From positions 85,125 to 149,124 of the forward strand of contig JAKQSI010000042.1 of the NCBI GenBank assembly GCA_029570205.1: a DNA stretch of 64,000 nucleotides, given 5' to 3'. Positions within the stretch are counted from its first letter, which is position 1. Every line of letters begins with the position of its first letter. Below, piece after piece: positions 1 through 64,000 of this stretch. The DNA is from Candidatus Omnitrophota bacterium. Its GTDB lineage: Bacteria > Hinthialibacterota > Hinthialibacteria > Hinthialibacterales > JAKPRU01. The position numbers were made by a program, and so were the translations under genes. The notes beneath the pieces are model-generated. The model searched no databases. It saw only the letters and a list, made by a program, of their open reading frames with translations, and was not told the DNA's origin.

Positions 1-2494
1 GAGTCGAATGGTCCACCGGATATCCTCTGCCGGTCGCCGCCAGAACGCTGATCGCCCCGCCTGTCGGTCGGGTCAGCAGGTCTTCCGCAATGGAGATATT
101 CCATTTCTCCTGTGCATAATCGAATGTCCCGGTCTGGCACGTAAAACCCCAGAACACTGTAAGCATATTCTTGTTCGTCAGACGCTTCGCCTCGCTGAAT
201 CTCGACCCGCCCGCGAAAAATACACGCTCCTGTGTCATCACATTCGGCGCGCCATGCCCAAAAAACTCCCACAGGACCGCGCCCCGGTTTAATGCCTCAA
301 TCACTGCGTTGGTCGCTTCGGGGCTGGTTTTGCACTTCAATTCTCTCCGCACGTCTTCCGGCAGGTAATAATTGTCCCGGAACGGGTAGTCGGCCACGCG
401 AATTTCCGTCACCTCATACCCCGGCGGAAGCCAGGTCAAAGACACTTCGTCCATTCGATCTTCAAAGTCGTTATCGGTCAGAAGCAGTACACGGTTCATC
501 CATTCCTGTGAGGCGGTTCGAGGATAATGGACGTTCCGGTCGATCATGACCTCCAGGTCTGTCGCCGAGCGGATCGGGTATCGCGCAACAAGCATCTCCG
601 GCAGCGTATCGTCCGGTGTCAGGCAACCAAACCAGTTCTCGTCCGGGTAATCTTCCTCTCCGCGATAGGCCGGAAGGAAATTCGCAATCCCATTCTTGTA
701 TCGTCCCCAATGGTCCCAGGTTGCATCCCCGACCAGGAGAACGTAGCCGGGCCGATGATCGGGAGTCCGACGGTAAACCCAAGTGAGGTATTTCTTGATA
801 TTGTGCGGCGACATGCGCCCGTCGCCAAAAATAGCCTCGATCTCCTCAAGCGTTGCAATGTGCGGTTCGAATCCCCTTGCCCGATAATCCGCGCAAAGTG
901 GGAGCAGATTCCGACTGAACCTCCGGGGCGTCACAATGATGACATCCACAGGTCCCTTCGGAACCAGCGGATGGTTCTCCGGCAACACGGCGGGCATGAA
1001 TTCGCAGGTCTTTACCGGGGATACACGGGCCGGATCGAAGATGACCAATTCCTCGTTCGCCGATGCGTCTGTGACTATGGCCGCGCCGGGTTTCAGATAT
1101 CGGCTGCTCCGCACGATTCCGTTCTCCGGTATGTGCCACAACATCGCATCCGATAATGCTTTGGACTGGATTCGGTATCGGCCCTGTTCCGGCTGGAACC
1201 GAACCGGGTCTCCCGCATAAAAAGCCTGACGCTCGAATTTGAATTCGATTCGATCCAGGTAAATGGCATATTCCTTCTCATCGGGCGGCGCAGTTCGAAT
1301 TTCGAGCAGATTGGTTCCCGCCAAAAGGGAAGCCGATGCAATTCGCGCTGCCGCCGTAAGAAACGGCGCGGTTCCCTGTTCGATAATTGTCTCCAGCGAG
1401 GCCCCGTTTATCAGGAACGAAAACCCCCCGTCGGAGTTCTTGTAGAAATGCCGTTTCTGTAACAGTCGCGCCGAAACAGTCACATCGGAGACCAATCCCG
1501 CAAAGTCGGGGCACGCCATCGCGGCCGATTCATCGGGAAGTTTTTTCCAGATCCAATAATCCGCTTGGGCCTCATTCTGCTTGCCTTCGGGGAAATGGTC
1601 CAGATCCTCCTCCAGACGGCAAATCGTTCGAATGCTGTCCAACGGTGGAGAGCTGGAGCGTATCTCCGGCTCTCCATGAATCGTCTCGCCCTGCAATCCA
1701 CACAGCCAATAGACCGACTCGCGCGAATAAGGCGATGTGGATTTCTTGGCCCAAAACAGGATTTCATCCCCTTGATCCAAAGTTCCCTCATACTTCGGTT
1801 CCCCCGCCTTGCTCCATATCATGCACGGGATCAATCTCCCTTCACTGAAAAGAGCGATATCCGTTGACTTTGTGCCGGGAGAGAGAAGGCTGGTCCAAAG
1901 ATCGCTTCCCACACGAGCCGGTCCCTCTTCTACAAAACTCAAGCGAATCGAGGGCACACGCCGGTATTCGGGAACCGGCATCTCCGTTTCACTCTCGCCA
2001 GGTAATGCAAACCGCATGTCCGGATTCAACAGGCAGGTTTGCAGGATTTGCTCCATCGGGTCTTCCTGTTTCGGAGAGATTGTCTCGCCGGGTTCCCAGG
2101 AAACCCGCACCGTGCCGGTCACATATCGGATTCTCTCCTGAGCCGTCGCGCTGTATCCATACACAGGGACATTCAGAGAGGCTACCCGACAATCTCCCAT
2201 CAGTCCCATCGTTCGAATCGAAACCTTCGGCGCGGAAATAACGCTTGTTGTCGCTTCCACACCGTATGCGACAACCTCCGGCTCTCCGACAGCTCCATGC
2301 GGCACAGAAATCAAAACCCGCTCCGACTGCTCCATGGAGCTCGGTGGAAACTCCCAGGACAACGCCATTCCTTCCGAGGTCGCTTCCGCAATTCGGATGT
2401 TCTCTGAAAGCAATGCGGGCAGGGAACCGGCTCCCGAAGTATGTAAAAACAAAAGAAAAATCGCAACTGTCAAAACCGCTCGAATTACAACCAT
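1..2494 (-). CDS. Gingipain-type (C25) cysteine peptidase, secreted, C-terminus beyond window
   Basis: The frame stays open for 831 codons and runs off the left edge, so the C-terminus is missing. The start is an ATG with AGGA just upstream, followed by a hydrophobic signal peptide (VLTVAIFLLFLHT). A beta-rich N-terminal part of about 500 residues precedes a caspase-like domain starting near residue 516 (DVIIVTP), with LLVGDATWD near 585. The expected catalytic pair is visible: His747 in FFGHG and Cys786 in CQTG. In family C25 these form the cysteine-protease dyad. Family members are usually large cell-surface or secreted proteases, and in Bacteroidetes they are often exported by type IX secretion. 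No T9SS gene is in this window, but a type II system is. The gene is divergent from sucC. The family call is firm; substrate and export route are unknown. Confidence 0.82.
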   Translation of the reverse strand, partial: MVVIRAVLTVAIFLLFLHTSGAGSLPALLSENIRIAEATSEGMALSWEFPPSSMEQSERVLISVPHGAVGEPEVVAYGVEATTSVISAPKVSIRTMGLMGDCRVASLNVPVYGYSATAQERIRYVTGTVRVSWEPGETISPKQEDPMEQILQTCLLNPDMRFALPGESETEMPVPEYRRVPSIRLSFVEEGPARVGSDLWTSLLSPGTKSTDIALFSEGRLIPCMIWSKAGEPKYEGTLDQGDEILFWAKKSTSPYSRESVYWLCGLQGETIHGEPEIRSSSPPLDSIRTICRLEEDLDHFPEGKQNEAQADYWIWKKLPDESAAMACPDFAGLVSDVTVSARLLQKRHFYKNSDGGFSFLINGASLETIIEQGTAPFLTAAARIASASLLAGTNLLEIRTAPPDEKEYAIYLDRIEFKFERQAFYAGDPVRFQPEQGRYRIQSKALSDAMLWHIPENGIVRSSRYLKPGAAIVTDASANEELVIFDPARVSPVKTCEFMPAVLPENHPLVPKGPVDVIIVTPRRFSRNLLPLCADYRARGFEPHIATLEEIEAIFGDGRMSPHNIKKYLTWVYRRTPDHRPGYVLLVGDATWDHWGRYKNGIANFLPAYRGEEDYPDENWFGCLTPDDTLPEMLVARYPIRSATDLEVMIDRNVHYPRTASQEWMNRVLLLTDNDFEDRMDEVSLTWLPPGYEVTEIRVADYPFRDNYYLPEDVRRELKCKTSPEATNAVIEALNRGAVLWEFFGHGAPNVMTQERVFFAGGSRFSEAKRLTNKNMLTVFWGFTCQTGTFDYAQEKWNISIAEDLLTRPTGGAISVLAATGRGYPVDHST

Positions 2495-2595
2495 TATTAT
2501 CCTGATACCCCGTAGCGGACTTTCCTTTCTGTCCACCCCGCCCACCCGAATTCTCAAACCGTATCATCCGAGAGGATCCTGTCAAGCGCCAAGGG

Positions 2596-2624
2596 TTCAC
2601 TTTGCGCGCCGTCAAGTCTATCTT
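2596..2624 (+). promoter_or_regulatory. Possible sigma-70-type promoter of sucC
   Basis: TTCACT, 17 bases, then TATCTT lies about 35 bases upstream of the sucC start, in the gap between two divergent genes. The -35 match is partial, so this is a weak visual call. Confidence 0.3.
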
Positions 2625-2659
2625 AATTGTATCTCAACGGGGAAGGAAATCAGGTTTGT

Positions 2660-3823
2660 ATGAAAATCCATGAATACCAGGGCAAGGAAGTCCTGAAACG
2701 ATATGGCGTGCCGGTTCCCCGTGGGCAGGTCGCAAAAACCGCCGGGGAGGCCGAAAGGATTGCACGGGAGTTGGGCACAAAGGTTACGGTAATCAAAGCC
2801 CAAATCCATGCCGGAGGTCGCGGCAAAGCCGGCGGCGTGAGACTCGCCAAAAGTCCGGAGGAAGCGCGACAAATCGCCGAACACATGCTCGGTAGGACCC
2901 TCGTAACCCAGCAGACCGGCCCGGAAGGTAAGAAAGTCCTTCAGCTCCTTGTTGAGGAGGGTCTTGAAATTGAACGCGAACTTTATTTGGGCATGGTAAT
3001 CGACCGGGCTACAGCACGGGTCGTTGTGATGGCCTCTGCGCAGGGCGGAATGGAAATCGAGGAGGTAGCCGCGCGGGACCCGGATGCGATCTTGAAAGTC
3101 TACGTCGACCCCGCCGTGGGATTGATGCCGTTCCAGGCCAATCAAATCGCCTTCGGTCTCGGTCTCGACGGACCGACGGTGAAATCGTGCGCAAAATTCG
3201 TCCGCAACCTGTATACGGCCTTTGTTGCCTGCGATGCCTCGCTCGCGGAGATCAATCCGCTTGTGATCACAGAAAACGGCGAGGTTCTGGCGCTGGATGC
3301 AAAAATCAACCTGGACGATAACGCTCTGTATCGCCACCCGGAATATGCCGACCTGAGAGACCTGAACGAAGAGGATCCGCTTGAAACCGAGGCGGCCAAA
3401 AACGGCCTGAGCTACATTAAACTGGACGGTGAAGTCGGTTGCATGGTCAATGGCGCGGGCCTCGCCATGGCGACCATGGACCTCATCCAACTGGCCGGGT
3501 CCATGCCCGCCAATTTCCTGGATGTTGGTGGAACGGCCGGCGCCGACCGTGTTGCCGCGGCGTTTCGGATTCTCATGTCGGACCGCCACGTTCGTGCTGT
3601 CCTGGTCAACATATTCGGCGGCATCGTCCGCTGTGACCGTGTGGCAAACGGCATCATCGAGGCCATGAAAACCGTCCAGGTCAACGTCCCTGTTGTCGTT
3701 CGTCTTCAGGGAACCAATGCCGCGGAAGCCCGACAGGTTCTCCAAACAGCCGATTTTCCGTTCCAGGTCGCCGATGAACTGGCCGAAGCCGCTCAGAAAG
3801 TCGTCGCCGCGCTGAGAAAGTAA
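2660..3823 (+). CDS. sucC: Succinyl-CoA synthetase (ADP-forming) beta subunit
   Basis: This subunit carries the ATP-grasp domain that couples succinyl-CoA to nucleotide triphosphate formation in the TCA cycle. The start was set at the canonical MKIHEYQGKE N-terminus, 11 codons inside a longer open frame. The 387-residue length matches the family. Visible hallmarks are the ATP-grasp lysine region (VIKAQIHAGGRGKAGGV), the metal-binding ELYLGMVIDR and AEINPLV segments, and the C-terminal VNIFGGIVRCD loop that contacts the alpha subunit. The usual downstream partner sucD is absent: the next gene, 40 bases on, is a glycosyltransferase. The alpha subunit must therefore be encoded elsewhere if the enzyme is functional. 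Confidence 0.95.
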   Translation: MKIHEYQGKEVLKRYGVPVPRGQVAKTAGEAERIARELGTKVTVIKAQIHAGGRGKAGGVRLAKSPEEARQIAEHMLGRTLVTQQTGPEGKKVLQLLVEEGLEIERELYLGMVIDRATARVVVMASAQGGMEIEEVAARDPDAILKVYVDPAVGLMPFQANQIAFGLGLDGPTVKSCAKFVRNLYTAFVACDASLAEINPLVITENGEVLALDAKINLDDNALYRHPEYADLRDLNEEDPLETEAAKNGLSYIKLDGEVGCMVNGAGLAMATMDLIQLAGSMPANFLDVGGTAGADRVAAAFRILMSDRHVRAVLVNIFGGIVRCDRVANGIIEAMKTVQVNVPVVVRLQGTNAAEARQVLQTADFPFQVADELAEAAQKVVAALRK

Positions 3824-3863
3824 TTTCTCTACCATCTCGTAACCGTCGCACAGGGAGAGTCGA

Positions 3864-5687
3864 TTGGACCATCAACTGTTTCGCGCCAACCTCAACATCC
3901 TTCACCAGGTCTACCCCGATCTGGCAAACAAACTGGAGTCCTTCGAATACGGAGCCTCCAAACGGTTTGTGATTACGCCGCATCCCGACCGGGGCTGGAC
4001 CTGTATGGACCGCGAGGAAAATCCGGAACATGCCATTCACGGTCCCCAGGATCCCTGGGCACAGGTCGAAAACTACCTTCTTAATGTCGACCTGATTGAA
4101 CCGGAACTCATCGTGATCTATCGCTGCGGCCTGGGGTACATGCCACAGTTAATTTATCCTCAGTTGCGCTCCGGTAGACGCGCCCAACGGCTACTGATTA
4201 CCGAGGATCGCTGGGAGGTTCTTGCATCCTCTTTCTGGCTCCTGGACTGGACCGACATCCTTCGCTCCGACCGTGTGATTCTCCTGCACAGCGAGGAATC
4301 CGCGCAGTCCATTATGCAATTCTTTGTAACGAACCCGATCGGGATGCTCCCCGTTCTGACACTCATCCCCGGATGCAACATGAGCCAGACCGACCGGCAG
4401 GTCTTTTCCGCCCTGCGGGAACGGATGGGACAACTCGCAAACGAAGTCCGCGTCCAGACCCAGGGATTTCTCCATGAACTGAAACATTATTACGTGAAAC
4501 GCAGAGAAAGCATCCGAAACGAAACGCCGGACCCTCCCCTCAAAGTCCTCTTTGTCGAACCGGAACATGATTATCTCGCCAAAAACATGATCGAAAGCCT
4601 TCGAGAAATGGGTTTCCGCTCCGACATGTACACGGGCAACATGCGGATGCTGCATTTTGTCAATCCCTGGCTCTGGCTCGTCTACACCGCTGAACATCAC
4701 CCGGATATTCTCCTGTGGATGAATCGGAACTCCCTGTCCCCCCTTGGGAAACGATTTCTGGACGATCTTCCGATTACAAAGGCTATCTGGTACCTGGACA
4801 ATCCCGAACGGGTCAAGGTCTCTATCGAGGAATTGGAGGCTACCGATATCGTATTCAGCTTCGATAAAAGTTACCTGCCTCTCTTGCGCGAGATGGGCGC
4901 CCATTCCGTTCATACGCTGCACAACGCCGCCGGGCTGCTTCCGAAAGTCCGCCTGGATAACAATCCCCCGCCGCGACAGGGACCGGAGGTCGGATTTGTC
5001 GGCGCTCTTGCGGCGCACCGCTTCCTCCCCGTCCGCCGTTTCTGGCTCGAACGCGACCACGAATATGTGACAATTCTTGATGATATCGTGGAGGACTATC
5101 TCGCCGATCCATCGAAAACACTTGCGTACCGCTACAAGAACTCACCTGCAATCGAACGGCTACCCTATTCCGGTTTCCCGGTTCTTTACCTGGAAGAACG
5201 CGCCACCTATCTCCGGCGGCTCCGTTTCCTGCAAGCCGTCAAAGATATGGAACTGAAGACTTATGGCGCACCGGAATGGGCGTCGCCCGAATACGCGAAA
5301 GATCTTGCGCCCTGCTACGCCGGGCACGCTCCCGATTACCATCGCGATCTGCCGCAACTGTACTATGATACGAACATTAACATTAACATCTTTCATGTTC
5401 AGTGTATCGACTCCCCCAATCCGCGTGTATTTGATGTTCTCGCCTGCGGGGGATTTCTGATTACCGAGTACCGTCCTTCGCTGGAGGAGTATTTCCAGGA
5501 TGGCGTCGAACTCCGCTGGTTCAAGACAAAAGAGGAATTAGCGGAACTGGTTGCTTATTACCCCGAACATCCCGATGAACGGGAAGAGATCGCGCGTCGC
5601 GGGCAGAAAAAGGTTTTGGCCCATCACTTGGCGAAAAACCGCATGGAAACCATGATGAGTATCCTCTGGCCGGAACGAAAGAAATAG
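3864..5687 (+). CDS. CgeB-type glycosyltransferase with Maf-like N-terminal region
   Basis: The start is a TTG eight bases after AGGGAGAG; no better ATG exists. The C-terminal half, from about residue 225 (KVLFVEPEHDYLAKN), resembles the GT-B glycosyltransferases of the CgeB/Glyco_trans_1_2 group, including the donor-site signature NPRVFDVLACGGFLITEY followed by LEEYF. The first ~190 residues (NILHQVYPDL, then a GLGYMPQLIYPQL stretch and a LITEDRWEVL strand) resemble the N-terminal region of Maf/DUF115 proteins, as also seen in the gene at 36713. Members of these groups glycosylate surface proteins or build glycans. No flagellar or pilin substrate gene is adjacent. The transferase call is good; the Maf-like N-terminus is an inference from visual similarity. 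Confidence 0.7.
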   Translation: MDHQLFRANLNILHQVYPDLANKLESFEYGASKRFVITPHPDRGWTCMDREENPEHAIHGPQDPWAQVENYLLNVDLIEPELIVIYRCGLGYMPQLIYPQLRSGRRAQRLLITEDRWEVLASSFWLLDWTDILRSDRVILLHSEESAQSIMQFFVTNPIGMLPVLTLIPGCNMSQTDRQVFSALRERMGQLANEVRVQTQGFLHELKHYYVKRRESIRNETPDPPLKVLFVEPEHDYLAKNMIESLREMGFRSDMYTGNMRMLHFVNPWLWLVYTAEHHPDILLWMNRNSLSPLGKRFLDDLPITKAIWYLDNPERVKVSIEELEATDIVFSFDKSYLPLLREMGAHSVHTLHNAAGLLPKVRLDNNPPPRQGPEVGFVGALAAHRFLPVRRFWLERDHEYVTILDDIVEDYLADPSKTLAYRYKNSPAIERLPYSGFPVLYLEERATYLRRLRFLQAVKDMELKTYGAPEWASPEYAKDLAPCYAGHAPDYHRDLPQLYYDTNININIFHVQCIDSPNPRVFDVLACGGFLITEYRPSLEEYFQDGVELRWFKTKEELAELVAYYPEHPDEREEIARRGQKKVLAHHLAKNRMETMMSILWPERKK

Positions 5688-5697
5688 ATTTCATAAC

Positions 5698-7359
5698 ATG
5701 TCTCGCCTCATCCCAGGGAGCCGTTTCCTTTCACTGTTACTGGGAGCGTTGTTTTTAACCGCCTGTCTTTCCTGTCGCACGGAAACAACCGCATCATCCA
5801 GAGTTCTGCCCCTGCTTTACCGTGGCCAGGTTGTTCCCGACGAACAGAATAGATTGTGTTTTGTTTATCGCGCCCATCCGATCAGGACGCAAAATCACGA
5901 ATCCGTTACGATTATGATTAACACACTGCAATTCCACCAATGGAAATGCAGTTGGTTCATTGAACGCTCGGATCAGACGATACCATTGGATTCCTCAGAG
6001 CCGATCTCCTGCACGGAAGGCGACGTTCTTGGAGTGCGGCTTTCATACAGAGGCCCACTGGACCTTACAGAAACGGATTTGGAGAATTGCCGCCCACGAT
6101 TCCTTGCGGTCAGAATCAATGGCGCACAACCGTCACCGCGAAAGCCGAACGTCGCGATTGTCCTTGTCGATGCCATGCGCCCGGATCATCTCCCCGGCGA
6201 GAAATACCCGGATATCCTCGCGCCACACCTGCAGAACATGCGCTTGTTGGGGACCGAGTTTACGAACTGGCATTCGACTTCCTCTTCTTCGCGGCCCGCT
6301 GTCGGCTCGATATTCACCGGTCTTTACCCGCGCGCTCATGGCGCAATTCGACACACAACCGCCGCTGCCTCCCTCTTTCCGGGAGTGAAAACTATTGCAG
6401 AGTGTTTTCGCGAGGAAGGCTACCGGACAGCTGCATTCCACTCCAACGCACAGATATCCGCGCAATTCGGCTTCGACCGTGGCTTTGATATCTATAAAGG
6501 ACCTTTATGGGACCCGGATGTCATTATGGAATCGAACCGTTGGCTTTCATCCACAACTTCGCCGTTCTTTCTGTATGTTCATTTGATCCGGCTCCATGCT
6601 CCTTACCGGCCGACCGACTATTTCGATCATCTGTATAGAGGCATGACCGGCGATCCCGAACACGACCGGTACTGTTCCGAAATCACATTGAGCGATCAAT
6701 CCATCGGCGAGTTCCTGCTGACGATGATTGAATGGGGATATTTTGACAATACGATATTCTGGTTCCTGTCGGATCACGGGGAGGAATTCGGAGAGCATGG
6801 CGGCCGCTATCATGGCTATGCGCTTTACGAGGAGAGTATTCGCACGCTGTCGATTCTTGTCCGTCCATCTGTTGCCCCGAGGGAGTCCGCGTGTGGGTTG
6901 ATTACAAGTCACGTAGATGTGCTGCCGACGTTATGTTCTTTCGCACATGTGCCGATATCGTCGCCGGTTCAGGGAATGGACCTGTCCGGAGTGGTGGAAG
7001 GGAAGGAAACTGCCATGCAGGATCGGGCCATTTTCGCGCAATCCTACGGTGGCGAGGACTCGGATCCTCTCGTATCTGTACGCGATGCGGTAATATGGAA
7101 TGGATGGAAATGGATCGCACCGGCGTATGGAACCCAGCGTGAATTGTACAACCTGATGGAGGACCCCGGGGAACGGAAGAATCTCTACGCAGACGATCAC
7201 CCGGTCGCAACACAGTTGGATGCGAAACTCCGCGAGTTTGTAGGCGAATCGGACAAGATTGCGGAGAAGATGGGCCGCGCGGAGGCGTTGGCGGGTCATC
7301 CGGCAAGTTATTCCGACAAAGAATTAGAAAACCTGCGCCAACTCGGCTATATTCGTTAG
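5698..7359 (+). CDS. Sulfatase-superfamily lipoprotein
   Basis: The 553-residue product begins with a lipoprotein signal (LFLTAC, lipidation expected at Cys23). A ~120-residue N-terminal extension precedes the sulfatase/alkaline-phosphatase fold. Metal-site elements are present: VLVDAMRPDHL near residue 158 and SDHGEEFGEHG near 357. At the catalytic site the canonical C/S-x-P-x-R is replaced by S-S-S-S-R (Ser195 to Arg199). Ser is at the formylglycine position, but the Pro that the activating enzymes normally recognise is missing. It may use unmodified Ser or Thr as a phospho- or sulfo-hydrolase, or be inactive. It starts 10 bases after the glycosyltransferase gene, so co-transcription is likely. 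Its stop overlaps the stop of the convergent truA. Confidence 0.8.
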   Translation: MSRLIPGSRFLSLLLGALFLTACLSCRTETTASSRVLPLLYRGQVVPDEQNRLCFVYRAHPIRTQNHESVTIMINTLQFHQWKCSWFIERSDQTIPLDSSEPISCTEGDVLGVRLSYRGPLDLTETDLENCRPRFLAVRINGAQPSPRKPNVAIVLVDAMRPDHLPGEKYPDILAPHLQNMRLLGTEFTNWHSTSSSSRPAVGSIFTGLYPRAHGAIRHTTAAASLFPGVKTIAECFREEGYRTAAFHSNAQISAQFGFDRGFDIYKGPLWDPDVIMESNRWLSSTTSPFFLYVHLIRLHAPYRPTDYFDHLYRGMTGDPEHDRYCSEITLSDQSIGEFLLTMIEWGYFDNTIFWFLSDHGEEFGEHGGRYHGYALYEESIRTLSILVRPSVAPRESACGLITSHVDVLPTLCSFAHVPISSPVQGMDLSGVVEGKETAMQDRAIFAQSYGGEDSDPLVSVRDAVIWNGWKWIAPAYGTQRELYNLMEDPGERKNLYADDHPVATQLDAKLREFVGESDKIAEKMGRAEALAGHPASYSDKELENLRQLGYIR

Positions 7360-8204
7360 TCCGGCTCGGCGTATCCCATCCGTTCCAATGGTGCGAGTTC
7401 CCCCGGATAAGTAACCCGAACAAGTGTCAGTCCGTGCGCAGGCGCGGTCTGGCCCGCGCGGGTTCGATCGCGACTCTTAAGGATGTCCTGTACGTCTTCG
7501 AGAGATAATGTTCCGAGGCCGACTTCAATTAGCGTTCCGACAATTGTTCTGACCATGTGGCGAAGAAAGGCATAGCCTTCAATCCAGAAATGGATGCAAT
7601 GGCCTTCCTGCAAAAGCACGGCTCCGGTAATTCGTCTAACCGGGTTGCGTGCCTCGCAATGGGTACTGCGAAATGCACTGAAATCATGGACCCCGACGAA
7701 GACCCGCGTGGCCTCCTGCATCGCGGGGATATCGAGCGGCCTGTAAATACGGGCCGTTGTTCGCCGGATCAGCGGGTCGCGCCGGCGGGAATGGAGGATA
7801 CTGTATCGGTATGTCCGCCTGCGGGCGTGTCGTCTGGCATCCCAATCCAGCGGCACATCCGAAACATCCGTTACGGTGACATCGTCGGGAAGATAATAAT
7901 TGATTGCCCGATGCAGCGCCTCAGTAGTCAATTGCGTGTGCGAGAAAAACTGCGCCACCTGGTGTTCCGCGTGAACTCCGGCGTCGGTCCGCCCGGCAGC
8001 ATGAACACGGGGAAGATCGGGCAGTATATGGCGAATGGCTTCAAGCAACACGCCCTCTACGGATCGCTGATTATCCTGCATCTGCCAGCCGCAAAAATCC
8101 GTTCCTTCGTAACGAAGGTCTAATCGAATGTTTCGCGGGGTCGTGTGTTCGTCGGGGGATGTCAATCGTTCGATGCTTTCTTTCGCTTGCGGAGTTCCGC
8201 CCAT
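7356..8204 (-). CDS. truA: tRNA pseudouridine(38-40) synthase
   Basis: TruA isomerises uridines 38-40 in the tRNA anticodon stem. The 282-residue product carries the family core: NIRLDLRYEGTDFCGWQ near the N-terminus, the catalytic Asp74 in AGRTDAGVHA, RTYRYSI, and the C-terminal FLRHMVRTIVGTL motif. The N-terminal ~24 residues precede the conserved core and overlap the end of rarA by 43 bases; a shorter start is possible. Its stop overlaps the stop of the convergent sulfatase gene by two bases. It is probably translated with rarA. Confidence 0.93.
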   Translation of the reverse strand: MGGTPQAKESIERLTSPDEHTTPRNIRLDLRYEGTDFCGWQMQDNQRSVEGVLLEAIRHILPDLPRVHAAGRTDAGVHAEHQVAQFFSHTQLTTEALHRAINYYLPDDVTVTDVSDVPLDWDARRHARRRTYRYSILHSRRRDPLIRRTTARIYRPLDIPAMQEATRVFVGVHDFSAFRSTHCEARNPVRRITGAVLLQEGHCIHFWIEGYAFLRHMVRTIVGTLIEVGLGTLSLEDVQDILKSRDRTRAGQTAPAHGLTLVRVTYPGELAPLERMGYAEPD

Positions 8205-9541
8205 TCCTCAAGGCGTTTTTTGATTTTTGCTTCGTGCCCGCGATCCGTCGGCTCATAGAATACTTTGCCCTTCAGCTGTTCGGGGAGATCTTCCTGGAGC
8301 ACGATGGCCTCATCGTCGTCGTGGGCGTACTGATATCCTTTGCCGTAGCCGAACTCTTTCATCAGGCGTGTCGGCGCGTTACGGATGTGCATCGGCACGG
8401 GCAGGTAGCCGTGATTCTTTACCGCCTGCATGGCCTCGCCGAATGCGCGATATACGCGGTTGCTCTTTGGCGCGCAGGAAACATACACAACGGCCTCGGC
8501 TAATGCGAGTTCCCCTTCGGGTGTTCCCAGGAAATGGTAGGAATCCTTCGCGGCGAGCGTAACAAGGAGCGCCATCGGATCGGCTAACCCGACATCCTCC
8601 GATGCGAAACGCACAATCCGCCTTGCAAGATACAGCGGGTCTTCGCCGCCTTCCAGCATTCGCGCCAGCCAGTATAGCGCAGCCTGCGGATCGCTGTCCC
8701 GCATACTCTTATGCAGCGCAGAAATTAAGTTGTAGTGTTCCTCGCCGGACTTGTCGTAGAGAATCCGTTTAGCCTGCAAGGCTTCCCCGCAGACTTTCCG
8801 GGTAATGATTCGTTCGTCCGGCGGTCGGCGGCGCAGATACACGGCGGTCTGCTGCAAGTAGTTGAGCGCGGTCCGCGCGTCGCCATGGGAAGCGCGGGCG
8901 ATGATTTCCAGGGATTCCGCGTCGGCGGACTGCACAGCCCCGTCGGATTGAAGGATCGCAAGGCCGCGTTCCAGGATCGTCACCAGATCTCTTTCGCCAA
9001 GGCCGTCCAGTTTGAAGACGGTGACACGGGATAGCAGCGGCCCGACTACCTCGAAGGACGGATTCTCCGTGGTGGCTCCGATCAGATCGACCAGGCCGGA
9101 TTCGACGTGCGGAAGCAGCGCGTCCTGCTGGGATTTGTTCCAGCGGTGGATTTCATCAATAAACAGCACCGTCCGTTTACCCCGCGCCTGGTTCCGTTTG
9201 GCCTTCTCGACAATGGTCCGAAGATCCTTAACCCCCGACTCAGTCGCGGAAAGTTGAAGGAATTCGGCGCGGGTGACACCGGCGATAACTCGCGCCAGTG
9301 TCGTCTTCCCGCTCCCGGGGGGTCCCCATAGAATCATGGAGGGGATACGGTCAATCTCCACCGCCTGCCGCAGCGGTTTGCCGGGGCCGAGAAGCTCGTT
9401 CTGCCCGACAATCTCATCCAGCGTAACCGGCCGCGCCCGCTCGGCAAGTGGAATGCGCTCTTTCGGCATGGGCACAGGAGTCGGCTCCGCCGTTTCGGGT
9501 TCATGCTCAAATAGCGCGCCTTGGGAGGATTCTTCATTCAT
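8162..9541 (-). CDS. rarA: Replication-associated recombination protein A (AAA+ ATPase)
   Basis: RarA/MgsA/WRNIP1-family AAA+ ATPases act at stalled replication forks in the cytoplasm. The 459-residue length fits. Visible are the Walker A motif GPPGSGKT (residues 73-80), Walker B VLFIDEIHRW, sensor 1 in GATTENPSF, and the MgsA C-terminal tetramerisation region (SEDVGLADPMAL, VYVSCAPKSNRVY, PTRLMKEFGYGKGYQY). A ~35-residue acidic and proline-rich N-terminal extension precedes the AAA domain. It is followed by truA with a 43-base overlap. Confidence 0.95.
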   Translation of the reverse strand: MNEESSQGALFEHEPETAEPTPVPMPKERIPLAERARPVTLDEIVGQNELLGPGKPLRQAVEIDRIPSMILWGPPGSGKTTLARVIAGVTRAEFLQLSATESGVKDLRTIVEKAKRNQARGKRTVLFIDEIHRWNKSQQDALLPHVESGLVDLIGATTENPSFEVVGPLLSRVTVFKLDGLGERDLVTILERGLAILQSDGAVQSADAESLEIIARASHGDARTALNYLQQTAVYLRRRPPDERIITRKVCGEALQAKRILYDKSGEEHYNLISALHKSMRDSDPQAALYWLARMLEGGEDPLYLARRIVRFASEDVGLADPMALLVTLAAKDSYHFLGTPEGELALAEAVVYVSCAPKSNRVYRAFGEAMQAVKNHGYLPVPMHIRNAPTRLMKEFGYGKGYQYAHDDDEAIVLQEDLPEQLKGKVFYEPTDRGHEAKIKKRLEEWAELRKRKKASND

Positions 9542-9670
9542 GGAACTGATCGCCTGATCCCTGCCGATTTTCTGCGAGACGATGATACACTTCGTTCGTT
9601 GATTATCTTGACGGAACCGGGCAAATCCGCCAAGTGGCGGCCAGGCCCCAGCCTGTTTGGGAGTTTGTGC

Positions 9671-10948
9671 ATGAAAACCGTTTTATCCGTACTTCTTTGC
9701 GCAATCATCCTGGTCGGCATATCCCTTGCGCCAGGGGCACAGTCACTTCTGGTCCCGATGGATTCATCCCAGAAAAACCACCTGAAGGCGTATGGATTAA
9801 CCTACTGGGCTTTGCAGGAGCCGCGACGATTCAAGGCAGACTGGCTGCTGAATTATCGCGGCGGCTCGTTTCTGATCCACGAGGTGGACCAGTCTGCCGA
9901 GAAAGCCGCGCTGATGGGAGTCTCCTGTCAGCCGGTCGGTCCGAGCGAAATCGCCGAGATTTATCAGACCATCGAGCGGGAGAACATGGACCGCATCCTT
10001 CTCGAAAAGGCCCCCAAAATCGCAGTGTATACGCCTCCCAGCGCCGAACCGTGGGATGATGCGGTAACCCTGGCGCTGACTTATGCCGAAATCCCCTACG
10101 AGACCCTCTGGGATGAGGAGGTCTTGCTCGGACGTCTCCCGAATTATGACTGGCTGCACCTGCACCATGAGGACTTCACAGGCCAGTACGGCAAATTTTA
10201 TCGCACGTATCGCAATGCGCCCTGGTATATCGAACAGGTCAAAACTTTCGAGGCCACCGCGCGCGCCGCCGGATTCCAGTCTGTTCAGGAACATAAGGCC
10301 GCCGTGGCCGCGAGAGTGGTTGAATACGTGGCTCAAGGCGGATTCCTGTTCGCCATGTGTGCCGCCACCGATACCCTGGATATCGCCCGCGCTGCCACAG
10401 GCCTGGATATTGTTGCGCCGGAAATCGACGGCGATGGCCTCACCCCGGGATTTCAGGATAAGTTGGATTTCACAAAAACACTCGCTTTTGAAAACTTCCA
10501 GCTGGTCACCGATCCCAATATCTACGAATTTTCAGATATCGACACCAGCAATGCGCCCGTCACACCCGGATCGCGTTACACCGCCGAGCAGTTCACTCTG
10601 TTTGAGTTCTCCGCAAAATTCGATCCCGTCCCGACCATGCTGACCCAGGATCATGTCGCCCAAGTCCATGATTTTCTCGGCCAGACCAGCGCTTTCCGAA
10701 AAGAAAAAATCAAACCCAGTGTTATCATCCTGGGCGAATTCCCCGGACAGAATGTGGCCAAATACATTCATGGCGTGTATGGGCAAGGAACGTTCACTTT
10801 CCTGGCGGGCCATGACCCCGAGGACAGGGAGCATCTGGTCGGCGAGCAGGCCACCGATCTGGCTCAATACCCCAATTCCCCGGGCTATCGCCTCATTCTC
10901 AACAACATCCTGTTCCCGGCAGCGAAGAAAAAAGAGCGGAAAACCTGA
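9671..10948 (+). CDS. Secreted protein of unknown function (family often misnamed 'asparagine synthetase B')
   Basis: The start was set at an ATG followed by a clear signal peptide (VLSVLLCAIILVGISLAPGAQS), giving 425 residues; upstream codons of the open frame show no signal or motif. The mature N-terminus (LLVPMDSSQKNHLKAYGLTYWAL, then WLLNYRGGSFL) resembles a family common in Bacteroidetes and relatives. Members are often labelled asparagine synthetase B, although no glutamine-amidotransferase or AsnB domain is visible. The middle holds a region (APKIAVYTPP, then YDWLHLHHEDFTGQYG) that looks like a Rossmann-like or glutamine-amidotransferase-like fold. No catalytic residues can be assigned. 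It is divergent from rarA. Function unknown. Confidence 0.6.
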   Translation: MKTVLSVLLCAIILVGISLAPGAQSLLVPMDSSQKNHLKAYGLTYWALQEPRRFKADWLLNYRGGSFLIHEVDQSAEKAALMGVSCQPVGPSEIAEIYQTIERENMDRILLEKAPKIAVYTPPSAEPWDDAVTLALTYAEIPYETLWDEEVLLGRLPNYDWLHLHHEDFTGQYGKFYRTYRNAPWYIEQVKTFEATARAAGFQSVQEHKAAVAARVVEYVAQGGFLFAMCAATDTLDIARAATGLDIVAPEIDGDGLTPGFQDKLDFTKTLAFENFQLVTDPNIYEFSDIDTSNAPVTPGSRYTAEQFTLFEFSAKFDPVPTMLTQDHVAQVHDFLGQTSAFRKEKIKPSVIILGEFPGQNVAKYIHGVYGQGTFTFLAGHDPEDREHLVGEQATDLAQYPNSPGYRLILNNILFPAAKKKERKT

Positions 10949-11058
10949 GGCATTTCTATCTTTTTGTCTGTGCCTGTTTGTCTTTGTTCATGTCTGTCTG
11001 TGTTTCCACTCGCTTGTCCGCCGTTAAAAATCTTCCCGCATTGTCCACGGGTCACCCG
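10949..11058. other. Pyrimidine-rich intergenic gap
   Basis: This convergent gap is strongly T/C-rich on the plus strand, with repeated tgtctgt units. No hairpin terminator or gene is apparent. Confidence 0.5.
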
Positions 11059-11661
11059 TCAACGGATGGAAATCAGGTTGTCATCCGCAGGCGGATAACC
11101 TGCCTCGTCGAGCATCCGGCTGAGTTCCATGGTGGGAAGCCCGATGATGTTATGATACGAACCTTTCACTTGGGTCACAAATCGTTTTGCCTCTCCCTGG
11201 ATGGCGTAGGCTCCCGCCTTGTCCATCGGTTCGCCTCCGGAAACATACTCCGCGATCTCATCCGCTGAAAGCGCGCGAAAACAAACCTCGGATCGAACAA
11301 CCCTCACACGCTCCACGGTTCGATCCAGACAGACCAGCGCCAACCCCGTCCACACCTCATGCCATCGACCCGACAGCCCGGCAAGCATGGCCTCCGCATC
11401 CCGCGCCGAACGCGGTTTCCCCAGGATACGATCATCCACCGAGACCGCCGTATCCGCCCCGATCACCAGATGATCCGGGTACAATGCGGCCACCCGCAAG
11501 GCCTTCTCCAGCGCAATCCGAGCCACATAACTGTTCGGCAGCTCATCAAGTATCGGCAGCTCCGCCAGGTTGCCTGGGACAACATGAAAGTCCAGCCCCA
11601 TTTTCTGCATCAACTCGGATCGGCGGGGGGACTCGCTGGCCAAAATCAATCCTTTATACAT
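11059..11661 (-). CDS. Maf-family nucleoside triphosphate pyrophosphatase
   Basis: Maf/YhdE-type enzymes hydrolyse dTTP/UTP or modified nucleotides to monophosphates. The start was set at MYKGLILASESPRR, the canonical Maf N-terminus; a TTG two codons earlier has better spacing to AAGGAG and is an alternative. Visible motifs are SESPRRSELM, VIGADTAVS, LGKPRSARDAEAMLAGLSGR and GAYAIQGEAKRFV. The length of 200 residues is typical. It lies 22 bases downstream of the ABC permease on the same strand. This Maf is unrelated to the glycosyltransferase also called Maf at 36713. Confidence 0.92.
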   Translation of the reverse strand: MYKGLILASESPRRSELMQKMGLDFHVVPGNLAELPILDELPNSYVARIALEKALRVAALYPDHLVIGADTAVSVDDRILGKPRSARDAEAMLAGLSGRWHEVWTGLALVCLDRTVERVRVVRSEVCFRALSADEIAEYVSGGEPMDKAGAYAIQGEAKRFVTQVKGSYHNIIGLPTMELSRMLDEAGYPPADDNLISIR

Positions 11662-11683
11662 GGACAAGGAACTCGGTCTCCTT

Positions 11684-12658
11684 TCAGCGACGCCATCGTT
11701 GCAAAAACACCGCCGCAATAATGATAGCGCCTTTCAGAACGTATTGGACATTGGAGTCCACATTCTGCAGGTTCAGCACGTTGATAATGATCCCGATAAT
11801 CAGCGCACCCGCCAGGGTGTCGATCACACGCCCCACTCCTCCCGCCAGGCTGGTTCCCCCGATCACCGCCGCCGCAATTGCGTCCAACTCGTAGGCCAGC
11901 CCATCGCTGGCCGGATTCCCCTGAACCAGCTGGGCACATTGGATAATCCCGCCCAGCGCCGAGAGCAGTCCCGAGAGGGCATAAGTCACAATGATGGTGA
12001 ATCCCACATTGATCCCCGCCAGCCGCGCCGCTTCCTGGTTGCCCCCGATGGCATAGACATTTCGCCCGTAACGGGTCTTGCTCAGAAGGATATGAAACAC
12101 CCCCACGACCACAAGGAATAGAATCGCCTGGGCGGGGATTGGAATAAACCAGAGATCGAATCGGTATGCGATCCACGCAAATGCGGGGTCTGCGCCGTCC
12201 GGACCATACCCGATCGGCTGACTGGGACCCCCCGTAATAAGCCGCGCCGCTCCACGAATTGCGATCATCAATGCAAGGGTCGCCACAAACGGTTGGAATC
12301 GCCCCCATGTAATCAACAAGCCCGCCAGCACGCCAAAAGATATCCCCGGCAGGAGCGTCAGAAAAATCGTCGGTATCGCCGACATGTGCCGTTGCATCAG
12401 CAGCACCGCCGCCATCGTGGAGGCAAACGCCAGGATCGCTCCGACCGATAGATCGATTCCCCCCGTAATAATCACCAGCGTCATCCCGACCGCCAGAATC
12501 CCCTTCACCGAAACCATCCGCACAATTTCCGTGAGGTTGGATGGGTCCAGGAATACCACTTCTCCCCGACGAATCGGAGAACAGACACACGCGGCCACAA
12601 ATACCAGCAGCAAAACCGGCCACGGACCGGACAACCGCCGGATCCATTCTTGTCTCAT
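11684..12658 (-). CDS. Ribose/sugar-type ABC transporter permease (orphan)
   Basis: An integral membrane permease of the BPD_transp_2 (RbsC-like) family, 324 residues with about eight to ten hydrophobic segments. Family signatures are visible: GMTLVIITGGIDLSVGA near residue 60, FVATLALMIAIRGAARLITGG, GRNVYAIGGNQEAARLAGI, and AAAVIGGTSLAGGVGRV near the C-terminus. These proteins normally work with an RbsA-like ATPase and an RbsB-like binding protein, usually adjacent. Neither is in this window, so the rest of the transporter must be encoded elsewhere or the locus has been broken up. A repeat-rich gap lies upstream. Confidence 0.88.
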   Translation of the reverse strand: MRQEWIRRLSGPWPVLLLVFVAACVCSPIRRGEVVFLDPSNLTEIVRMVSVKGILAVGMTLVIITGGIDLSVGAILAFASTMAAVLLMQRHMSAIPTIFLTLLPGISFGVLAGLLITWGRFQPFVATLALMIAIRGAARLITGGPSQPIGYGPDGADPAFAWIAYRFDLWFIPIPAQAILFLVVVGVFHILLSKTRYGRNVYAIGGNQEAARLAGINVGFTIIVTYALSGLLSALGGIIQCAQLVQGNPASDGLAYELDAIAAAVIGGTSLAGGVGRVIDTLAGALIIGIIINVLNLQNVDSNVQYVLKGAIIIAAVFLQRWRR

Positions 12659-12680
12659 TTTGTCAGGCTTCTCCCTGACT

Positions 12681-12771
12681 CAGGGTGGGGGCAAACCCTA
12701 AACCCTCTTTGATATAGGATGGGGTCAACTCCTGAACCGTATTTGACGCAGGATGGCGTCAACCTTGTCTG
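12681..12771. repeat. Degenerate ~34-nt tandem repeat, about 2.6 copies
   Basis: Three consecutive units start at 12681, 12716 and 12750. They share the form AGGATGGGGTCAAC followed by an A-rich spacer and TTTGA near the unit end; the third copy is partial. The array lies just upstream of the permease gene and could form a leader, but no function is apparent. Confidence 0.5.
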
Positions 12772-12777
12772 CGCGCT

Positions 12778-12827
12778 ACCCCCCCCTCTCCATTCTTGGA
12801 GAGGGGGCCGGGGGGTGAGGACATCCT
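12778..12827. repeat. REP-like C/G palindrome
   Basis: A perfect 10-bp inverted repeat (CCCCCTCTCC at 12782-12791 with its complement at 12798-12807, loop ATTCTT) is followed by a CCGGGGGGTGAGG tail. It shares layout with the elements near 16975, 28745, 32510, 33910, 44275 and 49845. There is no T-run, so it is not a typical intrinsic terminator. Confidence 0.6.
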
Positions 12828-13434
12828 AAATCCCCCCAAGCTCCTGCAACGCCTCACGCGCATCCTCGGCATACTCGCTGTCCGGGTAATTGGTCAAAAG
12901 AGCCTTGTATTCCCGAATGGCGCTGGAATTATCCTTGAGATATCGATGATAGATCTTCGCTATCCGATACTGCGCTTCGGGAGCATACTGGGAGGCAGGC
13001 CACTCCTCAATGATCTTGCGAAATTCCCCGATCACCCTCTGGAAATAAGCCGGCTGGTCCCTGCGGCGTGTCTCGAAAATCGCAACGTGCTGCAATTCCA
13101 TGGCAACTTTGTATTGCACGATGGCATCCAGGCCCCCGCCCGCCGCGGCCTCATCCAGCTTGGTCCGCTGTGTGGAAAGGTCCTGTCTTTGCTGTTCGAT
13201 GATCTGTTGCTGCTGCTGGATGGTCTCCGCCTGCTTCTGAATAGCCGCCCGCAACTCGTCGATCTGGGTCTGCTGGGTCTTTATTGTCTGAAGAATCTCG
13301 TTCAGCGTCGCCTGAACGTCCAGGTCCTGCCCGAATGTCGGCGGGGCAAGCCAGATCGAAATCGCCATGATAACCAGGCCGGTGGGTCGCAAAAACCTGC
13401 TTAGGTATTCCCCGCGAAATGTGTGTTGTTTCAC
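12826..13434 (-). CDS. YbgF/CpoB-like periplasmic coiled-coil and TPR protein
   Basis: The start was set at a GTG eight bases after GGAG; it yields a good signal peptide (GLVIMAISIWLAPPTFGQ) and 202 residues. An upstream extension of the open frame has no protein-like character. After the signal comes a long Gln-rich coiled coil (residues ~40-90, with QQQQQIIEQQRQ), then TPR-like helices (ASQYAPEAQYRIAKIYHR, IREYKALLTNYPDSEYAEDA). This is the arrangement of YbgF/CpoB, which links the Tol-Pal system to peptidoglycan synthesis. TPR part and length also resemble BamD-type lipoproteins, but no lipobox is present. No tol or pal gene is adjacent. Function by analogy only. Confidence 0.65.
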   Translation of the reverse strand: MKQHTFRGEYLSRFLRPTGLVIMAISIWLAPPTFGQDLDVQATLNEILQTIKTQQTQIDELRAAIQKQAETIQQQQQIIEQQRQDLSTQRTKLDEAAAGGGLDAIVQYKVAMELQHVAIFETRRRDQPAYFQRVIGEFRKIIEEWPASQYAPEAQYRIAKIYHRYLKDNSSAIREYKALLTNYPDSEYAEDAREALQELGGI

Positions 13435-13480
13435 CTTTGGATCTCCGTTATTCTCTTGGTTTGTCCCGCCTGCAATAAAT

Positions 13481-13660
13481 ACCCCGCCCCGCCGTGTGGA
13501 GGGGATTTCAAAGCACTGTCTCAACAAGTGGGCGCCCTGTGGAAAACCGCATACTCTTCCCCTGCATGAGGGGCCTGAGACTCGCTTTCCAGGAAGGACT
13601 CCCGTGGAACTTCCATCGCCTCGAAATTTCCCAACCATCACGAACGGCGCAGGGATTTTA
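13481..13660 (-). ncRNA. Candidate structured leader or ~180-nt small RNA (6S-like architecture possible)
   Basis: On the minus strand a promoter at 13665-13692 would start transcription near 13658. The transcript folds by eye into a closing stem (13644-13649 with 13490-13495, extended by 13652-13654 with 13482-13485) and a central helix of 5 bp (13584-13588 with 13510-13514) plus 6 bp (13576-13581 with 13518-13523). A 5-bp apical hairpin sits at 13559-13563 with 13569-13573. Length and the closing stem, internal loop and terminal stem recall 6S RNA, but I cannot match a 6S consensus with confidence. It could equally be the 5' leader of the CpoB-like gene, whose GTG lies 47 bases beyond. Confidence 0.35.
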
Positions 13661-13664
13661 ATAC

Positions 13665-13692
13665 ATTCTATCCGAACTCTCTGGAAACTCAA
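13665..13692 (-). promoter_or_regulatory. Sigma-70-type promoter for the structured RNA / CpoB-like gene
   Basis: Read on the minus strand: TTGAGT (13692-13687), 16 bases, TAGAAT (13670-13665). Both boxes are close to consensus, and the position is upstream of a leader of about 220 nt. Confidence 0.55.
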
Positions 13693-13757
13693 TTTACCAG
13701 ACCCGATTCCAATGCGCAATCTCTCTCCGGCGCCGGCCTCGATGCGCAGAGGGAACA

Positions 13758-14183
13758 TCATTCGTTGAAATGACGACCGGAGAGGATGCGCTCGAATGTC
13801 GTCTGGTCCAGGACACTTTCGATGGAATGTCGCACATCATCCCAGATATAATTGATCGGGCAGGTTCTCGCGCGGGGACATCGGGGATGTCCGCTGGAGA
13901 TTTCGCACCGAAACGGAAGAATCGGACCGTCAATCTGCCGAATCACCTGCCCCACCGAAATATCTTTCGGATGGCAGGTGAGCATGTATCCGCCGCCCGC
14001 TCCCCGTCGGCTCTCAATGAATCCGGCCTTTTTCAATTCCTGAAGAATCTGCACCAGAAACGGGTGCGGAATGTCCTGGTTGTGCGCGATCGCATCAATC
14101 GTAAGGACCTCATCCGATTCGTACTTCTTGGCCAATTCATAAATAGCCAGCAGCGCATATTCACCTTTTGCAGACACACGCAT
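13758..14183 (-). CDS. Rrf2-family transcriptional regulator with Fe-S-type cysteines (IscR-like)
   Basis: The start was set at MRVSAKGEYALLAIYELA, the usual Rrf2 N-terminus, giving 141 residues; upstream codons of the open frame are not conserved-looking. A winged helix covers residues ~1-85 (HPFLVQILQELKKAGFIES, RRGAGGGYML). The C-terminal loop has three cysteines in the spacing expected for cluster ligation: CEISSGHPRCPRARTC. IscR, RsrR and NsrR bind Fe-S clusters through such cysteines. The gene is divergent from a DnaC-like gene that is followed by a cysteine desulfurase, which fits a role in Fe-S or cysteine control. No other isc/suf genes are adjacent. The target operator was not identified. 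Confidence 0.85.
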   Translation of the reverse strand: MRVSAKGEYALLAIYELAKKYESDEVLTIDAIAHNQDIPHPFLVQILQELKKAGFIESRRGAGGGYMLTCHPKDISVGQVIRQIDGPILPFRCEISSGHPRCPRARTCPINYIWDDVRHSIESVLDQTTFERILSGRHFNE

Positions 14184-14307
14184 CGTCTTGTTTCCGAATC
14201 CGATGTTTATGATCTTTTTGATAAACTTACCCCCGGTTTCGCAAAGCGTCAATGGGAAAGAGCAGGAATCAATTTCGCCCGACCTGATCTTTGTCCGAAT
14301 CCTGGGA

Positions 14308-14336
14308 TTGCCAAATGCTCGTTCTGATCCCATAAT
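14308..14336 (+). promoter_or_regulatory. Candidate sigma-70-type promoter in the Rrf2/DnaC-like gap
   Basis: TTGCCA, 17 bases, CATAAT, oriented towards the DnaC-like gene, in a 285-base divergent gap. A start here leaves a leader of about 125 nt. A second -10-like TATAGA eight bases before the ATG could give a leaderless transcript instead. Confidence 0.4.
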
Positions 14337-14468
14337 ATCTGCAAGTTCGCAGTTGTGGCGATATATATGCCGTCGGCGGCGGATACGGATGATGGTGGGA
14401 ACAGTGCAAGGTTCTTTTACTTTCTCACGGAGTCTGCTCCGCCCGCTCTGTTCATATAGAAACCTATT

Positions 14469-15236
14469 ATGTTCCGCAACATCGGTTCCATATCGGAGGA
14501 TCTTACATCCGGATTGGAGGCCCTCCGCAAACACATCGAGTCCGCCGACTCGACCGATGACCGTACCTGTCCGCTGTGTGATGGTTACGGCAATATCATC
14601 GATGAGAAGGGCGCTCGCCCGTGCCGTTGTGTGCTGAGCCTTCGTCATAGAGAGTTGCTGACCAGCGCCCGCATCCCTCCCCACTATCGCAAAAAGGATC
14701 TGGATAACTTCCAGGCGTATAATCCTCAATTAAAAGCGTGCCTGGTTACCGCGAGGGAATACGTTCAAAACTATTCTCCCGACAACAACCGGGGACTGTA
14801 TCTCTATGGCGGACCCGGACTCGGAAAGACCCATCTTGCCATCGCTATCCTGAAAGGACTTCTCCTGCGGGGATTCGATGGCGTTTTCTATAACTTGACA
14901 GATCTCTTTGATCAGCTGCGCACTTCCATCGCCGATGATACCGGGGGAATTGGCGATCTTATGCGGGATCTGGACCGAGACATCCTGGTTCTCGACGATG
15001 TGACTATTCCGAAACAAACCGCCTGGGTCAGCGACAGACTGTATGCATTCGTCAATTCCCGTTACCAGAACAACAAAACCCTGATTATCACCACCAACCT
15101 GGACCCCAAGGAGCTCACGCTTCGCCTGGGGGATGTGTTTGCCTCCCGCATTTGCGCCATGTGCCGCCAGATCGAACTGAAAGGGGATGATTACCGCGCC
15201 CGGATGGAACGCTCCGGCAAATCCACCTGGCCCTGA
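14469..15236 (+). CDS. DnaC/IstB-like AAA+ ATPase (helicase-loader type) with N-terminal zinc motif
   Basis: A 255-residue ATPase with Walker A GGPGLGKTH (residues ~114-122), Walker B ILVLDDV, and sensor 1 LIITTNL. An N-terminal Cys cluster (CPLC at 34-37, CRC at 52-54) resembles the zinc domain of DnaC/DnaI-type replicative helicase loaders. IstB transposition helpers share the ATPase domain, but no istA-like transposase is adjacent, so a chromosomal loader is preferred. The start follows TATAGA by eight bases with no Shine-Dalgarno sequence. The next gene is a cysteine desulfurase 119 bases away. Confidence 0.82.
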   Translation: MFRNIGSISEDLTSGLEALRKHIESADSTDDRTCPLCDGYGNIIDEKGARPCRCVLSLRHRELLTSARIPPHYRKKDLDNFQAYNPQLKACLVTAREYVQNYSPDNNRGLYLYGGPGLGKTHLAIAILKGLLLRGFDGVFYNLTDLFDQLRTSIADDTGGIGDLMRDLDRDILVLDDVTIPKQTAWVSDRLYAFVNSRYQNNKTLIITTNLDPKELTLRLGDVFASRICAMCRQIELKGDDYRARMERSGKSTWP

Positions 15237-15355
15237 TCTCTCACCAGTCTGTTCTTTCCCAGTCTCTTTATTGGTGTTACCTGTGCCATTCGTCCTATTC
15301 TTCTTTCTTCCTCTCTCTGGATTCACCCTCTCAAACCGGCTACACTCGCACCGCA

Positions 15356-16492
15356 ATGAAAGCAATTTACCTGGATCACAATGCAACCACTCCGCTCGAT
15401 CCTCGCGTCCTGGATGCGATGATGCCCTACCTGCGGGAGGAGTATGGTAATCCGTCCTGCCGGTACGGTCCCGGGGTCAATGCCGCTTATGCCGTCGAAC
15501 GGGCGCGTCTCCAGGTGGCGAAACTGATCGGCGCGAAACCGGGGGAAATCATCTTCACCAGCGGCGGCACGGAATCCAACAACCTTGCTCTCCGAGGCGC
15601 TGTGCGATCGATGGGCCGGAAGCATATCGTTACCACATCCGTTGAGCATCCCGCTGTCCTGAATACCTGCAAAGACCTGGAACATTATGAGAACTGCACC
15701 CTCAGCATCCTGCCTGTCGATGCGGAAGGGCGAATCGCTCCTCACAAAGTCATCCGGGCCGTTACCGCTCGGACTGCCGTGGTCAGCGTAATGACCGCCA
15801 ACAATGAAATCGGTACGATCCAGCCCATCGCCGAAATCGGATCTCTCTTGCAGAAAGAGGATGTCCTTTTTCACACCGATGCGGTTCAGGCGTTTGGGCG
15901 TATTCCGCTGAACGTGGTGAACTTGCATGTGGACCTGTTGTCTCTGTCCGGGCACAAGATATTCGGTCCCAAGGGGATCGGCGCGCTGTATATCCGCGAA
16001 GGAGTTTCTCTTCGACCTCAAATCACCGGCGGGGAACAGGAATTCGGCTTGCGCGGCGGAACCCCCAATGTGCCCGCAATTGCCGGATTGGGTATGGCGG
16101 CGGAACTGGCGCGGCTTGAAATGGATAACCGCTCGGTCAGGATCACCTCGCTCGCTGAACAGCTCCGGGACCGCCTGCTCAGCGCGATCCCCGGCCTTCT
16201 CATCAATAGCCCGCCTCGGGATTGCCTGCCGGGAACGTTGAACATCTCCATCCCGGGAGTCTCCGCGCCCCGCTTGGTCGAAAGTCTGGATCGCGAGGGA
16301 ATCTGTGTGTCCAGCGGATGTGCCTGTTCCGAGGGCAAGCGGGGGCCATCCCAGGTTGTCTTGGCTGTCACCGGCGACCCTGACCGGGCTATGTCTTGCA
16401 TTCGGTTCTCCATCGGACCCGAAAACACAATGGACGAAATCAACCACGTCGCCCTCACTCTCCCCAAACTCCTTTCCCACCCCACACCCTGA
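15356..16492 (+). CDS. Cysteine desulfurase (NifS/IscS family)
   Basis: A PLP enzyme that removes sulfur from cysteine and hands it over as persulfide for Fe-S cluster or thio-cofactor synthesis. The 378 residues show YLDHNATTPLDP at the N-terminus, FTSGGTESNN, ANNEIGTIQP, the HTDAVQAFG strand, the PLP lysine Lys201 in SGHKIFGPKG, and the sulfur-accepting Cys322 in SSGCACSEG. The start follows TACACT by nine bases without a Shine-Dalgarno sequence. No IscU scaffold is next to it; the nearby Rrf2 regulator suggests Fe-S-linked control. Assignment to the iscS or nifS subgroup is not possible by eye. Confidence 0.93.
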   Translation: MKAIYLDHNATTPLDPRVLDAMMPYLREEYGNPSCRYGPGVNAAYAVERARLQVAKLIGAKPGEIIFTSGGTESNNLALRGAVRSMGRKHIVTTSVEHPAVLNTCKDLEHYENCTLSILPVDAEGRIAPHKVIRAVTARTAVVSVMTANNEIGTIQPIAEIGSLLQKEDVLFHTDAVQAFGRIPLNVVNLHVDLLSLSGHKIFGPKGIGALYIREGVSLRPQITGGEQEFGLRGGTPNVPAIAGLGMAAELARLEMDNRSVRITSLAEQLRDRLLSAIPGLLINSPPRDCLPGTLNISIPGVSAPRLVESLDREGICVSSGCACSEGKRGPSQVVLAVTGDPDRAMSCIRFSIGPENTMDEINHVALTLPKLLSHPTP

Positions 16493-16550
16493 AATACCGT
16501 CTGTCTTCTTTTACATTCCTTCCTTCCTTCCATTTTATCTTCCTTATTCC

Positions 16551-16581
16551 TTTAATTTTCAATGTTTAATTCTCAATTCTC
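16551..16581. repeat. AT-rich dispersed element (TTAATTTTCAATGTTTAATT type)
   Basis: One of seven copies of a TTCAATTTTTAATTCTTAATTC-like element in the window (see also 22151, 24557, 27601, 34979, 36639, 38528). It is preceded by a pyrimidine-rich tract. Confidence 0.6.
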
Positions 16582-16693
16582 TTCCTGCCGGCTTCCTATC
16601 GCGGTAAACTATACTATGGTAAATATAAGTGGATCGTATTTTTCGGGTCTTGCGTCCCAGCGGGAACAAGTCCCGCAAAGAAGGAGTCCGACA

Positions 16694-16882
16694 ATGATTC
16701 AACCTCCCGGGCCGTGGGAACTGATGGTAATTCTCCTTATCGTGATGGTGGTTTTCGGCGCGAAACGTCTCCCTGAAATCGGCAAGGGTCTGGGCAAGGG
16801 TATCCGGGAGTTTAAAAAATCCTTGCGTGAGATCTCGGAAGACGAAAAAGACGAGAATTCCCAGATCGAAGAACCGAAGTAA
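16694..16882 (+). CDS. tatA: Twin-arginine translocase subunit TatA/TatE
   Basis: The start was set at the ATG eight bases after AAGAAGGAG; an upstream in-frame extension has no TatA features. The 62-residue product has the TatA layout: a single N-terminal membrane helix ([23 protein letters not shown]), the [21 protein letters not shown] hinge and amphipathic helix, and a charged C-terminus. TatA forms the pore-like assemblies that export folded proteins. At least one Tat substrate (the aldo/keto reductase at 32750) is in this window. No tatC is nearby. Confidence 0.93.
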
Positions 16883-16968
16883 TTCTCCGGCAATTTAACT
16901 TGCAGATATGCAGCCGCCTCCCATCCCGGCGAGGCGGTTGTTTCTTTGTATCGGGGTTCTTCGACGAC

Positions 16969-17034
16969 CTCCCCCCATCCCTCCCCGCTCTTGGAGCGCG
17001 GGCCGGGGGGCGAGGACACCCCTCGCCCGCTCCC
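16969..17034. repeat. REP-like C/G palindrome
   Basis: A CCCTCCCCGCTCTTGGAGCG imperfect palindrome followed by a GGGCCGGGGGGCGAGGAC tail. It is the same family as the element at 12778, with which it shares CCGGGGGG and GAGGACA. Confidence 0.5.
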
Positions 17035-17104
17035 ATCCTCTTGCTACTCTCCGGCCTATGTATGAAAATACTCCTTCACCCCATCTCGACCGGGAGAAAC
17101 TCTC

Positions 17105-19228
17105 ATGGCCTCTCTTCTGGATTTGATTTCCTGCGCCGCTCTCTGCATTACCGCAGGCGCTCTCTGCGTCTCCGCCACAGACCTGGAAAAGATCGACCCC
17201 GAAATGCTGTTTCAATATCAATGGGACCTTGTTCAGAAGGCAGATAACATGCGCCGCGAGAAACTCGCACAGATCCAAACCGTCCCGCAGTGGGAGGCCC
17301 GAAAGCAGTACGTCCGGGAAAAGATCATGGAAATGATCGGCGCGTTCCCGGAACGCACACCCCTCAATGCGCGTGTCGTGGGGCGGCTCGACCATGAGGA
17401 TTACCAAGTCGAAATGGTGATTTACGAAAGCCGACCGAGTTTCTACGTCACCGCCAACTTGTATCTCCCCAAAAACCGCCCGTTCCCCGCGCCCGCCGTT
17501 CTGTTTGCCTGCGGGCATTATCCCGAAGCCAAGGCGGCTGAGAATTACCAACGCTGCTGCATCGGTCTGGTAAAAAAGGGATATGTTGTCCTCAGCTTTG
17601 ATCCGCTGGGGCAGGGGGAACGGTTCCAGCATTGGGAGATTGACTTGCACAAGTCTCCGACAGGCCCTACCGTTTTCGAACACTCAAAACTCGGAAATGT
17701 TTGCATCCTTCTGGGATTCAACCTCGCCAACTATTTCATCTGGGATGGAATCCGCAGCCTGGATTATCTGCTGTCACGCCCGGAGGTGGACCCGACACGA
17801 ATCGGCGCCGCAGGCAATTCCGGCGGCGGCACACAGACTACCTATATCGCCTCTCTGGATAACCGTGTCACCGTCGCAGTCCCTGATTGCTATATCACCA
17901 CGCTGAAACACCGAATCGAAACCCGCCAGGGCGCGGATGATGAACAGAACTTCAATCCCTGTTTCGTCTATGGCATTGACCACTTCGATCTCCTGAGCCT
18001 GCGCGCTCCGAAACCGATTCAGATCAACGCGGCTATCGAAGATTTCTTCCCGCTGGCGGGCGCTCGACAGACCGCCCAGGACCTGAAAAATCTTTATGGA
18101 TTTTATGATGCTGCCGAACGGGTGAACATTGCGGAACTCCCCGGCCCCCATGCTTATGACAAGCCGCATCGTGAGGCGACATACACCTGGATGAACCGCT
18201 GGCTCGGAAATGAAGCCGCCGGAGATACCGAACCCGAAATCGAAATCGACAACGAATGGCTCCTGCGATGCACCGTAAGCGGCCAGGTGGTGGAATCCCT
18301 GGGTGGCGAGACCGTTTATACTCTCAATAAGGCTTTCTATCGGAAACACGGGTATGACCGTCCGGTTCCATCTTCATCACCCGAGTTGGAAAAATGGCTC
18401 GACATCCTTCGTGCGGATGTCCGCAGGCTCCTCGCCCTGCCTCCCGCAACCGGCACGCCGCGCCTCTTCCGCTCGGAACCCTCAACAACCGATTTCGGCA
18501 CACAAACCCGGCTGGTTTTTGAGAGCGAACAGGGAATTGCGGTTCCCGGATGGCTGCTTATGCCGGAGAAACCTTCGAAGGGAATTGTAATCCTGGTCTT
18601 CGAGGACGGCAAAGATGCCCATCTCAACGATGAGTATGTGCAGAAATCCTTGGCAGACGGTACTGCGATATACCTGATCGACCCGCGAGGCATGGGGGAA
18701 ACTATGTCCAAATTCGGCGATGCCGAGAAATACTACGACTACTTCCGGGAAGAACAGAACCTGGCGTACACCGCGTTCATGTTGGGGAGGCCCTTGCTGG
18801 GTGAGCGCGTATGGGATGTCCTGCAAGCCGTCGAGGTCGCCGCAACATTACCGGAGCGGAACGGCGGACGGATCGCCTTGCAAGGGCAGGGAAGCGCCGC
18901 GCTCCTGGCTCTGTTCGCGGGTGCATTCGATGAACGAGTCAGCAAAACCACCTGCTGCGATATGCTTGTTTCATACAAATCCCTCGTGATGAATAAGTAT
19001 TTCCGCTGGCATTCCGCGTGCCTGATCCCGGGCGTCTTGCGCTCGTTCGACCTTCCCCTGGTCGCCGTGCTGGTTGCTCCGCGCGCGCTGCTCCTGGATA
19101 ACACAGTGGATGAAATGAAACGACCGATACCTGCCACCAAAGTCCGCGAAATCTATCAGCCTGCCGAGGCCGTCTACCGTATGCGCGGCCACATCCGCTC
19201 CTTTAGCATACACGGCCCGGCAATGTAG
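17105..19228 (+). CDS. Secreted tandem alpha/beta-hydrolase (acetyl-xylan-esterase-like)
   Basis: 707 residues starting with a signal peptide (LLDLISCAALCITAGALCVSA) eight bases after GGGAGAAA. The first hydrolase domain (about residues 70-400) resembles AXE1-type esterases: PAVLFACGHYPEAK, LSFDPLGQGERFQ, and the nucleophile elbow GAAGNSGGGTQT. A second alpha/beta-hydrolase unit follows (about 450-700), with IVILVFEDGKDAHL, IDPRGMGETM and GQGSAALLALF. There the G-x-S-x-G elbow is degenerate (GQGSA), so the second unit may not be catalytic. Such tandem esterases are common in polysaccharide-degrading environmental bacteria. The substrate is probably an acylated carbohydrate, by analogy only. 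Confidence 0.75.
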   Translation: MASLLDLISCAALCITAGALCVSATDLEKIDPEMLFQYQWDLVQKADNMRREKLAQIQTVPQWEARKQYVREKIMEMIGAFPERTPLNARVVGRLDHEDYQVEMVIYESRPSFYVTANLYLPKNRPFPAPAVLFACGHYPEAKAAENYQRCCIGLVKKGYVVLSFDPLGQGERFQHWEIDLHKSPTGPTVFEHSKLGNVCILLGFNLANYFIWDGIRSLDYLLSRPEVDPTRIGAAGNSGGGTQTTYIASLDNRVTVAVPDCYITTLKHRIETRQGADDEQNFNPCFVYGIDHFDLLSLRAPKPIQINAAIEDFFPLAGARQTAQDLKNLYGFYDAAERVNIAELPGPHAYDKPHREATYTWMNRWLGNEAAGDTEPEIEIDNEWLLRCTVSGQVVESLGGETVYTLNKAFYRKHGYDRPVPSSSPELEKWLDILRADVRRLLALPPATGTPRLFRSEPSTTDFGTQTRLVFESEQGIAVPGWLLMPEKPSKGIVILVFEDGKDAHLNDEYVQKSLADGTAIYLIDPRGMGETMSKFGDAEKYYDYFREEQNLAYTAFMLGRPLLGERVWDVLQAVEVAATLPERNGGRIALQGQGSAALLALFAGAFDERVSKTTCCDMLVSYKSLVMNKYFRWHSACLIPGVLRSFDLPLVAVLVAPRALLLDNTVDEMKRPIPATKVREIYQPAEAVYRMRGHIRSFSIHGPAM

Positions 19229-19275
19229 ATCTAATCCGCGCCCGTGTTTTTGCACAGATGAGACTTGCCAATATC

Positions 19276-19300
19276 GTCATTCCGGCGCAAGCCGGAATCC
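19276..19300. repeat. Dispersed ATTCCGGC...GCCGGAAT palindrome
   Basis: GTCATTCCGGCGCAAGCCGG and following bases form an 8-bp palindrome with a GCAA loop. Elements of this exact type are scattered in many bacterial genomes. It sits between the esterase gene and the ilv promoter. Confidence 0.6.
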
Positions 19301-19388
19301 AGGGAATCCGTGCCCTTGCACGTCCTGGTCTCTTTTTCGTGGCTTCGTGCGGTTTCGTGATTTCGTGATTCTTTCCCTCCACCTTTCC

Positions 19389-19417
19389 TTGACACAAATG
19401 TCTTCCATCGCTATATT
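19389..19417 (+). promoter_or_regulatory. ilv operon promoter
   Basis: A perfect TTGACA (19389-19394), 17-base spacer, and TATATT (19412-19417). The predicted start near 19424 is only about four bases before the ATG of the leader peptide, so the leader would be translated from an almost leaderless mRNA. Confidence 0.85.
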
Positions 19418-19427
19418 TTCTCTAATC

Positions 19428-19523
19428 ATGAACGCGATCACTCTTCTTCCCAACGGTATGGTTCTTGGCGTCGCTCTTGTCGTCGTAGTAGCGACGCATA
19501 CGCCCATGGCCGTGGGGAGGTAG
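19428..19523 (+). CDS. ilvL: ilv operon attenuator leader peptide (31 residues, Val/Leu-rich)
   Basis: A short frame ATG...TAG placed between a consensus promoter and an intrinsic terminator. The peptide contains VLGVALVVVVA, with a Val-Leu-Val codon cluster at 19461-19490, plus earlier Ile and Leu codons. This is the composition expected of an ilv leader that senses charged tRNA-Val, tRNA-Leu and tRNA-Ile. An 8-bp hairpin (19468-19475 with 19490-19497) lies across the Val codons. Segment 19501-19511 (CGCCCATGGCC) can pair with the 5' arm of the terminator (19549-19559) through ten Watson-Crick pairs and one G-U. Ribosomes stalled on Val codons would leave it free to form that antiterminator. 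No Shine-Dalgarno sequence is present. Named by analogy; the sequence is unlike E. coli IlvL outside composition. Confidence 0.8.
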   Translation: MNAITLLPNGMVLGVALVVVVATHTPMAVGR

Positions 19524-19546
19524 AGCTCGAACAAAAAAAATCCCCG

Positions 19547-19587
19547 AAGGCCGTGGGCGGCGAAAGCGCCCACGGCCTTTTCTTTTT
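19547..19587 (+). terminator. Attenuator terminator upstream of ilvB
   Basis: A 13-bp perfect stem (19547-19559 with 19567-19579) closed by a short GCGAAAG loop and followed by TTTTCTTTTT: a strong intrinsic terminator 40 bases before ilvB. Its 5' arm overlaps the antiterminator pairing with 19501-19511. Confidence 0.88.
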
Positions 19588-19627
19588 CGGGAGACTGCCT
19601 ATCTCACGCAGGGATTGGAGGTACACC

Positions 19628-21427
19628 ATGACCGGCAAGCCGCAAGATAAAACGGAACCCGCCGCACCACCCGCAATCTCAAACGAACCACGGGCCACGC
19701 TCGGCGCGCAAATTGTCATTGACGCCCTCGAACAGGAGGGAACCGAAGTCGCATTCGGATTCCCGGGTGGCGCCATCATTGATGTGTTCGACATGCTCAA
19801 CCGATCCGAGAAAATCCGCTTCGTTCTCGTTCGGCATGAGCAGGGGGCCATGCACATGGCGGAAGGGTATGCCCGCTCCACGGGCAAGGTCGGCGTTGTC
19901 CTTGTCACCTCCGGTCCCGGCGCAACAAACACCGTCACCGGACTCGCCGATGCCTATATGGATTCCATTCCTCTCGTGGTGATCTCCGGACAGGTCGCCA
20001 CGCCGCTCATCGGCAATGATGCTTTCCAGGAGGCCGATGTCGTCGGAATTACACGTCCCGTTACCAAGCACAACTATCTCGTCAAAAACGTCCGGGAACT
20101 GCCCCAGATTCTCCGGAATGCCTTCCATATCGCCCGGACCGGCAGGCCCGGCCCCGTCGTCGTGGATATCCCCAAGGATATCCAGAAAGCCACATTGGAA
20201 CACGGTGTCTACCCCGATGAACCCCTCCTGCCGGGATACCATGTCCGGACCTCCGCACCCATTGAGAAGGTCAAACAGGCCTGGGATCTCATCAAGCGTT
20301 CCAAGCGTCCCCTGATTTACGCAGGGGGTGGCGTGATTAACGCCGATGCTGCCGATGAACTGTTCCAGTTCGCCACACGCGCCAATATACCTGTCACCAC
20401 CACACTGATGGGACTGGGCGCATTCCCCGAAACGCATCCCCTGTCCCTGCTCATGCTGGGGATGCACGGGACGGTGTACGCCAACAAGGCCGTCCAGACG
20501 TGCGATGTCCTCATTGCCATCGGCTCCCGTTTCGATGACCGTGTGACCGGCAAGATCAGCGAGTTTGCCCCTAATGCGAAAATCATCCACGCCGATATCG
20601 ACCCCTCGTCCATCAGCAAGAATGTCGAGGTCGATGTCGATCTGGTCGGCGATGCCAAAAACATCCTGCGCGACCTGAATAAGTTGGCCGATCGTTGCGA
20701 TACCGACGAATGGGTCGAACTGATCACCCAGTGGAAAAACCAATATCCGTTGCGCTACAACCACTGCGGCGATGAGGAAATCAAACCGCAGTACCTCATC
20801 GAACAGGTGTGCCGACTGGCCCCTGATGATGCCATCATCGCCAGCGAGGTGGGCCAGCATCAGATGTGGACCGCTCAATACTATACGTTTACCCGCCCGC
20901 GCTGCTGGCTGACCTCCGGCGGACTCGGCACAATGGGCTACGGGTTCCCGGCGGCTATCGGCGCTCAGGTGGCGCATCCGGGACGCCTGGTGATCGACAT
21001 CGCAGGCGATGGCTCCATTCAGATGAATATCCAGGAAATGGCCACCGCCGTGTACAACAACCTGCCTGTGAAAGTTGTTATCGTAAACAACGGCTGGCTG
21101 GGTATGGTGCGCCAGTGGCAGGACCTCTTCTATCAAAAGAACTATTCCGCCACCGAACTTGTCCGACCTCGCCCCGCAAAAGATCCGTCCTCCTATGGTT
21201 CATGGGAGGGACAGGATTATCGCCCCAACTTCGCCGAATTGGCCCGAGCCTATGGGGCTTGGGGAAAACGCGTCACCAAACGCTCCGAGCTGGAACCTGC
21301 TCTGAAAGAGGCGTTCTCCAACGACCAGCTGTGCCTCATTGATGTGTGGGTCACACGGGAGGAGAACGTGTATCCCATGGTCCCCGCAGGGGCGTCGCTC
21401 AACCAAATGCTCGAAGGAATGGCGTGA
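19628..21427 (+). CDS. ilvB: Acetolactate synthase large (catalytic) subunit
   Basis: A ThDP-dependent enzyme that makes acetolactate or acetohydroxybutyrate, the first common step of valine, leucine and isoleucine synthesis. The start is the ATG after GGAGG, giving 599 residues; a ~20-residue polar N-terminal extension precedes the core. Visible are the catalytic Glu in VLVRHEQGAMHMAEGYAR, the TSGPGATNTVTGLADAYMDS segment, the FAD-binding middle domain (RFDDRVTG), and the ThDP/Mg motif starting at GDGS (GDGSIQMNIQE to VNN). It is followed after 19 bases by ilvN. Expression is expected to be set by the upstream attenuator. Confidence 0.97.
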   Translation: MTGKPQDKTEPAAPPAISNEPRATLGAQIVIDALEQEGTEVAFGFPGGAIIDVFDMLNRSEKIRFVLVRHEQGAMHMAEGYARSTGKVGVVLVTSGPGATNTVTGLADAYMDSIPLVVISGQVATPLIGNDAFQEADVVGITRPVTKHNYLVKNVRELPQILRNAFHIARTGRPGPVVVDIPKDIQKATLEHGVYPDEPLLPGYHVRTSAPIEKVKQAWDLIKRSKRPLIYAGGGVINADAADELFQFATRANIPVTTTLMGLGAFPETHPLSLLMLGMHGTVYANKAVQTCDVLIAIGSRFDDRVTGKISEFAPNAKIIHADIDPSSISKNVEVDVDLVGDAKNILRDLNKLADRCDTDEWVELITQWKNQYPLRYNHCGDEEIKPQYLIEQVCRLAPDDAIIASEVGQHQMWTAQYYTFTRPRCWLTSGGLGTMGYGFPAAIGAQVAHPGRLVIDIAGDGSIQMNIQEMATAVYNNLPVKVVIVNNGWLGMVRQWQDLFYQKNYSATELVRPRPAKDPSSYGSWEGQDYRPNFAELARAYGAWGKRVTKRSELEPALKEAFSNDQLCLIDVWVTREENVYPMVPAGASLNQMLEGMA

Positions 21428-21446
21428 CATCCGATAGGAGGAAATC

Positions 21447-21980
21447 ATGGCGACTAACGCAAATAACGGCAATCAGGAATTCATTCGGCATATCTTCTTT
21501 GTTCTCGTGGAAAACCGCTCCGGCGTTCTGGCGCGCGTCGCCGGGCTGTTCTCTGCCCGCGGTTACAACATCGAAAGCCTCTCCGTGGCTGAAACCGAGA
21601 ACCCCCAGGTCTCTCGTATGACCATCGTCGTCCCCGGCGACCGGAACATTATGAGCCAAGTCCGCAAACAACTCAGCAAACTGGTCGATACCCTGGAGGT
21701 CCATGACTTCTCCGTCGAGGACCGGGATATCGTGGATCGCGAAATGATCCTGGTCAAAGTGTCGGCGGATGATGGGACCAAGCGCACCCAGATTCTCCAG
21801 ATCGCCAATGTCTATCGGGCCAAGATCGTCAACCTGTCCGAACAATCCATGATCGTGGAGGCCACCGGCAACCAGGGCAAGATTCACGCGCTTCTTCAAT
21901 GCCTTGAACCCTACGGCATCCTGGAGGTCGCTCGCTCCGGGCGGGTCGCCATGGCACGCGGAATCAGCGAGAAAACTTGA
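21447..21980 (+). CDS. ilvN: Acetolactate synthase small (regulatory) subunit
   Basis: The regulatory partner of IlvB, conferring valine feedback inhibition. The 177-residue length is that of the long (IlvH-like) form. It begins seven bases after a strong AGGAGG. An ACT domain covers residues ~12-85 (FVLVENRSGVLARVAGLFSARGYNIESL, split here as VLVENRSGVLARV and GLFSARGYNIESL), followed by a second ACT-like C-terminal domain (VNLSEQSMIVEATG). It is co-transcribed with ilvB. Confidence 0.96.
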   Translation: MATNANNGNQEFIRHIFFVLVENRSGVLARVAGLFSARGYNIESLSVAETENPQVSRMTIVVPGDRNIMSQVRKQLSKLVDTLEVHDFSVEDRDIVDREMILVKVSADDGTKRTQILQIANVYRAKIVNLSEQSMIVEATGNQGKIHALLQCLEPYGILEVARSGRVAMARGISEKT

Positions 21981-22267
21981 AAATGAACCCGATCGAGGCA
22001 GCAATTGCAGGGTGGGCTGAAGCCCGTCTGCGGGCTGGCCCACCACACAGATTCATGGCAGGACAGGCGTCCCTGCCTGTCGGCACTTTCGTCCCTGCCC
22101 ACGTCCACTCTGTCTGCCCTATTCCTCCATTTACCTAGCCCCTCCACTTTCTTCAATTTTTAATTCTTAATTCGCACCCCTCCCCCCAACATGGCCCGAA
22201 AGTCCAGGTTCTGATATAGTAAATAGAATTCCTTTACGACATCAATTTCAACATGAGGAGAATCGCT
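21981..22267. repeat. Repeat-filled gap between ilvN and ilvC
   Basis: The gap holds a hairpin at 22009-22042 (GTGGGCTGAAGCCCG with a complementary arm), a GACAGGCGTCCCTGCCTGTC palindrome near 22058-22077, a pyrimidine-rich tract, and an AT-rich element at 22151-22173. TATAGT near 22215 could be a -10 box for ilvC. The first hairpin has no T-run, so read-through from ilvN is possible. Confidence 0.55.
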
Positions 22268-23293
22268 ATGGTAACTGTGTACTACGATAAAGACGCCAAT
22301 CTGGATGTGCTCAAGGGCAAGAAAATCGGGATCATCGGCTATGGCAGCCAGGGCCATTCCCACGCCCAAAACCTGCGGGACAGCGGCCTGGATGTCATCA
22401 TCGCGGAGGTTCCGGGACCGAATTACGATCTCGCCGTCTCCCACAAATTCAAACCCATGACCGCGGCCGAGTTGACCCAAAAGGCCGATCTCATCACCAT
22501 GACCGTCCCGGATCAACTCCAGGCAATGGTGTATGACTCCGAAATCAAAGCCAATCTCCGCGATGGGCAAACCCTTCTTTTCGCCCATGGATTCAACATC
22601 CACTACGGTCAGATTGTGCCTCCAAAAACCATTGATGTCATTATGGTGGCTCCCAAGGGGCCGGGGCATCTTCTCCGCAAAACCTTTGTGGAAGAGAGTG
22701 GCGTGCCCTGCCTCATCGCCGTTCACCAGGATGCTTCCGGTAAAGCCAAAGACAAGGCCCTCGCGTATGCGAAGGGTATCGGCGGAACCCGCGCCGGTGT
22801 CATCGAAACCTCATTCGCCGAGGAAACGGAAACGGACCTGTTCGGCGAGCAGGTGGTCCTCTGCGGCGGGCTGACTGCACTGATCAAGGCCGGATTCGAA
22901 ACCCTCGTTGAGGCAGGCTACCAGCCCGAAATGGCCTACTTCGAATGCCTCCATGAGACCAAGCTGATCGTCGATCTGATCTACGAGGCCGGAATTACCG
23001 GAATGCGCTACTCCGTCTCCGATACCGCCGAGTATGGCGACCTGACACGCGGACCCCGCATCGTTACCGAGGAAACCCGCAAGGAAATGCGCAAAATCCT
23101 CAAGGAAATCCAGACCGGCGAATTCGCACGCGAGTGGATCCTCGAAAACCAGGCCAAGCGCCCTGTATTCAACGCCTTGCGTCGCAAAGATGCCGTCTCC
23201 CAGCTGGAGAAAGTCGGCAAAATGCTGCGCGGCATGATGCCTTTCATTAAGAAAAAGGGCGCTGCCCTGGGTGAGGTCAAAGAACTCGGATAA
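22268..23293 (+). CDS. ilvC: Ketol-acid reductoisomerase (class I)
   Basis: Converts acetolactate to dihydroxyisovalerate with NADPH and Mg2+, the second step of valine/isoleucine synthesis. The start was placed at [19 protein letters not shown] after GAGGAG; the 341-residue length is that of short class I enzymes. Visible are the nucleotide-binding [21 protein letters not shown], the MVAPKGPGH motif, and the C-terminal metal and substrate residues in [25 protein letters not shown] and [11 protein letters not shown]. It may have its own promoter, given the 287-base repeat-filled gap after ilvN. Confidence 0.97.
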
Positions 23294-23708
23294 TAGCGCC
23301 ATCGCCGCACAGAGAGGCCTGTCCCACCAGTAGGCCAGGCGTCTCTGCCTGGCAAGGCACGGGTTCCCATCCGCTGTCATCGCGAATCCCAGCCCGGAGT
23401 CCGCGAAGGGCGGCGACGTGGCGATCTCAGGCTTGCTGAAATTCCTCACATTCGTTCGGAATGACAATAGGTCTGTCATTTCGATTCCTTCCCTGTCATT
23501 TCGACCGAAGGGAGAAATCTCATTCAAGCACCCAGTCTGTCGATGGGCGAGCTTTCTCAGGCAGAGCAGCCAGGAGTCTGCGAGTTCTCTGCTCGTCCTG
23601 CATTTTTCCAGGCTCCGGCTTGCTGCGCTCTGTGCGCTATGATAGCTTGATCTCCCGTGGGTTATTCAAGTTTTCCCAAGTCTTTTTCGAATAGAGGAGG
23701 ATCGGAGT
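23294..23708. repeat. Gap between ilvC and yebC filled with dispersed repeats
   Basis: Contains a CCAGGC-GTCTCT-GCCTGG hairpin near 23338, then about 85 bases (23376-23463) of the GTCATTGCGAGGAGCGAAG-type element (TCATCGCGAATCC, GCGAAGGGCGGCGACGTGG, CGATCTCAG, TCGTTCGGAATGAC). A second TCATTTCGACCGAAGGGAGA stretch follows. No gene is seen. The yebC Shine-Dalgarno sequence AGAGGAGGAT is at the end. Confidence 0.55.
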
Positions 23709-24461
23709 ATGTCCGGCCACTCAAAATGGAGTACCATCAAGCATAAAAAAGCGAAGATGGATGCTCAGCGCGGTAAAATCTTCACCAAACTAATCAAGGA
23801 AATCACCGTCGCGGCACGGTCCGGCGGCGGTGACCTGGATGGTAATCCCCGACTTCGCACTGCGGTCGCTGCGGCCAGGGCCGCTAACATGCCTGCCGCC
23901 AACGTCGAGAAAGCCATCAAAAAAGGAACCGGCGAACTGGAAGGCGTGACCTACGAGGAGGTCACTTATGAGGGGTATGGACCGGGCGGCGTCGCCATCT
24001 ATGTCGAGTGTGTAACCGACAACCGGAACCGCACAACCGCCGAAATCCGCCACCTGTTCTCCAAGTATGGCGGCAATCTCGGCGCATCCGGCTGTGTCTC
24101 CCACATGTTTCATCGTCGAGGATTGATTTCTCTCAGCAAATCCGCAATCAAAAATGAGGATGCCTTCATGGAGGCCATCCTGGAAGCCGGCGCGGAGGAT
24201 GTCAAAGAAGAGGGCGACACCATGGAGGTCATCACCAGCGTCGCCGACTTCGAGTCCGTTAAAGAGGCAGTCGCCGCTCTCGGAATTACGCCGGAAGTTG
24301 CCGAACTGACACGTATCCCATCCAACACGGTCAAACTCGAAGGCAAAGCGGCCGAAACCATGCTCAAACTCATGGAGTTCATCGAGGATCACGATGATGT
24401 TCAGAATGTCTACGCGAACTTCGATATTCCCGATGAGGTCATGGCTGCCGCTCAGGCGTGA
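23709..24461 (+). CDS. yebC: YebC/PmpR/TACO1-family protein
   Basis: A widespread cytoplasmic protein described as a DNA-binding regulator or, in recent work on the family, a translation factor easing ribosome stalling at proline stretches. The 250-residue product starts [19 protein letters not shown] after a strong AGGAGG. The body carries [34 protein letters not shown] and [20 protein letters not shown]. It is often next to ruvC; no ruv gene is here. A clear intrinsic terminator follows. Confidence 0.95.
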
Positions 24462-24486
24462 TCGTTCTCCTCTCCTGTCGCAAACC

Positions 24487-24527
24487 GAAACGGGGCGCTC
24501 CCTCACCAGGACGCCCCGTTTCTTATT
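24487..24527 (+). terminator. Intrinsic terminator after yebC
   Basis: An 11-bp perfect stem GAAACGGGGCG / CGCCCCGTTTC (24487-24497 with 24512-24522), a 14-base loop, then TTATT. It is the clearest simple terminator in the window apart from the ilv attenuator. Confidence 0.85.
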
Positions 24528-24556
24528 CGCCTTCCTCTCCCCCGTCTCTTTTCTTT

Positions 24557-24578
24557 CATTCTTAATTTTTAATTTTTT
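24557..24578. repeat. AT-rich dispersed element
   Basis: CATTCTTAATTTTTAATTTT within a pyrimidine-rich gap; same family as 16551, 22151, 27601, 34979, 36639 and 38528. Confidence 0.6.
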
Positions 24579-24625
24579 CCCCCTCTCCCTTCCCTTCGAC
24601 GTTCGGTTTCCCTAAAATATCTTCC

Positions 24626-25357
24626 ATGAGTGAACTTCAGGACGTCTCCCCTGTTACGCAGGATTATTTAGAGGCTATTTACCGCCTCCAGTTGCAGAAA
24701 CGGGTCATCCGAGTCCGAGACATCGCCGGTGAACTGGGGCTGAAAGCCCCCACTGTCTCCGAAAACCTTCGTTTGCTCGCCGAACGCGGTCTTGTCGAGC
24801 ATGAACGGTATGAGGATGTTCGCCTTTCCCCTGAAGGTGCGCGAGTCGCCCAGCAGGTTCATAACAGCCATCGCATTCTATGTAGTTTCCTGACCGATGT
24901 TTTGGGTGTAGATTCTGAAACTGCTGAAAAGGATGCCTGTGCCATCGAGCATAACATCAGCCCCATAACCATGAATCGCCTCGCTGCCTTCATGGGATAC
25001 GTCCACTCCGAGGACCCGGCCCATACAATCCAACTGTTTGAGGAATATAAGAAACAGAAGCGGGATGCTTTTCAAACCCGTCCGGCTCCGGTCAAACCTT
25101 CTGCCGACATGAAAATCTGCAAATTGTCTGAAATGAAGCCTGGCGAGGAAGGCGAAATCCGCGCCGTCCATGAAACCGGCCCGATTCGAAAACGTCTGAT
25201 GGAAATGGGGGTCCTGCGCGGCGAGCGCGTCCGATTCATTCGTGAGGCCCCGCTCGGGGACCCAATCGAGATCCGTATTCGCGGCTATAATCTGTCCCTC
25301 CGAAAATCCGAGGCCTCTGCGGTAGAGGTCATTCTCGACGGGGCAGCAAACAACTAA
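24626..25357 (+). CDS. DtxR/MntR-family metalloregulator with C-terminal FeoA-type SH3 domain
   Basis: 243 residues. An N-terminal winged helix (residues ~1-70: TQDYLEAIYRL, VRVRDIAGELGLKAPTVSENL, LVEHERYEDVRLSPEG) is followed by the metal-binding dimerisation helices (LGVDSETAEKDACAIEHNIS). After a Pro-rich linker comes a FeoA/SH3-like domain (KICKLSEMKPGEEGEIRAV, RLMEMGVLRGERV, IRGYNLSLRKSEASAVEV). Such proteins repress iron or manganese genes when metal-loaded. FeoB follows after three bases, so self-regulated control of ferrous iron uptake is likely. The FeoA-like domain is the only FeoA sequence here. The ATG follows TAAAAT by seven bases with no Shine-Dalgarno sequence. Confidence 0.88.
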   Translation: MSELQDVSPVTQDYLEAIYRLQLQKRVIRVRDIAGELGLKAPTVSENLRLLAERGLVEHERYEDVRLSPEGARVAQQVHNSHRILCSFLTDVLGVDSETAEKDACAIEHNISPITMNRLAAFMGYVHSEDPAHTIQLFEEYKKQKRDAFQTRPAPVKPSADMKICKLSEMKPGEEGEIRAVHETGPIRKRLMEMGVLRGERVRFIREAPLGDPIEIRIRGYNLSLRKSEASAVEVILDGAANN

Positions 25358-25360
25358 TTC

Positions 25361-27589
25361 ATGATGAACTCTCTGAACACTCTCCGTACCCCAGTCTCTT
25401 TGACAGACACCCCACAACCCCCTCCTGTCGCTCATGAGACAGCCGTTTCGGCAAAGCACGCACAACTCACCTGCGTCCTTCTCGGAAATCCTAATGCCGG
25501 TAAAACCTGCATTTTTAACTCACTCACCGGAAGTCGCCAGAGAGTAGCCAATTACCCCGGCGTCACAGTCTCGGTCAAAGAAAGCACAGTCCGCCATGCC
25601 GATCATACCTTCACGGTTATCGACCTTCCCGGTACCTACAGCCTCTCCGCCTATTCCATCGAGGAGATGATCGTTCAGTCCTACTTGCTCGATCAGAAAC
25701 CCGATGTAGTCATCAATGTAGTCGATGTGACTAATCTCGAGCGGAATCTGTACCTGACAACCCAGCTGATCGAACTGGGCCTTCCTACCGTTGTCGCCCT
25801 GAACATGAGCGATGAGGCCCGCAACCAGGGTATTGCCGTTGACCACGATAAACTCGGCCGATTACTCGGGGTTCCCTTTGTGCCGACCGTGGGGAATCGC
25901 GGCATCGGCCTGAGTGAATTACTCGATACCGCCGTCGCCGTTGCCGAGGGGACCAGCGACATTGTTCGCCGGGTCCCCGTCAATTACGGCGAGGATGTCG
26001 AACAGCAGATTGCTCTGGTCGAGCAGCGCATCGAGGCGGCCCCCGATCTCATAGAACGCTACGGGAAACGGTGGCTGGCCATCCATCTCCTCGAGAAAGA
26101 CAAAACGGTTTGCGAGGTCATCGCGTCGCACCCGAAAGGTCCGGCCATCCTTGCCGCTCGCGATGCGGCCGCTCAGTATCTGGAATCCGTCCTCCAGGAG
26201 GATATCCCCAGCCTGTTTGCCGAACGCCGGTATGGATTTGTGCGAGGTGCGGTCCGCGAAACTGTCCGCATGTCGGTCGAGCAGAACATTAAAATCTCCG
26301 ATGTGATTGATGCCGTCGTAACCCATCGTCTGCTCGGCCTCCCGATCTTTATTGCGTTCTTGTGGTTGATGTTTAAGGCCACCTTCTCATTCGGAGAGAT
26401 TCCCATGGGCTGGATCGAATTCGGCGTGAGGCGGTTCGGCGCGGTGGCGGCCGGGGTTCTGCCGGAGGGATTTCTGCGCGGCCTTGTGGTAGATGGCGTG
26501 ATTAACGGAGTCGGAAGCGTGATTATTTTCCTGCCGAACATCCTCATTCTGTTCTTCTTTATTTCTTTAATGGAGGATACCGGCTATATGGCCCGTGCCG
26601 CGTTTATTATGGATCGCGTTATGCACACTCTTGGCCTGCACGGCAAATCGTTTATCCCCATGGTGATGGGTTTCGGCTGCAATGTCCCGGCTATTCTCGC
26701 CACACGTACCCTTGAGAACCGTTCCGATCGGCTATTAACTATTCTCATCAGCCCGCTCATGAGTTGCACCGCTCGGTTGCCTGTTTATATTTTGCTCGCC
26801 GGCACCTTCTTTGCGGCTCATGCCACCCTGGTCATTTTCGGTATTTATGCGTTGGGAATTGCTCTGGCTATACTGGTAGGCCAACTGTTCCGACGAACTC
26901 TGTTCCGGGGCGAGGCCATGCCTTTCGTCATGGAATTGCCCCCGTATCGAATCCCCCTGTTGCGCAGTGTTCTCCTCCATGTGTGGGATCGAGCGTACCT
27001 GTTTATCCGCAAAGTGGGCACGGTGATTCTTTTGGCTACTATTGTGATCTGGGTGATCTGTTCCTTCCCGAAACAATTCCCCGGTTCTGAAAATATCCGG
27101 GAATCGATTCGCCAACTGGAGGCAACTGCCGTTTCAACCGATAATTCGGCAGAATTGAACCGCCTGAAAACAGAATTCGCAGAACAGCAATTGCGCTACT
27201 CGTTTGCCGGGAGGTTGGGTGAGCAGGTCGCGCCGATTCTGCGTCCCATGGGATTGGGTTGGAAAGAGGGTCTCGCCCTCCTCACTGGGATCGCCGCCAA
27301 AGAAACCGTCGTCAGCACCCTGGGCGTTCTCTATCAAGCCGGAGCCGATGCGGATGAGAGTAGTGAAAGCCTTCGCGCGGCCCTGCGAAATTCCGGTCTC
27401 ACCCCCGCTTCCGCTCTGGCTATGATGGTTATCGTTCTGATCTACGTCCCCTGTTTGGGAACCATAACCATCATTCGCCGCGAAACCGGCTCTCGACGAT
27501 GGACCCTGTTCGCCGTCACCTACTCCTGTGTCCTGGCCTGGGTCGTGGGATTCACTATCTATCATATCGCCCGCCTCTTTAATTTATAG
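25361..27589 (+). CDS. feoB: Ferrous iron transporter B
   Basis: An inner-membrane Fe2+ transporter, 742 residues. The N-terminal G-protein domain shows G1 GNPNAGKT (residues 42-49), G2 region VANYPGVTV, G3 DLPGTYSL and G4 NMSD. A helical spacer (~200-310) is followed by the Gate and FeoB_C membrane domains with roughly eight to ten helices (FLPNILILFFFISLMEDTGY, SFIPMVMGFGCNVPAI, SPLMSCTARLPVY). The conserved cysteines in GCNVPA and SCTARLP are present. An ~35-residue polar N-terminal extension precedes the G domain. It starts three bases after the DtxR/MntR-type gene, so the two form an operon. Confidence 0.96.
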   Translation: MMNSLNTLRTPVSLTDTPQPPPVAHETAVSAKHAQLTCVLLGNPNAGKTCIFNSLTGSRQRVANYPGVTVSVKESTVRHADHTFTVIDLPGTYSLSAYSIEEMIVQSYLLDQKPDVVINVVDVTNLERNLYLTTQLIELGLPTVVALNMSDEARNQGIAVDHDKLGRLLGVPFVPTVGNRGIGLSELLDTAVAVAEGTSDIVRRVPVNYGEDVEQQIALVEQRIEAAPDLIERYGKRWLAIHLLEKDKTVCEVIASHPKGPAILAARDAAAQYLESVLQEDIPSLFAERRYGFVRGAVRETVRMSVEQNIKISDVIDAVVTHRLLGLPIFIAFLWLMFKATFSFGEIPMGWIEFGVRRFGAVAAGVLPEGFLRGLVVDGVINGVGSVIIFLPNILILFFFISLMEDTGYMARAAFIMDRVMHTLGLHGKSFIPMVMGFGCNVPAILATRTLENRSDRLLTILISPLMSCTARLPVYILLAGTFFAAHATLVIFGIYALGIALAILVGQLFRRTLFRGEAMPFVMELPPYRIPLLRSVLLHVWDRAYLFIRKVGTVILLATIVIWVICSFPKQFPGSENIRESIRQLEATAVSTDNSAELNRLKTEFAEQQLRYSFAGRLGEQVAPILRPMGLGWKEGLALLTGIAAKETVVSTLGVLYQAGADADESSESLRAALRNSGLTPASALAMMVIVLIYVPCLGTITIIRRETGSRRWTLFAVTYSCVLAWVVGFTIYHIARLFNL

Positions 27590-27600
27590 TCCTTGGTTTC

Positions 27601-27630
27601 TGGTTTTTAATTCTTAGTTTTTAATTCAAC
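27601..27630. repeat. AT-rich dispersed element supplying the 3' end of the PRMT-like gene
   Basis: TTTTTAATTCTTAGTTTTTA lies between convergent genes. On the minus strand it encodes the last codons (LKTKN) and the TAA stop of the PRMT-like gene. Confidence 0.6.
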
Positions 27631-28635
27631 TGTGTGCCTTGTTCGCACCTTCGGAAGCAGAAACCGGTCCGCATTACAGAAATCGAACCGGCGAATCCCT
27701 CCGCGTGTGTGGATCACCCCGGACCAGGCCCATTGGTCCTCTCCGGCCGTTGTGTTGTAACGGAACCGGAATGACACCCGGTCCCCCTTCTCTACTGCCT
27801 GGGCTTCCCCGATGGGAAAAATAATCTGGTCCCAGTGCGTTCTGTTCTCATTGGGCGGATTCGACAGAGAAATCCCTTCGCACAAATCGATCTCAAACCA
27901 CCCGGCCAGTCCGATCATCCGTCCCTGTTCCGTGATGGAAAAGTTTACCCGGCTTTCAATCGTATCGCTCTCGCATGTCAGAAAATCAAACTCCGCAAGC
28001 AACTGCGGCTCCGCGAGCCGCCGCGCGTTGCGAAAGTTCAGCAGGTAGATATTGTTGTCCGCAAGCCGGGCCAGCGGTGAAAAATCTATGCCATACAGCA
28101 CAGATCGGTACACCCCAAACTCCCGTTCGAGGCTCTCTTCCATAATCGGTACAACAAACAGACGAAGACCGGCGGGGACAATCTTGCCGCCTTTTTTCAA
28201 TGCTTTATTGCGAACGGTCGGGAGCACACTAAGGATATTCTCATCAATCCCGAAATTGCCGATCAGTTCAATCAGGATGGCGTCTACTTTGCCGCCTTGA
28301 AACGTCACGCGATCGGCCATGCCACGGATAAATGTCGCCCGGTCCAGCCAGCCCGCATGTTTGAAAATCTCCTGGGCGCATGACAATATGTCTTCCGATT
28401 CCACCAGGTACACATGCTGTGCGCCCGCCTGGATTGCAAACGCCGAAAGGATCCCTGTCCCCGCCCCCACATCCAGCGCCAGATCCCCCGGTCTCACAAC
28501 CCGGCGAATCGCCTCTTGAAAGGCCTCGTTCCGTACCCGGTCCCGCAGCAATAGATGGTGCGAGGTCAGGTGATCTTCTGTCCCGGTGGACAACGGCCAT
28601 ACGTCCATCAGGTATTCAATGGGGTCCGACATCAT
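27607..28635 (-). CDS. PRMT-like (protein arginine methyltransferase family) SAM methyltransferase
   Basis: 342 residues with the two-domain layout of protein arginine methyltransferases. The Rossmann part has the PRMT entry helix (HHLLLRDRVRNEAF), motif I LDVGAGTGILS (residues 54-64), acidic Glu79 (VESED) and a double-E loop ELIGNFGIDE with Glu123 and Glu132, nine apart as in PRMT1. The C-terminal beta-barrel carries the hallmark THW loop (Thr266-His267-Trp268: RTHWDQIIFPIG) followed by GDRVSFRFRY. PRMTs use the two Glu residues to bind substrate guanidine. They are rare and poorly studied in bacteria. The start follows TATAAG by five bases (leaderless-like). The last residues LKTKN come from a dispersed repeat. 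Substrate unknown; no close partner gene. Confidence 0.8.
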   Translation of the reverse strand: MMSDPIEYLMDVWPLSTGTEDHLTSHHLLLRDRVRNEAFQEAIRRVVRPGDLALDVGAGTGILSAFAIQAGAQHVYLVESEDILSCAQEIFKHAGWLDRATFIRGMADRVTFQGGKVDAILIELIGNFGIDENILSVLPTVRNKALKKGGKIVPAGLRLFVVPIMEESLEREFGVYRSVLYGIDFSPLARLADNNIYLLNFRNARRLAEPQLLAEFDFLTCESDTIESRVNFSITEQGRMIGLAGWFEIDLCEGISLSNPPNENRTHWDQIIFPIGEAQAVEKGDRVSFRFRYNTTAGEDQWAWSGVIHTRGGIRRFDFCNADRFLLPKVRTRHTVELKTKN

Positions 28636-28741
28636 AGATTCTTATACCGAATGCCCTCTCTCTCGTTGGATATGCACTTCAATTTCGCAAACATATTGCG
28701 TATGTTGCCACTGGTCATTTAACGATACCAGCGATGGCAAG

Positions 28742-28787
28742 TAATCCCTCCCCCGAAGACCGGGGGAGGCAAGGTGGGGGTTGACCG
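28742..28787. repeat. REP-like C/G palindrome
   Basis: CCTCCCCCGAAGACCGGGGG and following bases form an 8-bp stem, then a GGTGGGGGTTGA tail. Same layout as 33905 and 49837. It lies 20 bases upstream of the phosphohexomutase start. Confidence 0.6.
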
Positions 28788-28805
28788 AATAACAGGAGAA
28801 AACTT

Positions 28806-30227
28806 ATGACGAAGATCATTTTCGGAACCGACGGATGGCGGGCAGTCATCAGTCGCGAATTTACATTTGACAATGTCCGGTATGTCGCGGTTGCTGCCAC
28901 CGAGTACTTCCAGCGAGTCGGAAAAGGGAAACCGGTCACCGTCGGTTACGACCGACGGTTTCTTTCGCGCGAATATGCCGAGGAAGTCGCGCAAGTCGCA
29001 ACCGCGAAAGACCTGAAAATCATCCTGTCGGATGATGTCTGCTCCACACCCGCGATTTCCCTGGAGACCATCCGCCGAAAGGCCGTCGGCGGCGTAATGA
29101 TTACCGCCAGCCACAATCCGGGACAATACAACGGCATCAAAATCAAAGGCCCTTTCGGCGGGCCGGTCGGCTCCGATGTCACACAAGGTATCCAGGATCG
29201 CGCCAATGCCCTGCTTGAACACGGCAAATCCCCCCAAATGCTCTCCCTGGAGGAGGCCCGCAAACAGAAACGGCTTCAATTCTTCAGCCCCAAAAAACGA
29301 TACCTCGATGAGATTTCCTCCCATGTGGACATCACCCGCATAAAACGTCTGAAACCCCGCGTCGTGGTGGATGCCATGTATGGTTCCGGCGTCGGCCTCC
29401 TCGCCCCGCTGCTGGAATCTTGGGGACTCCCCACGAAAGAAATTCACGGGGAAACCAACCCCTCTTTCGGTGGCCTGAACCCCGAACCCATCGGCAAAAA
29501 CCTGGAACCGCTCTGTCGGGCCGTCAAAGAGGCGAACGCCGATATCGGTTTCGCGCTCGATGGTGATGCCGACCGCATCGGCGTTGTCGATCACCGAGGT
29601 GAATGGCTTACTACACAGGATGTCTTTGCCCTTCTCCTCATGCACGCTGTCGAGGATCTGAAACTGACCGGCGAGATTGTGAAAACCTGCTCCTCAACAA
29701 GCATGTTGGACAAACTCTGCCGGATGTACGGCTTGCTTCTCCACGAGACCCCAGTCGGATTCAAGTATGTGGCGGACCTTATGCTGGAGCGGAATGCGCT
29801 GCTGGGCGGTGAGGAAAGTGGCGGATATGCCCTTCGCGGTCACATCCCGGAGCGGGATGGTTCCATGGCCGCCCTGTTCCTCCTCCAGATGATGGCCATG
29901 CGCAAACAGCCCCTGTCGAATATCCTGGACAGTCTATACCGCAAAGTCGGCTATCATGCTTTCCGCCGAGATGATCTGCGCCTGCCCAAAGAAAAAATGG
30001 CCGAGGTCCTCGACATGCTGAAAAACCGACCTCTCAAAACCATTGCCGGGCGGTCTGTCGAACGCATCCTCACCGTCGATGGATTCAAATTCTTCCTGTC
30101 GGACGGCAGCTGGCTCCTGTTGCGGCCCTCCGGCACAGAGCCGCTGTTCCGCGTATATGTGGAGGCCCCATCCGAAAACGCTGTCGATGAAATCCTGAAA
30201 AAAGCAAAAAGGCAACTCCTGCGCTAA
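28806..30227 (+). CDS. Phosphoglucomutase/phosphomannomutase family enzyme
   Basis: An alpha-D-phosphohexomutase that interconverts sugar 1- and 6-phosphates. The 473 residues follow AGGAGAAAA. The four-domain family hallmarks are present: KIIFGTDGWRAV at the N-terminus, the phospho-serine Ser102 in TASHNPGQYNG, the Mg-binding DGDADR in FALDGDADRIGV, the sugar-specificity GGEESGGYAL loop, and the phosphate-binding RPSGTEPLFRVY near the C-terminus. Sequence alone does not separate glucose from mannose specificity. It could feed nucleotide sugars to the glycosylation genes at 36-44 kb and link with galT/galK. Confidence 0.93.
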   Translation: MTKIIFGTDGWRAVISREFTFDNVRYVAVAATEYFQRVGKGKPVTVGYDRRFLSREYAEEVAQVATAKDLKIILSDDVCSTPAISLETIRRKAVGGVMITASHNPGQYNGIKIKGPFGGPVGSDVTQGIQDRANALLEHGKSPQMLSLEEARKQKRLQFFSPKKRYLDEISSHVDITRIKRLKPRVVVDAMYGSGVGLLAPLLESWGLPTKEIHGETNPSFGGLNPEPIGKNLEPLCRAVKEANADIGFALDGDADRIGVVDHRGEWLTTQDVFALLLMHAVEDLKLTGEIVKTCSSTSMLDKLCRMYGLLLHETPVGFKYVADLMLERNALLGGEESGGYALRGHIPERDGSMAALFLLQMMAMRKQPLSNILDSLYRKVGYHAFRRDDLRLPKEKMAEVLDMLKNRPLKTIAGRSVERILTVDGFKFFLSDGSWLLLRPSGTEPLFRVYVEAPSENAVDEILKKAKRQLLR

Positions 30228-30258
30228 TGTTCTGTAACTGAATTGCCTTTACAGGGCG

Positions 30259-30364
30259 TCACGTCATCGCGAGGAGCCGCCCTGAGTCTGCGAAGGGCGG
30301 CGACGTGGCGATCTCAATCTTGCGCGTTCGAACGGCGAGATTGCCACGCTTCGCTCGCAATGAC
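30259..30364. repeat. GTCATTGCGAGGAG-type dispersed inverted repeat
   Basis: CGTCATCGCGAGGAG opens and CGCTCGCAATGACC closes the element, with GTGGCGATCTCA and GAGATTGCCAC as internal arms. The same unit occurs as a half element at 23376-23463. Elements of this kind occur in many bacteria. Confidence 0.65.
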
Positions 30365-30407
30365 CGTATTGTCAAGATTATTCATTTACACAACACCAGG
30401 ATGTTCC

Positions 30408-31037
30408 CTACTTGCTCGTGATCTTCCCGGCGACGCCCGGACGAGTTCCTTTCCTCCACGGGCACGGCGACAATGCCGCACGCGTCGCCTCCCCGAATGC
30501 GCGAAATACCGATTCCCACAGGTGGTGCGGATCATCGCCGGCGATCAGATCGATCTGCATCGTGGCCTGTGCCCCCTGGGCAATCCCCCCCAGAAATGCA
30601 ATCAGGTCCGCCGAGGCAATATCCTCCGCGCGATCCGCAATCCGCACATCCCCCGGACGAAGGTAAAATCCCACCCGATACTCAAATGAAATCCCCACAC
30701 GCGCCATCGCCTCGTCAATCATCCCATAGGCCACTCCGCAGCCGTTCGCTCCCCCTTTCTCAAATACCTGTTCCATTACCTGGCCCAGACATTGCCCCAG
30801 GCAGATTCCGCTGTCCTCGCAGATCACATGGTCCAGACGGTAGCCCGTCAATTCAACCTCCACTTTCGGATTCAGACAGGCCCGCCAGGCCCACTGCTCG
30901 ATCGCATGATTCAGAAAATTGATCGGTGTCCGAATTCCGCTCTTCAGCTGCGGGTCCCGTTCGCCGCCGCCCACCGCAATACAAATCCGGCTTTCCTGCG
31001 ATGTTCGGGTTCGTGTTACCGGCTCGATATCAACCAT
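30408..31037 (-). CDS. HisB-like (imidazoleglycerol-phosphate dehydratase family) protein with altered metal site
   Basis: 209 residues from MVDIEPVTRTRTS; codons further upstream are repeat-derived. It aligns by eye to imidazoleglycerol-phosphate dehydratase over its whole length: FLNHAIEQWA (family FDHMLxQI), LDHVICEDSGICLGQ (family DDHHTVEDxGxxLG), MIDEAMAR (PMDExLAR), HHLWESVFRAFGEATRAAL (HHxxEAxFKAxxRAL). Several metal ligands differ. The tandem HH of HHTVED is HV, the second His after FDHML is lost, and the EHFF His is replaced (IAFL). Two Mn sites in the usual form seem unlikely. It lies 83 bases after a HisD-like gene that is also altered. Histidine biosynthesis is possible but doubtful; a paralogue with another substrate is the alternative. 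Confidence 0.7.
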   Translation of the reverse strand: MVDIEPVTRTRTSQESRICIAVGGGERDPQLKSGIRTPINFLNHAIEQWAWRACLNPKVEVELTGYRLDHVICEDSGICLGQCLGQVMEQVFEKGGANGCGVAYGMIDEAMARVGISFEYRVGFYLRPGDVRIADRAEDIASADLIAFLGGIAQGAQATMQIDLIAGDDPHHLWESVFRAFGEATRAALSPCPWRKGTRPGVAGKITSK

Positions 31038-31120
31038 GTCTGTCCTCCAATCGTTCCCTTCGGTCGATGCAATCTCCAATCTATCCGGGTGGCACGGGCT
31101 TCCAGCCTGTGATAACAATT

Positions 31121-32452
31121 TCATCTCGCTTTCAATGCCCGCGCGTGAGCCGGGAAGCCCTCAAAATCCGCGAAGGTTTTCACGGTGTCTTTCAACGATT
31201 CAAAACCCTCTTTCGTGACATAACTGATCGAGGTTCGCTTTAGAAAATCATGGACTGTCACCACAGAAGCCGTCTTCGCGCGGCCTCCTGTCGGAAGAAT
31301 CGCGTTCACCCCCACCGAGAAATTGCAGAGAGAAATGGGGGTGTATCGGCCCAGCATGATCTCCCCCGCATGTTTCAACTTTCCGAGCAGAGCATGAGGT
31401 TCCGAGGTCAGCGCCTCCAGGTGTTCCGGCGCGTATTCGTTGACAAACTCGCAGGCTTCATCGAGCGTATCGGTCAGGATCACCCCGCCGTAGTTGGTTA
31501 AAACACGGGTGGTGTATTCCTGTTGCTTTTCGGGCAGCTGCGCAATGATTTGCGGTACAATCCGCGCCACTTCCAGGCCGAATTTCTCCACCGGCGTTAC
31601 CAGAAGCGCTGCTGAGTATGGCCCGTGTTCCGCCTCAATCAGCAGATCCCCCGCCGCAAGCTCTGCCGAAACGGAATCGTCCGCCAGAATGATTGCCTCG
31701 CTGGGACCGGCAGGTGTCCCCACATCAATCTTTCCATACAGGATTTTCTTCGCCGCCGCGCCGTAAATGTTCATCGGTCCGATCAGTTTGAATACAGGTT
31801 TCACACTTTCGGTTCCGAACGCCAGCGCCGCCACAGCCCCCGCTCCCCCCATCCGCAATACCTCATGGACACCGATCTTCCGCGCCGCATACAGCGTCCC
31901 GTCATCCACACTCCCGTCCCTGCACGGCGGCGAGACCGCAACAATCCGCTCCACACCCGCCACTGCTGCCGGAATACCCAGCATCAGCATCACGGATGGA
32001 TAACTCGCCGTCCCCCGTGGAACATAGAGCGCGACGCTTGGAATCGGCACAATTTTCTCACCCGCAAACACTCCAGGAGCCACTTCCAGCATCCAGTATT
32101 CTTGTGGAATCTGCGCCTCGTGAAACCTGCGGATATTCTCGCAGGATCGGTCAATCGCCGCTTTCACTTCAGGGTCGAGACGATGAACCGCCCGCTCGAT
32201 TTCCTCCTCCGACACGCGAATTCCCAACTTGCTCAGGTCCGCGCCGTCAAACCGCCTCGCCTGGTCGATCAGCGCCGCGTCGCCCTTTTCAGCCACCTCG
32301 TCAATGATCTTTCGGGCGTCCGCCTCGAATCGTTCAATATCCTCACCGGACCGGCGCAAAATCCGCTCCCGCTCTTTCGGCGAGGTCTCTTTCCATCGAT
32401 AAATCGGAACCTGCATCTCCATTCCTTTCAAACTGCGCTCCATTTCATCCAC
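31121..32452 (-). CDS. HisD-like (histidinol dehydrogenase family) protein with altered zinc ligands
   Basis: 443 residues if the first GTG is used; an ATG 12 codons later (32416), six bases after AAAGGA, may be the true start. The family frame is clear: VALYVPRGTASYPSVMLM, NAD region LIGPMNIYGAAAKK, DVGTPAGPSEA, and the catalytic Glu-His pair in EYAPEHLEAL. Compared with E. coli HisD, zinc ligand Gln259 (QAEH) is Glu (EAEH), Asp360 (GDY) is Asn (CNF), and the substrate-binding His of NHVLPT is Ala (NAILPT). The C-terminal His (FPAHARAL) is kept. The enzyme is probably still an NAD-dependent dehydrogenase, but its zinc site and substrate may differ. It precedes the HisB-like gene. Confidence 0.78.
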   Translation of the reverse strand: MDEMERSLKGMEMQVPIYRWKETSPKERERILRRSGEDIERFEADARKIIDEVAEKGDAALIDQARRFDGADLSKLGIRVSEEEIERAVHRLDPEVKAAIDRSCENIRRFHEAQIPQEYWMLEVAPGVFAGEKIVPIPSVALYVPRGTASYPSVMLMLGIPAAVAGVERIVAVSPPCRDGSVDDGTLYAARKIGVHEVLRMGGAGAVAALAFGTESVKPVFKLIGPMNIYGAAAKKILYGKIDVGTPAGPSEAIILADDSVSAELAAGDLLIEAEHGPYSAALLVTPVEKFGLEVARIVPQIIAQLPEKQQEYTTRVLTNYGGVILTDTLDEACEFVNEYAPEHLEALTSEPHALLGKLKHAGEIMLGRYTPISLCNFSVGVNAILPTGGRAKTASVVTVHDFLKRTSISYVTKEGFESLKDTVKTFADFEGFPAHARALKAR

Positions 32453-32455
32453 ACC

Positions 32456-32543
32456 TTAACCCCCTCCCTCAATCCCCCCCCATAAACGGGAGGAAGGATC
32501 TTTTTCTCCCTCCCCGTTTACGGGGAGGGCCGGGGTGGGGTTC
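32456..32543. repeat. REP-like C/G palindromes, two adjacent
   Basis: An imperfect palindrome around 32461-32498 is followed by a near-perfect CCCTCCCCGTTTACGGGGAG hairpin at about 32512-32532 with a GGCCGGGGTGGGG tail. It lies immediately upstream of the HisD-like gene on the minus strand. Confidence 0.6.
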
Positions 32544-32749
32544 TTCCCGTCGACCAGGGTGATTTCCTCCCACCAGACTTCTCCCACTGAAATATCGTGG
32601 CATACCCTCTTTCTTTTGTCACGCTACCTGTGCATAGATCCCATTTGTCTTATTTGTCCAATCCCTCTTTCCATCCTTTGACCGGACGCCATTGTTCACG
32701 CTAAAAACCTGGATATACTTTGCTGATCCACTACTTAACAGGTGCCATT
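32544..32749. other. Divergent regulatory gap upstream of the aldo/keto reductase
   Basis: About 200 bases between the repeats and the reductase start. It is pyrimidine-rich; TATACT at about 32713-32718 could be a -10 box giving a ~25-nt leader. No gene or hairpin is recognised. Confidence 0.3.
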
Positions 32750-33886
32750 ATGAAACGCCGTGATTTCCTGCACCGTGGCGCTCTTGGAGCCGCCGGCTTG
32801 GTTGCCGCAGGCCGTGCATCGGTCTCTCAGGCAGATATCTCGAATGCCCCTCCGGTCGAACACCGCGTGCTGGGACAGACCGGCCTCAAAGTCAGTGCGG
32901 TCTCCTTTGGGGCAAAACAGGTAGATCATCCCTCTCTTCTCATGGCCGCATTCGATGCCGGTATCAACTACTTCGACACCGCCCGTATTTACGGGGAAGG
33001 CCGAAACGAACAGGTGATCGGCGAGTTTCTGAAAACCTGCCGCGACAAGGTCTACATTGCCACAAAAGCCCATCCCAGCTGCAAAAGCGCTCAGGATGTT
33101 GAGAAATGTCTCCATGCCAGCTTAAAATCCCTTCAGACCGACTATGTGGATATTTATCAAATTCATCGTGTCCACACCTTCGAACAGCTCAAGAATGAGG
33201 ACATCCGCTCATTTCTGTTGAAAGCGCGCGAGCAGGGCAAGATTCGCTTTATGGGGATCACCATGCACAAAAACTCCGCCGAGGTCCTTTCCGCTGCAGC
33301 GGAGGATGGTTTCTTCGACACCGCGCTGGTGGCCTATGGGTACAAAAATCGGGATGACCAGCCGCTTATCGAGGCCATCGAGAAAGCGCATCGCGCCGGA
33401 ATGGGCATCATTGCCATGAAAACCCAACAGGGTGGCTATAGAATGAAAGAAGGCGAACCGGGCACTCCGCACCAGGCGCTCTTGCGCTGGGCGCTCAGTA
33501 ACCCGAACATTTCCTGCGCCATCCCCGGAATGAACACCTTTGAAATGATTGACCAGAACACCGCCGTAATGGGCACAAAACTCAGCTCGGCGGATCTCCG
33601 GGACTTACAGCGCTATGAGCAACAGACCGCTTCCGTCTTCTGCCGAATGTGTGGAATGTGCAACGGCACATGCCGAAATGGGCTTGCCATTTCCGAGACC
33701 TTCCGATGCCTCATGTACGCCGAGGGATATAATGACCTTCGAATGGCACGGGCAGAATATCAAAGCCTGATGCCTTCCGAACGCGCCGACCTGTGCCGCC
33801 TGTGTTCGGAATGCACCGCCAAATGCGTCAAGGGGCTGCGGATCCACGAACGGATGCTTGTCGCCGACCGCCTCCTCTCCGCGTAA
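32750..33886 (+). CDS. Tat-exported aldo/keto reductase with C-terminal Fe-S cysteine clusters
   Basis: 378 residues from an ATG followed by a twin-arginine signal (MKRRDFLHRGALGAAGLVAAG). The AKR barrel shows LGQTGLKVSAVSFG, the catalytic-region AGINYFDTARIYGEGRNE (Asp and Tyr), KVYIATKAH (Lys) and DYVDIYQIHRVH (His), so the tetrad is present. The C-terminal ~70 residues hold two cysteine groups, CRMCGMCNGTC and CRLCSECTAKC. They resemble a ferredoxin-like 4Fe-4S module used by some AKR-related oxidoreductases. A Tat signal fits export of a folded cofactor-bearing protein, and tatA is in this window. Substrate unknown; an electron-transfer role with sugars or small carbonyls is inference. 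Confidence 0.85.
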   Translation: MKRRDFLHRGALGAAGLVAAGRASVSQADISNAPPVEHRVLGQTGLKVSAVSFGAKQVDHPSLLMAAFDAGINYFDTARIYGEGRNEQVIGEFLKTCRDKVYIATKAHPSCKSAQDVEKCLHASLKSLQTDYVDIYQIHRVHTFEQLKNEDIRSFLLKAREQGKIRFMGITMHKNSAEVLSAAAEDGFFDTALVAYGYKNRDDQPLIEAIEKAHRAGMGIIAMKTQQGGYRMKEGEPGTPHQALLRWALSNPNISCAIPGMNTFEMIDQNTAVMGTKLSSADLRDLQRYEQQTASVFCRMCGMCNGTCRNGLAISETFRCLMYAEGYNDLRMARAEYQSLMPSERADLCRLCSECTAKCVKGLRIHERMLVADRLLSA

Positions 33887-33904
33887 CAGCTGAGATATAC
33901 TGGA

Positions 33905-33950
33905 AAGTCTCTCCCCCGAAGATCGGGAGAGAGACAGAGGGGGTTGAAAA
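33905..33950. repeat. REP-like C/G palindrome
   Basis: CTCTCCCCCGAAGATCGGGA and following bases form a stem of about 9 bp, with a GACAGAGGGGGTTGA tail. It is nearly the same as the elements at 28742 and 49837. Confidence 0.6.
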
Positions 33951-33978
33951 TGTGGGACCGATAAAATTGGAGATCAAC

Positions 33979-34923
33979 ATGCGAAATCTTTTCCTTTCTG
34001 CACTCTTGCCGGCATTGCTTCCACTCACCCTCGCTGCTCAGGACCTTCTGTCCTCGGACAATATCGAATCGGCCACCTGGACCCAGGAGCCCGAAACCGT
34101 TCTGCCCAAACCGGAGAATCTTGCCGGTTGGCATCTCGATGGCAAAATCGATCTTTACAATCCCGATAACCTTTATGAATACATCGATGGCGCTGCGGAG
34201 GCTTACCTTCTGTATGGCTTTCAAAAACTGGCCACCTGCCGATTTCTTCAGGATACGAACGACAACAACGAAATCACCATTGATATTTACGATATGAAAA
34301 CCCCTTTGCAGGCATTCGGTATGTATGCCTCGGAATCTTCGCCGGATCTGGACTTCATCCCCCTGGGTGGGCAGGGACATGCCTCGGATACGTTTTTGGC
34401 GTTCTGGCAAGCCAAGTTCTATATCAAAATGATGTTCTTCGGCGACCTGAAGGATTCCAAAGATATTCTCCTGGACATCGCAGGGAAAATATCCAAATCC
34501 ATCGAGGGCAATCCCCCCCAACCGAAGTTCTTCAGCCTGTTTCCCGAACAGGGGCGGGTTCCCCATACCGAACAGATTCTCCTGAAAGCTCCCCTGGGGC
34601 ATGAATTCCTCGCCCCCGCGTATCAGGTCTCTTATCAGGCCAGGGAACGCCCCGCCACGGTCGTGGTCTCGGTTGCCGACACACCCGAACAGGCTGCCGA
34701 GCGATTCGAGAAGTACCGCGAATTCCTCAAACAATCAAAATCCCCCGAATCCCCGGCTCACGGGTTCCCGGAGGGATGCCTTCAAATGGAAGATCGGTAT
34801 TTGGGAAAATCCTATCTCGCAAAAACCGGACGCTATTTCATTCTCTTCGTCGGAGAACCTCTGGATGGGGCCAAAATTATGACCAAACTCCTGGAAAACC
34901 TGCAAGACAAAAAGACCCCATAA
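33979..34923 (+). CDS. Secreted DUF6599-type protein of unknown function
   Basis: The start was set at the ATG after GGAGATCAAC, followed by a signal peptide (LFLSALLPALLPLTLAAQ); 314 residues. The mature part contains WHLDGKIDLYNPDNLYEYI, DGAAEAYLLYGFQKLA and DIYDMKTPLQAFGMYASE, which I recognise as the pattern of a conserved family of unknown function (DUF6599) frequent in Acidobacteria, Planctomycetes and similar groups. No catalytic residues can be assigned. It follows the aldo/keto reductase by about 90 bases, with a repeat between, and is convergent with the next gene. Confidence 0.65.
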   Translation: MRNLFLSALLPALLPLTLAAQDLLSSDNIESATWTQEPETVLPKPENLAGWHLDGKIDLYNPDNLYEYIDGAAEAYLLYGFQKLATCRFLQDTNDNNEITIDIYDMKTPLQAFGMYASESSPDLDFIPLGGQGHASDTFLAFWQAKFYIKMMFFGDLKDSKDILLDIAGKISKSIEGNPPQPKFFSLFPEQGRVPHTEQILLKAPLGHEFLAPAYQVSYQARERPATVVVSVADTPEQAAERFEKYREFLKQSKSPESPAHGFPEGCLQMEDRYLGKSYLAKTGRYFILFVGEPLDGAKIMTKLLENLQDKKTP

Positions 34924-34978
34924 CCCCCCTGTCCGCTCTCTTTACCCCATCCACTTTGTCCGTGTGCGTCCGCACCTG

Positions 34979-34997
34979 CTTCAATTCTTAATTCTCC
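34979..34997. repeat. AT-rich dispersed element supplying the 3' end of the DUF4380 gene
   Basis: CTTCAATTCTTAATTCTCC. On the minus strand it encodes RIKN and the TGA stop of the gene ending at 34981. Confidence 0.6.
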
Positions 34998-35988
34998 CCA
35001 CCTTCTCCTTCAACTCCCGATCAATACTCTCCTCATCCAACGTGGCCGATATGCCTTTCAGAAGCCGCCAATGTTCTACATGCTCCACTGTCTCGCCCGG
35101 AAGAATCCGCCAGAGCGGGCCGAGCGTCTCGAACTCCAGTGTTTCGTTGTCCGTAAAGGATTCCAGCGAACAGCCCATATCGGGATACGCCGCTTCCGGA
35201 TCGTGTGAATGATACTTCACAAAAGCGTGGTCCCCGCGCTCGTACGCTGCCCAGCCCTCCACATTCGCCACCCCGAACTTATTCGGTTTCGTGCGGGTGG
35301 AGTCCTGCTCCAGAATTATGTATCGATTGCCCCAGTGGAATTGCGGATCCCCCATCTCCGAGTACTTCCACAGGGCAATTGTCCGTACCGGAAGAAGGTT
35401 CTCCGCATGAGGGCCATACGGCGGATTCGGCACAATCAGCCGTCCGCCCGGCTTCATAAATGTCGGTGCCCAGACAGCCAGCTCGATGGTCCACTCATTG
35501 CGATTTGTGATCCGATGCGTAATCCGCACTGCATCTTTGCCGACAAACTCCACCATCATTTCCTTCTGAATCCCGCTGGACCCTTCAAATTCGGGATTCC
35601 GCTCCACCGGCGCGGTCAGAATAAGAGCCTGATCTTTTTCAGTAACCGTAACCGGCACATTATCGGGATAGTATGTTCTCGGTTTCGCTTCCGGCGCGGC
35701 CCACAGACGATGGCCGCCGTACGGATGCCATTCGAGTCCGCCTGTCTTGCCCAGCGTCTCTTTCCAGACATGAAATTCATTCTCATCGCCGGTAAATCCG
35801 AATGAAATTATCCTCGGACCGATATCCGCAACCGCGATCAGGTCAATCGTTCCGTTGGACATCCGCCGGCAATTCTTCCATCCCTCAAACTCAACTTTCT
35901 CAATCTTCACATCGACGCAAAAAGCCGGTGAAGACAAAACCCATGCAAAGACAATCAGGGTGACACCGAAAATCTGTTGTGGTTTCAT
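34981..35988 (-). CDS. Secreted DUF4380-type protein (aldose-epimerase-like fold)
   Basis: 335 residues from MKPQQIFGVTLIVFAWVL, a clear signal peptide ending near PAFC. The mature domain (CRRMSNGTIDLIAVADIGPRI, WHPYGGHRLWAAPEAKP, YYPDNVPVTV, then APVERNPEFEGSSGIQKEMM) matches the galactose-mutarotase-like beta-sandwich of the DUF4380 family. These may bind carbohydrates, but no enzyme activity is established. It starts four bases after the stop of the NTF2-like gene, so the two are co-transcribed. The final RIKN residues come from a dispersed repeat. Confidence 0.72.
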   Translation of the reverse strand: MKPQQIFGVTLIVFAWVLSSPAFCVDVKIEKVEFEGWKNCRRMSNGTIDLIAVADIGPRIISFGFTGDENEFHVWKETLGKTGGLEWHPYGGHRLWAAPEAKPRTYYPDNVPVTVTEKDQALILTAPVERNPEFEGSSGIQKEMMVEFVGKDAVRITHRITNRNEWTIELAVWAPTFMKPGGRLIVPNPPYGPHAENLLPVRTIALWKYSEMGDPQFHWGNRYIILEQDSTRTKPNKFGVANVEGWAAYERGDHAFVKYHSHDPEAAYPDMGCSLESFTDNETLEFETLGPLWRILPGETVEHVEHWRLLKGISATLDEESIDRELKEKVGRIKN

Positions 35989-35992
35989 TGTC

Positions 35993-36454
35993 TTATCTCG
36001 TACCTGGAATTGCGGAAAAATGCGCATGAAGGATTTTCCACTTCCCATTGATTGGAATCATCACAAGCGAGAACCGGGAGGAATACCGGCGACGGATTTC
36101 TTTCGCGCCCGCGCGGAGCACCTGGTATCCCGTCGCAATGGCGACTGCATCGGCGCAGTCAAAGCGGACATCGTCGAAACGCATGTCCGGGTCCCGAAGC
36201 GCCGCCAGGACATCTGCCGTCCCACGAATATCCTCCGCGCTCATTCGATAGGGAGCGGAGGTCTCAAAAACACTGAACCGGGGGTCGTCCAGCGCAAATT
36301 CCTCCAACAATGCCTGCGCGTCATGACCGTGTATCGCCTCCGCCACTCGACGCAATACCTGGAATGCATCCATCGATTTCCTGTCGATTTCCTGGTCCTG
36401 GGCTAAACGAACAAGCCACGAGGAATCCGATGGTTCATTCGTTTCATTCATCAT
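35993..36454 (-). CDS. NTF2-like (SnoaL/DUF4440-type) small protein
   Basis: 153 residues, no signal peptide. The helix-then-sheet layout (DAFQVLRRVAEAIHGHDAQALLEEFALDD, split as DAFQVLRRVAEAIHGHDAQ and ALLEEFALDD; then VRFDCADAVAIATGYQVLR and SLVMIPINGKWKILHAHFS) is typical of the cone-shaped NTF2 fold. That fold hosts hydrolases, isomerases and ligand-binding proteins. The closing W-K-I-LHAHFS strand resembles DUF4440/SnoaL_3 members. It is first in a two-gene unit with the DUF4380 gene. No substrate can be named. Confidence 0.65.
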   Translation of the reverse strand: MMNETNEPSDSSWLVRLAQDQEIDRKSMDAFQVLRRVAEAIHGHDAQALLEEFALDDPRFSVFETSAPYRMSAEDIRGTADVLAALRDPDMRFDDVRFDCADAVAIATGYQVLRAGAKEIRRRYSSRFSLVMIPINGKWKILHAHFSAIPGTR

Positions 36455-36712
36455 CCATGCACCTTTCTATCTATACACCTCCCTGAAAGTCGGTTCATTT
36501 AACCCCACCCGGTATACAACCTCAACGGAACACTCTGTCGATCGAGTATACGCCTTCCCCCACCACCTCCACAAGACAGAATTCCTTCCATCCCTTCCGC
36601 CCCATTCGTCCCATCCGTCCCATTCGACCTACTCTCCTCTTCAATTCTTTATTTTTAATTCTCTTCTTTCCCCTCCCTTCATAATTCACCTTTCCCCCTT
36701 CATCCTGCCCCC
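36455..36712. other. Divergent, pyrimidine-rich gap with repeats
   Basis: Contains a (CCCATTCGTCCCATCCG) simple-repeat tract at about 36601-36628, an AT-rich dispersed element at 36639-36663, and long C/T runs. CATAAT near 36680 is a possible -10 box for the plus-strand gene. No coding sequence is seen. Confidence 0.5.
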
Positions 36713-38467
36713 ATGTCCCTCTTCGATCACAACCTCACTCTCCTCGACTCCCTTGACCCTGCACTGGCAGAACGCCTGTGCTCCGACATCGAGGATGAAT
36801 CCGTCGTCATTATGAATACCTCCGAGGGCGTCCCCACATTGGGTATTCGCCGGGGAAACAGCCTGTTTCTCTTGCATCACCCCGAAGCACCCCTAGCGGA
36901 TACCCGGCGGTTTCTTTCCACAATCCCGGACATCCAAAGCGGATGGAACTTCGTGGTTTTCGGTCTCGGCCTGGCCTATGTTCCGATGTGCCTTCTGGAG
37001 AGCCGCGTCTGCCCTCCGAATCTGCTTCTCTTGGTGGAACCTTCATTATCGGTCTTTCGAGCCGCCTGTCAGGCAGTAGATTGGCGGCCCATTCTGGAAT
37101 GCCCGGCCTGCCGATTGCTTGTGGATCTCCCGGCAAGCGCCACTTACGAAACATTATGCAACCATCTCATCCATATCCAGGCAAATCAGGCTGTTGTCAT
37201 CAAGTACTCTCCCACTGAAAAACTGTATCCAGGCTGGATGAAAGAACAGGAGGAGGCATTCGCAGAGGCATGGCGGTTCGGCGAAACCAGCCTCCTCACC
37301 AAACAGCAGTGTGGACCCCAATTCGTCTCCAATTTGATCGAGAATCTCCCCTCTTTCGTCCGATCCAGGGGAGTGCATCGTGGCAAAGGCATTTTACGCG
37401 GGGTTCCGGCAGTCATTGTCGCCGCCGGGCCATCGCTCAGAAAAAACATGGATCGCCTTCCCGATTTAAGGAAACACTCTCTTCTGATCGCCGTCGATAC
37501 TGTCCTGGATCGTCTCCTTGATGCCGATATCACACCTCACCTCGCGGTAACCCTGGACCCCTCGCCCTTAAATCTCCGCCACTTCCGAAAAAACTTCTAT
37601 GCCAGTGTCCGTCTTGCCTTCGATCCCGAAAGTTACCCCGTGACCGAACGGTTCGGCTCGGAAACCCTCACCTTGGTGACCGACCATGCCCCCTTTTTCG
37701 ATTGGCTGGATTCCGTCCTGGGTCCGAAAGGCAAAATCCCCAAAGGATTGATGGTTTCCCATCTCGGCTTTCATCTCGCCGCATATTGGGGTTGTGATCC
37801 GATCATTCTCGTGGCCCAGGATCTCGCCCTGGATCCCGACACCGGACAAACCCATGATTCCGAATCGGCCTTTTTGCAGAGAGTCTCATTGAGCGAACAA
37901 GAGGTTTACTGGGTGTCCGGTTTGAACGGCGAGCCGGTCCCTACGCTTAAAAAACTCCTGATTTATCTCCGCGCCCTGGAGCGGGATATCCTTCACACTT
38001 CTTCCCGCGTAATTGATGCTACCGAGGGTGGCGCGCGGATCGCCGGGACGGAGATCCTCTCCGCCGACGGGGCCTTGGCGAGAATTCACGATAGGTCCTT
38101 CGATTTTGAATCCTTCTGGTCCTGGTTGGGGATCGGCCCCCCGTCCGCAGAAGAAACAAACCTGGATTTTGTCAGGCACGAAATGGCTCGCCGCGTGTCC
38201 TCACTTGCAGAGTCTATTCGCCAGACTGCGGAAATCACTCAGGACCGACTCGACTCCCTTGCCGCGACTCTCTTTCGTGATCCCGTCACGGAATACCTGG
38301 TAGGTCATCTCTCCGCCGCAACCCTCTTCGATTTCTTCCGATGGGGACCCGCAAATGCCGACATGGAACAAAAAGGAAGGGAACTGCACCGCTGTTATAC
38401 CGCCCTCTCAAATGCCATCCGCCAGACTCGCACCCAACTTTTCTCCTGCCCGGATACCGACGCCTGA
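36713..38467 (+). CDS. Maf/DUF115-family glycosyltransferase (MptE-like domain)
   Basis: 584 residues. The N-terminal ~190 residues (FDHNLTLLDSLDPALAERL, FVVFGLGLAYVPMCLL, LLLVEPSLSVFRAACQ) match the Maf N-terminal region. The central DUF115/MptE-like domain carries GVPAVIVAAGPSLRKNMDRL, LIAVDTVLDRLLDADITPHL, TLDPSP and the LVAQDLALDPDTGQTHDSES loop. In flagellated bacteria Maf proteins attach nonulosonic acids to flagellin. No flagellar or sialic/pseudaminic acid genes are visible here, so the acceptor is unknown. The start has no Shine-Dalgarno sequence. Neighbouring methyltransferases and glycosyltransferases support a glycosylation locus. Confidence 0.82.
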   Translation: MSLFDHNLTLLDSLDPALAERLCSDIEDESVVIMNTSEGVPTLGIRRGNSLFLLHHPEAPLADTRRFLSTIPDIQSGWNFVVFGLGLAYVPMCLLESRVCPPNLLLLVEPSLSVFRAACQAVDWRPILECPACRLLVDLPASATYETLCNHLIHIQANQAVVIKYSPTEKLYPGWMKEQEEAFAEAWRFGETSLLTKQQCGPQFVSNLIENLPSFVRSRGVHRGKGILRGVPAVIVAAGPSLRKNMDRLPDLRKHSLLIAVDTVLDRLLDADITPHLAVTLDPSPLNLRHFRKNFYASVRLAFDPESYPVTERFGSETLTLVTDHAPFFDWLDSVLGPKGKIPKGLMVSHLGFHLAAYWGCDPIILVAQDLALDPDTGQTHDSESAFLQRVSLSEQEVYWVSGLNGEPVPTLKKLLIYLRALERDILHTSSRVIDATEGGARIAGTEILSADGALARIHDRSFDFESFWSWLGIGPPSAEETNLDFVRHEMARRVSSLAESIRQTAEITQDRLDSLAATLFRDPVTEYLVGHLSAATLFDFFRWGPANADMEQKGRELHRCYTALSNAIRQTRTQLFSCPDTDA

Positions 38468-38527
38468 TCCCCTCAACCCCTGTCCTGCGTATCTTGTGCC
38501 CTTCAGCCTTCTTCGTCCCCTTCTTCT

Positions 38528-38552
38528 CTTCAATTTTTAATTTTTAATTTTC
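38528..38552. repeat. AT-rich dispersed element supplying the 3' end of the methyltransferase gene
   Basis: CTTCAATTTTTAATTTTTAA then TTTTC. On the minus strand it encodes KLKIKN and the TGA stop. A CCCATTCATCCCATCAGTCC simple-repeat tract follows inside the coding sequence (38566-38592). Confidence 0.6.
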
Positions 38553-39354
38553 TTCTTTCCTCCCTCCCATTCATCCCATCAGTCCCATTCCCCTCGATGC
38601 GTTCCAACACAATATAGGCAAATAAGCCGCATTCGCCGATCCACTGCCGGAATAATCGCTCTGTCTTTGCCCAAAAACCAAATGTCCATGCCGGACTGAT
38701 TGTCGGTGCCGACATCCCGCCCGAAAGCAGATAACGAAACGACATGCAAGGTTCAATCTTCAGCAGCCGCCACTCCGGGAATTCCTGCTCAAAACGAGAC
38801 CGATCCCTTCTGAAAAGAATCCACGGCAAGGCCGAATTGGCTCCCGAAAGCGGCCCGGTAGAGGGAAACTCCCACGCTTTTGCATCCGGATCAAAAGGCT
38901 CATGATGCAGCCGGCGAAACACAAATCGGGACCATGGCGTGACCCACGGTTCCACCATCAGCAGCATTCCGCCCGGTCGGACGGTTCGAGTTGCCTCGGC
39001 GAAAAACAAGCGGCATCTGGGTATATGGTGCAACACATTAACCATTACGATTGCGCGCAAAGATGAATCCGAAAACGGCACATGATGCCCATCTGCAATC
39101 AAATCCAATTGTCTGGATGGAATGACATCAGAAGTTACAAGGTCAGGAATATAGTCGCGAAGAAATCCTGCACCGGATCCCAATTCCAGAACGGCCCCCT
39201 GGCCCGCCGGTAACGCCGCCAGTATTGCGTCGTACCACTCCTTATATACCTTCCGAAGAAACTTCTTTCTCCGGACAATCTCATACCGCAGTTCCGTCGT
39301 TTCCGGATCGTCGATATTCAACCCCCTGTTCCTGAACATCGTCCATCGAATCAT
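38530..39354 (-). CDS. Class I SAM-dependent methyltransferase
   Basis: 274 residues. Motif I is VLELGSGAGFLRDYIP, followed by LIADGHHVPFSDSSLRAIVMV and NVLHHIPRCRLFFAEATR, the usual Methyltransf_11 core; the C-terminal half (PFDPDAKAWEFPSTGPLSGAN) is unassigned. The last ~21 residues (GNGTDGMNGREERRKLKIKN) are encoded by two dispersed repeats rather than family sequence, so the original C-terminus has been replaced or extended. It lies in the glycosylation region, 73 bases downstream of the methyltransferase-GT2 fusion on the same strand. The acceptor, probably a sugar or lipid, is unknown. Confidence 0.78.
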   Translation of the reverse strand: MIRWTMFRNRGLNIDDPETTELRYEIVRRKKFLRKVYKEWYDAILAALPAGQGAVLELGSGAGFLRDYIPDLVTSDVIPSRQLDLIADGHHVPFSDSSLRAIVMVNVLHHIPRCRLFFAEATRTVRPGGMLLMVEPWVTPWSRFVFRRLHHEPFDPDAKAWEFPSTGPLSGANSALPWILFRRDRSRFEQEFPEWRLLKIEPCMSFRYLLSGGMSAPTISPAWTFGFWAKTERLFRQWIGECGLFAYIVLERIEGNGTDGMNGREERRKLKIKN

Positions 39355-39427
39355 ACGTCGTATTTATCCTCACAGGTAAATAATGGCCACCCACGTACGG
39401 CAACAGTTCTATCCGCCGAACCAACCG

Positions 39428-40825
39428 TTAATGCCCCCTCAATTTGACGGTACGAAAGCCATGCCAACACGCTTTGAAAAGATTCTTTGCATGGGAAAAG
39501 GGCCTCATTTTCGAAACGCCTGCTTTGCGTTCTTTGTAATGAATCGGAACTTCTACAATCCTCCGGCGCAGCCGTGCAATACCGAACAGCAGATCGAAGT
39601 CGCCCCAGGGATCGTGTCCCATGTCGAAGAAAGAATAGTCGTCCCGAAAAAAGGCCTTCGTTCCGCACAGTGTGTCACTAACCCGTTGATCAATCAGCCA
39701 GCTAACCAACAAACTGAATACTTTATTGCCGAAGTAATTTGCAAATTTCATCGCACCTTGCTCCATAGGATAAATGGCGCGTGTCCCGTTCACAAAGTCT
39801 GCATATCCGGCGGCAAGTGGTTCATAAAAGCGAGGCAAATCCTCCGGGCGTACGGTCATGTCGGCGTCCAGGATCATGAGAATCTCCCCAGTTGCAGCCT
39901 GAAATCCCGTACAGATCGCATGAAGCTTCCCCCGATTCGGAGAATACCGAATCACCCGAACCTCACAATCCTCATTCCGCGCTTCTTCCGCGCGCTCCGC
40001 TGTCCCATCGGTGGATCCGTCATCGACAACAACCATTTCTGTTCGATTCCCGATTCGCGCAGCCCGAAAGATACACGCGGGAATATTCTCCGCTTCATTG
40101 TAACACGGAATAATGATGGAGACACTGTATTCATGCCGTGTTCGAAGCGGCGTGGCGACAATGAACTGCGTCGACGACAAATAACGAAATAACGGAAGAT
40201 GCGGCACGACAAGGTTCAATGCGGGACCAACTAGAGGAATACCGATCGGAACGGGATATCGGTAACCTGAGAATAAACACTGATATCCCGTCACCGTTAA
40301 CAGGTTCCGAATGTCCTCATTGGTAATGAAATTCCGACGTTCAAATTCCGGACGTCGAATCCCGATTTCGGAAGCGGCGCGGAGTACAGGTTCCCAGAGC
40401 GGATTAATGGTCGTGATGACCAGGATCCCCCGGTGCGTCAGCATCCGACGGCATGCAGTGAGGAGGCTTTGAATGTCCTGGATATAGTCAATCAAATTAT
40501 GGAGAACTACATAGTCGTATCTCTCGGAAGGTTCGTAAGTCAGAGCGTCTGCGACCTCGAATTGAAGATGCGGATAGGAACGGCGGGCGAGATCAATCAT
40601 GTTCGGACTGAGGTCGATTCCGACACCCGCCTGCGGACTAATCGCCGCTAAAAGCTGACCTGTTTCGCAACCGAGTTCCAACACTCGGCTGTGCGGGAGG
40701 ATCACAGACTGGTGAAAAGCGGCAATCCGCCCGAGGTAATGCTTATTTCGTAACAACCTGAGCCGCGGGCCTGCCGCCAATTGGTCGAAGAATTCGCGAA
40801 CGGCCTCGGTATGTGACTTTTCCAT
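39428..40825 (-). CDS. Bifunctional SAM methyltransferase - family 2 glycosyltransferase
   Basis: 465 residues starting with an ATG after GGAAGGAGA. The N-terminal ~215 residues form a methyltransferase (VLELGCETGQLLAAISP, VGIDLSPNMIDLARRSYP, YDYVVLHNLIDYI). From about residue 235 a GT2 domain follows: VSIIIPCYNEAENIPACI, VVVDDGSTDGTAERAE, the DxD-like ILDADMTV, and DTLCGTKAFFRDDY, as in dolichol-phosphate-mannose-synthase-like enzymes. The fusion suggests coordinated sugar transfer to a lipid carrier and methylation. The gene is divergent from another methyltransferase at 41038. Confidence 0.85.
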   Translation of the reverse strand: MEKSHTEAVREFFDQLAAGPRLRLLRNKHYLGRIAAFHQSVILPHSRVLELGCETGQLLAAISPQAGVGIDLSPNMIDLARRSYPHLQFEVADALTYEPSERYDYVVLHNLIDYIQDIQSLLTACRRMLTHRGILVITTINPLWEPVLRAASEIGIRRPEFERRNFITNEDIRNLLTVTGYQCLFSGYRYPVPIGIPLVGPALNLVVPHLPLFRYLSSTQFIVATPLRTRHEYSVSIIIPCYNEAENIPACIFRAARIGNRTEMVVVDDGSTDGTAERAEEARNEDCEVRVIRYSPNRGKLHAICTGFQAATGEILMILDADMTVRPEDLPRFYEPLAAGYADFVNGTRAIYPMEQGAMKFANYFGNKVFSLLVSWLIDQRVSDTLCGTKAFFRDDYSFFDMGHDPWGDFDLLFGIARLRRRIVEVPIHYKERKAGVSKMRPFSHAKNLFKACWHGFRTVKLRGH

Positions 40826-41037
40826 GCGCAAGTCTCCTTCCGTTCCATTTCCGGCGGTATATTGCTGTAATTCAGCCGGATCAGCAAGCGATGTCACCCT
40901 GTCCACTCACGTGTCCTGATCTCTTCTTTTCGGACCGATTGAGGTCAGGTAGACTGGAAATGTCGCTTGTGGGTGATGCCGGGCGCGGTGCGGTATGGTT
41001 GGCGCCACAATTCGTATTCCGGCAAAATGGACCATCT

Positions 41038-41811
41038 ATGAACAGAAATACACAGGTGGAGACAGGTTACCAGGAATGCCCATCGCGTGCGGCCCATGAG
41101 ATCGAACATGGAAAAAAATTGGCGCGGGGAGATCCCGAGACCATTTGGGGATGGGGTTCACCTGCCGGGCGTGTCCGGGCGCAGCGACGTGCCCAACTGA
41201 TTGCCGGCGGCGCACAACTTCGGCCCGGGGTTCGCGCCCTGGAGATCGGATGTGGGACAGGATTGTTTACCGAAATGTTTGCCGCAACCGGAGCCGACCT
41301 TGTTGCCGTAGATATCTCCGCGGAATTATTGGCTAAGGCCCGCGCGCGAAACCTTCCGCCCAATCAAGTCATCTTTCTTGAAAAAAGATTTGAGGATTGC
41401 GGGGTCGATGGTCCCTTCGATGCCGTAATCGGATCTTCTGTATTGCACCATCTCCATATAGAGTTCGCACTGGACAGGATATGTGACCTTCTCAAACCCG
41501 GCGGGCAAATCAGTTTTGCCGAGCCGAATATGTTGAATCCGCAAGTGTTTTTAGAACGAAAGCTACCCTTTTTGCGCAACCGCTTCTGGTATATTTCTCC
41601 GGATGAGACTGCATTTGTCCGGTGGTCATTCGCCGTTCTTCTGAAAAAGCACGGTTTCCAGGATGTCCGTATCGTGCCGTTTGACTGGGTTCACCCGGCG
41701 ATCCCCGCTCACCTCATCCAAGTCATGTCCGCTTTGGGGCGCAGCCTTGAGTGTATCCCGATTCTGCGTGAGTTCTCCGGCTCCTTATTGATTCGTGCAT
41801 TGCGGCCCTGA
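41038..41811 (+). CDS. Class I SAM-dependent methyltransferase
   Basis: 257 residues, start set at MNRNTQVETGYQE; the longer upstream open frame overlaps the divergent gene and has no protein-like features. Motif I is ALEIGCGTGLFTEMFAATGA, then LVAVDISAELLAKARARN, VIGSSVLHHLHIEFAL and LLKPGGQISFAEPNMLNPQ. The Asn-Pro-rich AEPNMLNPQVFLE segment recalls methyltransferases in glycan clusters. No convincing Shine-Dalgarno sequence. Substrate unknown. Confidence 0.82.
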   Translation: MNRNTQVETGYQECPSRAAHEIEHGKKLARGDPETIWGWGSPAGRVRAQRRAQLIAGGAQLRPGVRALEIGCGTGLFTEMFAATGADLVAVDISAELLAKARARNLPPNQVIFLEKRFEDCGVDGPFDAVIGSSVLHHLHIEFALDRICDLLKPGGQISFAEPNMLNPQVFLERKLPFLRNRFWYISPDETAFVRWSFAVLLKKHGFQDVRIVPFDWVHPAIPAHLIQVMSALGRSLECIPILREFSGSLLIRALRP

Positions 41812-41896
41812 ACTGAATGCTTCATCTGTTGACGGAAACACGATTTTCATCCTGTCTCCGCAGCAAAGTTAATCCATTCTCGGATACCCACGTAAA

Positions 41897-43618
41897 ATGA
41901 AACTGTTGAACGGCCCCCCTGATTGGCACACAAGTCTCTGCGGTGTGATCTTGACATGCACTTGGCCTCGTGTCACAAATCTTCATTGGGTTCATCGAAG
42001 GTCTAACCCTCCACGAAAAGGATCCGGTTCTCCAATGTTCTTATGGTCCGCACAATGCCTCCGATCGTTTGTTATTCGAATTCTTTTTCGCTGTCGTACG
42101 GCAATTCTCTTGGCTTCTATCATTCTTTGTATGATTGGGATGGCGACGCATCATCTCGTATTGAATTACGTTTGTCGATCTTTTCAGCATGACTATGACA
42201 TTTGGTTCTACACCGGCCGCGTTGCACCGTTTTCGTTTAATTTTCCAATCATCCGCCTGTCATCCGCTTTAGCCGGCTTATTTCTTTCTCTGGCTTTCTT
42301 TCCTTCCCGCGTTCGATTCGGTTTCCTAGGGGCGCTGGTTTGTGCCGCCATTCCTTCGAAGTATTCGCCGGGGGTTTTCTTTACGGTCTTTACGTGTTGG
42401 TGGGCATATTGCGTATATTCTGAACGGGAGATTCCTCCGACCGTATCTCGCTGGGCCTTCGTAGCAGCTCTCGTTTTGGGTACGGGGCTACGGGTGGATG
42501 CCTGGGCCCACACGGCATATGCCCCGCTGGGACAGGATGTCGGCCCCATGGTTGGCATGGCACGGGACACGCACCGGTTCTATGATTCCGGCCTTCGCGA
42601 ACCTTTGTGGGTCAACATTGCAAAGTTGAGCACAACGCTCTTGCATACCGAAGATTCCTGGGCGGTTTCCCTTCCTTTTTTGCTGATATCCCTGGCGTGG
42701 ATGCCGGCCGTCTATTTCATTGGAGGCTCAATTTTTAACCGGCGTTTAAGTCTTTGCTCTGTCTGGCTCGTTGCAGTCAATCGGTCTTTGGTCTATTACG
42801 CGACCCGCGGTATGCGTGTTGAACTCTATGGACTCTTACTCTTTCTTGTAATCGGTTTTGTATGTAGTCGCGTAGAACTCGATGGGAAACGAACGGTGGC
42901 ACTCGCTCTTTCCATTGCGGCCATGTGCTTGACGCGGCTCAACGGACTTATTTTGGGCATATACTTCCTCGCAGTACTCATCATCACCCGCCGACTTCAC
43001 TGGCTTCGTGTCTTATTTGTTTTCGCTGTCATCATGGGTGCGATGTCTCCATATTTGATATACGCAAAACGCAAATATGGCCATGCTGACTACATGTTAC
43101 GAATGAACGCCACCTGGACCTTGAACATGGAATTTGCAGGCCAACCGGGATTTCCAACGAAAGAGGAAATAGCAACGGATGCTTGTGTCGGCAAAAAAAT
43201 TACTTTTACGCAGTATCTCTTCGAGTACCATACAGTCGCACAGGTCATCAAGTTCTACCTGATTGGACTCGCCAAGGCCACCCTTGGGCAACATGCGTCC
43301 TATGTTCATTATACACCTGGTGGTCCATGGTGGATACTCTGTTTTATTGTTGGATGTCTTGCGTGTTTATTTCGACCACAGCGAGCGTGGCTGGTATTGC
43401 ATTATATCGTTTCGCTCCATGCTGTCCCCATTATGATCGGATCGGTGAATCTGGATTGGCGACATGTCCTTTCGATTTACCCGCTTATCTCCCTTTTGAC
43501 GGCATTCGGGTTTGCTTCCATTCTGGACCCGACCGTCATGAGTCCAGATGAGGGGCACGATGTTCAGGTACCCGCCGGCTGTCAAACGATCGGGGACTCT
43601 TCGAATGATGTAGCGTAA
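41897..43618 (+). CDS. Multi-pass GT-C-type membrane glycosyltransferase (PMT/ArnT-like)
   Basis: 573 residues at most; the ATG at 42035 may be the true start because membrane segments begin just after it (RTAILLASIILCMIGMATHH). About ten to eleven hydrophobic helices follow. An acidic loop early in the protein (GTGLRVDAWAHTAYAPLGQD) and a periplasmic RDTHRFYDSGLREPLW segment fit GT-C enzymes that use polyprenyl-phosphate sugars. The late NLDWRHVLSIYPLISLL segment is also typical (RYxLPxxP-like). Base composition looks more AT-rich than its neighbours, a hint of transfer. It is followed by gene remnants. Confidence 0.68.
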   Translation: MKLLNGPPDWHTSLCGVILTCTWPRVTNLHWVHRRSNPPRKGSGSPMFLWSAQCLRSFVIRILFRCRTAILLASIILCMIGMATHHLVLNYVCRSFQHDYDIWFYTGRVAPFSFNFPIIRLSSALAGLFLSLAFFPSRVRFGFLGALVCAAIPSKYSPGVFFTVFTCWWAYCVYSEREIPPTVSRWAFVAALVLGTGLRVDAWAHTAYAPLGQDVGPMVGMARDTHRFYDSGLREPLWVNIAKLSTTLLHTEDSWAVSLPFLLISLAWMPAVYFIGGSIFNRRLSLCSVWLVAVNRSLVYYATRGMRVELYGLLLFLVIGFVCSRVELDGKRTVALALSIAAMCLTRLNGLILGIYFLAVLIITRRLHWLRVLFVFAVIMGAMSPYLIYAKRKYGHADYMLRMNATWTLNMEFAGQPGFPTKEEIATDACVGKKITFTQYLFEYHTVAQVIKFYLIGLAKATLGQHASYVHYTPGGPWWILCFIVGCLACLFRPQRAWLVLHYIVSLHAVPIMIGSVNLDWRHVLSIYPLISLLTAFGFASILDPTVMSPDEGHDVQVPAGCQTIGDSSNDVA

Positions 43619-43688
43619 TTCTATGCTCGCCCAGCCGGGAGCCTATCTGGCCTTCCAGGAGTGACTTCAGGAGCACGGCTAGCACACT

Positions 43689-44138
43689 GTGATTGTCCTC
43701 GGACGACAGGGCCTCGCCGAGACCGCCGGGATCGACACGTATGGATTCGAGGGCAATCAACACCTCCAGGAGTCAGACAAAACAGGCAATCCGAAACTGG
43801 GTGCGTGGGGGCTTCGCCCCGCGCTCGAATGGGATGATCCCGATCTGCCACGATACCTGGCTCTGACCGATGTCCGATGGCTGCCTGACCGAACTTACGA
43901 CGACAAGTTCATTCAATTTCACCATATCGATTTGGCAAATCCCACTCACCGCTTTCCTGAGTTTTCCATCACCTACTATTACGCCGAGTACTATGCCCTG
44001 TATGCAAAACTCCGTTGTATCTTCCAACCCTCCCTGACCGAGGAAAAAGCGAAGAATGTCAAGGCGCTGCGGGATCGTTACGAGCGCGACAGCCTTTTCG
44101 TTTACGAAATTCCGCGCAGGATGAATCCTGGCGGATGA
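43689..44138 (+). pseudogene. Probable gene remnant (C-terminal fragment)
   Basis: A 149-codon open frame whose first ~40 codons look like noise, while the rest (LTDVRWLPDRTYDDKFIQFH, HRFPEFSITYYYAEYYALYA, YERDSLFVYEIPRR) looks like a real protein C-terminus. It may be the tail of another membrane glycosyltransferase. No start signal is seen. Its TGA overlaps the ATG of the next fragment in the ATGA form typical of operons, which supports a once-functional gene pair. Family not identified. Confidence 0.4.
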
Positions 44139-44368
44139 CCGAAACGCCTCCATTGACCCTGCAAGGCAAGGCGGTAAGATCTCTCCTGAATTGGTCGGAG
44201 ATCCTCGCAGATCTTCTCCGACACGCCGGGCATGATGTGGCAACTGGGCCCTCCAGGAGAGCACACTCTTCCCCCTCTCTCCGGGAGAGGGTTGGGGTGA
44301 GGGGCATTCGCGGCAGGACAGGCGTCTCTACCTGTCGGAGGTCTCGATTCTTCCGGTACGATCCATAA
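44135..44368 (+). pseudogene. Probable truncated gene, 5' fragment ending in repeats
   Basis: Starts with ATG overlapping the preceding stop by four bases. The first ~39 codons (TETPPLTLQGKAVRSLLNWS, EILADLLRHAGHDVATGP) look coding. From about 44255 the frame runs into a REP-like palindrome and a GACAGGC hairpin, so the rest of the gene has been lost. No family recognised. Confidence 0.35.
44258..44342. repeat. REP-like palindrome plus GACAGG...CCTGTC hairpin
   Basis: CCCTCTCTCCGGGAGAGGG with a TTGGGGTGAGGGGC tail (about 44274-44304), then GACAGGCGTCTCTACCTGTC near 44319-44338. The second element matches those near 22058 and 23338. Confidence 0.6.
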
Positions 44369-44412
44369 TAGGTCTTATCCGTCACGCTCGACCCATCTCT
44401 TTCTCCCATTCC

Positions 44413-45579
44413 TCAAAACACATCCACTATCGCCGCACCGGAGCCGGGACGGGTTACATAAATCTCCGGCTCACGTCCCGTCTTCCGGGCATAACGGCTA
44501 ATAACATGCGCGCAGAATTGGTCCAGGCAGGATCTCTCAACAAGACTTACCGTGCATCCGCCGAACCCCGCGCCGGTCATCCGGGATCCGGCAACTCCGC
44601 GACATTCTATCGCCAGATCCACCAGCAAGTCGAGTTCCGGGCAGGAGACCTCATAGTCATCCCGAAGGCTCCTGTGGGATTCCAACATCAGCCGCCCGAA
44701 CTTCGCCGGGTCGCCGCTCTCCAATGACCGCACGCCTTCAAGAACACGCGGATTCTCCGTCATAACATGCCTGCATCGGCGGTATACCGGATCGCTCATT
44801 CGTTCCCTGCACATTTCCAGATCGTCGAGACTCGCATCGCGCAGCGCACAGATTCTCTCGCCGAACTTCTCTCGCAATACGTGGACGCCTTCCCGACACT
44901 GTGCGCGACGAATGTTGTATTCGGATCCCGAAAGATTTCTCTGCACCTTGGAATCACAGATGACTATCTCGGTATCCTTAAGATGTGCGGGGACTTGCCG
45001 AATCTCCAGGCTCCGGCAATCCAGAAGCAACGCATGGTCTACCTTGCCGAATGTAGACGCAAACTGGTCCATGACTCCGCACTGCACGCCGACATACATA
45101 TTTTCGGCCCGCTGACACAGCAAAGCCATCTCGCGATCTTCCATCGGCAATTGAAACATTTCGCGGAGAACCGTCCCTGTGGCTACCTCTACCGCCGCCG
45201 AACTGGACAATCCCGCCCCCAGCGGCACATCCCCGCCGATGACCGCATCCCAACCACCGGATGCATACCCTTCCTGCTGAAATACCGACACAACGCCCAG
45301 CAAATAATCCGACCAGGATAATTCTGTACCTCGATGCAAATCGTTTACGTCCGATTCATGCCTTTCGTTGTAGTTCAAGGAAACCAGACAGATTCGTGTA
45401 TCTTCACGCGCCCGCGCCAGGATCCATACAGCCGGTTCAATCGCGCATGGAAGAACAAATCCATCGTTGTAATCGGTATGCTCCCCGATCAGATTCACAC
45501 GCCCCGGTGCACGGCCCAGCTTGGCGCCCCAGACTTCGCCGAATTCCTCTTTCCAGCGATCCAGTAGTTGTTGAATCAT
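44413..45579 (-). CDS. galK: Galactokinase
   Basis: Phosphorylates galactose to galactose-1-phosphate (Leloir pathway). The start was set at MIQQLLDRWKEEFGEVWG, whose ATG overlaps the galT stop by four bases; 388 residues, as usual for GalK. GHMP-kinase motifs: GRAPGRVNLIGEHTDYNDG (galactose binding), the ATP loop VPLGAGLSSSAAVEVATG, and GAGFGGCTVSLVE near the C-terminus. It is the last gene of the dnaE2-galT-galK unit. Confidence 0.96.
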   Translation of the reverse strand: MIQQLLDRWKEEFGEVWGAKLGRAPGRVNLIGEHTDYNDGFVLPCAIEPAVWILARAREDTRICLVSLNYNERHESDVNDLHRGTELSWSDYLLGVVSVFQQEGYASGGWDAVIGGDVPLGAGLSSSAAVEVATGTVLREMFQLPMEDREMALLCQRAENMYVGVQCGVMDQFASTFGKVDHALLLDCRSLEIRQVPAHLKDTEIVICDSKVQRNLSGSEYNIRRAQCREGVHVLREKFGERICALRDASLDDLEMCRERMSDPVYRRCRHVMTENPRVLEGVRSLESGDPAKFGRLMLESHRSLRDDYEVSCPELDLLVDLAIECRGVAGSRMTGAGFGGCTVSLVERSCLDQFCAHVISRYARKTGREPEIYVTRPGSGAAIVDVF

Positions 45580-46583
45580 CTCTCTATCTCGCCTTGTGCC
45601 TTGCGGAAAGCCACCTGTAACTCTTCCGCTTTCTGTTCCGGATACGATGGATTGCAGTGCGCATTTCCAACGGTCTCGCAGGTCGCGCAGTACTTGATAT
45701 TGTCCGGTCCGCGATGCAACGGCGTGAACTTTACATAAAACCGAAATCCGGGATATTCGCGCGGCTCCGTCGGCCTCTGGTGCAACGACATCATAAACGG
45801 TAACTCGAATCCGTATAGACAATTGTATGTACGCACCATTCGGCGAATCGTCCGCATCAACTGCAATCCCCTCGCGTCGTCAAAATCCAATAGAGATACT
45901 TCATCGCTGTTCGGATGAATGTGTACCTCATAAGGAAAATCCGCAAAAAACGGAATAAATGTCGTAAACTCCTCCTCCTGAAAAATCACACGCAAACCGT
46001 CCTCTATCTCCCGGTCCCGGATGGCATTCAATAGATTCTTTCCCGTTCGCCTGTAATACTCCTCGGCTTGTCGCAATTCTTTCTCCAGTCGTGGCGGAAT
46101 AAATGGAAATGCGTACAGTTGTCCGTGGGGATGCGGCATGGTTACGCCAATCACGGCTCCCTTGTTCTCGAAAATCAACACATATCGAATTTCCTTCTTC
46201 TTTCCCAAAAACTCATACCGTTCCCGCCATAGCCGAAACAGATCCAGCAAATGGTGATCCGGCAGATTTGCAATGGAACCGTGATGATCCGGCGTGTACA
46301 GAATTACCTCGCAATGCCCGCGCGCAGGCAAAACATGATAGAGATCACGGTCCGGCTGCGTGGTCTCCCGTGGGGGGTCCGAAAGCGCGGGGAAATCGTT
46401 CGGATAGGCATACACCCGGTAATGCTCCGGTACTTTTCCCGATCCCGGGCAGAACGGGCAGCCGTCTGTCGGCATCTGGGGCCGCGCCTGGCGGTGTCCG
46501 GCGGTCATTACATAGCGGTCCTCGAGCGGATTGTAACGCAGTTCGGTCAAGATATTTTCTCCGTATGGTGATCGGGAAATCAT
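45576..46583 (-). CDS. galT: Galactose-1-phosphate uridylyltransferase
   Basis: Exchanges UMP between UDP-glucose and galactose-1-phosphate. 335 residues: LRYNPLEDRYVMTAGHRQ at the N-terminus, the zinc Cys pair CPFCPGSG, the nucleophile motif VTMPHPHGQLYAFP with the catalytic second His, and the late SLHQRPTE motif. A second Cys pair, YCATCETVG, lies near the C-terminus and departs from the E. coli form. Overlaps dnaE2 (upstream) and galK (downstream) by four bases each, so translation is coupled. No galE is in the window. Confidence 0.95.
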   Translation of the reverse strand: MISRSPYGENILTELRYNPLEDRYVMTAGHRQARPQMPTDGCPFCPGSGKVPEHYRVYAYPNDFPALSDPPRETTQPDRDLYHVLPARGHCEVILYTPDHHGSIANLPDHHLLDLFRLWRERYEFLGKKKEIRYVLIFENKGAVIGVTMPHPHGQLYAFPFIPPRLEKELRQAEEYYRRTGKNLLNAIRDREIEDGLRVIFQEEEFTTFIPFFADFPYEVHIHPNSDEVSLLDFDDARGLQLMRTIRRMVRTYNCLYGFELPFMMSLHQRPTEPREYPGFRFYVKFTPLHRGPDNIKYCATCETVGNAHCNPSYPEQKAEELQVAFRKAQGEIER

Positions 46584-49500
46584 ACAGGCGTGGGACTCGG
46601 CAGAACAGTTCGCACCGCATGAACATTGACCACAAAACCGTTCCGGTTCTCGAACGGTTCCAGCGTCCCGTGGTATTCGAGAACCCCGTTTCCGGCTGTC
46701 AGGCGACCGTATTGATGGTATACCGGCGGAAACAGAACCAGCTCCGCAATGCCGGTCCGATCCGCCACCGAAACAAATTTCATGTATTCCCCTTTCAGAG
46801 TTTTTGTGGCCCGCCGTTCGACAATTGTTCCACAGATCGTGACAGTCGCATTCGGATATTGGGGCAAGGAAACAATCGGCGTGTATGGCCGCCAGTCGAG
46901 ATACCCATCGTAATAGTCCAGCGGGTGCCCCGACACCGTGAATCCGAGCGATTCCATCTCGATTTCCATTTTTCTGCGAAACGGATAATCACGATGCCCG
47001 CGCAACATGGCGAAACGGGCCTCATTCTCCGGTTCGAATAGGGACATCTGCGGGCTGGATGCGTTACAGGTTCCAGCTCTGGTGGGCCGGCGGGTCAACG
47101 ATTCCATCTCCCAGAGCAGGGCAGGGCGGGGAACTCCCCAGCTGTCACCCGCGCCGCAGCGAATCAGCGCGCGCAACACCGCCGGATCCATCCTGACCCG
47201 CCGCATCAGATCCTCCGGCGACTTGAACGGCCCGCGAACACCGCGTTCCGCCACAATCTGCCGGGCCACCCTGCCGGGCACATCCTTCACCTGTTCCAGC
47301 GGAACACGGATCTGATTCCCCTCAACCGTGAATCGCGCCGCGTCTGAGGCATTAAAATCGGGCAGCAAAAATCCGATGCCCAACTGCCGCGCTTCCAGTG
47401 TGTAAACAAACCGCGAGTAAAATCCCCTTCCGCTTGACAGCGCCGCCGCCAGAAACGCCGCCGGGTAATGCGCTTTCAAATACGCGGCCTGGTACGCCAG
47501 AATTGCATACGATGCCGAATGCGCCTTATTAAACGCATACCCGGAGAACTCCGTGATGTACCTCCAGACCGTGTCGATCTCTTTGTCCGCGTATCCTTTT
47601 GCGCGAGCGCCCCGCCGGAATTCCGCCTCGAATTCCTCCACCGTGTTCCGGCAGTTCCATTTGGTAAGCGCCCGACGAAGAAGGTCGGCGCGACCCAGGT
47701 TCATTCCCGCGAATGCGTGCGCAATCATCAGCACATGCTCTTCATAAACCATCACCCCGTAGGTACGTTCTAACACCGGTTTCAGCGCCGGATGCGGATA
47801 TGTCACCGGCTCTATCCCCTGGTATCGCCGCGAAAATTGCCGCATTTTCCCGTGGTTGCTCGCGCCGGGACGGATAATCGAAAGCGCCGCGATCAGGCAT
47901 TCCATATCGCGGCAATTCAACATCTTCAGCAGGTTGCACATCGCAGGCGATTCGATCTGAAAACATCCCCGTGCCTGCCCGCCCGCGATCAGCTCCCAGG
48001 TCTTCGGATCATCTTCCGGGATTTCATAAGGATTGATCTCTATCCCATGCTGTTGCCGGATTGTCTCAATAGTCTCTGAAATCACAGTCAGCCCCGCCTG
48101 ACCCAGCAAATCGATCTTAACCAGCCCCAGTTCCTCCACCGGCTCCATATCGAATTGCGTGACAATTGGTCCCTTCGCGCTTTTCTGCAAAGGCACAAGA
48201 TCGGTCAACGGTTGCCGGCTGACCACCAATCCACACGGATGCATCCCGGTGTGACGGGGCGCTCCTTCCAGGCATTTGGCAATCGCCAGAAGTGTCCGCA
48301 GCGGTTCCCGGTCCACCGGCAAATCGGAGCACTCCGGCAGCACATGAATTTTCTCCTCCAGCCGCTCAGCGGAACCATAAGGCAGTCGTTTGGTCAGACT
48401 GCGGATTTCCCGTTCCGCAAGGCCGAGAACTTTGCCGACTTCCCCGATAGCGGTCCGCGCGTGCATTCGGACCATGGAACAGATCGTCGCACAGTGATCC
48501 GCCCCATACCGCTGATACACATACTCCACCATCTCATCCCGACGGTCCCATGGAAGATCCAGGTCGATATCCGCCAGGCCGCTGTGAATCATTCGTTCGG
48601 GGTTGAGAAACCGTTCGAAATAAAGATTGTATCGAACCGGGCAGACATGGCTGATCCCCAGTGCATAGCACACCATGCTGTCGGCGGCGCTGCCCCGCGC
48701 AACTGCCCATATCCCGCGACGGTGCGCCTCACGGCAGATATCCCAGGTCATCAGGAAATACTCACTGTAGCCCACTTGCTGAATGATCCGCAATTCGTAT
48801 TCCAGCCGCTCGCGAATCGGTTCCGACAAATCGCCATAACGTTCAACAGCCCCCGCGAAACAGAGCTTCCGCAGGTAGGACGCCGCACTCTCCCCCTCCG
48901 GCAGCGGAAAATGCGGAAAAATCGTCCGCCCCAGCGAGAGCGGGAGTTCACACCGCTCCGCCGCGCGAAATGTGTTCTCCAACACCTCCGGGTAATCCCG
49001 AAACCGGCGCGCCATCTCCGCCGGTCCCGGCAAATCCAGCGACAGGCGAAGTTCCTTTTCGGGATGTCGGTAATGCAGCGCGGTTCCCGTTCGAATAGAC
49101 ACAAGAATCCGGTACAGCATTTCATCCGCCGGATCGACATAGTGCGCGTTCGGCACGGCAAGGCACGCAACACCGACCCGTCGGCCCAACGCCGCAATTT
49201 CGGACAACAGCCAACGATCACGGCTGTCCGGCCCCCAGTGCATCTCAAGGAAGAAATCCTCCGCGAAAATCTCCCGAAATCCGGTTGCTTCCTGCACAGC
49301 CTTCTCACCCTGCCGGGCCAGTATTCCCCGCGCCGGCGGCCCTTTCCGACACCCCGAAAGACACAGCAATCCCTCACGATGATTTGCAACTGCCTGTCGC
49401 GAGATCCCTTCCGGATGATCGATCAGGAAAGTAATCAGACGGCTCAAGTTTCGATATCCGACTCCGTTCTTAATCAACAGCACAATCCGGCTTCCGTCAT

Positions 49501-49705
49501 CCAGCGAAACTTCCGCTCCCAGAATCGGCTTGATCCCGCGCTTCTGGGCCGCCTTGTAAAACGGTACAGCGCTGTATATCCCGTCATAATCGGTGATCGC
49601 AATGCCGGGCATCCCAAACCGAGATGCCGCCCCCACAAGGTCCTCCACCGAGGCCGGGCTGCTCAGGAACGAGTAATAGCTATGCACATGAAGCGGAACA
49701 TACAT
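46580..49705 (-). CDS. Error-prone type DNA polymerase III alpha subunit (DnaE2/ImuC-like)
   Basis: 1041 residues, the DnaE2 length rather than the ~1160 of replicative DnaE. An N-terminal PHP domain (PLHVHSYYSFL, DYDGIYSAVPFYKA) is followed by the C-family polymerase core with catalytic acids in ADIDLDLPWDRRDEMVEYV and the later LVKIDLLGQ, a helix-hairpin-helix region (SPEDLMRRVRMDPAVLRALI) and a C-terminal OB fold (NATVTICGTIVERRATKTLK). DnaE2 normally acts in SOS mutagenesis with ImuA/ImuB; neither is here, and I see no LexA box upstream. Unusually, it forms an overlapping operon with galT and galK. Subtype assigned by length and motif flavour. Confidence 0.88.
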   Translation of the reverse strand: MYVPLHVHSYYSFLSSPASVEDLVGAASRFGMPGIAITDYDGIYSAVPFYKAAQKRGIKPILGAEVSLDDGSRIVLLIKNGVGYRNLSRLITFLIDHPEGISRQAVANHREGLLCLSGCRKGPPARGILARQGEKAVQEATGFREIFAEDFFLEMHWGPDSRDRWLLSEIAALGRRVGVACLAVPNAHYVDPADEMLYRILVSIRTGTALHYRHPEKELRLSLDLPGPAEMARRFRDYPEVLENTFRAAERCELPLSLGRTIFPHFPLPEGESAASYLRKLCFAGAVERYGDLSEPIRERLEYELRIIQQVGYSEYFLMTWDICREAHRRGIWAVARGSAADSMVCYALGISHVCPVRYNLYFERFLNPERMIHSGLADIDLDLPWDRRDEMVEYVYQRYGADHCATICSMVRMHARTAIGEVGKVLGLAEREIRSLTKRLPYGSAERLEEKIHVLPECSDLPVDREPLRTLLAIAKCLEGAPRHTGMHPCGLVVSRQPLTDLVPLQKSAKGPIVTQFDMEPVEELGLVKIDLLGQAGLTVISETIETIRQQHGIEINPYEIPEDDPKTWELIAGGQARGCFQIESPAMCNLLKMLNCRDMECLIAALSIIRPGASNHGKMRQFSRRYQGIEPVTYPHPALKPVLERTYGVMVYEEHVLMIAHAFAGMNLGRADLLRRALTKWNCRNTVEEFEAEFRRGARAKGYADKEIDTVWRYITEFSGYAFNKAHSASYAILAYQAAYLKAHYPAAFLAAALSSGRGFYSRFVYTLEARQLGIGFLLPDFNASDAARFTVEGNQIRVPLEQVKDVPGRVARQIVAERGVRGPFKSPEDLMRRVRMDPAVLRALIRCGAGDSWGVPRPALLWEMESLTRRPTRAGTCNASSPQMSLFEPENEARFAMLRGHRDYPFRRKMEIEMESLGFTVSGHPLDYYDGYLDWRPYTPIVSLPQYPNATVTICGTIVERRATKTLKGEYMKFVSVADRTGIAELVLFPPVYHQYGRLTAGNGVLEYHGTLEPFENRNGFVVNVHAVRTVLPSPTPV

Positions 49706-50174
49706 GACGGCTCACCGGATATATTGTACATCTGTTCAGTATCCGATGCAAGAAAAACCTGCCCGGTCCACCGTCGAACAGGCCAGGGCGAAAACCCCTG
49801 TATCTGTCGCAGGACCGCAAATCAGCGTATAAACTTTCCCCCGAAAATTGGGGGCGACAGACAGGGGGGGTGAATTCTTTCAACGCACAAGTCCGCTTCA
49901 TATTCCGGGGAGCATTGCGAGTATATTTCGATTGTTGCAGTTGCGGGTCATATTGATTTCGGAATCCGCAAAGTAGAACAGCATGATCCGATAATTCAAA
50001 ATCATTGCGGAAAAGCGTCCTGCGGGTATGTTGCCTACTCGCTTCGATTGAGGGATGTCTGCCTCGGCCGGCAGGGGGATACCTATGAACAAGCGCCGGT
50101 CGGTGTCAAATCCTGCACAGCCCGCAATGTCCGATTGCGTGGGATGGCCCTCCTTCCAACGGGTGCGGGGCGCG
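49706..50174. other. 470-base gap with one REP-like element
   Basis: Holds a CCCCCGAAAATTGGGGG palindrome with GACAGACAGGGGGGGTGA tail (49837-49876). The rest (49880-50174) has no recognised gene. A 97-codon minus-strand frame from 50188 overlaps the end of the sigma-54 activator but lacks a Shine-Dalgarno sequence and resembles nothing I know. Confidence 0.5.
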
Positions 50175-51548
50175 TCAGTTAATTTCATACCCCTGTTTTG
50201 TGTACCGTTGGATTTTATAGAGCAGAGCGCGGCGACTGATACCGAGTTCTCTGGCGGTTCCACTGCGGTTAAAGGCGTTTTTGCGCAGTGTCTTGAGAAT
50301 AGCCTCACGTTCAATATCTTCCAGTTTTCGACGGTTCGCGGGCAGGTTATCGTCGGCATTATCCTCCGAGAAGGCTGCCAGAATACGCTTGGGGAGATGC
50401 TCGCGGATAATCAAGTCGCCTCGTGCCATCAGGGTGGCACGCTCCATGGCATTGCGCAGTTCGCGGACATTCCCCGGCCACTCATACTCTTCCAGACAGC
50501 GGACAACCGAAGGCGAAAGGCGCGGCCGGCCATCCATGAAAGCGGCAGCAAAATAATTCGCTAGGGGGATGATATCCTCGCGTCGTTCGCGCAATGGAGG
50601 GACGTAAATTTCCATGACATTCAGGCGGAAAAACAGGTCTTCGCGGAACTTGCCCTGTTCGACTTCTTTCTCCAGGTTGCGGTTGGTGGTCGCCAGAATG
50701 CGGACATTGGTTTTGCGAACCAGGTTGGATCCGACCCGCTGGAATGTGCCGTCCTGGGTAATTTGAAGGAGTTTGGCCTGTAACGGGGGCGACATTTCAC
50801 CGATTTCATCGAGCAAAATGGAGCCGCCATCCGCCTCTTCGAAACGTCCGATGCGCTGTTGGGACGCTCCGGTGAACGAACCGCGTTCATGGCCGAACAG
50901 TTCGCTCTCCAGGAGGGCTTCCGGGATTGTGGCACAATTCACCTTCACCAGAGGTTTACTCACGCGCCCACTGCGACGATGGATAAAATCGGCCAGGACC
51001 TCTTTTCCAACTCCACTCTCGCCTGTGATGAGAATCCGGCTGTCGGAGGGCGCAACAAACGCGGCCTCCCGAAAGATTTGGAGAGTTAGAGGGCTTTCCG
51101 CGATGACATCTTCCGGGAGGTCCGGCCGTTCCAGACCCTGAAGAGGGGCGGATTCGCAGATTCCGATCGCTTTTTGAACGGAGGACAAGAGCTCGTCCAG
51201 GTCGATGGGTTTTTCCAGGTAATTGACGGCTCCATCCTGCATGGCCCGAACCGCGTCGCGGATATCGGCATAAGCCGTGACCAGGAGGACCGGCAAGGTC
51301 GGGAACCGCTTCCGAGCCAGCCGTAACGTATCCAGGCCGGACATGCCGGGCATACGTACATCGGAAATTATGATGTGGATATCCTCCTCCCGGTTTAGAA
51401 TCTCAATTGATTCCTCTCCGGATGCTGCGGTCAAGACTGTAAATCCCTGGCCGGATAGGAACGACGCCAGCAGGCTTCGCTGTCCGCCATCGTCATCCAC
51501 GATCAGGATTCGATATTTGGAACGTTCTTCCTGAAATTCACCTGTCAT
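50175..51548 (-). CDS. NtrC-family sigma-54-dependent response regulator
   Basis: 457 residues in three domains. The receiver (1-120) has acidic residues (ILIVDDDGGQRS) and the phospho-acceptor Asp in IIISDVRMPGMSG. The AAA+ domain (about 145-375) has Walker A GESGVGKEV, the sigma-54 contact loop GSFTGA (usual GAFTGA with A to S) and Walker B GGSILLDEIGEM. A Fis-type helix-turn-helix (NRSGTARELGISRRALLYKI) ends the protein. It activates RpoN promoters when phosphorylated. The 4-nt overlap with the kinase upstream, and the kinase's overlap with the secretin gene, tie it to the type II secretion operon, as PilSR is tied to pili. Confidence 0.93.
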   Translation of the reverse strand: MTGEFQEERSKYRILIVDDDGGQRSLLASFLSGQGFTVLTAASGEESIEILNREEDIHIIISDVRMPGMSGLDTLRLARKRFPTLPVLLVTAYADIRDAVRAMQDGAVNYLEKPIDLDELLSSVQKAIGICESAPLQGLERPDLPEDVIAESPLTLQIFREAAFVAPSDSRILITGESGVGKEVLADFIHRRSGRVSKPLVKVNCATIPEALLESELFGHERGSFTGASQQRIGRFEEADGGSILLDEIGEMSPPLQAKLLQITQDGTFQRVGSNLVRKTNVRILATTNRNLEKEVEQGKFREDLFFRLNVMEIYVPPLRERREDIIPLANYFAAAFMDGRPRLSPSVVRCLEEYEWPGNVRELRNAMERATLMARGDLIIREHLPKRILAAFSEDNADDNLPANRRKLEDIEREAILKTLRKNAFNRSGTARELGISRRALLYKIQRYTKQGYEIN

Positions 51549-53068
51549 TCTGGGTTGCCTTTGGATAGAACATTGAAGCCGAAAATACGGAAAACGGCTC
51601 CAGGTTCTTCGGTTGGAACATACCGGATTTCCCAGCCATGAGCCAAAACAATCTGACTCACCACGGCGAGGCCCAAGCCGGTTCCATGTTCCCGCGTAGT
51701 GAAATATGGTTGAAAAATCTTGCTCTGGTTTTCTACGGGCACTCCCGGACCGTTGTCCCGGATTTCAAGAAAGGGTTTTTGTCCTTTTTCCTGCCCGAAT
51801 CGGATCCGGATCAACCCTCCCTCATCCACGGACTGAATCGCATTCAACAGCAGGTTGAAGAGGACCTGCCGGAAAAACGATTCGTCTGCCTCAATGGTCG
51901 TATCCGGGATTTCAACTTTCAGGTCGATTTTTTTGTCGCCGAGGTCGGATAACAGGGCCTGTTCGACCTCCCTGGTTACGGCGGCCAGATTGACGGGAGT
52001 CGGTTTCGGCTCACACGGCTTGGAATAGTTAATGAACTCGTTGAGTTGTGCGGTGATCTGATCGACCTCTTCCGTAATCTGTAAGGCCTGGGTTTGGGTT
52101 TCGGGTCGCGTGCCGGTATCGCGTGCGATGACCTGCGCCAGCCCGCGAACAAGATTCAGCGGATTGCGTGTTTCATGCGCCAGACCGGCGGCAGCGAGAT
52201 TCATTCTGCGTAAATGGACGTTCATTTCGTTGGCCCGTACCAGGCGCACCTGCAAATCCGACGAGCGAACCAGACTGCGCCACGCCAACCCGAACCCTAA
52301 CAGGGCCACAAGGGTAGACGCGACAATGGGGATTCGCAGCCAGACATCTTTCTTAATAGCCAAATCATATTGTTTTGTGGACATCTCAATCGCGAATCCA
52401 TGAAGTCCCGCTTTTTGAACTAACGATTGGTATTCTTCCTCATCCATTCCTCGCGGGCGTCGAATTCGTGGTCCGGGCCGGTTCCTTTCCCGGCGAACAT
52501 GGTCTCCGGCTCGGGTAGCCGATTCAATGTTGCTGTCGGCAGGTTCCGGGGGCAAAGGTCGGGGTTCGTTATCCTCAAAGGCTTCCATTTCCGGCGGAGG
52601 CGGCCGCATCCGGTGAAGAATGCCTCGATCATTTTCCTGAAGGATCAGAGTGGGGGTGTCCCAATCCTCGAGTGGGGATTCCACTTCCAGATCGACAAGA
52701 CTGACCATCCAAACGGAGTTTTTGTCCCACTTTTCTCCAGCCTCAATCAGACTGTCCAAATCGGAGATGTCGATATCGCCCGCCGAACACACAATTTCAC
52801 CATAAGCATTAAACAGTATAACGGACTTGAAGTCTTCGGAGCGGACAAGTTCGAGCAAGGCGGCTTCCAGTCGAGGTTGAAAAACAACACCCCCGAAAAA
52901 ACGCTGGGACCGGATTACTACAGCGAGAGTATTGGCGATATCACGTCCCCGATTGCGCAGGGCGGTCCGGCCGTCCGCAACGACTCGCTGATGCTCCAGG
53001 TACTGCCACGCCACGACCGCCAGCCAGAAGATTGTCAACACAATGGGGATCACCCGTTTGAGAATCAT
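51545..53068 (-). CDS. Membrane sensor histidine kinase
   Basis: 507 residues with two transmembrane helices (residues ~5-22 and ~250-270) around a ~225-residue extracytoplasmic sensor. The sensor begins PAS-like (LVRSEDFKSVILFNAYGEIV) and contains an unusual Pro/Glu/Arg-rich stretch (MRPPPPEMEAFEDNEPRPLP, RRERNRPGPRIRRPRG). The kinase core has H-box GLAHETRNPLNLVRGLAQ, N-box LLLNAIQSVDE, G1 EIRDNGPGVP and G2 HGTGLGLAVV. It is of the NtrB/ZraS/PilS type that phosphorylates NtrC-like regulators. Both ends overlap neighbours by four bases. The signal is unknown; its position suggests it senses secretion or envelope state. Confidence 0.92.
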   Translation of the reverse strand: MILKRVIPIVLTIFWLAVVAWQYLEHQRVVADGRTALRNRGRDIANTLAVVIRSQRFFGGVVFQPRLEAALLELVRSEDFKSVILFNAYGEIVCSAGDIDISDLDSLIEAGEKWDKNSVWMVSLVDLEVESPLEDWDTPTLILQENDRGILHRMRPPPPEMEAFEDNEPRPLPPEPADSNIESATRAGDHVRRERNRPGPRIRRPRGMDEEEYQSLVQKAGLHGFAIEMSTKQYDLAIKKDVWLRIPIVASTLVALLGFGLAWRSLVRSSDLQVRLVRANEMNVHLRRMNLAAAGLAHETRNPLNLVRGLAQVIARDTGTRPETQTQALQITEEVDQITAQLNEFINYSKPCEPKPTPVNLAAVTREVEQALLSDLGDKKIDLKVEIPDTTIEADESFFRQVLFNLLLNAIQSVDEGGLIRIRFGQEKGQKPFLEIRDNGPGVPVENQSKIFQPYFTTREHGTGLGLAVVSQIVLAHGWEIRYVPTEEPGAVFRIFGFNVLSKGNPE

Positions 53069-54282
53069 GAACGTGTCCTTGATTGGTTCTTCCGGCTTTT
53101 CTTCGTGTTGGAGTTCTTACTGGTGTTGTCATCCGAGGGCGCGGGTTTTGTGTCGGATGTCGGCTCGTCCGATGATTTCTTGACCTGCGCTTCGGGCAAG
53201 CCATCCATGAATTTCGTGAATTGGTCTTCCGGGAAGGCCTGAGGCATCAGTTCGGACTCGCTCCGTTCTTTCGCGGTGACATCCACCAGTTTCTCCGGGC
53301 CTTCCACAACATAAGGCGTGAGGAAGATCAACAATTCCGTTTTCTCGCTCCCCTTGACTTTCCGCTGGAAGAGCAGTCCCAGGCCGGGAATGTCTCCCAA
53401 CACCGGGACCTTGTTTCGCGTCTCCGTCGTATTATCCGACATCATACCCCCAATCACAACGGTTTGGCCGTTTGGTGTGACAACGACGGTGTCGGCGGAT
53501 CGCTTGGCAAACACCGGCGAGTTGATGGTATCGGAGATCGGCACGGTTTCGTCCGTGATCGTAGAGATTTCGGGAGCCAGAATCATTTCGACGAGGCCCT
53601 CTTTTGTGATAAACGGAGTCACCCGGAGAATAATCCCGATATCTTCGTACTCGACCGTATTGATGGTCTGACCGTCCGAGGTGACCCGACTGTTTGTAAT
53701 GAAAGGAACTTCCTTACCGACGGTAATCACGGCCTCCTGATTGTTGCGCGTAAGGATCGATGGACGAGACAGCACTTCCAGTTTTCCGGCCTCCTGAATA
53801 GCCCGAAGAGTAACATTAACATCGTCCTCGAGGAGTTTGTAAAAGCTGCCTCGCGACTCTGCCGCCAACCCGTACGCGGTTTCAAATACGTTGGAACCGG
53901 GGCGGTCGCCATTGATGTCAAGCATTCCCTCTACGCCGATATCCACATCGTCCCGATAGGTTACCTCAGCAAATACCACTTTGATCAGTACCTGCTGAAT
54001 CGGACGGTCGAGGCTCTCGATGATCTGCCGGATATGCTCGTTGGAGTAATCATCCGAAATCACGATAATCGACCGACTGTCCCGATCCGCCTCGATAACG
54101 GCTTCGCCGATCGTACCCTGGCCGTAATAAATCCGCTGTACGGACGAAGAACTGAGCGAACTGGAGCTGCCAAACTGGCTTTGCCCAAACCCCATGCTCC
54201 CTCCAGTCCGCTGAGCCGAAACCGACCGGGATACCACCGTGCCGGACAGAACGAATAATATCACAACAACCAGACGCTTCAT
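53065..54282 (-). CDS. gspD: Secretin C-terminal part (outer-membrane barrel) of split GspD
   Basis: 405 residues with its own signal peptide (LVVVILFVLSGTVVSRSVSA) after a good AGGGAGG. After a Ser-rich linker it starts with the second half of an N-type domain (AVIEADRDSRSIIVISDDYS, HIRQIIESLDRPIQQVLI). The secretin domain proper then follows: SRPSILTRNNQEAVITVGKE, YEDIGIILRVTPFI, TVVVTPNGQTVVIGGMM and VPVLGDIPGLGLLFQRK, the classic secretin signature. A charged C-terminal tail (from about residue 365) may bind a pilotin. The N0-N3 domains are in the separate gene upstream. It forms the outer-membrane channel of the type II secretion system. Overlaps the kinase gene by four bases. Confidence 0.92.
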   Translation of the reverse strand: MKRLVVVILFVLSGTVVSRSVSAQRTGGSMGFGQSQFGSSSSLSSSSVQRIYYGQGTIGEAVIEADRDSRSIIVISDDYSNEHIRQIIESLDRPIQQVLIKVVFAEVTYRDDVDIGVEGMLDINGDRPGSNVFETAYGLAAESRGSFYKLLEDDVNVTLRAIQEAGKLEVLSRPSILTRNNQEAVITVGKEVPFITNSRVTSDGQTINTVEYEDIGIILRVTPFITKEGLVEMILAPEISTITDETVPISDTINSPVFAKRSADTVVVTPNGQTVVIGGMMSDNTTETRNKVPVLGDIPGLGLLFQRKVKGSEKTELLIFLTPYVVEGPEKLVDVTAKERSESELMPQAFPEDQFTKFMDGLPEAQVKKSSDEPTSDTKPAPSDDNTSKNSNTKKSRKNQSRTRS

Positions 54283-54303
54283 TGTTCGGCCTCCCTTCCT
54301 TGG

Positions 54304-55755
54304 CTAATCTGAACTTCGAATCGACTGCGAACCCGACGAATCCGTGCTCACCGTTCGATTGCTGAGCGTATTCGCATTCGTGTCCGATGTCTCGGACCTG
54401 TTTGTGGACGAGTACTCGTTCTCAAATATATTCCGTAGAATCTCGGCTACATTGTCGACATCCGCATATTCCAAGTGATATACGAACACCTTCTTCTTCC
54501 GCGCGGGATCGCAATCCAGCTGCTCGACCATCTGGGCAATCTGGACCATTGTTTCATGCGCGGCCAATACCAACACAGAATTGGTACGCGGATCTGCGAC
54601 GCATCGAACCGTGGTTTGCTCCAATTTGCGATCACTAGTCGTAGTTTGCTCGGAACCGCCTCCCATCCCGGGCATCATTCCGGGTCCCCCGCCGCCCGGG
54701 CCGAAACGCGGGGCAAACGGGTTTTGGCTGCTGCTCGACTCATCAGGAAACAACTCCTGAATTTGCTCGGCCAGTTCCGACGCATCTGCCTGCTTCAAAG
54801 TGAACACACGGACCTCTGTGAGGTCCTCCGTTGGAGTGTCTACCTCCTTCACAATCGCCTCGATTGTGGGCATCAGATCCGCAGGGGCATTCACAATCAG
54901 TGAGTTCGTCTTGTCGTCGGCCACGGCTACGACACGGGCGGCTGCCCGCCGAGCCTCACTGCTGGTCTGCGGTTCACTCGCACCGCCCATCGCACCCATT
55001 TCGCTACCCGGGCCCCCTAAGCGCCCAAACCGAAAGCCGGTCCGCTGATTCCAGCGGCTGCTCGAATCCTCGCTTTGAAACAGTTGCGTAATCGTTTCAG
55101 CCAAATCCGACGCATCGGCATATTGCAGAAGAAAGACACGGATCGAGGCGATCGTTGAAATCGAGGTATCCAGCGATTCAATGATCTTTACCATACGATG
55201 AACGTTGTTTTGCGTGTCGGTAATGATGACGGCATTGCTGCTCTCGTTTGCGCTCATGCCCGCATACGACGGCAGCAAAGGTTGCAGGTTCTCGATCAGC
55301 TTCACGGCATCGACATAACGGACCGGGACAATCTGTGTAACCATTTCATCCGTTCGCGGAATGGCCTCCGCCACATTCCCCGTTTGGACCGGAATGTCTT
55401 TTTGCTTGGCCTCCTCCCTCTTTACTATTACAAGGGTCCGGCCCCGCCGGATTGCCGCATAGCCTTTCTCATATAAAACCGTGTTAAGCAGATCCACGGC
55501 TTCTTCCTGCGTGAGGGGTTGCCGGCTCACTACGTCTACCTCCGCCTCCACATTCACCTGCTTGACAATCGCAAATCCGACTGCTTGACTGAAATAGTCC
55601 AGTACTGTGTCCAGGCTGGCGCCCCGGAAATTGAGACGGATCCCGTTACCGCCTTGCGCTTGGGCGGAGGGGGTGGCGTCCTCAAGGGCCACCGCATCGG
55701 TTACGTCCGGAATAACCAGCGCAATAAACAGTATAACCGCGAAGCCGGATTTCAT
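54304..55755 (-). CDS. Secretin N-domain protein (N0-N3 part of split GspD)
   Basis: 483 residues with a signal peptide (SGFAVILFIALVIPDVTDA). An N0/STN-like domain (IRLNFRGASLDTVLDYFSQA) is followed by three secretin_N repeats at about 135-205 (VPVRYVDAVKLIENLQPLLP, NAVIITDTQNNVHRMVKIIE), 205-315 (FLLQYADASDLAETITQLFQ, TNSLIVNAPADLMPTIEAIV) and 315-430 (FTLKQADASELAEQIQELFP, TNSVLVLAAHETMVQIAQMV). Gly- and Met-rich loops interrupt the repeats. A fourth repeat begins (VFVYHLEYADVDNVAEILRN) but stops halfway; its second half is at the start of the next gene. There is no barrel domain. Together the two proteins would build one periplasmic gate and channel. Confidence 0.88.
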   Translation of the reverse strand: MKSGFAVILFIALVIPDVTDAVALEDATPSAQAQGGNGIRLNFRGASLDTVLDYFSQAVGFAIVKQVNVEAEVDVVSRQPLTQEEAVDLLNTVLYEKGYAAIRRGRTLVIVKREEAKQKDIPVQTGNVAEAIPRTDEMVTQIVPVRYVDAVKLIENLQPLLPSYAGMSANESSNAVIITDTQNNVHRMVKIIESLDTSISTIASIRVFLLQYADASDLAETITQLFQSEDSSSRWNQRTGFRFGRLGGPGSEMGAMGGASEPQTSSEARRAAARVVAVADDKTNSLIVNAPADLMPTIEAIVKEVDTPTEDLTEVRVFTLKQADASELAEQIQELFPDESSSSQNPFAPRFGPGGGGPGMMPGMGGGSEQTTTSDRKLEQTTVRCVADPRTNSVLVLAAHETMVQIAQMVEQLDCDPARKKKVFVYHLEYADVDNVAEILRNIFENEYSSTNRSETSDTNANTLSNRTVSTDSSGSQSIRSSD

Positions 55756-56378
55756 AATTCTTTTCTCTCCTGTTTTCGTCTCTCCATCATTCTTTGCAAT
55801 AAATCGCTGCCGGCTCCCTGCGCCGCCGGTTCGGACTTTGTCACGGCAGGCTCGGCGCTGTCCCGACGGTTCCCCGGTTCATGCCCCGGCAATGTTTTCC
55901 GCGCCGGCACGGCGGCCACTTCCCATCGACCGCCATCCTGCCTGACTATGCGCGACCCGACCGGGAGATCCAGTGACGTCCCGGAGCTTTGAAGCGAAAC
56001 ATGTCCGGGGTCTATCACCGTAACGGTGCATCCCGCGATCGTGTCGCCCACGCTGAGTACCCCTTGATAGTCCGCATCGCTTCCCTCGAAGAAGGCATAC
56101 GTTCCCGCTCCGGTATCGATCATACCGACGTAGATTATCTCCTCTACTGTCGGCGTGCGGGCGACCGGGGAAGGCAGCGATTCTGCGCTTACATGTTTCC
56201 GATTGGGATTAAAGATATTTCGACTGATAATTAACTGAAAAGACTCGTACTTCTGCGCCGAATGGTTGTCTTTCGGTTCGGCTATATCCTGGCAGACACT
56301 GTGCCCGCCAAGAACTGCCGTTATACACATCATACGAACCAAAGCCGCAATCAAGTCTCTTGATATTCCCCTGTTCAT
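55752..56378 (-). CDS. gspC: GspC/PilP-like type II secretion clamp protein
   Basis: 208 residues with an N-terminal hydrophobic segment (LIAALVRMMCITAVLGG). The homology-region-like part (QLIISRNIFNPNRKH, then EEIIYVGMIDTGAGTYAFFE, YQGVLSVGDTIAGCTVTVID, HVSLQ) matches GspC/PulC HR and PilP domains, which link the inner-membrane platform to the secretin. No PDZ domain is visible. The C-terminus is charged and short. Overlaps the N-domain secretin gene and gspM by four bases. The GspC versus PilP choice is open. Confidence 0.72.
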   Translation of the reverse strand: MNRGISRDLIAALVRMMCITAVLGGHSVCQDIAEPKDNHSAQKYESFQLIISRNIFNPNRKHVSAESLPSPVARTPTVEEIIYVGMIDTGAGTYAFFEGSDADYQGVLSVGDTIAGCTVTVIDPGHVSLQSSGTSLDLPVGSRIVRQDGGRWEVAAVPARKTLPGHEPGNRRDSAEPAVTKSEPAAQGAGSDLLQRMMERRKQERKEL

Positions 56379-56914
56379 GATATTTCCTCCTCCTTCACAA
56401 ATTGGACACCGCTGAATGTAACATCGATAGCCAGCGATTGACCGCCGTCGTCCCGACTGATGATTGCAACAGTTTCAATTTTCAGACACAGCGGGTCAAT
56501 CTCCAGTTCGTAAAGAAATCGGCTGATTTCAGAAATTCCTCCCTGAGCGGATGCGCGACACTCGAGAGTATTGTAATGTTCCTCGTGGGTTTTCCATAAT
56601 TGCTTCAAAGAAACCAAAGTGATCCGGCTGGCGGTCACCCAACGGTCAACGGATTTGAGCACCTGATTTTCCGCCTGTGACGCATCCTCTGACAGCGCGT
56701 CGTGTTGCATTTCTTGCCAACGTTCTCGGATTTCGCGCTCCCGGGTGAGCAGTAAATGCCCTCGGCTGAGAGTGTTGTTAAGGCGTGTTATCCCTTCTGC
56801 GCGGTATTTCCAGAAGTGGAGACACGGAGTAACAATGAGTCGGTCACCCACCAGGCCGGCGAGACAGAGAATGGCGGCAAGAAGAAGTAATCGTTCGCGA
56901 TTGGGGGTTGTCAT
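56375..56914 (-). CDS. gspM: GspM/PilO-like inner-membrane assembly protein
   Basis: 179 residues with one N-terminal membrane helix (LLLLAAILCLAGLVGDRLIV), a coiled-coil segment (NNTLSRGHLLLTREREIRER) and a ferredoxin-like C-terminal fold (ISEISRFLYELEIDPLCLKI, LAIDVTFSGVQFV). This is the GspM/PilO layout, partner of GspL/PilN. It lies between gspL and gspC with a four-base gap and a four-base overlap. Identified mainly by fold pattern and position. Confidence 0.72.
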   Translation of the reverse strand: MTTPNRERLLLLAAILCLAGLVGDRLIVTPCLHFWKYRAEGITRLNNTLSRGHLLLTREREIRERWQEMQHDALSEDASQAENQVLKSVDRWVTASRITLVSLKQLWKTHEEHYNTLECRASAQGGISEISRFLYELEIDPLCLKIETVAIISRDDGGQSLAIDVTFSGVQFVKEEEIS

Positions 56915-56918
56915 GCTG

Positions 56919-58322
56919 TCATTCTCCCGCCCAACATAAAGTTAATCGGAATTGCGTCGGGCTTCTGCCCTGAACTTGCTGGACTTGTAACTGCGTGACC
57001 CGTCTGTCCTGATTGAGCCGATCAAGAACCTTCAGCAATTCCGTGCTGCCACTTGCATAGCCCTCGCACGAAATAGCCGAGCCGTCTTTAATTTCAACGG
57101 CTTTTGCCCATGCGGAGCCTTCTTCAGGAAATGCCTCCGTAAGGGTCAGAATTGCGTTCAAGGTCGGGATGCTGTCGCCGAACCAGGGCCTGAACAAACG
57201 GACCTTATCCTGTAGCGCTTCGATTTCGGAGACCTGAGTCTTGATGGCGCCCCATTCGGACTCTAGTCGTGCGAGTTGCATGTGTTGCCACAGGAAGGCA
57301 AGCATGGCGACAAGGACGACTACCGCGCCGATTCCACCAAAGAAGAGATTGCCACGCGATGACATTCTGGAAACAATACGCTGGAACGAACCTGTCTTCG
57401 CAGGAAGAAACTCAAACAGGCGGTCCTGACCGTTCAGGATGCGCGATAATGTAACATATAGGGGCCACGCTCCGGGGGCATTGCTGCCGACGGGATCAGG
57501 CGCCATGTCGATCCTTGCGGCCGGAATGAATGGTCGTATCCAGTCCACGAGGGCGGACTGGAAACGGGACCGCCAGGGTTCGACCCCCTGTATAACAATT
57601 GTGCCGATCAATTCGCGGACCGGGGACGGTAGTTCACTCAATGTGAGGCGTATTTCGCGCAACACAGCATCGTCTGGATCGCCGGTGTGCGGATCCCCGT
57701 CGCCGTTTTCTGACGCAAGCCATCGCAGCGTGACGACTCCCCCGCCGCCGACCACCGTGACATCGATGCCTGCCTCACGTTGTTGTACGCACAGGACTCC
57801 TTCGTCCTGAGGTAGCGGATGAGGAACCGGAACTCCAACGGTAATACTAATCGGCCGTAGTTGGGCTATGTTGCACACCGCCTCGAGTGCGCGAACGTAG
57901 GTCAATGGAATTGCCAGGATCGTAACATAGCGCTTTCCATCAGGGGCGCTAAATGTGGAAATGGATATCGAGAGGTCCTCCAGAGAAAACGGGAATTCCC
58001 GCTCTGCATGGAGATGGATAAAGCTCTGTTGATCGTCGCTCCCCAAGTCCGGTAATTCGATGCAATGCTTGAGTAGCCATTTCAATGGAAGGCATATTAC
58101 GCAACGTGTTTCACGGATCCCCGCCTCCTGTAATCTGTTGCGGATCTCCTGACCGAGAAGTTCGGGCGTTGCGGCCAATGGGTCAAGAACCAAAGGAACC
58201 TGTATCTGCTTCTTTATCTGTGTGCCGTCGCCGGTGCGTGACACGAGAGCGGCCCGCAGACATTGGTCACCGAACTCGATCCCCAAAAGGGTCTTATAGG
58301 CTACTTTCCGCTGCGCAGTCAT
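56919..58322 (-). CDS. gspL: GspL-type protein (PilM-like actin fold fused to PilN-like domain)
   Basis: 467 residues from MTAQRKVAYKTLLGIEFGD, after GGAGGGC; the ATG overlaps the gspK stop. The cytoplasmic N-terminal ~330 residues have the PilM/GspL actin-like pattern (TLLGIEFGDQCLRAALVSRT, VICLPLKWLLKHCIELPDL, HAEREFPFSLEDLS, LAIPLTYVRALEAV). A single membrane helix (FGGIGAVVVLVAMLAFLWQH) is followed by a coiled coil and a small periplasmic PilN-like domain (LLKVLDRLNQDRRVTQLQVQ). GspL couples the GspE ATPase to the inner-membrane platform. Confidence 0.85.
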   Translation of the reverse strand: MTAQRKVAYKTLLGIEFGDQCLRAALVSRTGDGTQIKKQIQVPLVLDPLAATPELLGQEIRNRLQEAGIRETRCVICLPLKWLLKHCIELPDLGSDDQQSFIHLHAEREFPFSLEDLSISISTFSAPDGKRYVTILAIPLTYVRALEAVCNIAQLRPISITVGVPVPHPLPQDEGVLCVQQREAGIDVTVVGGGGVVTLRWLASENGDGDPHTGDPDDAVLREIRLTLSELPSPVRELIGTIVIQGVEPWRSRFQSALVDWIRPFIPAARIDMAPDPVGSNAPGAWPLYVTLSRILNGQDRLFEFLPAKTGSFQRIVSRMSSRGNLFFGGIGAVVVLVAMLAFLWQHMQLARLESEWGAIKTQVSEIEALQDKVRLFRPWFGDSIPTLNAILTLTEAFPEEGSAWAKAVEIKDGSAISCEGYASGSTELLKVLDRLNQDRRVTQLQVQQVQGRSPTQFRLTLCWAGE

Positions 58323-59728
58323 CTCGTTGACGCCCTCCATTCCGACAGTTGAGAGCGGATATCCTTTCCCAATGCCCATCCGAGATCGGTCCTGTCCCTC
58401 CGGTAAACCGCCTTTGCCTGCCCGTCACTGATATCCAGGACATAATAGATTCTTCGGCAGCCCCTCCCGTATTGCCCCACGGCGGCCACGTCTGCACTGA
58501 ATTGGTAGGTATGAGTAGTCAAATAGGGGCCGGCCTGTATAGCGGCGTCTTCGTCCAGTACCTGTGCTACCCAGGCGACGGAATGCAGATTCTTCGTGTG
58601 CCCCAGGCGGTAGGCGACGAGGGCGGAGGCACAGGACGAACCGATTCCCGGTATGCAGCTCAGAACCTCCTCGCAGGCGGTATTGACGTTGATCGGGACG
58701 ATCTCCGTTTCCATATCTGACCCCGCGCCGGACTGTGATCCGGAATCCGCACCTGAAACGGTAAGAGAATCGGCAAGTGTATCACATTCATCCGGCGTCA
58801 TCTTGCTGCGGATATAGAACTCAAGGATGCTTCGGAACTCCGCCCCCGCGCCGAGTTGCGACAAAATATCATTTGCTCGAGTTTCACCAAGGGTCTCCCT
58901 CAGTAGACTACGCAGGTCCTCTTGATCTTTAGTATTCACATCAACGACGGACCCGCCGTCCGCGGTTTCTACAGGTTGGCTACTTCGACTATAAACCGTG
59001 AGGTACTCCACGATTCCGGGATCCAATTCCCCGTCCTGATTGTCACTCGGCGGCGACGCTTCACCGTCGTTCTCGTTCGGGTCCAAAATGCCGTTGAGGT
59101 TCGTGTCTTCCCCGAACAATATCTCATCCTTCGCGCCATAAACCATCTTCAACTCGAGTACCGTCTCGAACGGGCCGTTCTTACAACGGTAGGCCGGTTT
59201 TCGGAGAGTATAGGTTTCCGCTTCAGCGCCGTTTTCCGAGACTTGACTGTCTGCGTCACGCCAGTCTACAATTGCCGCGGCACATTCCGGAGTCATTCTG
59301 GGGAGGTTCGCCAGCATTTCGACTGTAGCCGTATTCAGATTCAGTTTTGAGCATTCGTCTACCAGGCTGAACACAGGCATTGTGTCCGGCTGTGCATCGG
59401 GATGACGGCCCAGCAGCCAATAGGTTGCGTCGCCGACAGGCACAGCCTCCGCTTTATATTCATCATTGTCCACATCCGGCATCGTCCCCGGTTCTTCGAG
59501 ATTCTCGAGCACGTAGCACACGTAGCGCATTGCGCTTTCCGCCGCCTGCTCTGCCTGAATTCCGGCAACGGTGGAATCCGCGGAACGGTATTGGAGGACA
59601 ATAATTTGCCCGAACACAAGGACCAGCGCGACCAGACCGGCGCATATCCACAGGACGACGATCAGTACCGCCGCCTCTCTGTAGCCGAGGTCCGGTTTCT
59701 GATATCGGAGATAGTGTGCGCGAATCAT
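58319..59728 (-). CDS. gspK: Type II secretion minor pseudopilin GspK
   Basis: 469 residues. The N-terminal helix (AAVLIVVLWICAGLVALVLV, preceded by GYREA) is pseudopilin-like. A helical T2SSK domain contains LNLNTATVEMLANLPRMTPE and a second helix-hairpin-helix VNVNTACEEVLSCIPGIGSS. An EF-hand-like calcium loop is visible (EDTNLNGILDPNENDGE), comparable to the Ca sites of known GspK. GspK caps the pseudopilus with GspI and GspJ. Overlaps gspJ and gspL by four bases. Confidence 0.9.
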   Translation of the reverse strand: MIRAHYLRYQKPDLGYREAAVLIVVLWICAGLVALVLVFGQIIVLQYRSADSTVAGIQAEQAAESAMRYVCYVLENLEEPGTMPDVDNDEYKAEAVPVGDATYWLLGRHPDAQPDTMPVFSLVDECSKLNLNTATVEMLANLPRMTPECAAAIVDWRDADSQVSENGAEAETYTLRKPAYRCKNGPFETVLELKMVYGAKDEILFGEDTNLNGILDPNENDGEASPPSDNQDGELDPGIVEYLTVYSRSSQPVETADGGSVVDVNTKDQEDLRSLLRETLGETRANDILSQLGAGAEFRSILEFYIRSKMTPDECDTLADSLTVSGADSGSQSGAGSDMETEIVPINVNTACEEVLSCIPGIGSSCASALVAYRLGHTKNLHSVAWVAQVLDEDAAIQAGPYLTTHTYQFSADVAAVGQYGRGCRRIYYVLDISDGQAKAVYRRDRTDLGWALGKDIRSQLSEWRASTR

Positions 59729-60528
59729 CTGCCTGCACCTCCGGTTTCATCCGCGCCTTGGGAGCCGGTACCCGTTGCTCCGTCTGCTTGCTGGTCTTGC
59801 CACGAGGGAGCGGCCCCGCCGGAATTCGTGCTTTCCTCCGCCTCCGTCGATATGGCGTGTGACACGACTGGAACGGTAACTTGAATTGTCGATTGGCTTG
59901 GTCCGCGGGGCGGTCCTGTACTCGCCGAATTGTCGGGGACGATCGTGACACGGATCGCCGCAGGAAGCGCCGGATCTTCCGCGGACGAATCCCAGCAGGT
60001 TCGCCAGGAAGTGCCGTCATAGTACTCGAAAATAAGACTACTGATACGCTCTAAAAGAGGCTCGTATTCCGGTTCCTCCTGTACCGTGGACAACAGATTC
60101 CGCGTGACTCCGCGCAGAAGGTAAAGCCCCTCTTTGGCGCCGGGGCAATCCAGAGACGAAAGAGTATATTCAATTTGTTGAATATCCCCCCAGGGATCGC
60201 CTTCGGTTAACGTTCCCGATGTGGAGAATAGAATCAATTCAGCGCCAGACTGGGAAACCATGCTCTCCTGCCCGCCGATCATGTCACCGATCAGAAGGCC
60301 ATTGGGCGCGGCGGCATTGGCTAAGTCACGTTTAATTATTTCAATCGCATATTGCCGGGACAACTGCGTATCCTCGGCCTGATAGGCACGGTCGCGCAAG
60401 TGAATTGCATTAGAAAACACTGCGTTAATGGATAGGACAAGGATGGCCCCGATGGCCGTTGCCACCAGCAATTCAACCAGGGTTACACCGTGCCGAGAAC
60501 CCCAGGAATGGGCGCTATCACGAATCAT
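59725..60528 (-). CDS. gspJ: Type II secretion minor pseudopilin GspJ
   Basis: 267 residues with a prepilin peptidase site (RHG|VTLVELLVATAIGAILV, Glu at +5) and the GspJ-type body (YAIEIIKRDLANAAAPNG, LEYTLSSLDCPGAKEG-like segment reading IEYTLSSLDCPGAKEGLYLL). The C-terminus is unusually long, Ser/Gly/Gln-rich and low-complexity. Forms the pseudopilus tip with GspI and GspK. Four-base overlaps on both sides. Confidence 0.85.
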   Translation of the reverse strand: MIRDSAHSWGSRHGVTLVELLVATAIGAILVLSINAVFSNAIHLRDRAYQAEDTQLSRQYAIEIIKRDLANAAAPNGLLIGDMIGGQESMVSQSGAELILFSTSGTLTEGDPWGDIQQIEYTLSSLDCPGAKEGLYLLRGVTRNLLSTVQEEPEYEPLLERISSLIFEYYDGTSWRTCWDSSAEDPALPAAIRVTIVPDNSASTGPPRGPSQSTIQVTVPVVSHAISTEAEESTNSGGAAPSWQDQQADGATGTGSQGADETGGAGR

Positions 60529-60950
60529 GATGACACCTCCGCCACCACTAGGGTACTTAAGCGAACATTCTGCTCCCGGCCCTGTACCGGGAAATACACA
60601 ATCAGGGTCAAGAGATAGAAGTTGTCGTCCGTCCAGGGTTGCTTAAGCAATGCCCACCGATAGTCGGCCCACTCCGATCCAAAATTACCCTTTGCCGATG
60701 AATACTGCCACTGCCGCGTTACAGACAGCTCGTTCAGGTACTGCTCGGCCAGACGAACGGCTATCGATTGGCGTTCGGCCAATACGGAGACACCGTTCGC
60801 GATGCGGATACCTTTCAACGTCACGGGTATCACGGTCGCAGCCAGAACCATAGCCGCAAGAACTTCCGGGAAGGTGAAACCCGCTGCGCGGAATAACACC
60901 GCGTTAGAGGCAGAGCCGAGCCGATTGTCCTTACGAGATGCCGCGTTCAT
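60525..60950 (-). CDS. gspI: Type II secretion minor pseudopilin GspI
   Basis: 141 residues from the ATG seven bases after GAGGAGG; an ATG 12 codons upstream has no Shine-Dalgarno sequence. The prepilin motif is AAG|FTFPEVLAAMVLAATVIP, with Pro-Glu at the conserved position. The body (AERQSIAVRLAEQYLNEL) fits GspI/PilV-like tip subunits. Overlaps gspH by 20 bases and gspJ by four. Confidence 0.82.
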   Translation of the reverse strand: MNAASRKDNRLGSASNAVLFRAAGFTFPEVLAAMVLAATVIPVTLKGIRIANGVSVLAERQSIAVRLAEQYLNELSVTRQWQYSSAKGNFGSEWADYRWALLKQPWTDDNFYLLTLIVYFPVQGREQNVRLSTLVVAEVSS

Positions 60951-61470
60951 TCTGTGCCTCCTCTTCCGTGAGAACGGACCATTCATGGCCGATAAGCGGG
61001 CGTGCGACTATAATTCTGTCATCGCCGTGTCGAAAGCGGATGTATTGCAGACCATCGCTTTCCATGATTCCATCGGGCCGGAAAGTGATTGTTGCGACGC
61101 CGTTAACCAAAGGTTGGCCTGGGTATAGTTCCATCGCCGTATCCTCGTCGAGATAGAACTGAACTTGCCGATCGGTTGCCCACTCATAACCTGTCATGGC
61201 ATGCAGACCGTAGCGGTTGTTCCGTGTATCCATCCACAGCTCCAGCGGCACACCGCTCGCTACAGACTCGCGAAACGCGTATCGAATCAGCGACAGCAGT
61301 CGGTGAGCCTCTCCGTCCAGTGCCTGGCCGCGGAAAAATCGGGACAGTCTCGGCGCGGATGCCACCGCGACCGCGCTTAAAATAGCCATCACCAGGATGA
61401 GCTCCATGAGCGTGAATCCAGGCGAACCGACCGGCTTATTGTTCGTTCTGCTTATAGTTTGTGATATCAT
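60931..61470 (-). CDS. gspH: Type II secretion minor pseudopilin GspH
   Basis: 179 residues from the ATG five bases after GGGAGG; a GTG two codons earlier is an alternative. Prepilin motif SPG|FTLMELILVMAILSAVAV. The GspH/FimT domain follows (HRLLSLIRYAFRESVASGVP, LELWMDTRNNRYGL, ITFRPDG). It overlaps the end of gspG by about 35 bases. Confidence 0.85.
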   Translation of the reverse strand: MISQTISRTNNKPVGSPGFTLMELILVMAILSAVAVASAPRLSRFFRGQALDGEAHRLLSLIRYAFRESVASGVPLELWMDTRNNRYGLHAMTGYEWATDRQVQFYLDEDTAMELYPGQPLVNGVATITFRPDGIMESDGLQYIRFRHGDDRIIVARPLIGHEWSVLTEEEAQNERGIS

Positions 61471-61888
61471 CGTCACCTCCCGACCGGCCGTCCGGCCCCA
61501 TGGAGACTAGATCAAAGCCTTGCGGATTGCGTTTGCCGGGGTATTCATACAAATAAGCATTTCCCCACGGATCCAACGGAATGTCCTCGATGTACGGGCC
61601 GCGCCAGTTTTTGGCATAACTCGGCTGCTCTACCAGATCCCGCAGACCGTTGCTTCCTTTTGGGTAGGTCCCGTTATCCACCTCGAACGAGTCCAGCACT
61701 ATTTCCAGATTAGCGATCTGCGTCTGGGCGGCGGTAATTCTCGCCTGTTCCGAACGTCCCGCAAATTTTGGAACGACGATGGCCGCCAGGGTTGCCAAAA
61801 TAACGAGAACGAGAAGCATTTCCACCAGGGTGAAACCGCCTTGCGCGCAATGTCGTTGTTGTATGCATTGTGTTTTGACAGAAGCCAT
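61436..61888 (-). CDS. gspG: Type II secretion major pseudopilin GspG
   Basis: 150 residues from MASVKTQ, eight bases after GGAGG. Classic major pseudopilin: QGG|FTLVEMLLVLVILATLAAI, VVPKFAGRSEQAR, NGTYPKGSNGLRDLVEQP, WRGPYIEDIPLDPWGNAY, and the calcium-site tail LVSMGPDGRSGGDDDITNY. It forms the pseudopilus shaft. Needs a prepilin peptidase (gspO/pilD), not present in the window. Confidence 0.96.
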   Translation of the reverse strand: MASVKTQCIQQRHCAQGGFTLVEMLLVLVILATLAAIVVPKFAGRSEQARITAAQTQIANLEIVLDSFEVDNGTYPKGSNGLRDLVEQPSYAKNWRGPYIEDIPLDPWGNAYLYEYPGKRNPQGFDLVSMGPDGRSGGDDDITNYKQNEQ

Positions 61889-61908
61889 TTCTATGTCCTC
61901 CATACCGG

Positions 61909-63135
61909 CTATTTGATGTAGTCCTGAATCGTGAAAATGGGGATCACCATCCCAATGAAAATTGTCCCGATGAATCCCGCGATGAAAAACAACATGAGCG
62001 GCTCAGCTAATGCGACCGCTGAGCGCAACTGCCGTTCCAATTCCTGCTCCGTCGTTTCTGCAATCCGGATGAGTTCTTTGTCCAGGCGGCCGGTTTCTTC
62101 GGCTACAGATATCATTTCCAGTACGGCGTTTGAAAATAGTTGACTACAATTCAAGAAGCTGCCGGAAAGTCGGTCCCCCTTCTTGACGCGCTCGATGCCA
62201 TCGGCGACGGCATCGGCCAGGATGCGATTTGGGATGGATTTCCGCGCAACATTCAAGCCCTGAATTAGAGGGACACCGGCGGCGAGCAGGGTTCCCAACA
62301 TGCGGCAGAATCGAGCCATGGCGAACCGCGCCATCAGCGGCCCGATAATGGGTAAGCGAAGAAACATGCTTTCGCGCACGCGAATCCCGCGCTCTGTAGA
62401 GAGCCATTGGCGGAGGAAGTACGCGAGAACGGCTACCAGAACGACGACAAACGGCCCCCAATCTCGGATCAGACCGCTGGTCCCGACAATCGCCCGCGTG
62501 ATGAGGGGCAATTCGGCGCCGAAACTCTTGAACATGGATTGAAATCTCGGAATGAAGAAGACCAGGAGAAAAATCAATACGGAGATCGCGAGGACCAGGA
62601 GAACAGACGGGTAAATGAGGGCGGCCATCAACCGAGAGCGGAGGTCTCTGTCACGGCTTTGAAACTCGGCGATCTGGTTGAGAACTAAATCGAGAAAACC
62701 CCCTGTTTCCCCTGCCTGTACCATGGCGATATAGACTCGGGGGAAAATATCAGGGAATTGGGCCATGGAGTCGGCCAGTGTTGTGCCGTCGATGACACGA
62801 TCATGAATAGCCTTCCATTGTTCTGCTGTTGTGGGATTACCGGCCTCTCGGTAGAGGAGGGCGAGCGAGCGGCTGAGCGGGATCCCGGAGGCGAGTAAAC
62901 TGGAAAGAAGGCGGGTAAAATGCTCTAATTCCTTAAAAGTCACTTTTCCGTTACGCCATGGAAGGCGGAGCCACGGGCGCTGTGGCGCAGCCGGGTGAGT
63001 CAATTCGGAGATGCGGATCGGTTGCCAGCCGCGCGCAAGGATCTGATTAAATACATCCTGACGGCCCGGCGCCTCTACCTGGCCCTCGGCGAGGGTCCCA
63101 TCCGTTTGCAATGCACGATAATGAAAGTGAACCAT
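61909..63135 (-). CDS. gspF: Type II secretion inner-membrane platform protein GspF
   Basis: 408 residues with two T2SSF helical domains (ELEHFTRLLSSLLASGIPLS and MARFCRMLGTLLAAGVPLIQ) and three to four membrane helices (LIYPSVLLVLAISVLIFLLV, FVVVLVAVLAYFL, LMLFFIAGFIGTIFIGMVIP). The conserved AGETGGFLDLVL and AEETGRLDKELIRIA repeats are present. It interacts with the GspE ATPase and GspL/M. Twenty bases upstream of gspG. Confidence 0.95.
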   Translation of the reverse strand: MVHFHYRALQTDGTLAEGQVEAPGRQDVFNQILARGWQPIRISELTHPAAPQRPWLRLPWRNGKVTFKELEHFTRLLSSLLASGIPLSRSLALLYREAGNPTTAEQWKAIHDRVIDGTTLADSMAQFPDIFPRVYIAMVQAGETGGFLDLVLNQIAEFQSRDRDLRSRLMAALIYPSVLLVLAISVLIFLLVFFIPRFQSMFKSFGAELPLITRAIVGTSGLIRDWGPFVVVLVAVLAYFLRQWLSTERGIRVRESMFLRLPIIGPLMARFAMARFCRMLGTLLAAGVPLIQGLNVARKSIPNRILADAVADGIERVKKGDRLSGSFLNCSQLFSNAVLEMISVAEETGRLDKELIRIAETTEQELERQLRSAVALAEPLMLFFIAGFIGTIFIGMVIPIFTIQDYIK

Positions 63136-63165
63136 GGTGACACGGTCTCCATAATCCGTTGTCGG

Positions 63166-63863
63166 CTACCACCATTCGAATTGCTCATCTTTGCTGACCC
63201 GGAGCACTTCCTGTACCGTGGTCGCGCCTTCCAGGACGAGGCGCCAGCCGTCTTCGCTTAACGACTTCATCCCCGCGCGAGAGGCGGCCAGCCGAATTTC
63301 GCCGGCGGAATGTTCGTGCAGGACCATGTCGCGGATTTCCGTATTGAGCATCATCATTTCGAACACGGCGCGGCGGCCATGGAATCCTGTATGGCGACAC
63401 TGTTCGCATCCGACAGCGCGGAACACGGTCCGGTCATCCGGCAAGCCGAGACGTTTCCGCAGGGCCAGGGTTCGTTCCGATGTGTCTTCCGTTTTGCAGT
63501 GGGGGCAGAGCACGCGAACAAGACGCTGGGCTATTACGGCTTCGAGTGACGAGGCAACCAGGTAGGATTCGACCCCCATATCCACCATCCGTGTAATCGC
63601 TCCGGGGGCGTCATTTGTATGAAGGGTCGAAAAGACTAAATGGCCGGTTAATGATGCTTGAACGGCGATCTGCGCGGTCTCCTGGTCGCGGATTTCTCCG
63701 ACGAGGAGGACATCCGGGTCGTGTCGAAGGATTGAACGCAGACCGCGCGCAAAAGTCAGTCCGGTTTTTTCCGAGACCTGGATCTGGTTGATTCCTTTCA
63801 ACTGGTATTCGATGGGGTCTTCAATGGTAATGATTTTTCGTTCGGAATCGTTAATTTCGCTTA
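63166..63863 (-). pseudogene. gspE: Type II secretion ATPase GspE, 5' part cut off by an IS element
   Basis: The C-terminal ~230 residues of the secretion ATPase. Visible are [20 protein letters not shown] (Asp-box region), [20 protein letters not shown] (Walker B), [13 protein letters not shown] (His box), and the zinc-binding CPHC...CEQC pair in the C-terminal domain. Reading upstream, GspE-like sequence stops abruptly at codon AGC (63861-63859). There the expected Walker A region should begin about 15 residues further on, but the frame turns into unrelated sequence and reaches a TGA. The break falls at a TA dinucleotide that abuts an IS630-like end. The rest of gspE should lie beyond the window on the far side of the element. 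Confidence 0.82.
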
Positions 63864-63895
63864 CTAATCCAAACCATATATAGTAGGCATGTGGC

Positions 63896-63923
63896 TTGAC
63901 TAACGAATGGATTCGGGTAGAAT
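63896..63923 (+). promoter_or_regulatory. Promoter of the IS transposase
   Basis: TTGACT, 16 bases, TAGAAT, only eight bases before the transposase ATG, so the transcript would be nearly leaderless. Confidence 0.65.
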
Positions 63924-63931
63924 GTGTAATT

Positions 63932-64000
63932 ATGACAAAATCGGATGCACGTTCGCTGAGTCAAGAGAGTCAAGAGGACCTTCGGATGCGGGTGGTGCGC
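63932..64000 (+). CDS. IS630-like transposase, N-terminal 23 residues only
   Basis: ATG followed by an open frame to the window edge. The residues [20 protein letters not shown] resemble the N-termini of IS630-family transposases (D-A-R-x-L-x-x-E-x-Q-E-x-L-R). The DDE catalytic domain is beyond the window. Confidence 0.6.

Follow-up and report, generated by a model that had tools for sequence, protein, structure and literature searches.

A GspD-like secretin encoded by two adjacent genes

The stretch of DNA analysed here, 64,000 nucleotides from a Candidatus Omnitrophota bacterium (hereafter the window), carries a T2SS operon in which the secretin is distributed over two genes, with the break between them lying inside a domain. 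A 2023 review presents the bacterial pore as built from copies of one polypeptide, in contrast to mitochondrial GspD (PMC10128026). This raises the question whether the two products build one channel together, whether they serve separate roles, or whether they are after all one chain, either disrupted in the assembly or joined by recoding of a stop codon.

Both genes, as well as all other features described for the window, are located on the minus strand. The upstream gene A (gspD-N; 54304..55755) specifies 483 aa and ends with a TAG stop codon (54304-54306). Its product comprises a signal peptide, an N0 domain, three complete secretin_N domains, half of a fourth and a tail rich in Ser, Thr and Asn. 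Pfam placed the N0 domain that is typical of GspD at residues 41-106 (PF21305; 40.2 bits against a cut-off of 27) and recognised four Secretin_N stretches, the repeats expected of GspD, of which the fourth is partial, is equivalent to GspD N3 and has its complement in B. When the last 75 residues of A were searched alone, they matched positions 1-38 of the 69 positions of the Secretin_N profile. A strand and a helix at residues 418-455 (54391..54504) make up this first half, which is followed by the low-complexity C-terminal tail (residues 456-483; 54307..54390), which forms one side of the cut loop. With four secretin_N repeats, the secretin of the window has one more than E. coli GspD.

The downstream gene B (gspD-C; 53065..54282) specifies 405 aa from its own ATG. 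It is separated from the stop codon of A by a spacer of 21 bases with the Shine-Dalgarno sequence AGGGAGG (54283..54303). In the window the two genes share a frame, and only the TAG and seven codons lie between them. Protein B begins with a signal peptide (54214..54282; predicted cleavage after SVSA, before Q24), and the mature protein starts with a Gly/Ser-rich stretch, the other side of the cut loop (residues 24-54; 54121..54213; pLDDT <50). Then follow a strand-strand-helix unit that supplies the second half of the divided domain (residues 55-101; 53980..54120; pLDDT 93-96), the complete secretin C-domain or barrel (residues 102-327; 53302..53979), which gave a fold match to GspD and XcpQ, and a C-terminal tail. 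Searched alone, the head of B matched Secretin_N positions 27-69 of 69, while the C-domain matched the full PF00263 profile, as in GspD (residues 161-327; E=1.3e-49; 168.5 bits against a cut-off of 27.5). By their sequences, the end of A and the head of B are complementary parts of one domain. The make-up of both proteins, including the ribosome site and signal peptide of B, had been read from the letters in an earlier note on this DNA, and our analysis bore it out, with both open frames located at the positions given there.

The GspD model TIGR02517, which has 600 positions, was matched by A over positions 1-335 (233.5 bits) and by B over positions 263-600 (238.5 bits), and neither protein reached its cut-off of 351 bits as a single-polypeptide GspD would. 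In an alignment with E. coli K-12 GspD (5wq7 chain), the match to A ended at residue 268 and that to B started at residue 282, which places the break in a loop of the N domain just ahead of the barrel.

The split secretin lies in a T2SS operon

The T2SS operon is a complete one, and its genes are ordered F-G-H-I-J-K-L-M, probable C, A, B, NtrB-type kinase and sigma-54 regulator, so that A and B are preceded by gspF to gspM and a probable gspC, in keeping with the gspE-M neighbourhood of GspD. Specifically, we assigned gspF (61909..63135), gspG for the major pseudopilin (61436..61903; TIGR01710 cut-off passed), gspH (60931..61476), gspI (60525..60986), gspJ (59725..60528), gspK (58319..59728), a gspL/pilM-like gene (56919..58379) and gspM (56375..56914). 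The window end truncates an ATPase-like open frame. The probable gspC (55752..56378; 208 aa), whose product would be the partner of N0, gave a weak match to GspC_delta of NCBIfam (E=1.7e-4), well below the cut-off, and its position is conserved. Directly downstream of B, and overlapping its end, lies the gene for an NtrB-type sensor kinase (51545..53068), followed by that for a sigma-54-dependent response regulator (50175..51548). Since the domain and context features of GspD were present and the single-chain feature was absent, the window secretin was filed as a variant of GspD rather than as an ordinary member. The mitochondrial type, which has a truncated C-domain and lacks N0, was not matched either, as B contains the full PF00263 profile and A an N0 domain.

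The kinase and the sigma-54 regulator (window positions 50175-53068) possibly constitute a two-component control specific to this T2SS. In Verrucomicrobiota, both keep their place after the split secretin, the position of the regulator being kept in loci L067 and L071. An Rfam search of window positions 49000-64000 returned no match. Unsplit secretins are encoded elsewhere in the genome of the window, for example by a 1002-aa frame on contig C38. In addition, contig C86 of this genome (G000; 101306-102990; L004, L005) carries two secretin-like matches about 450 bases apart, in different open frames of 404 and 490 aa.

The two-gene layout recurs across phyla

A survey of related genomes, which the earlier note had proposed, uncovered the same two-gene layout at 23 other loci, which rules out a chance arrangement. 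The 24 split loci, most of the surveyed genomes being metagenome-assembled, comprise 10 from the class of the window, 12 from Verrucomicrobiota, one from Planctomycetota and one from a further lineage. Of 14 genomes from the class, 10 contained A, and these same 10 contained B. Three of them belong to the genus, six are all the remaining genomes of the order, and one represents another family; in each of the 10, A and B were separate genes with separate starts. A ended there with TAG, TAA or TGA, and B was in frame with A in seven cases and out of frame in three. The identity of the B proteins to that of the window ranged from 96 down to 50%. One congener in the species collection is Candidatus Omnitrophota bacterium USCA_maxbin.089. 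In congener G001, a second A end with a B was found at a contig edge (C3:2-1582; L050, L156), its B being 88% identical to that of the window; this copy could stem from a duplication or from a mixture of strains.

When the species collection was scanned, seven Verrucomicrobiota loci emerged, 40-53% identical and all cut at the same place. Six carriers (E <= 1e-60) turned up among 288 sampled Verrucomicrobiota genomes; five were additional to those of the scan, and the split form was present throughout. The order L-M-C-A-B was kept in the Verrucomicrobiota loci L067-L075, most of which also have J-K upstream and NtrB-NtrC downstream. Sampling of 294 Planctomycetota at the same threshold yielded 29 carriers, and 19 of the 20 loci examined were fused. 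The exception was L175 in genome G641, where A and B overlap by one base (TGATG); three relatives of G641 have the fused form. Locus L200, the remaining split case, was picked up when 386 genomes were surveyed.

Two candidates were dismissed. The Omnitrophota-labelled locus L114 resembled a further split case, but the frames searched there yielded no partner similar to A. The protein that it encodes (~470 aa; L114:2778-4286) combines a signal peptide with just the second half of an N domain and is possibly a short secretin. L221, which had seemed to contain a short frame, is in fact fused and cut by the edge of the locus.

This distribution bears on the two explanations in which A and B are really a single gene product. 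That one gene was split by a sequencing or assembly error draws on nothing besides the general frequency of such errors in metagenome assemblies, and the same split was found at 24 loci in many assemblies, with a signal peptide on each B. That a single chain arises by stop read-through or programmed recoding at TAG 54304-54306 would fit the shared frame in the window. However, the frames are in phase at only 9 of the 24 loci (the window and eight others), the third expected by chance, and out of phase at the remaining 15, and across the 24 loci TAA, TAG and TGA are all in use. Moreover, every B has kept its own start and a hydrophobic signal sequence ending at an xxAQ cleavage site (24/24 loci, with signal peptides called by pattern rather than by a dedicated predictor), and read-through would bury this hydrophobic segment within the chain. 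Together, the occurrence of every stop codon and relative frame among the 24 loci and the signal peptide on each B led us to rule out both sequencing error and conserved read-through; each is left with hardly any chance. The view of the earlier note that the gap is not a sequencing frameshift was thereby upheld.

The halves are conserved and are predicted to form one domain

When A and B were aligned with natively fused relatives, their half-domains fell on the two halves of N3, the last N domain, and kept the core residues of the fused N3. The stretch between the halves varied from 7 to 123 residues among 54 fused relatives (median 32). This places the split in a hypervariable loop, where a break would leave the fold intact. 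The corresponding region of PulD, loop 288-303, could not be modelled (PMC6882859) and is regarded as flexible for this reason.

To assess selection, dN/dS was computed against genome G001. The value was 0.018 for the half-domain of A (only 30 codons), 0.06 for that of B and 0.018 for the barrel, as compared to 0.145 for the tail of A, 0.29 for the Gly/Ser linker of B and 0.60 for the signal peptide of B. Both half-domains are under strong purifying selection.

As A and B are in phase in the window, a single read-through chain could be predicted. In this artificial chain (P0001; AF2 with 70 sequences), the TAG was read as Gln. The strand-helix unit from A (422-427, 433-455) and the strand-strand-helix unit from B (62-66, 71-76, 78-91) both had a pLDDT of about 90-96 over most of their length. 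The joining stretch, consisting of the A tail, the spacer, the signal peptide and the Ser-rich part, fell below 50 from residue 143 of the chain (A 460) onwards. The composite N domain matched the crystal structure of XcpQ N2 (5mp2; Z 11.2; 1.8 A over 68 residues). For the entire chain, the matches to GspD and XcpQ reached Z about 15. The halves are therefore predicted to form one complete N domain together. Because one artificial chain was folded and fused homologues were present in the alignment, this prediction speaks for compatibility of the fold and not for binding. A prediction of B alone from its single sequence, made without an alignment, was uninformative (pLDDT 31).

A probable single channel from two exported chains

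We consider it likely that A and B constitute a true T2SS secretin assembled from two exported chains, which complement each other non-covalently in the domain adjacent to the barrel and yield one channel. The sequence shows that each protein has a start codon of its own for translation and a signal peptide of its own for export. A would then provide the periplasmic N0-N module that contacts GspC as in other T2SSs, and B the barrel in the outer membrane. The two would meet in the periplasm, where the last N domain, right under the barrel, would be built in trans from the strand-helix of A and the strand-strand-helix of B. Most likely, A and B would be present 1:1 around the ring, with A beneath B, giving one functional channel.

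The earlier note had left a choice between complementation in the periplasm and separate roles, and the constraint on the halves, the alignment to N3 and the predicted composite domain favour the former. If the roles were separate, B alone would form the channel and A would act as a periplasmic scaffold for GspC, its half-domain being unpaired with B. Such a division would agree with the export of A and B as separate chains, whose interaction is deduced rather than observed, and with the existence of short secretins such as that of L114, for which no A-like open frame was detected in the searched frames. We nevertheless regard it as unlikely, since the half-domain of A retains the core positions of the fused N3 and ranks with the most strongly constrained regions of that protein, and since A and B always co-occur side by side. 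It is also conceivable, although quite improbable in our judgement, that complementation is dynamic, with the N module of A docking on and leaving the barrel of B, so that the two would be assembled separately or in a ratio other than 1:1. Two exported chains joined via one small domain would permit such an exchange, and the unresolved PulD loop in the region of the cut (PMC6882859) suggests flexibility there, but permanent pairing would lead one to expect the same strong constraint on both halves. The furthest-reaching version, in which the vestibule (A) and the barrel (B) are separate subunits connected by the composite domain, with a vestibule that could dock, exchange or differ in number from the barrel, making a channel open to regulation and conserved across phyla, strikes us as rather doubtful. 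Under the preferred reading of complementation, a secretin naturally split in at least two phyla, with an export signal on each part, would imply that vestibule and barrel need not be joined covalently. The split loci offer natural material for finding out which of the two parts enters the outer membrane, by what steps the periplasmic module is put together and whether this module can come off during transport.

Comparison with known secretins

By sequence and fold, the closest solved relatives are the bacterial GspD and XcpQ secretins. They share the domain order of N0, N repeats and secretin C-domain as well as the setting in a gsp operon, but they are single chains, whereas the window encodes two exported chains, cut in the middle of the last N domain, and an extra N repeat. 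A split bacterial GspD was not found reported in the open-access literature searched.

The nearest precedent is the mitochondrial T2SS of Naegleria and relatives, in which GspD is likewise divided over separate polypeptides, GspD and GspDN1-N3. GspDN2 and GspDN3 each make up one half of an N domain, and yeast two-hybrid data indicated that GspD and GspDN1 may interact (PMC8134430). The window secretin therefore provides a bacterial parallel to the fragmented mitochondrial GspD, including the same kind of cut through an N domain. The mitochondrial proteins, however, are encoded by eukaryotic genes, have a truncated C-domain, lack N0 and come in up to five pieces, while the two adjacent genes of the window retain every domain, with a bacterial signal peptide on each product.

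Evolutionary history of the split

The closest relatives of the split clade, both by sequence and in the tree, are the fused GspD proteins of Planctomycetota (L069, L072, L171-L174, L176-L189). The variable loop is present in them too, at the position of the cut, but both halves are contained in one open frame. Maximum-likelihood analysis of 58 secretin cores grouped 23 of the 24 split rows in one clade with 100/100 support and placed the split case from Planctomycetota among fused relatives. As signal-peptide columns had been included in this first tree, a trimmed tree was made without them, which is the safer one for counting changes. On the trimmed tree, the split label required two changes, and no bootstrap tree required only one. 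A single group of all 24 split rows was, however, not rejected (AU p = 0.16). For this reason we no longer assert firmly that the split had two independent origins, and an independent second origin in the one Planctomycetota is likely rather than proven. One ancient split, ancestral to a clade that extends over Verrucomicrobiota and the class of the window, is well supported. The possibility raised by the earlier note, that relatives might carry a single fused gene at this locus, held for Planctomycetota and failed within the split clade, where no fused relative was found.

A plausible route to the present arrangement would be tandem duplication and subsequent reciprocal loss; this would account for the signal peptide on B. 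Secretin frames of more than 2300 aa with many secretin_N repeats were also encountered in Verrucomicrobiota and Planctomycetota (L157 and L158 of G061 and G062; L076; L078-L080).
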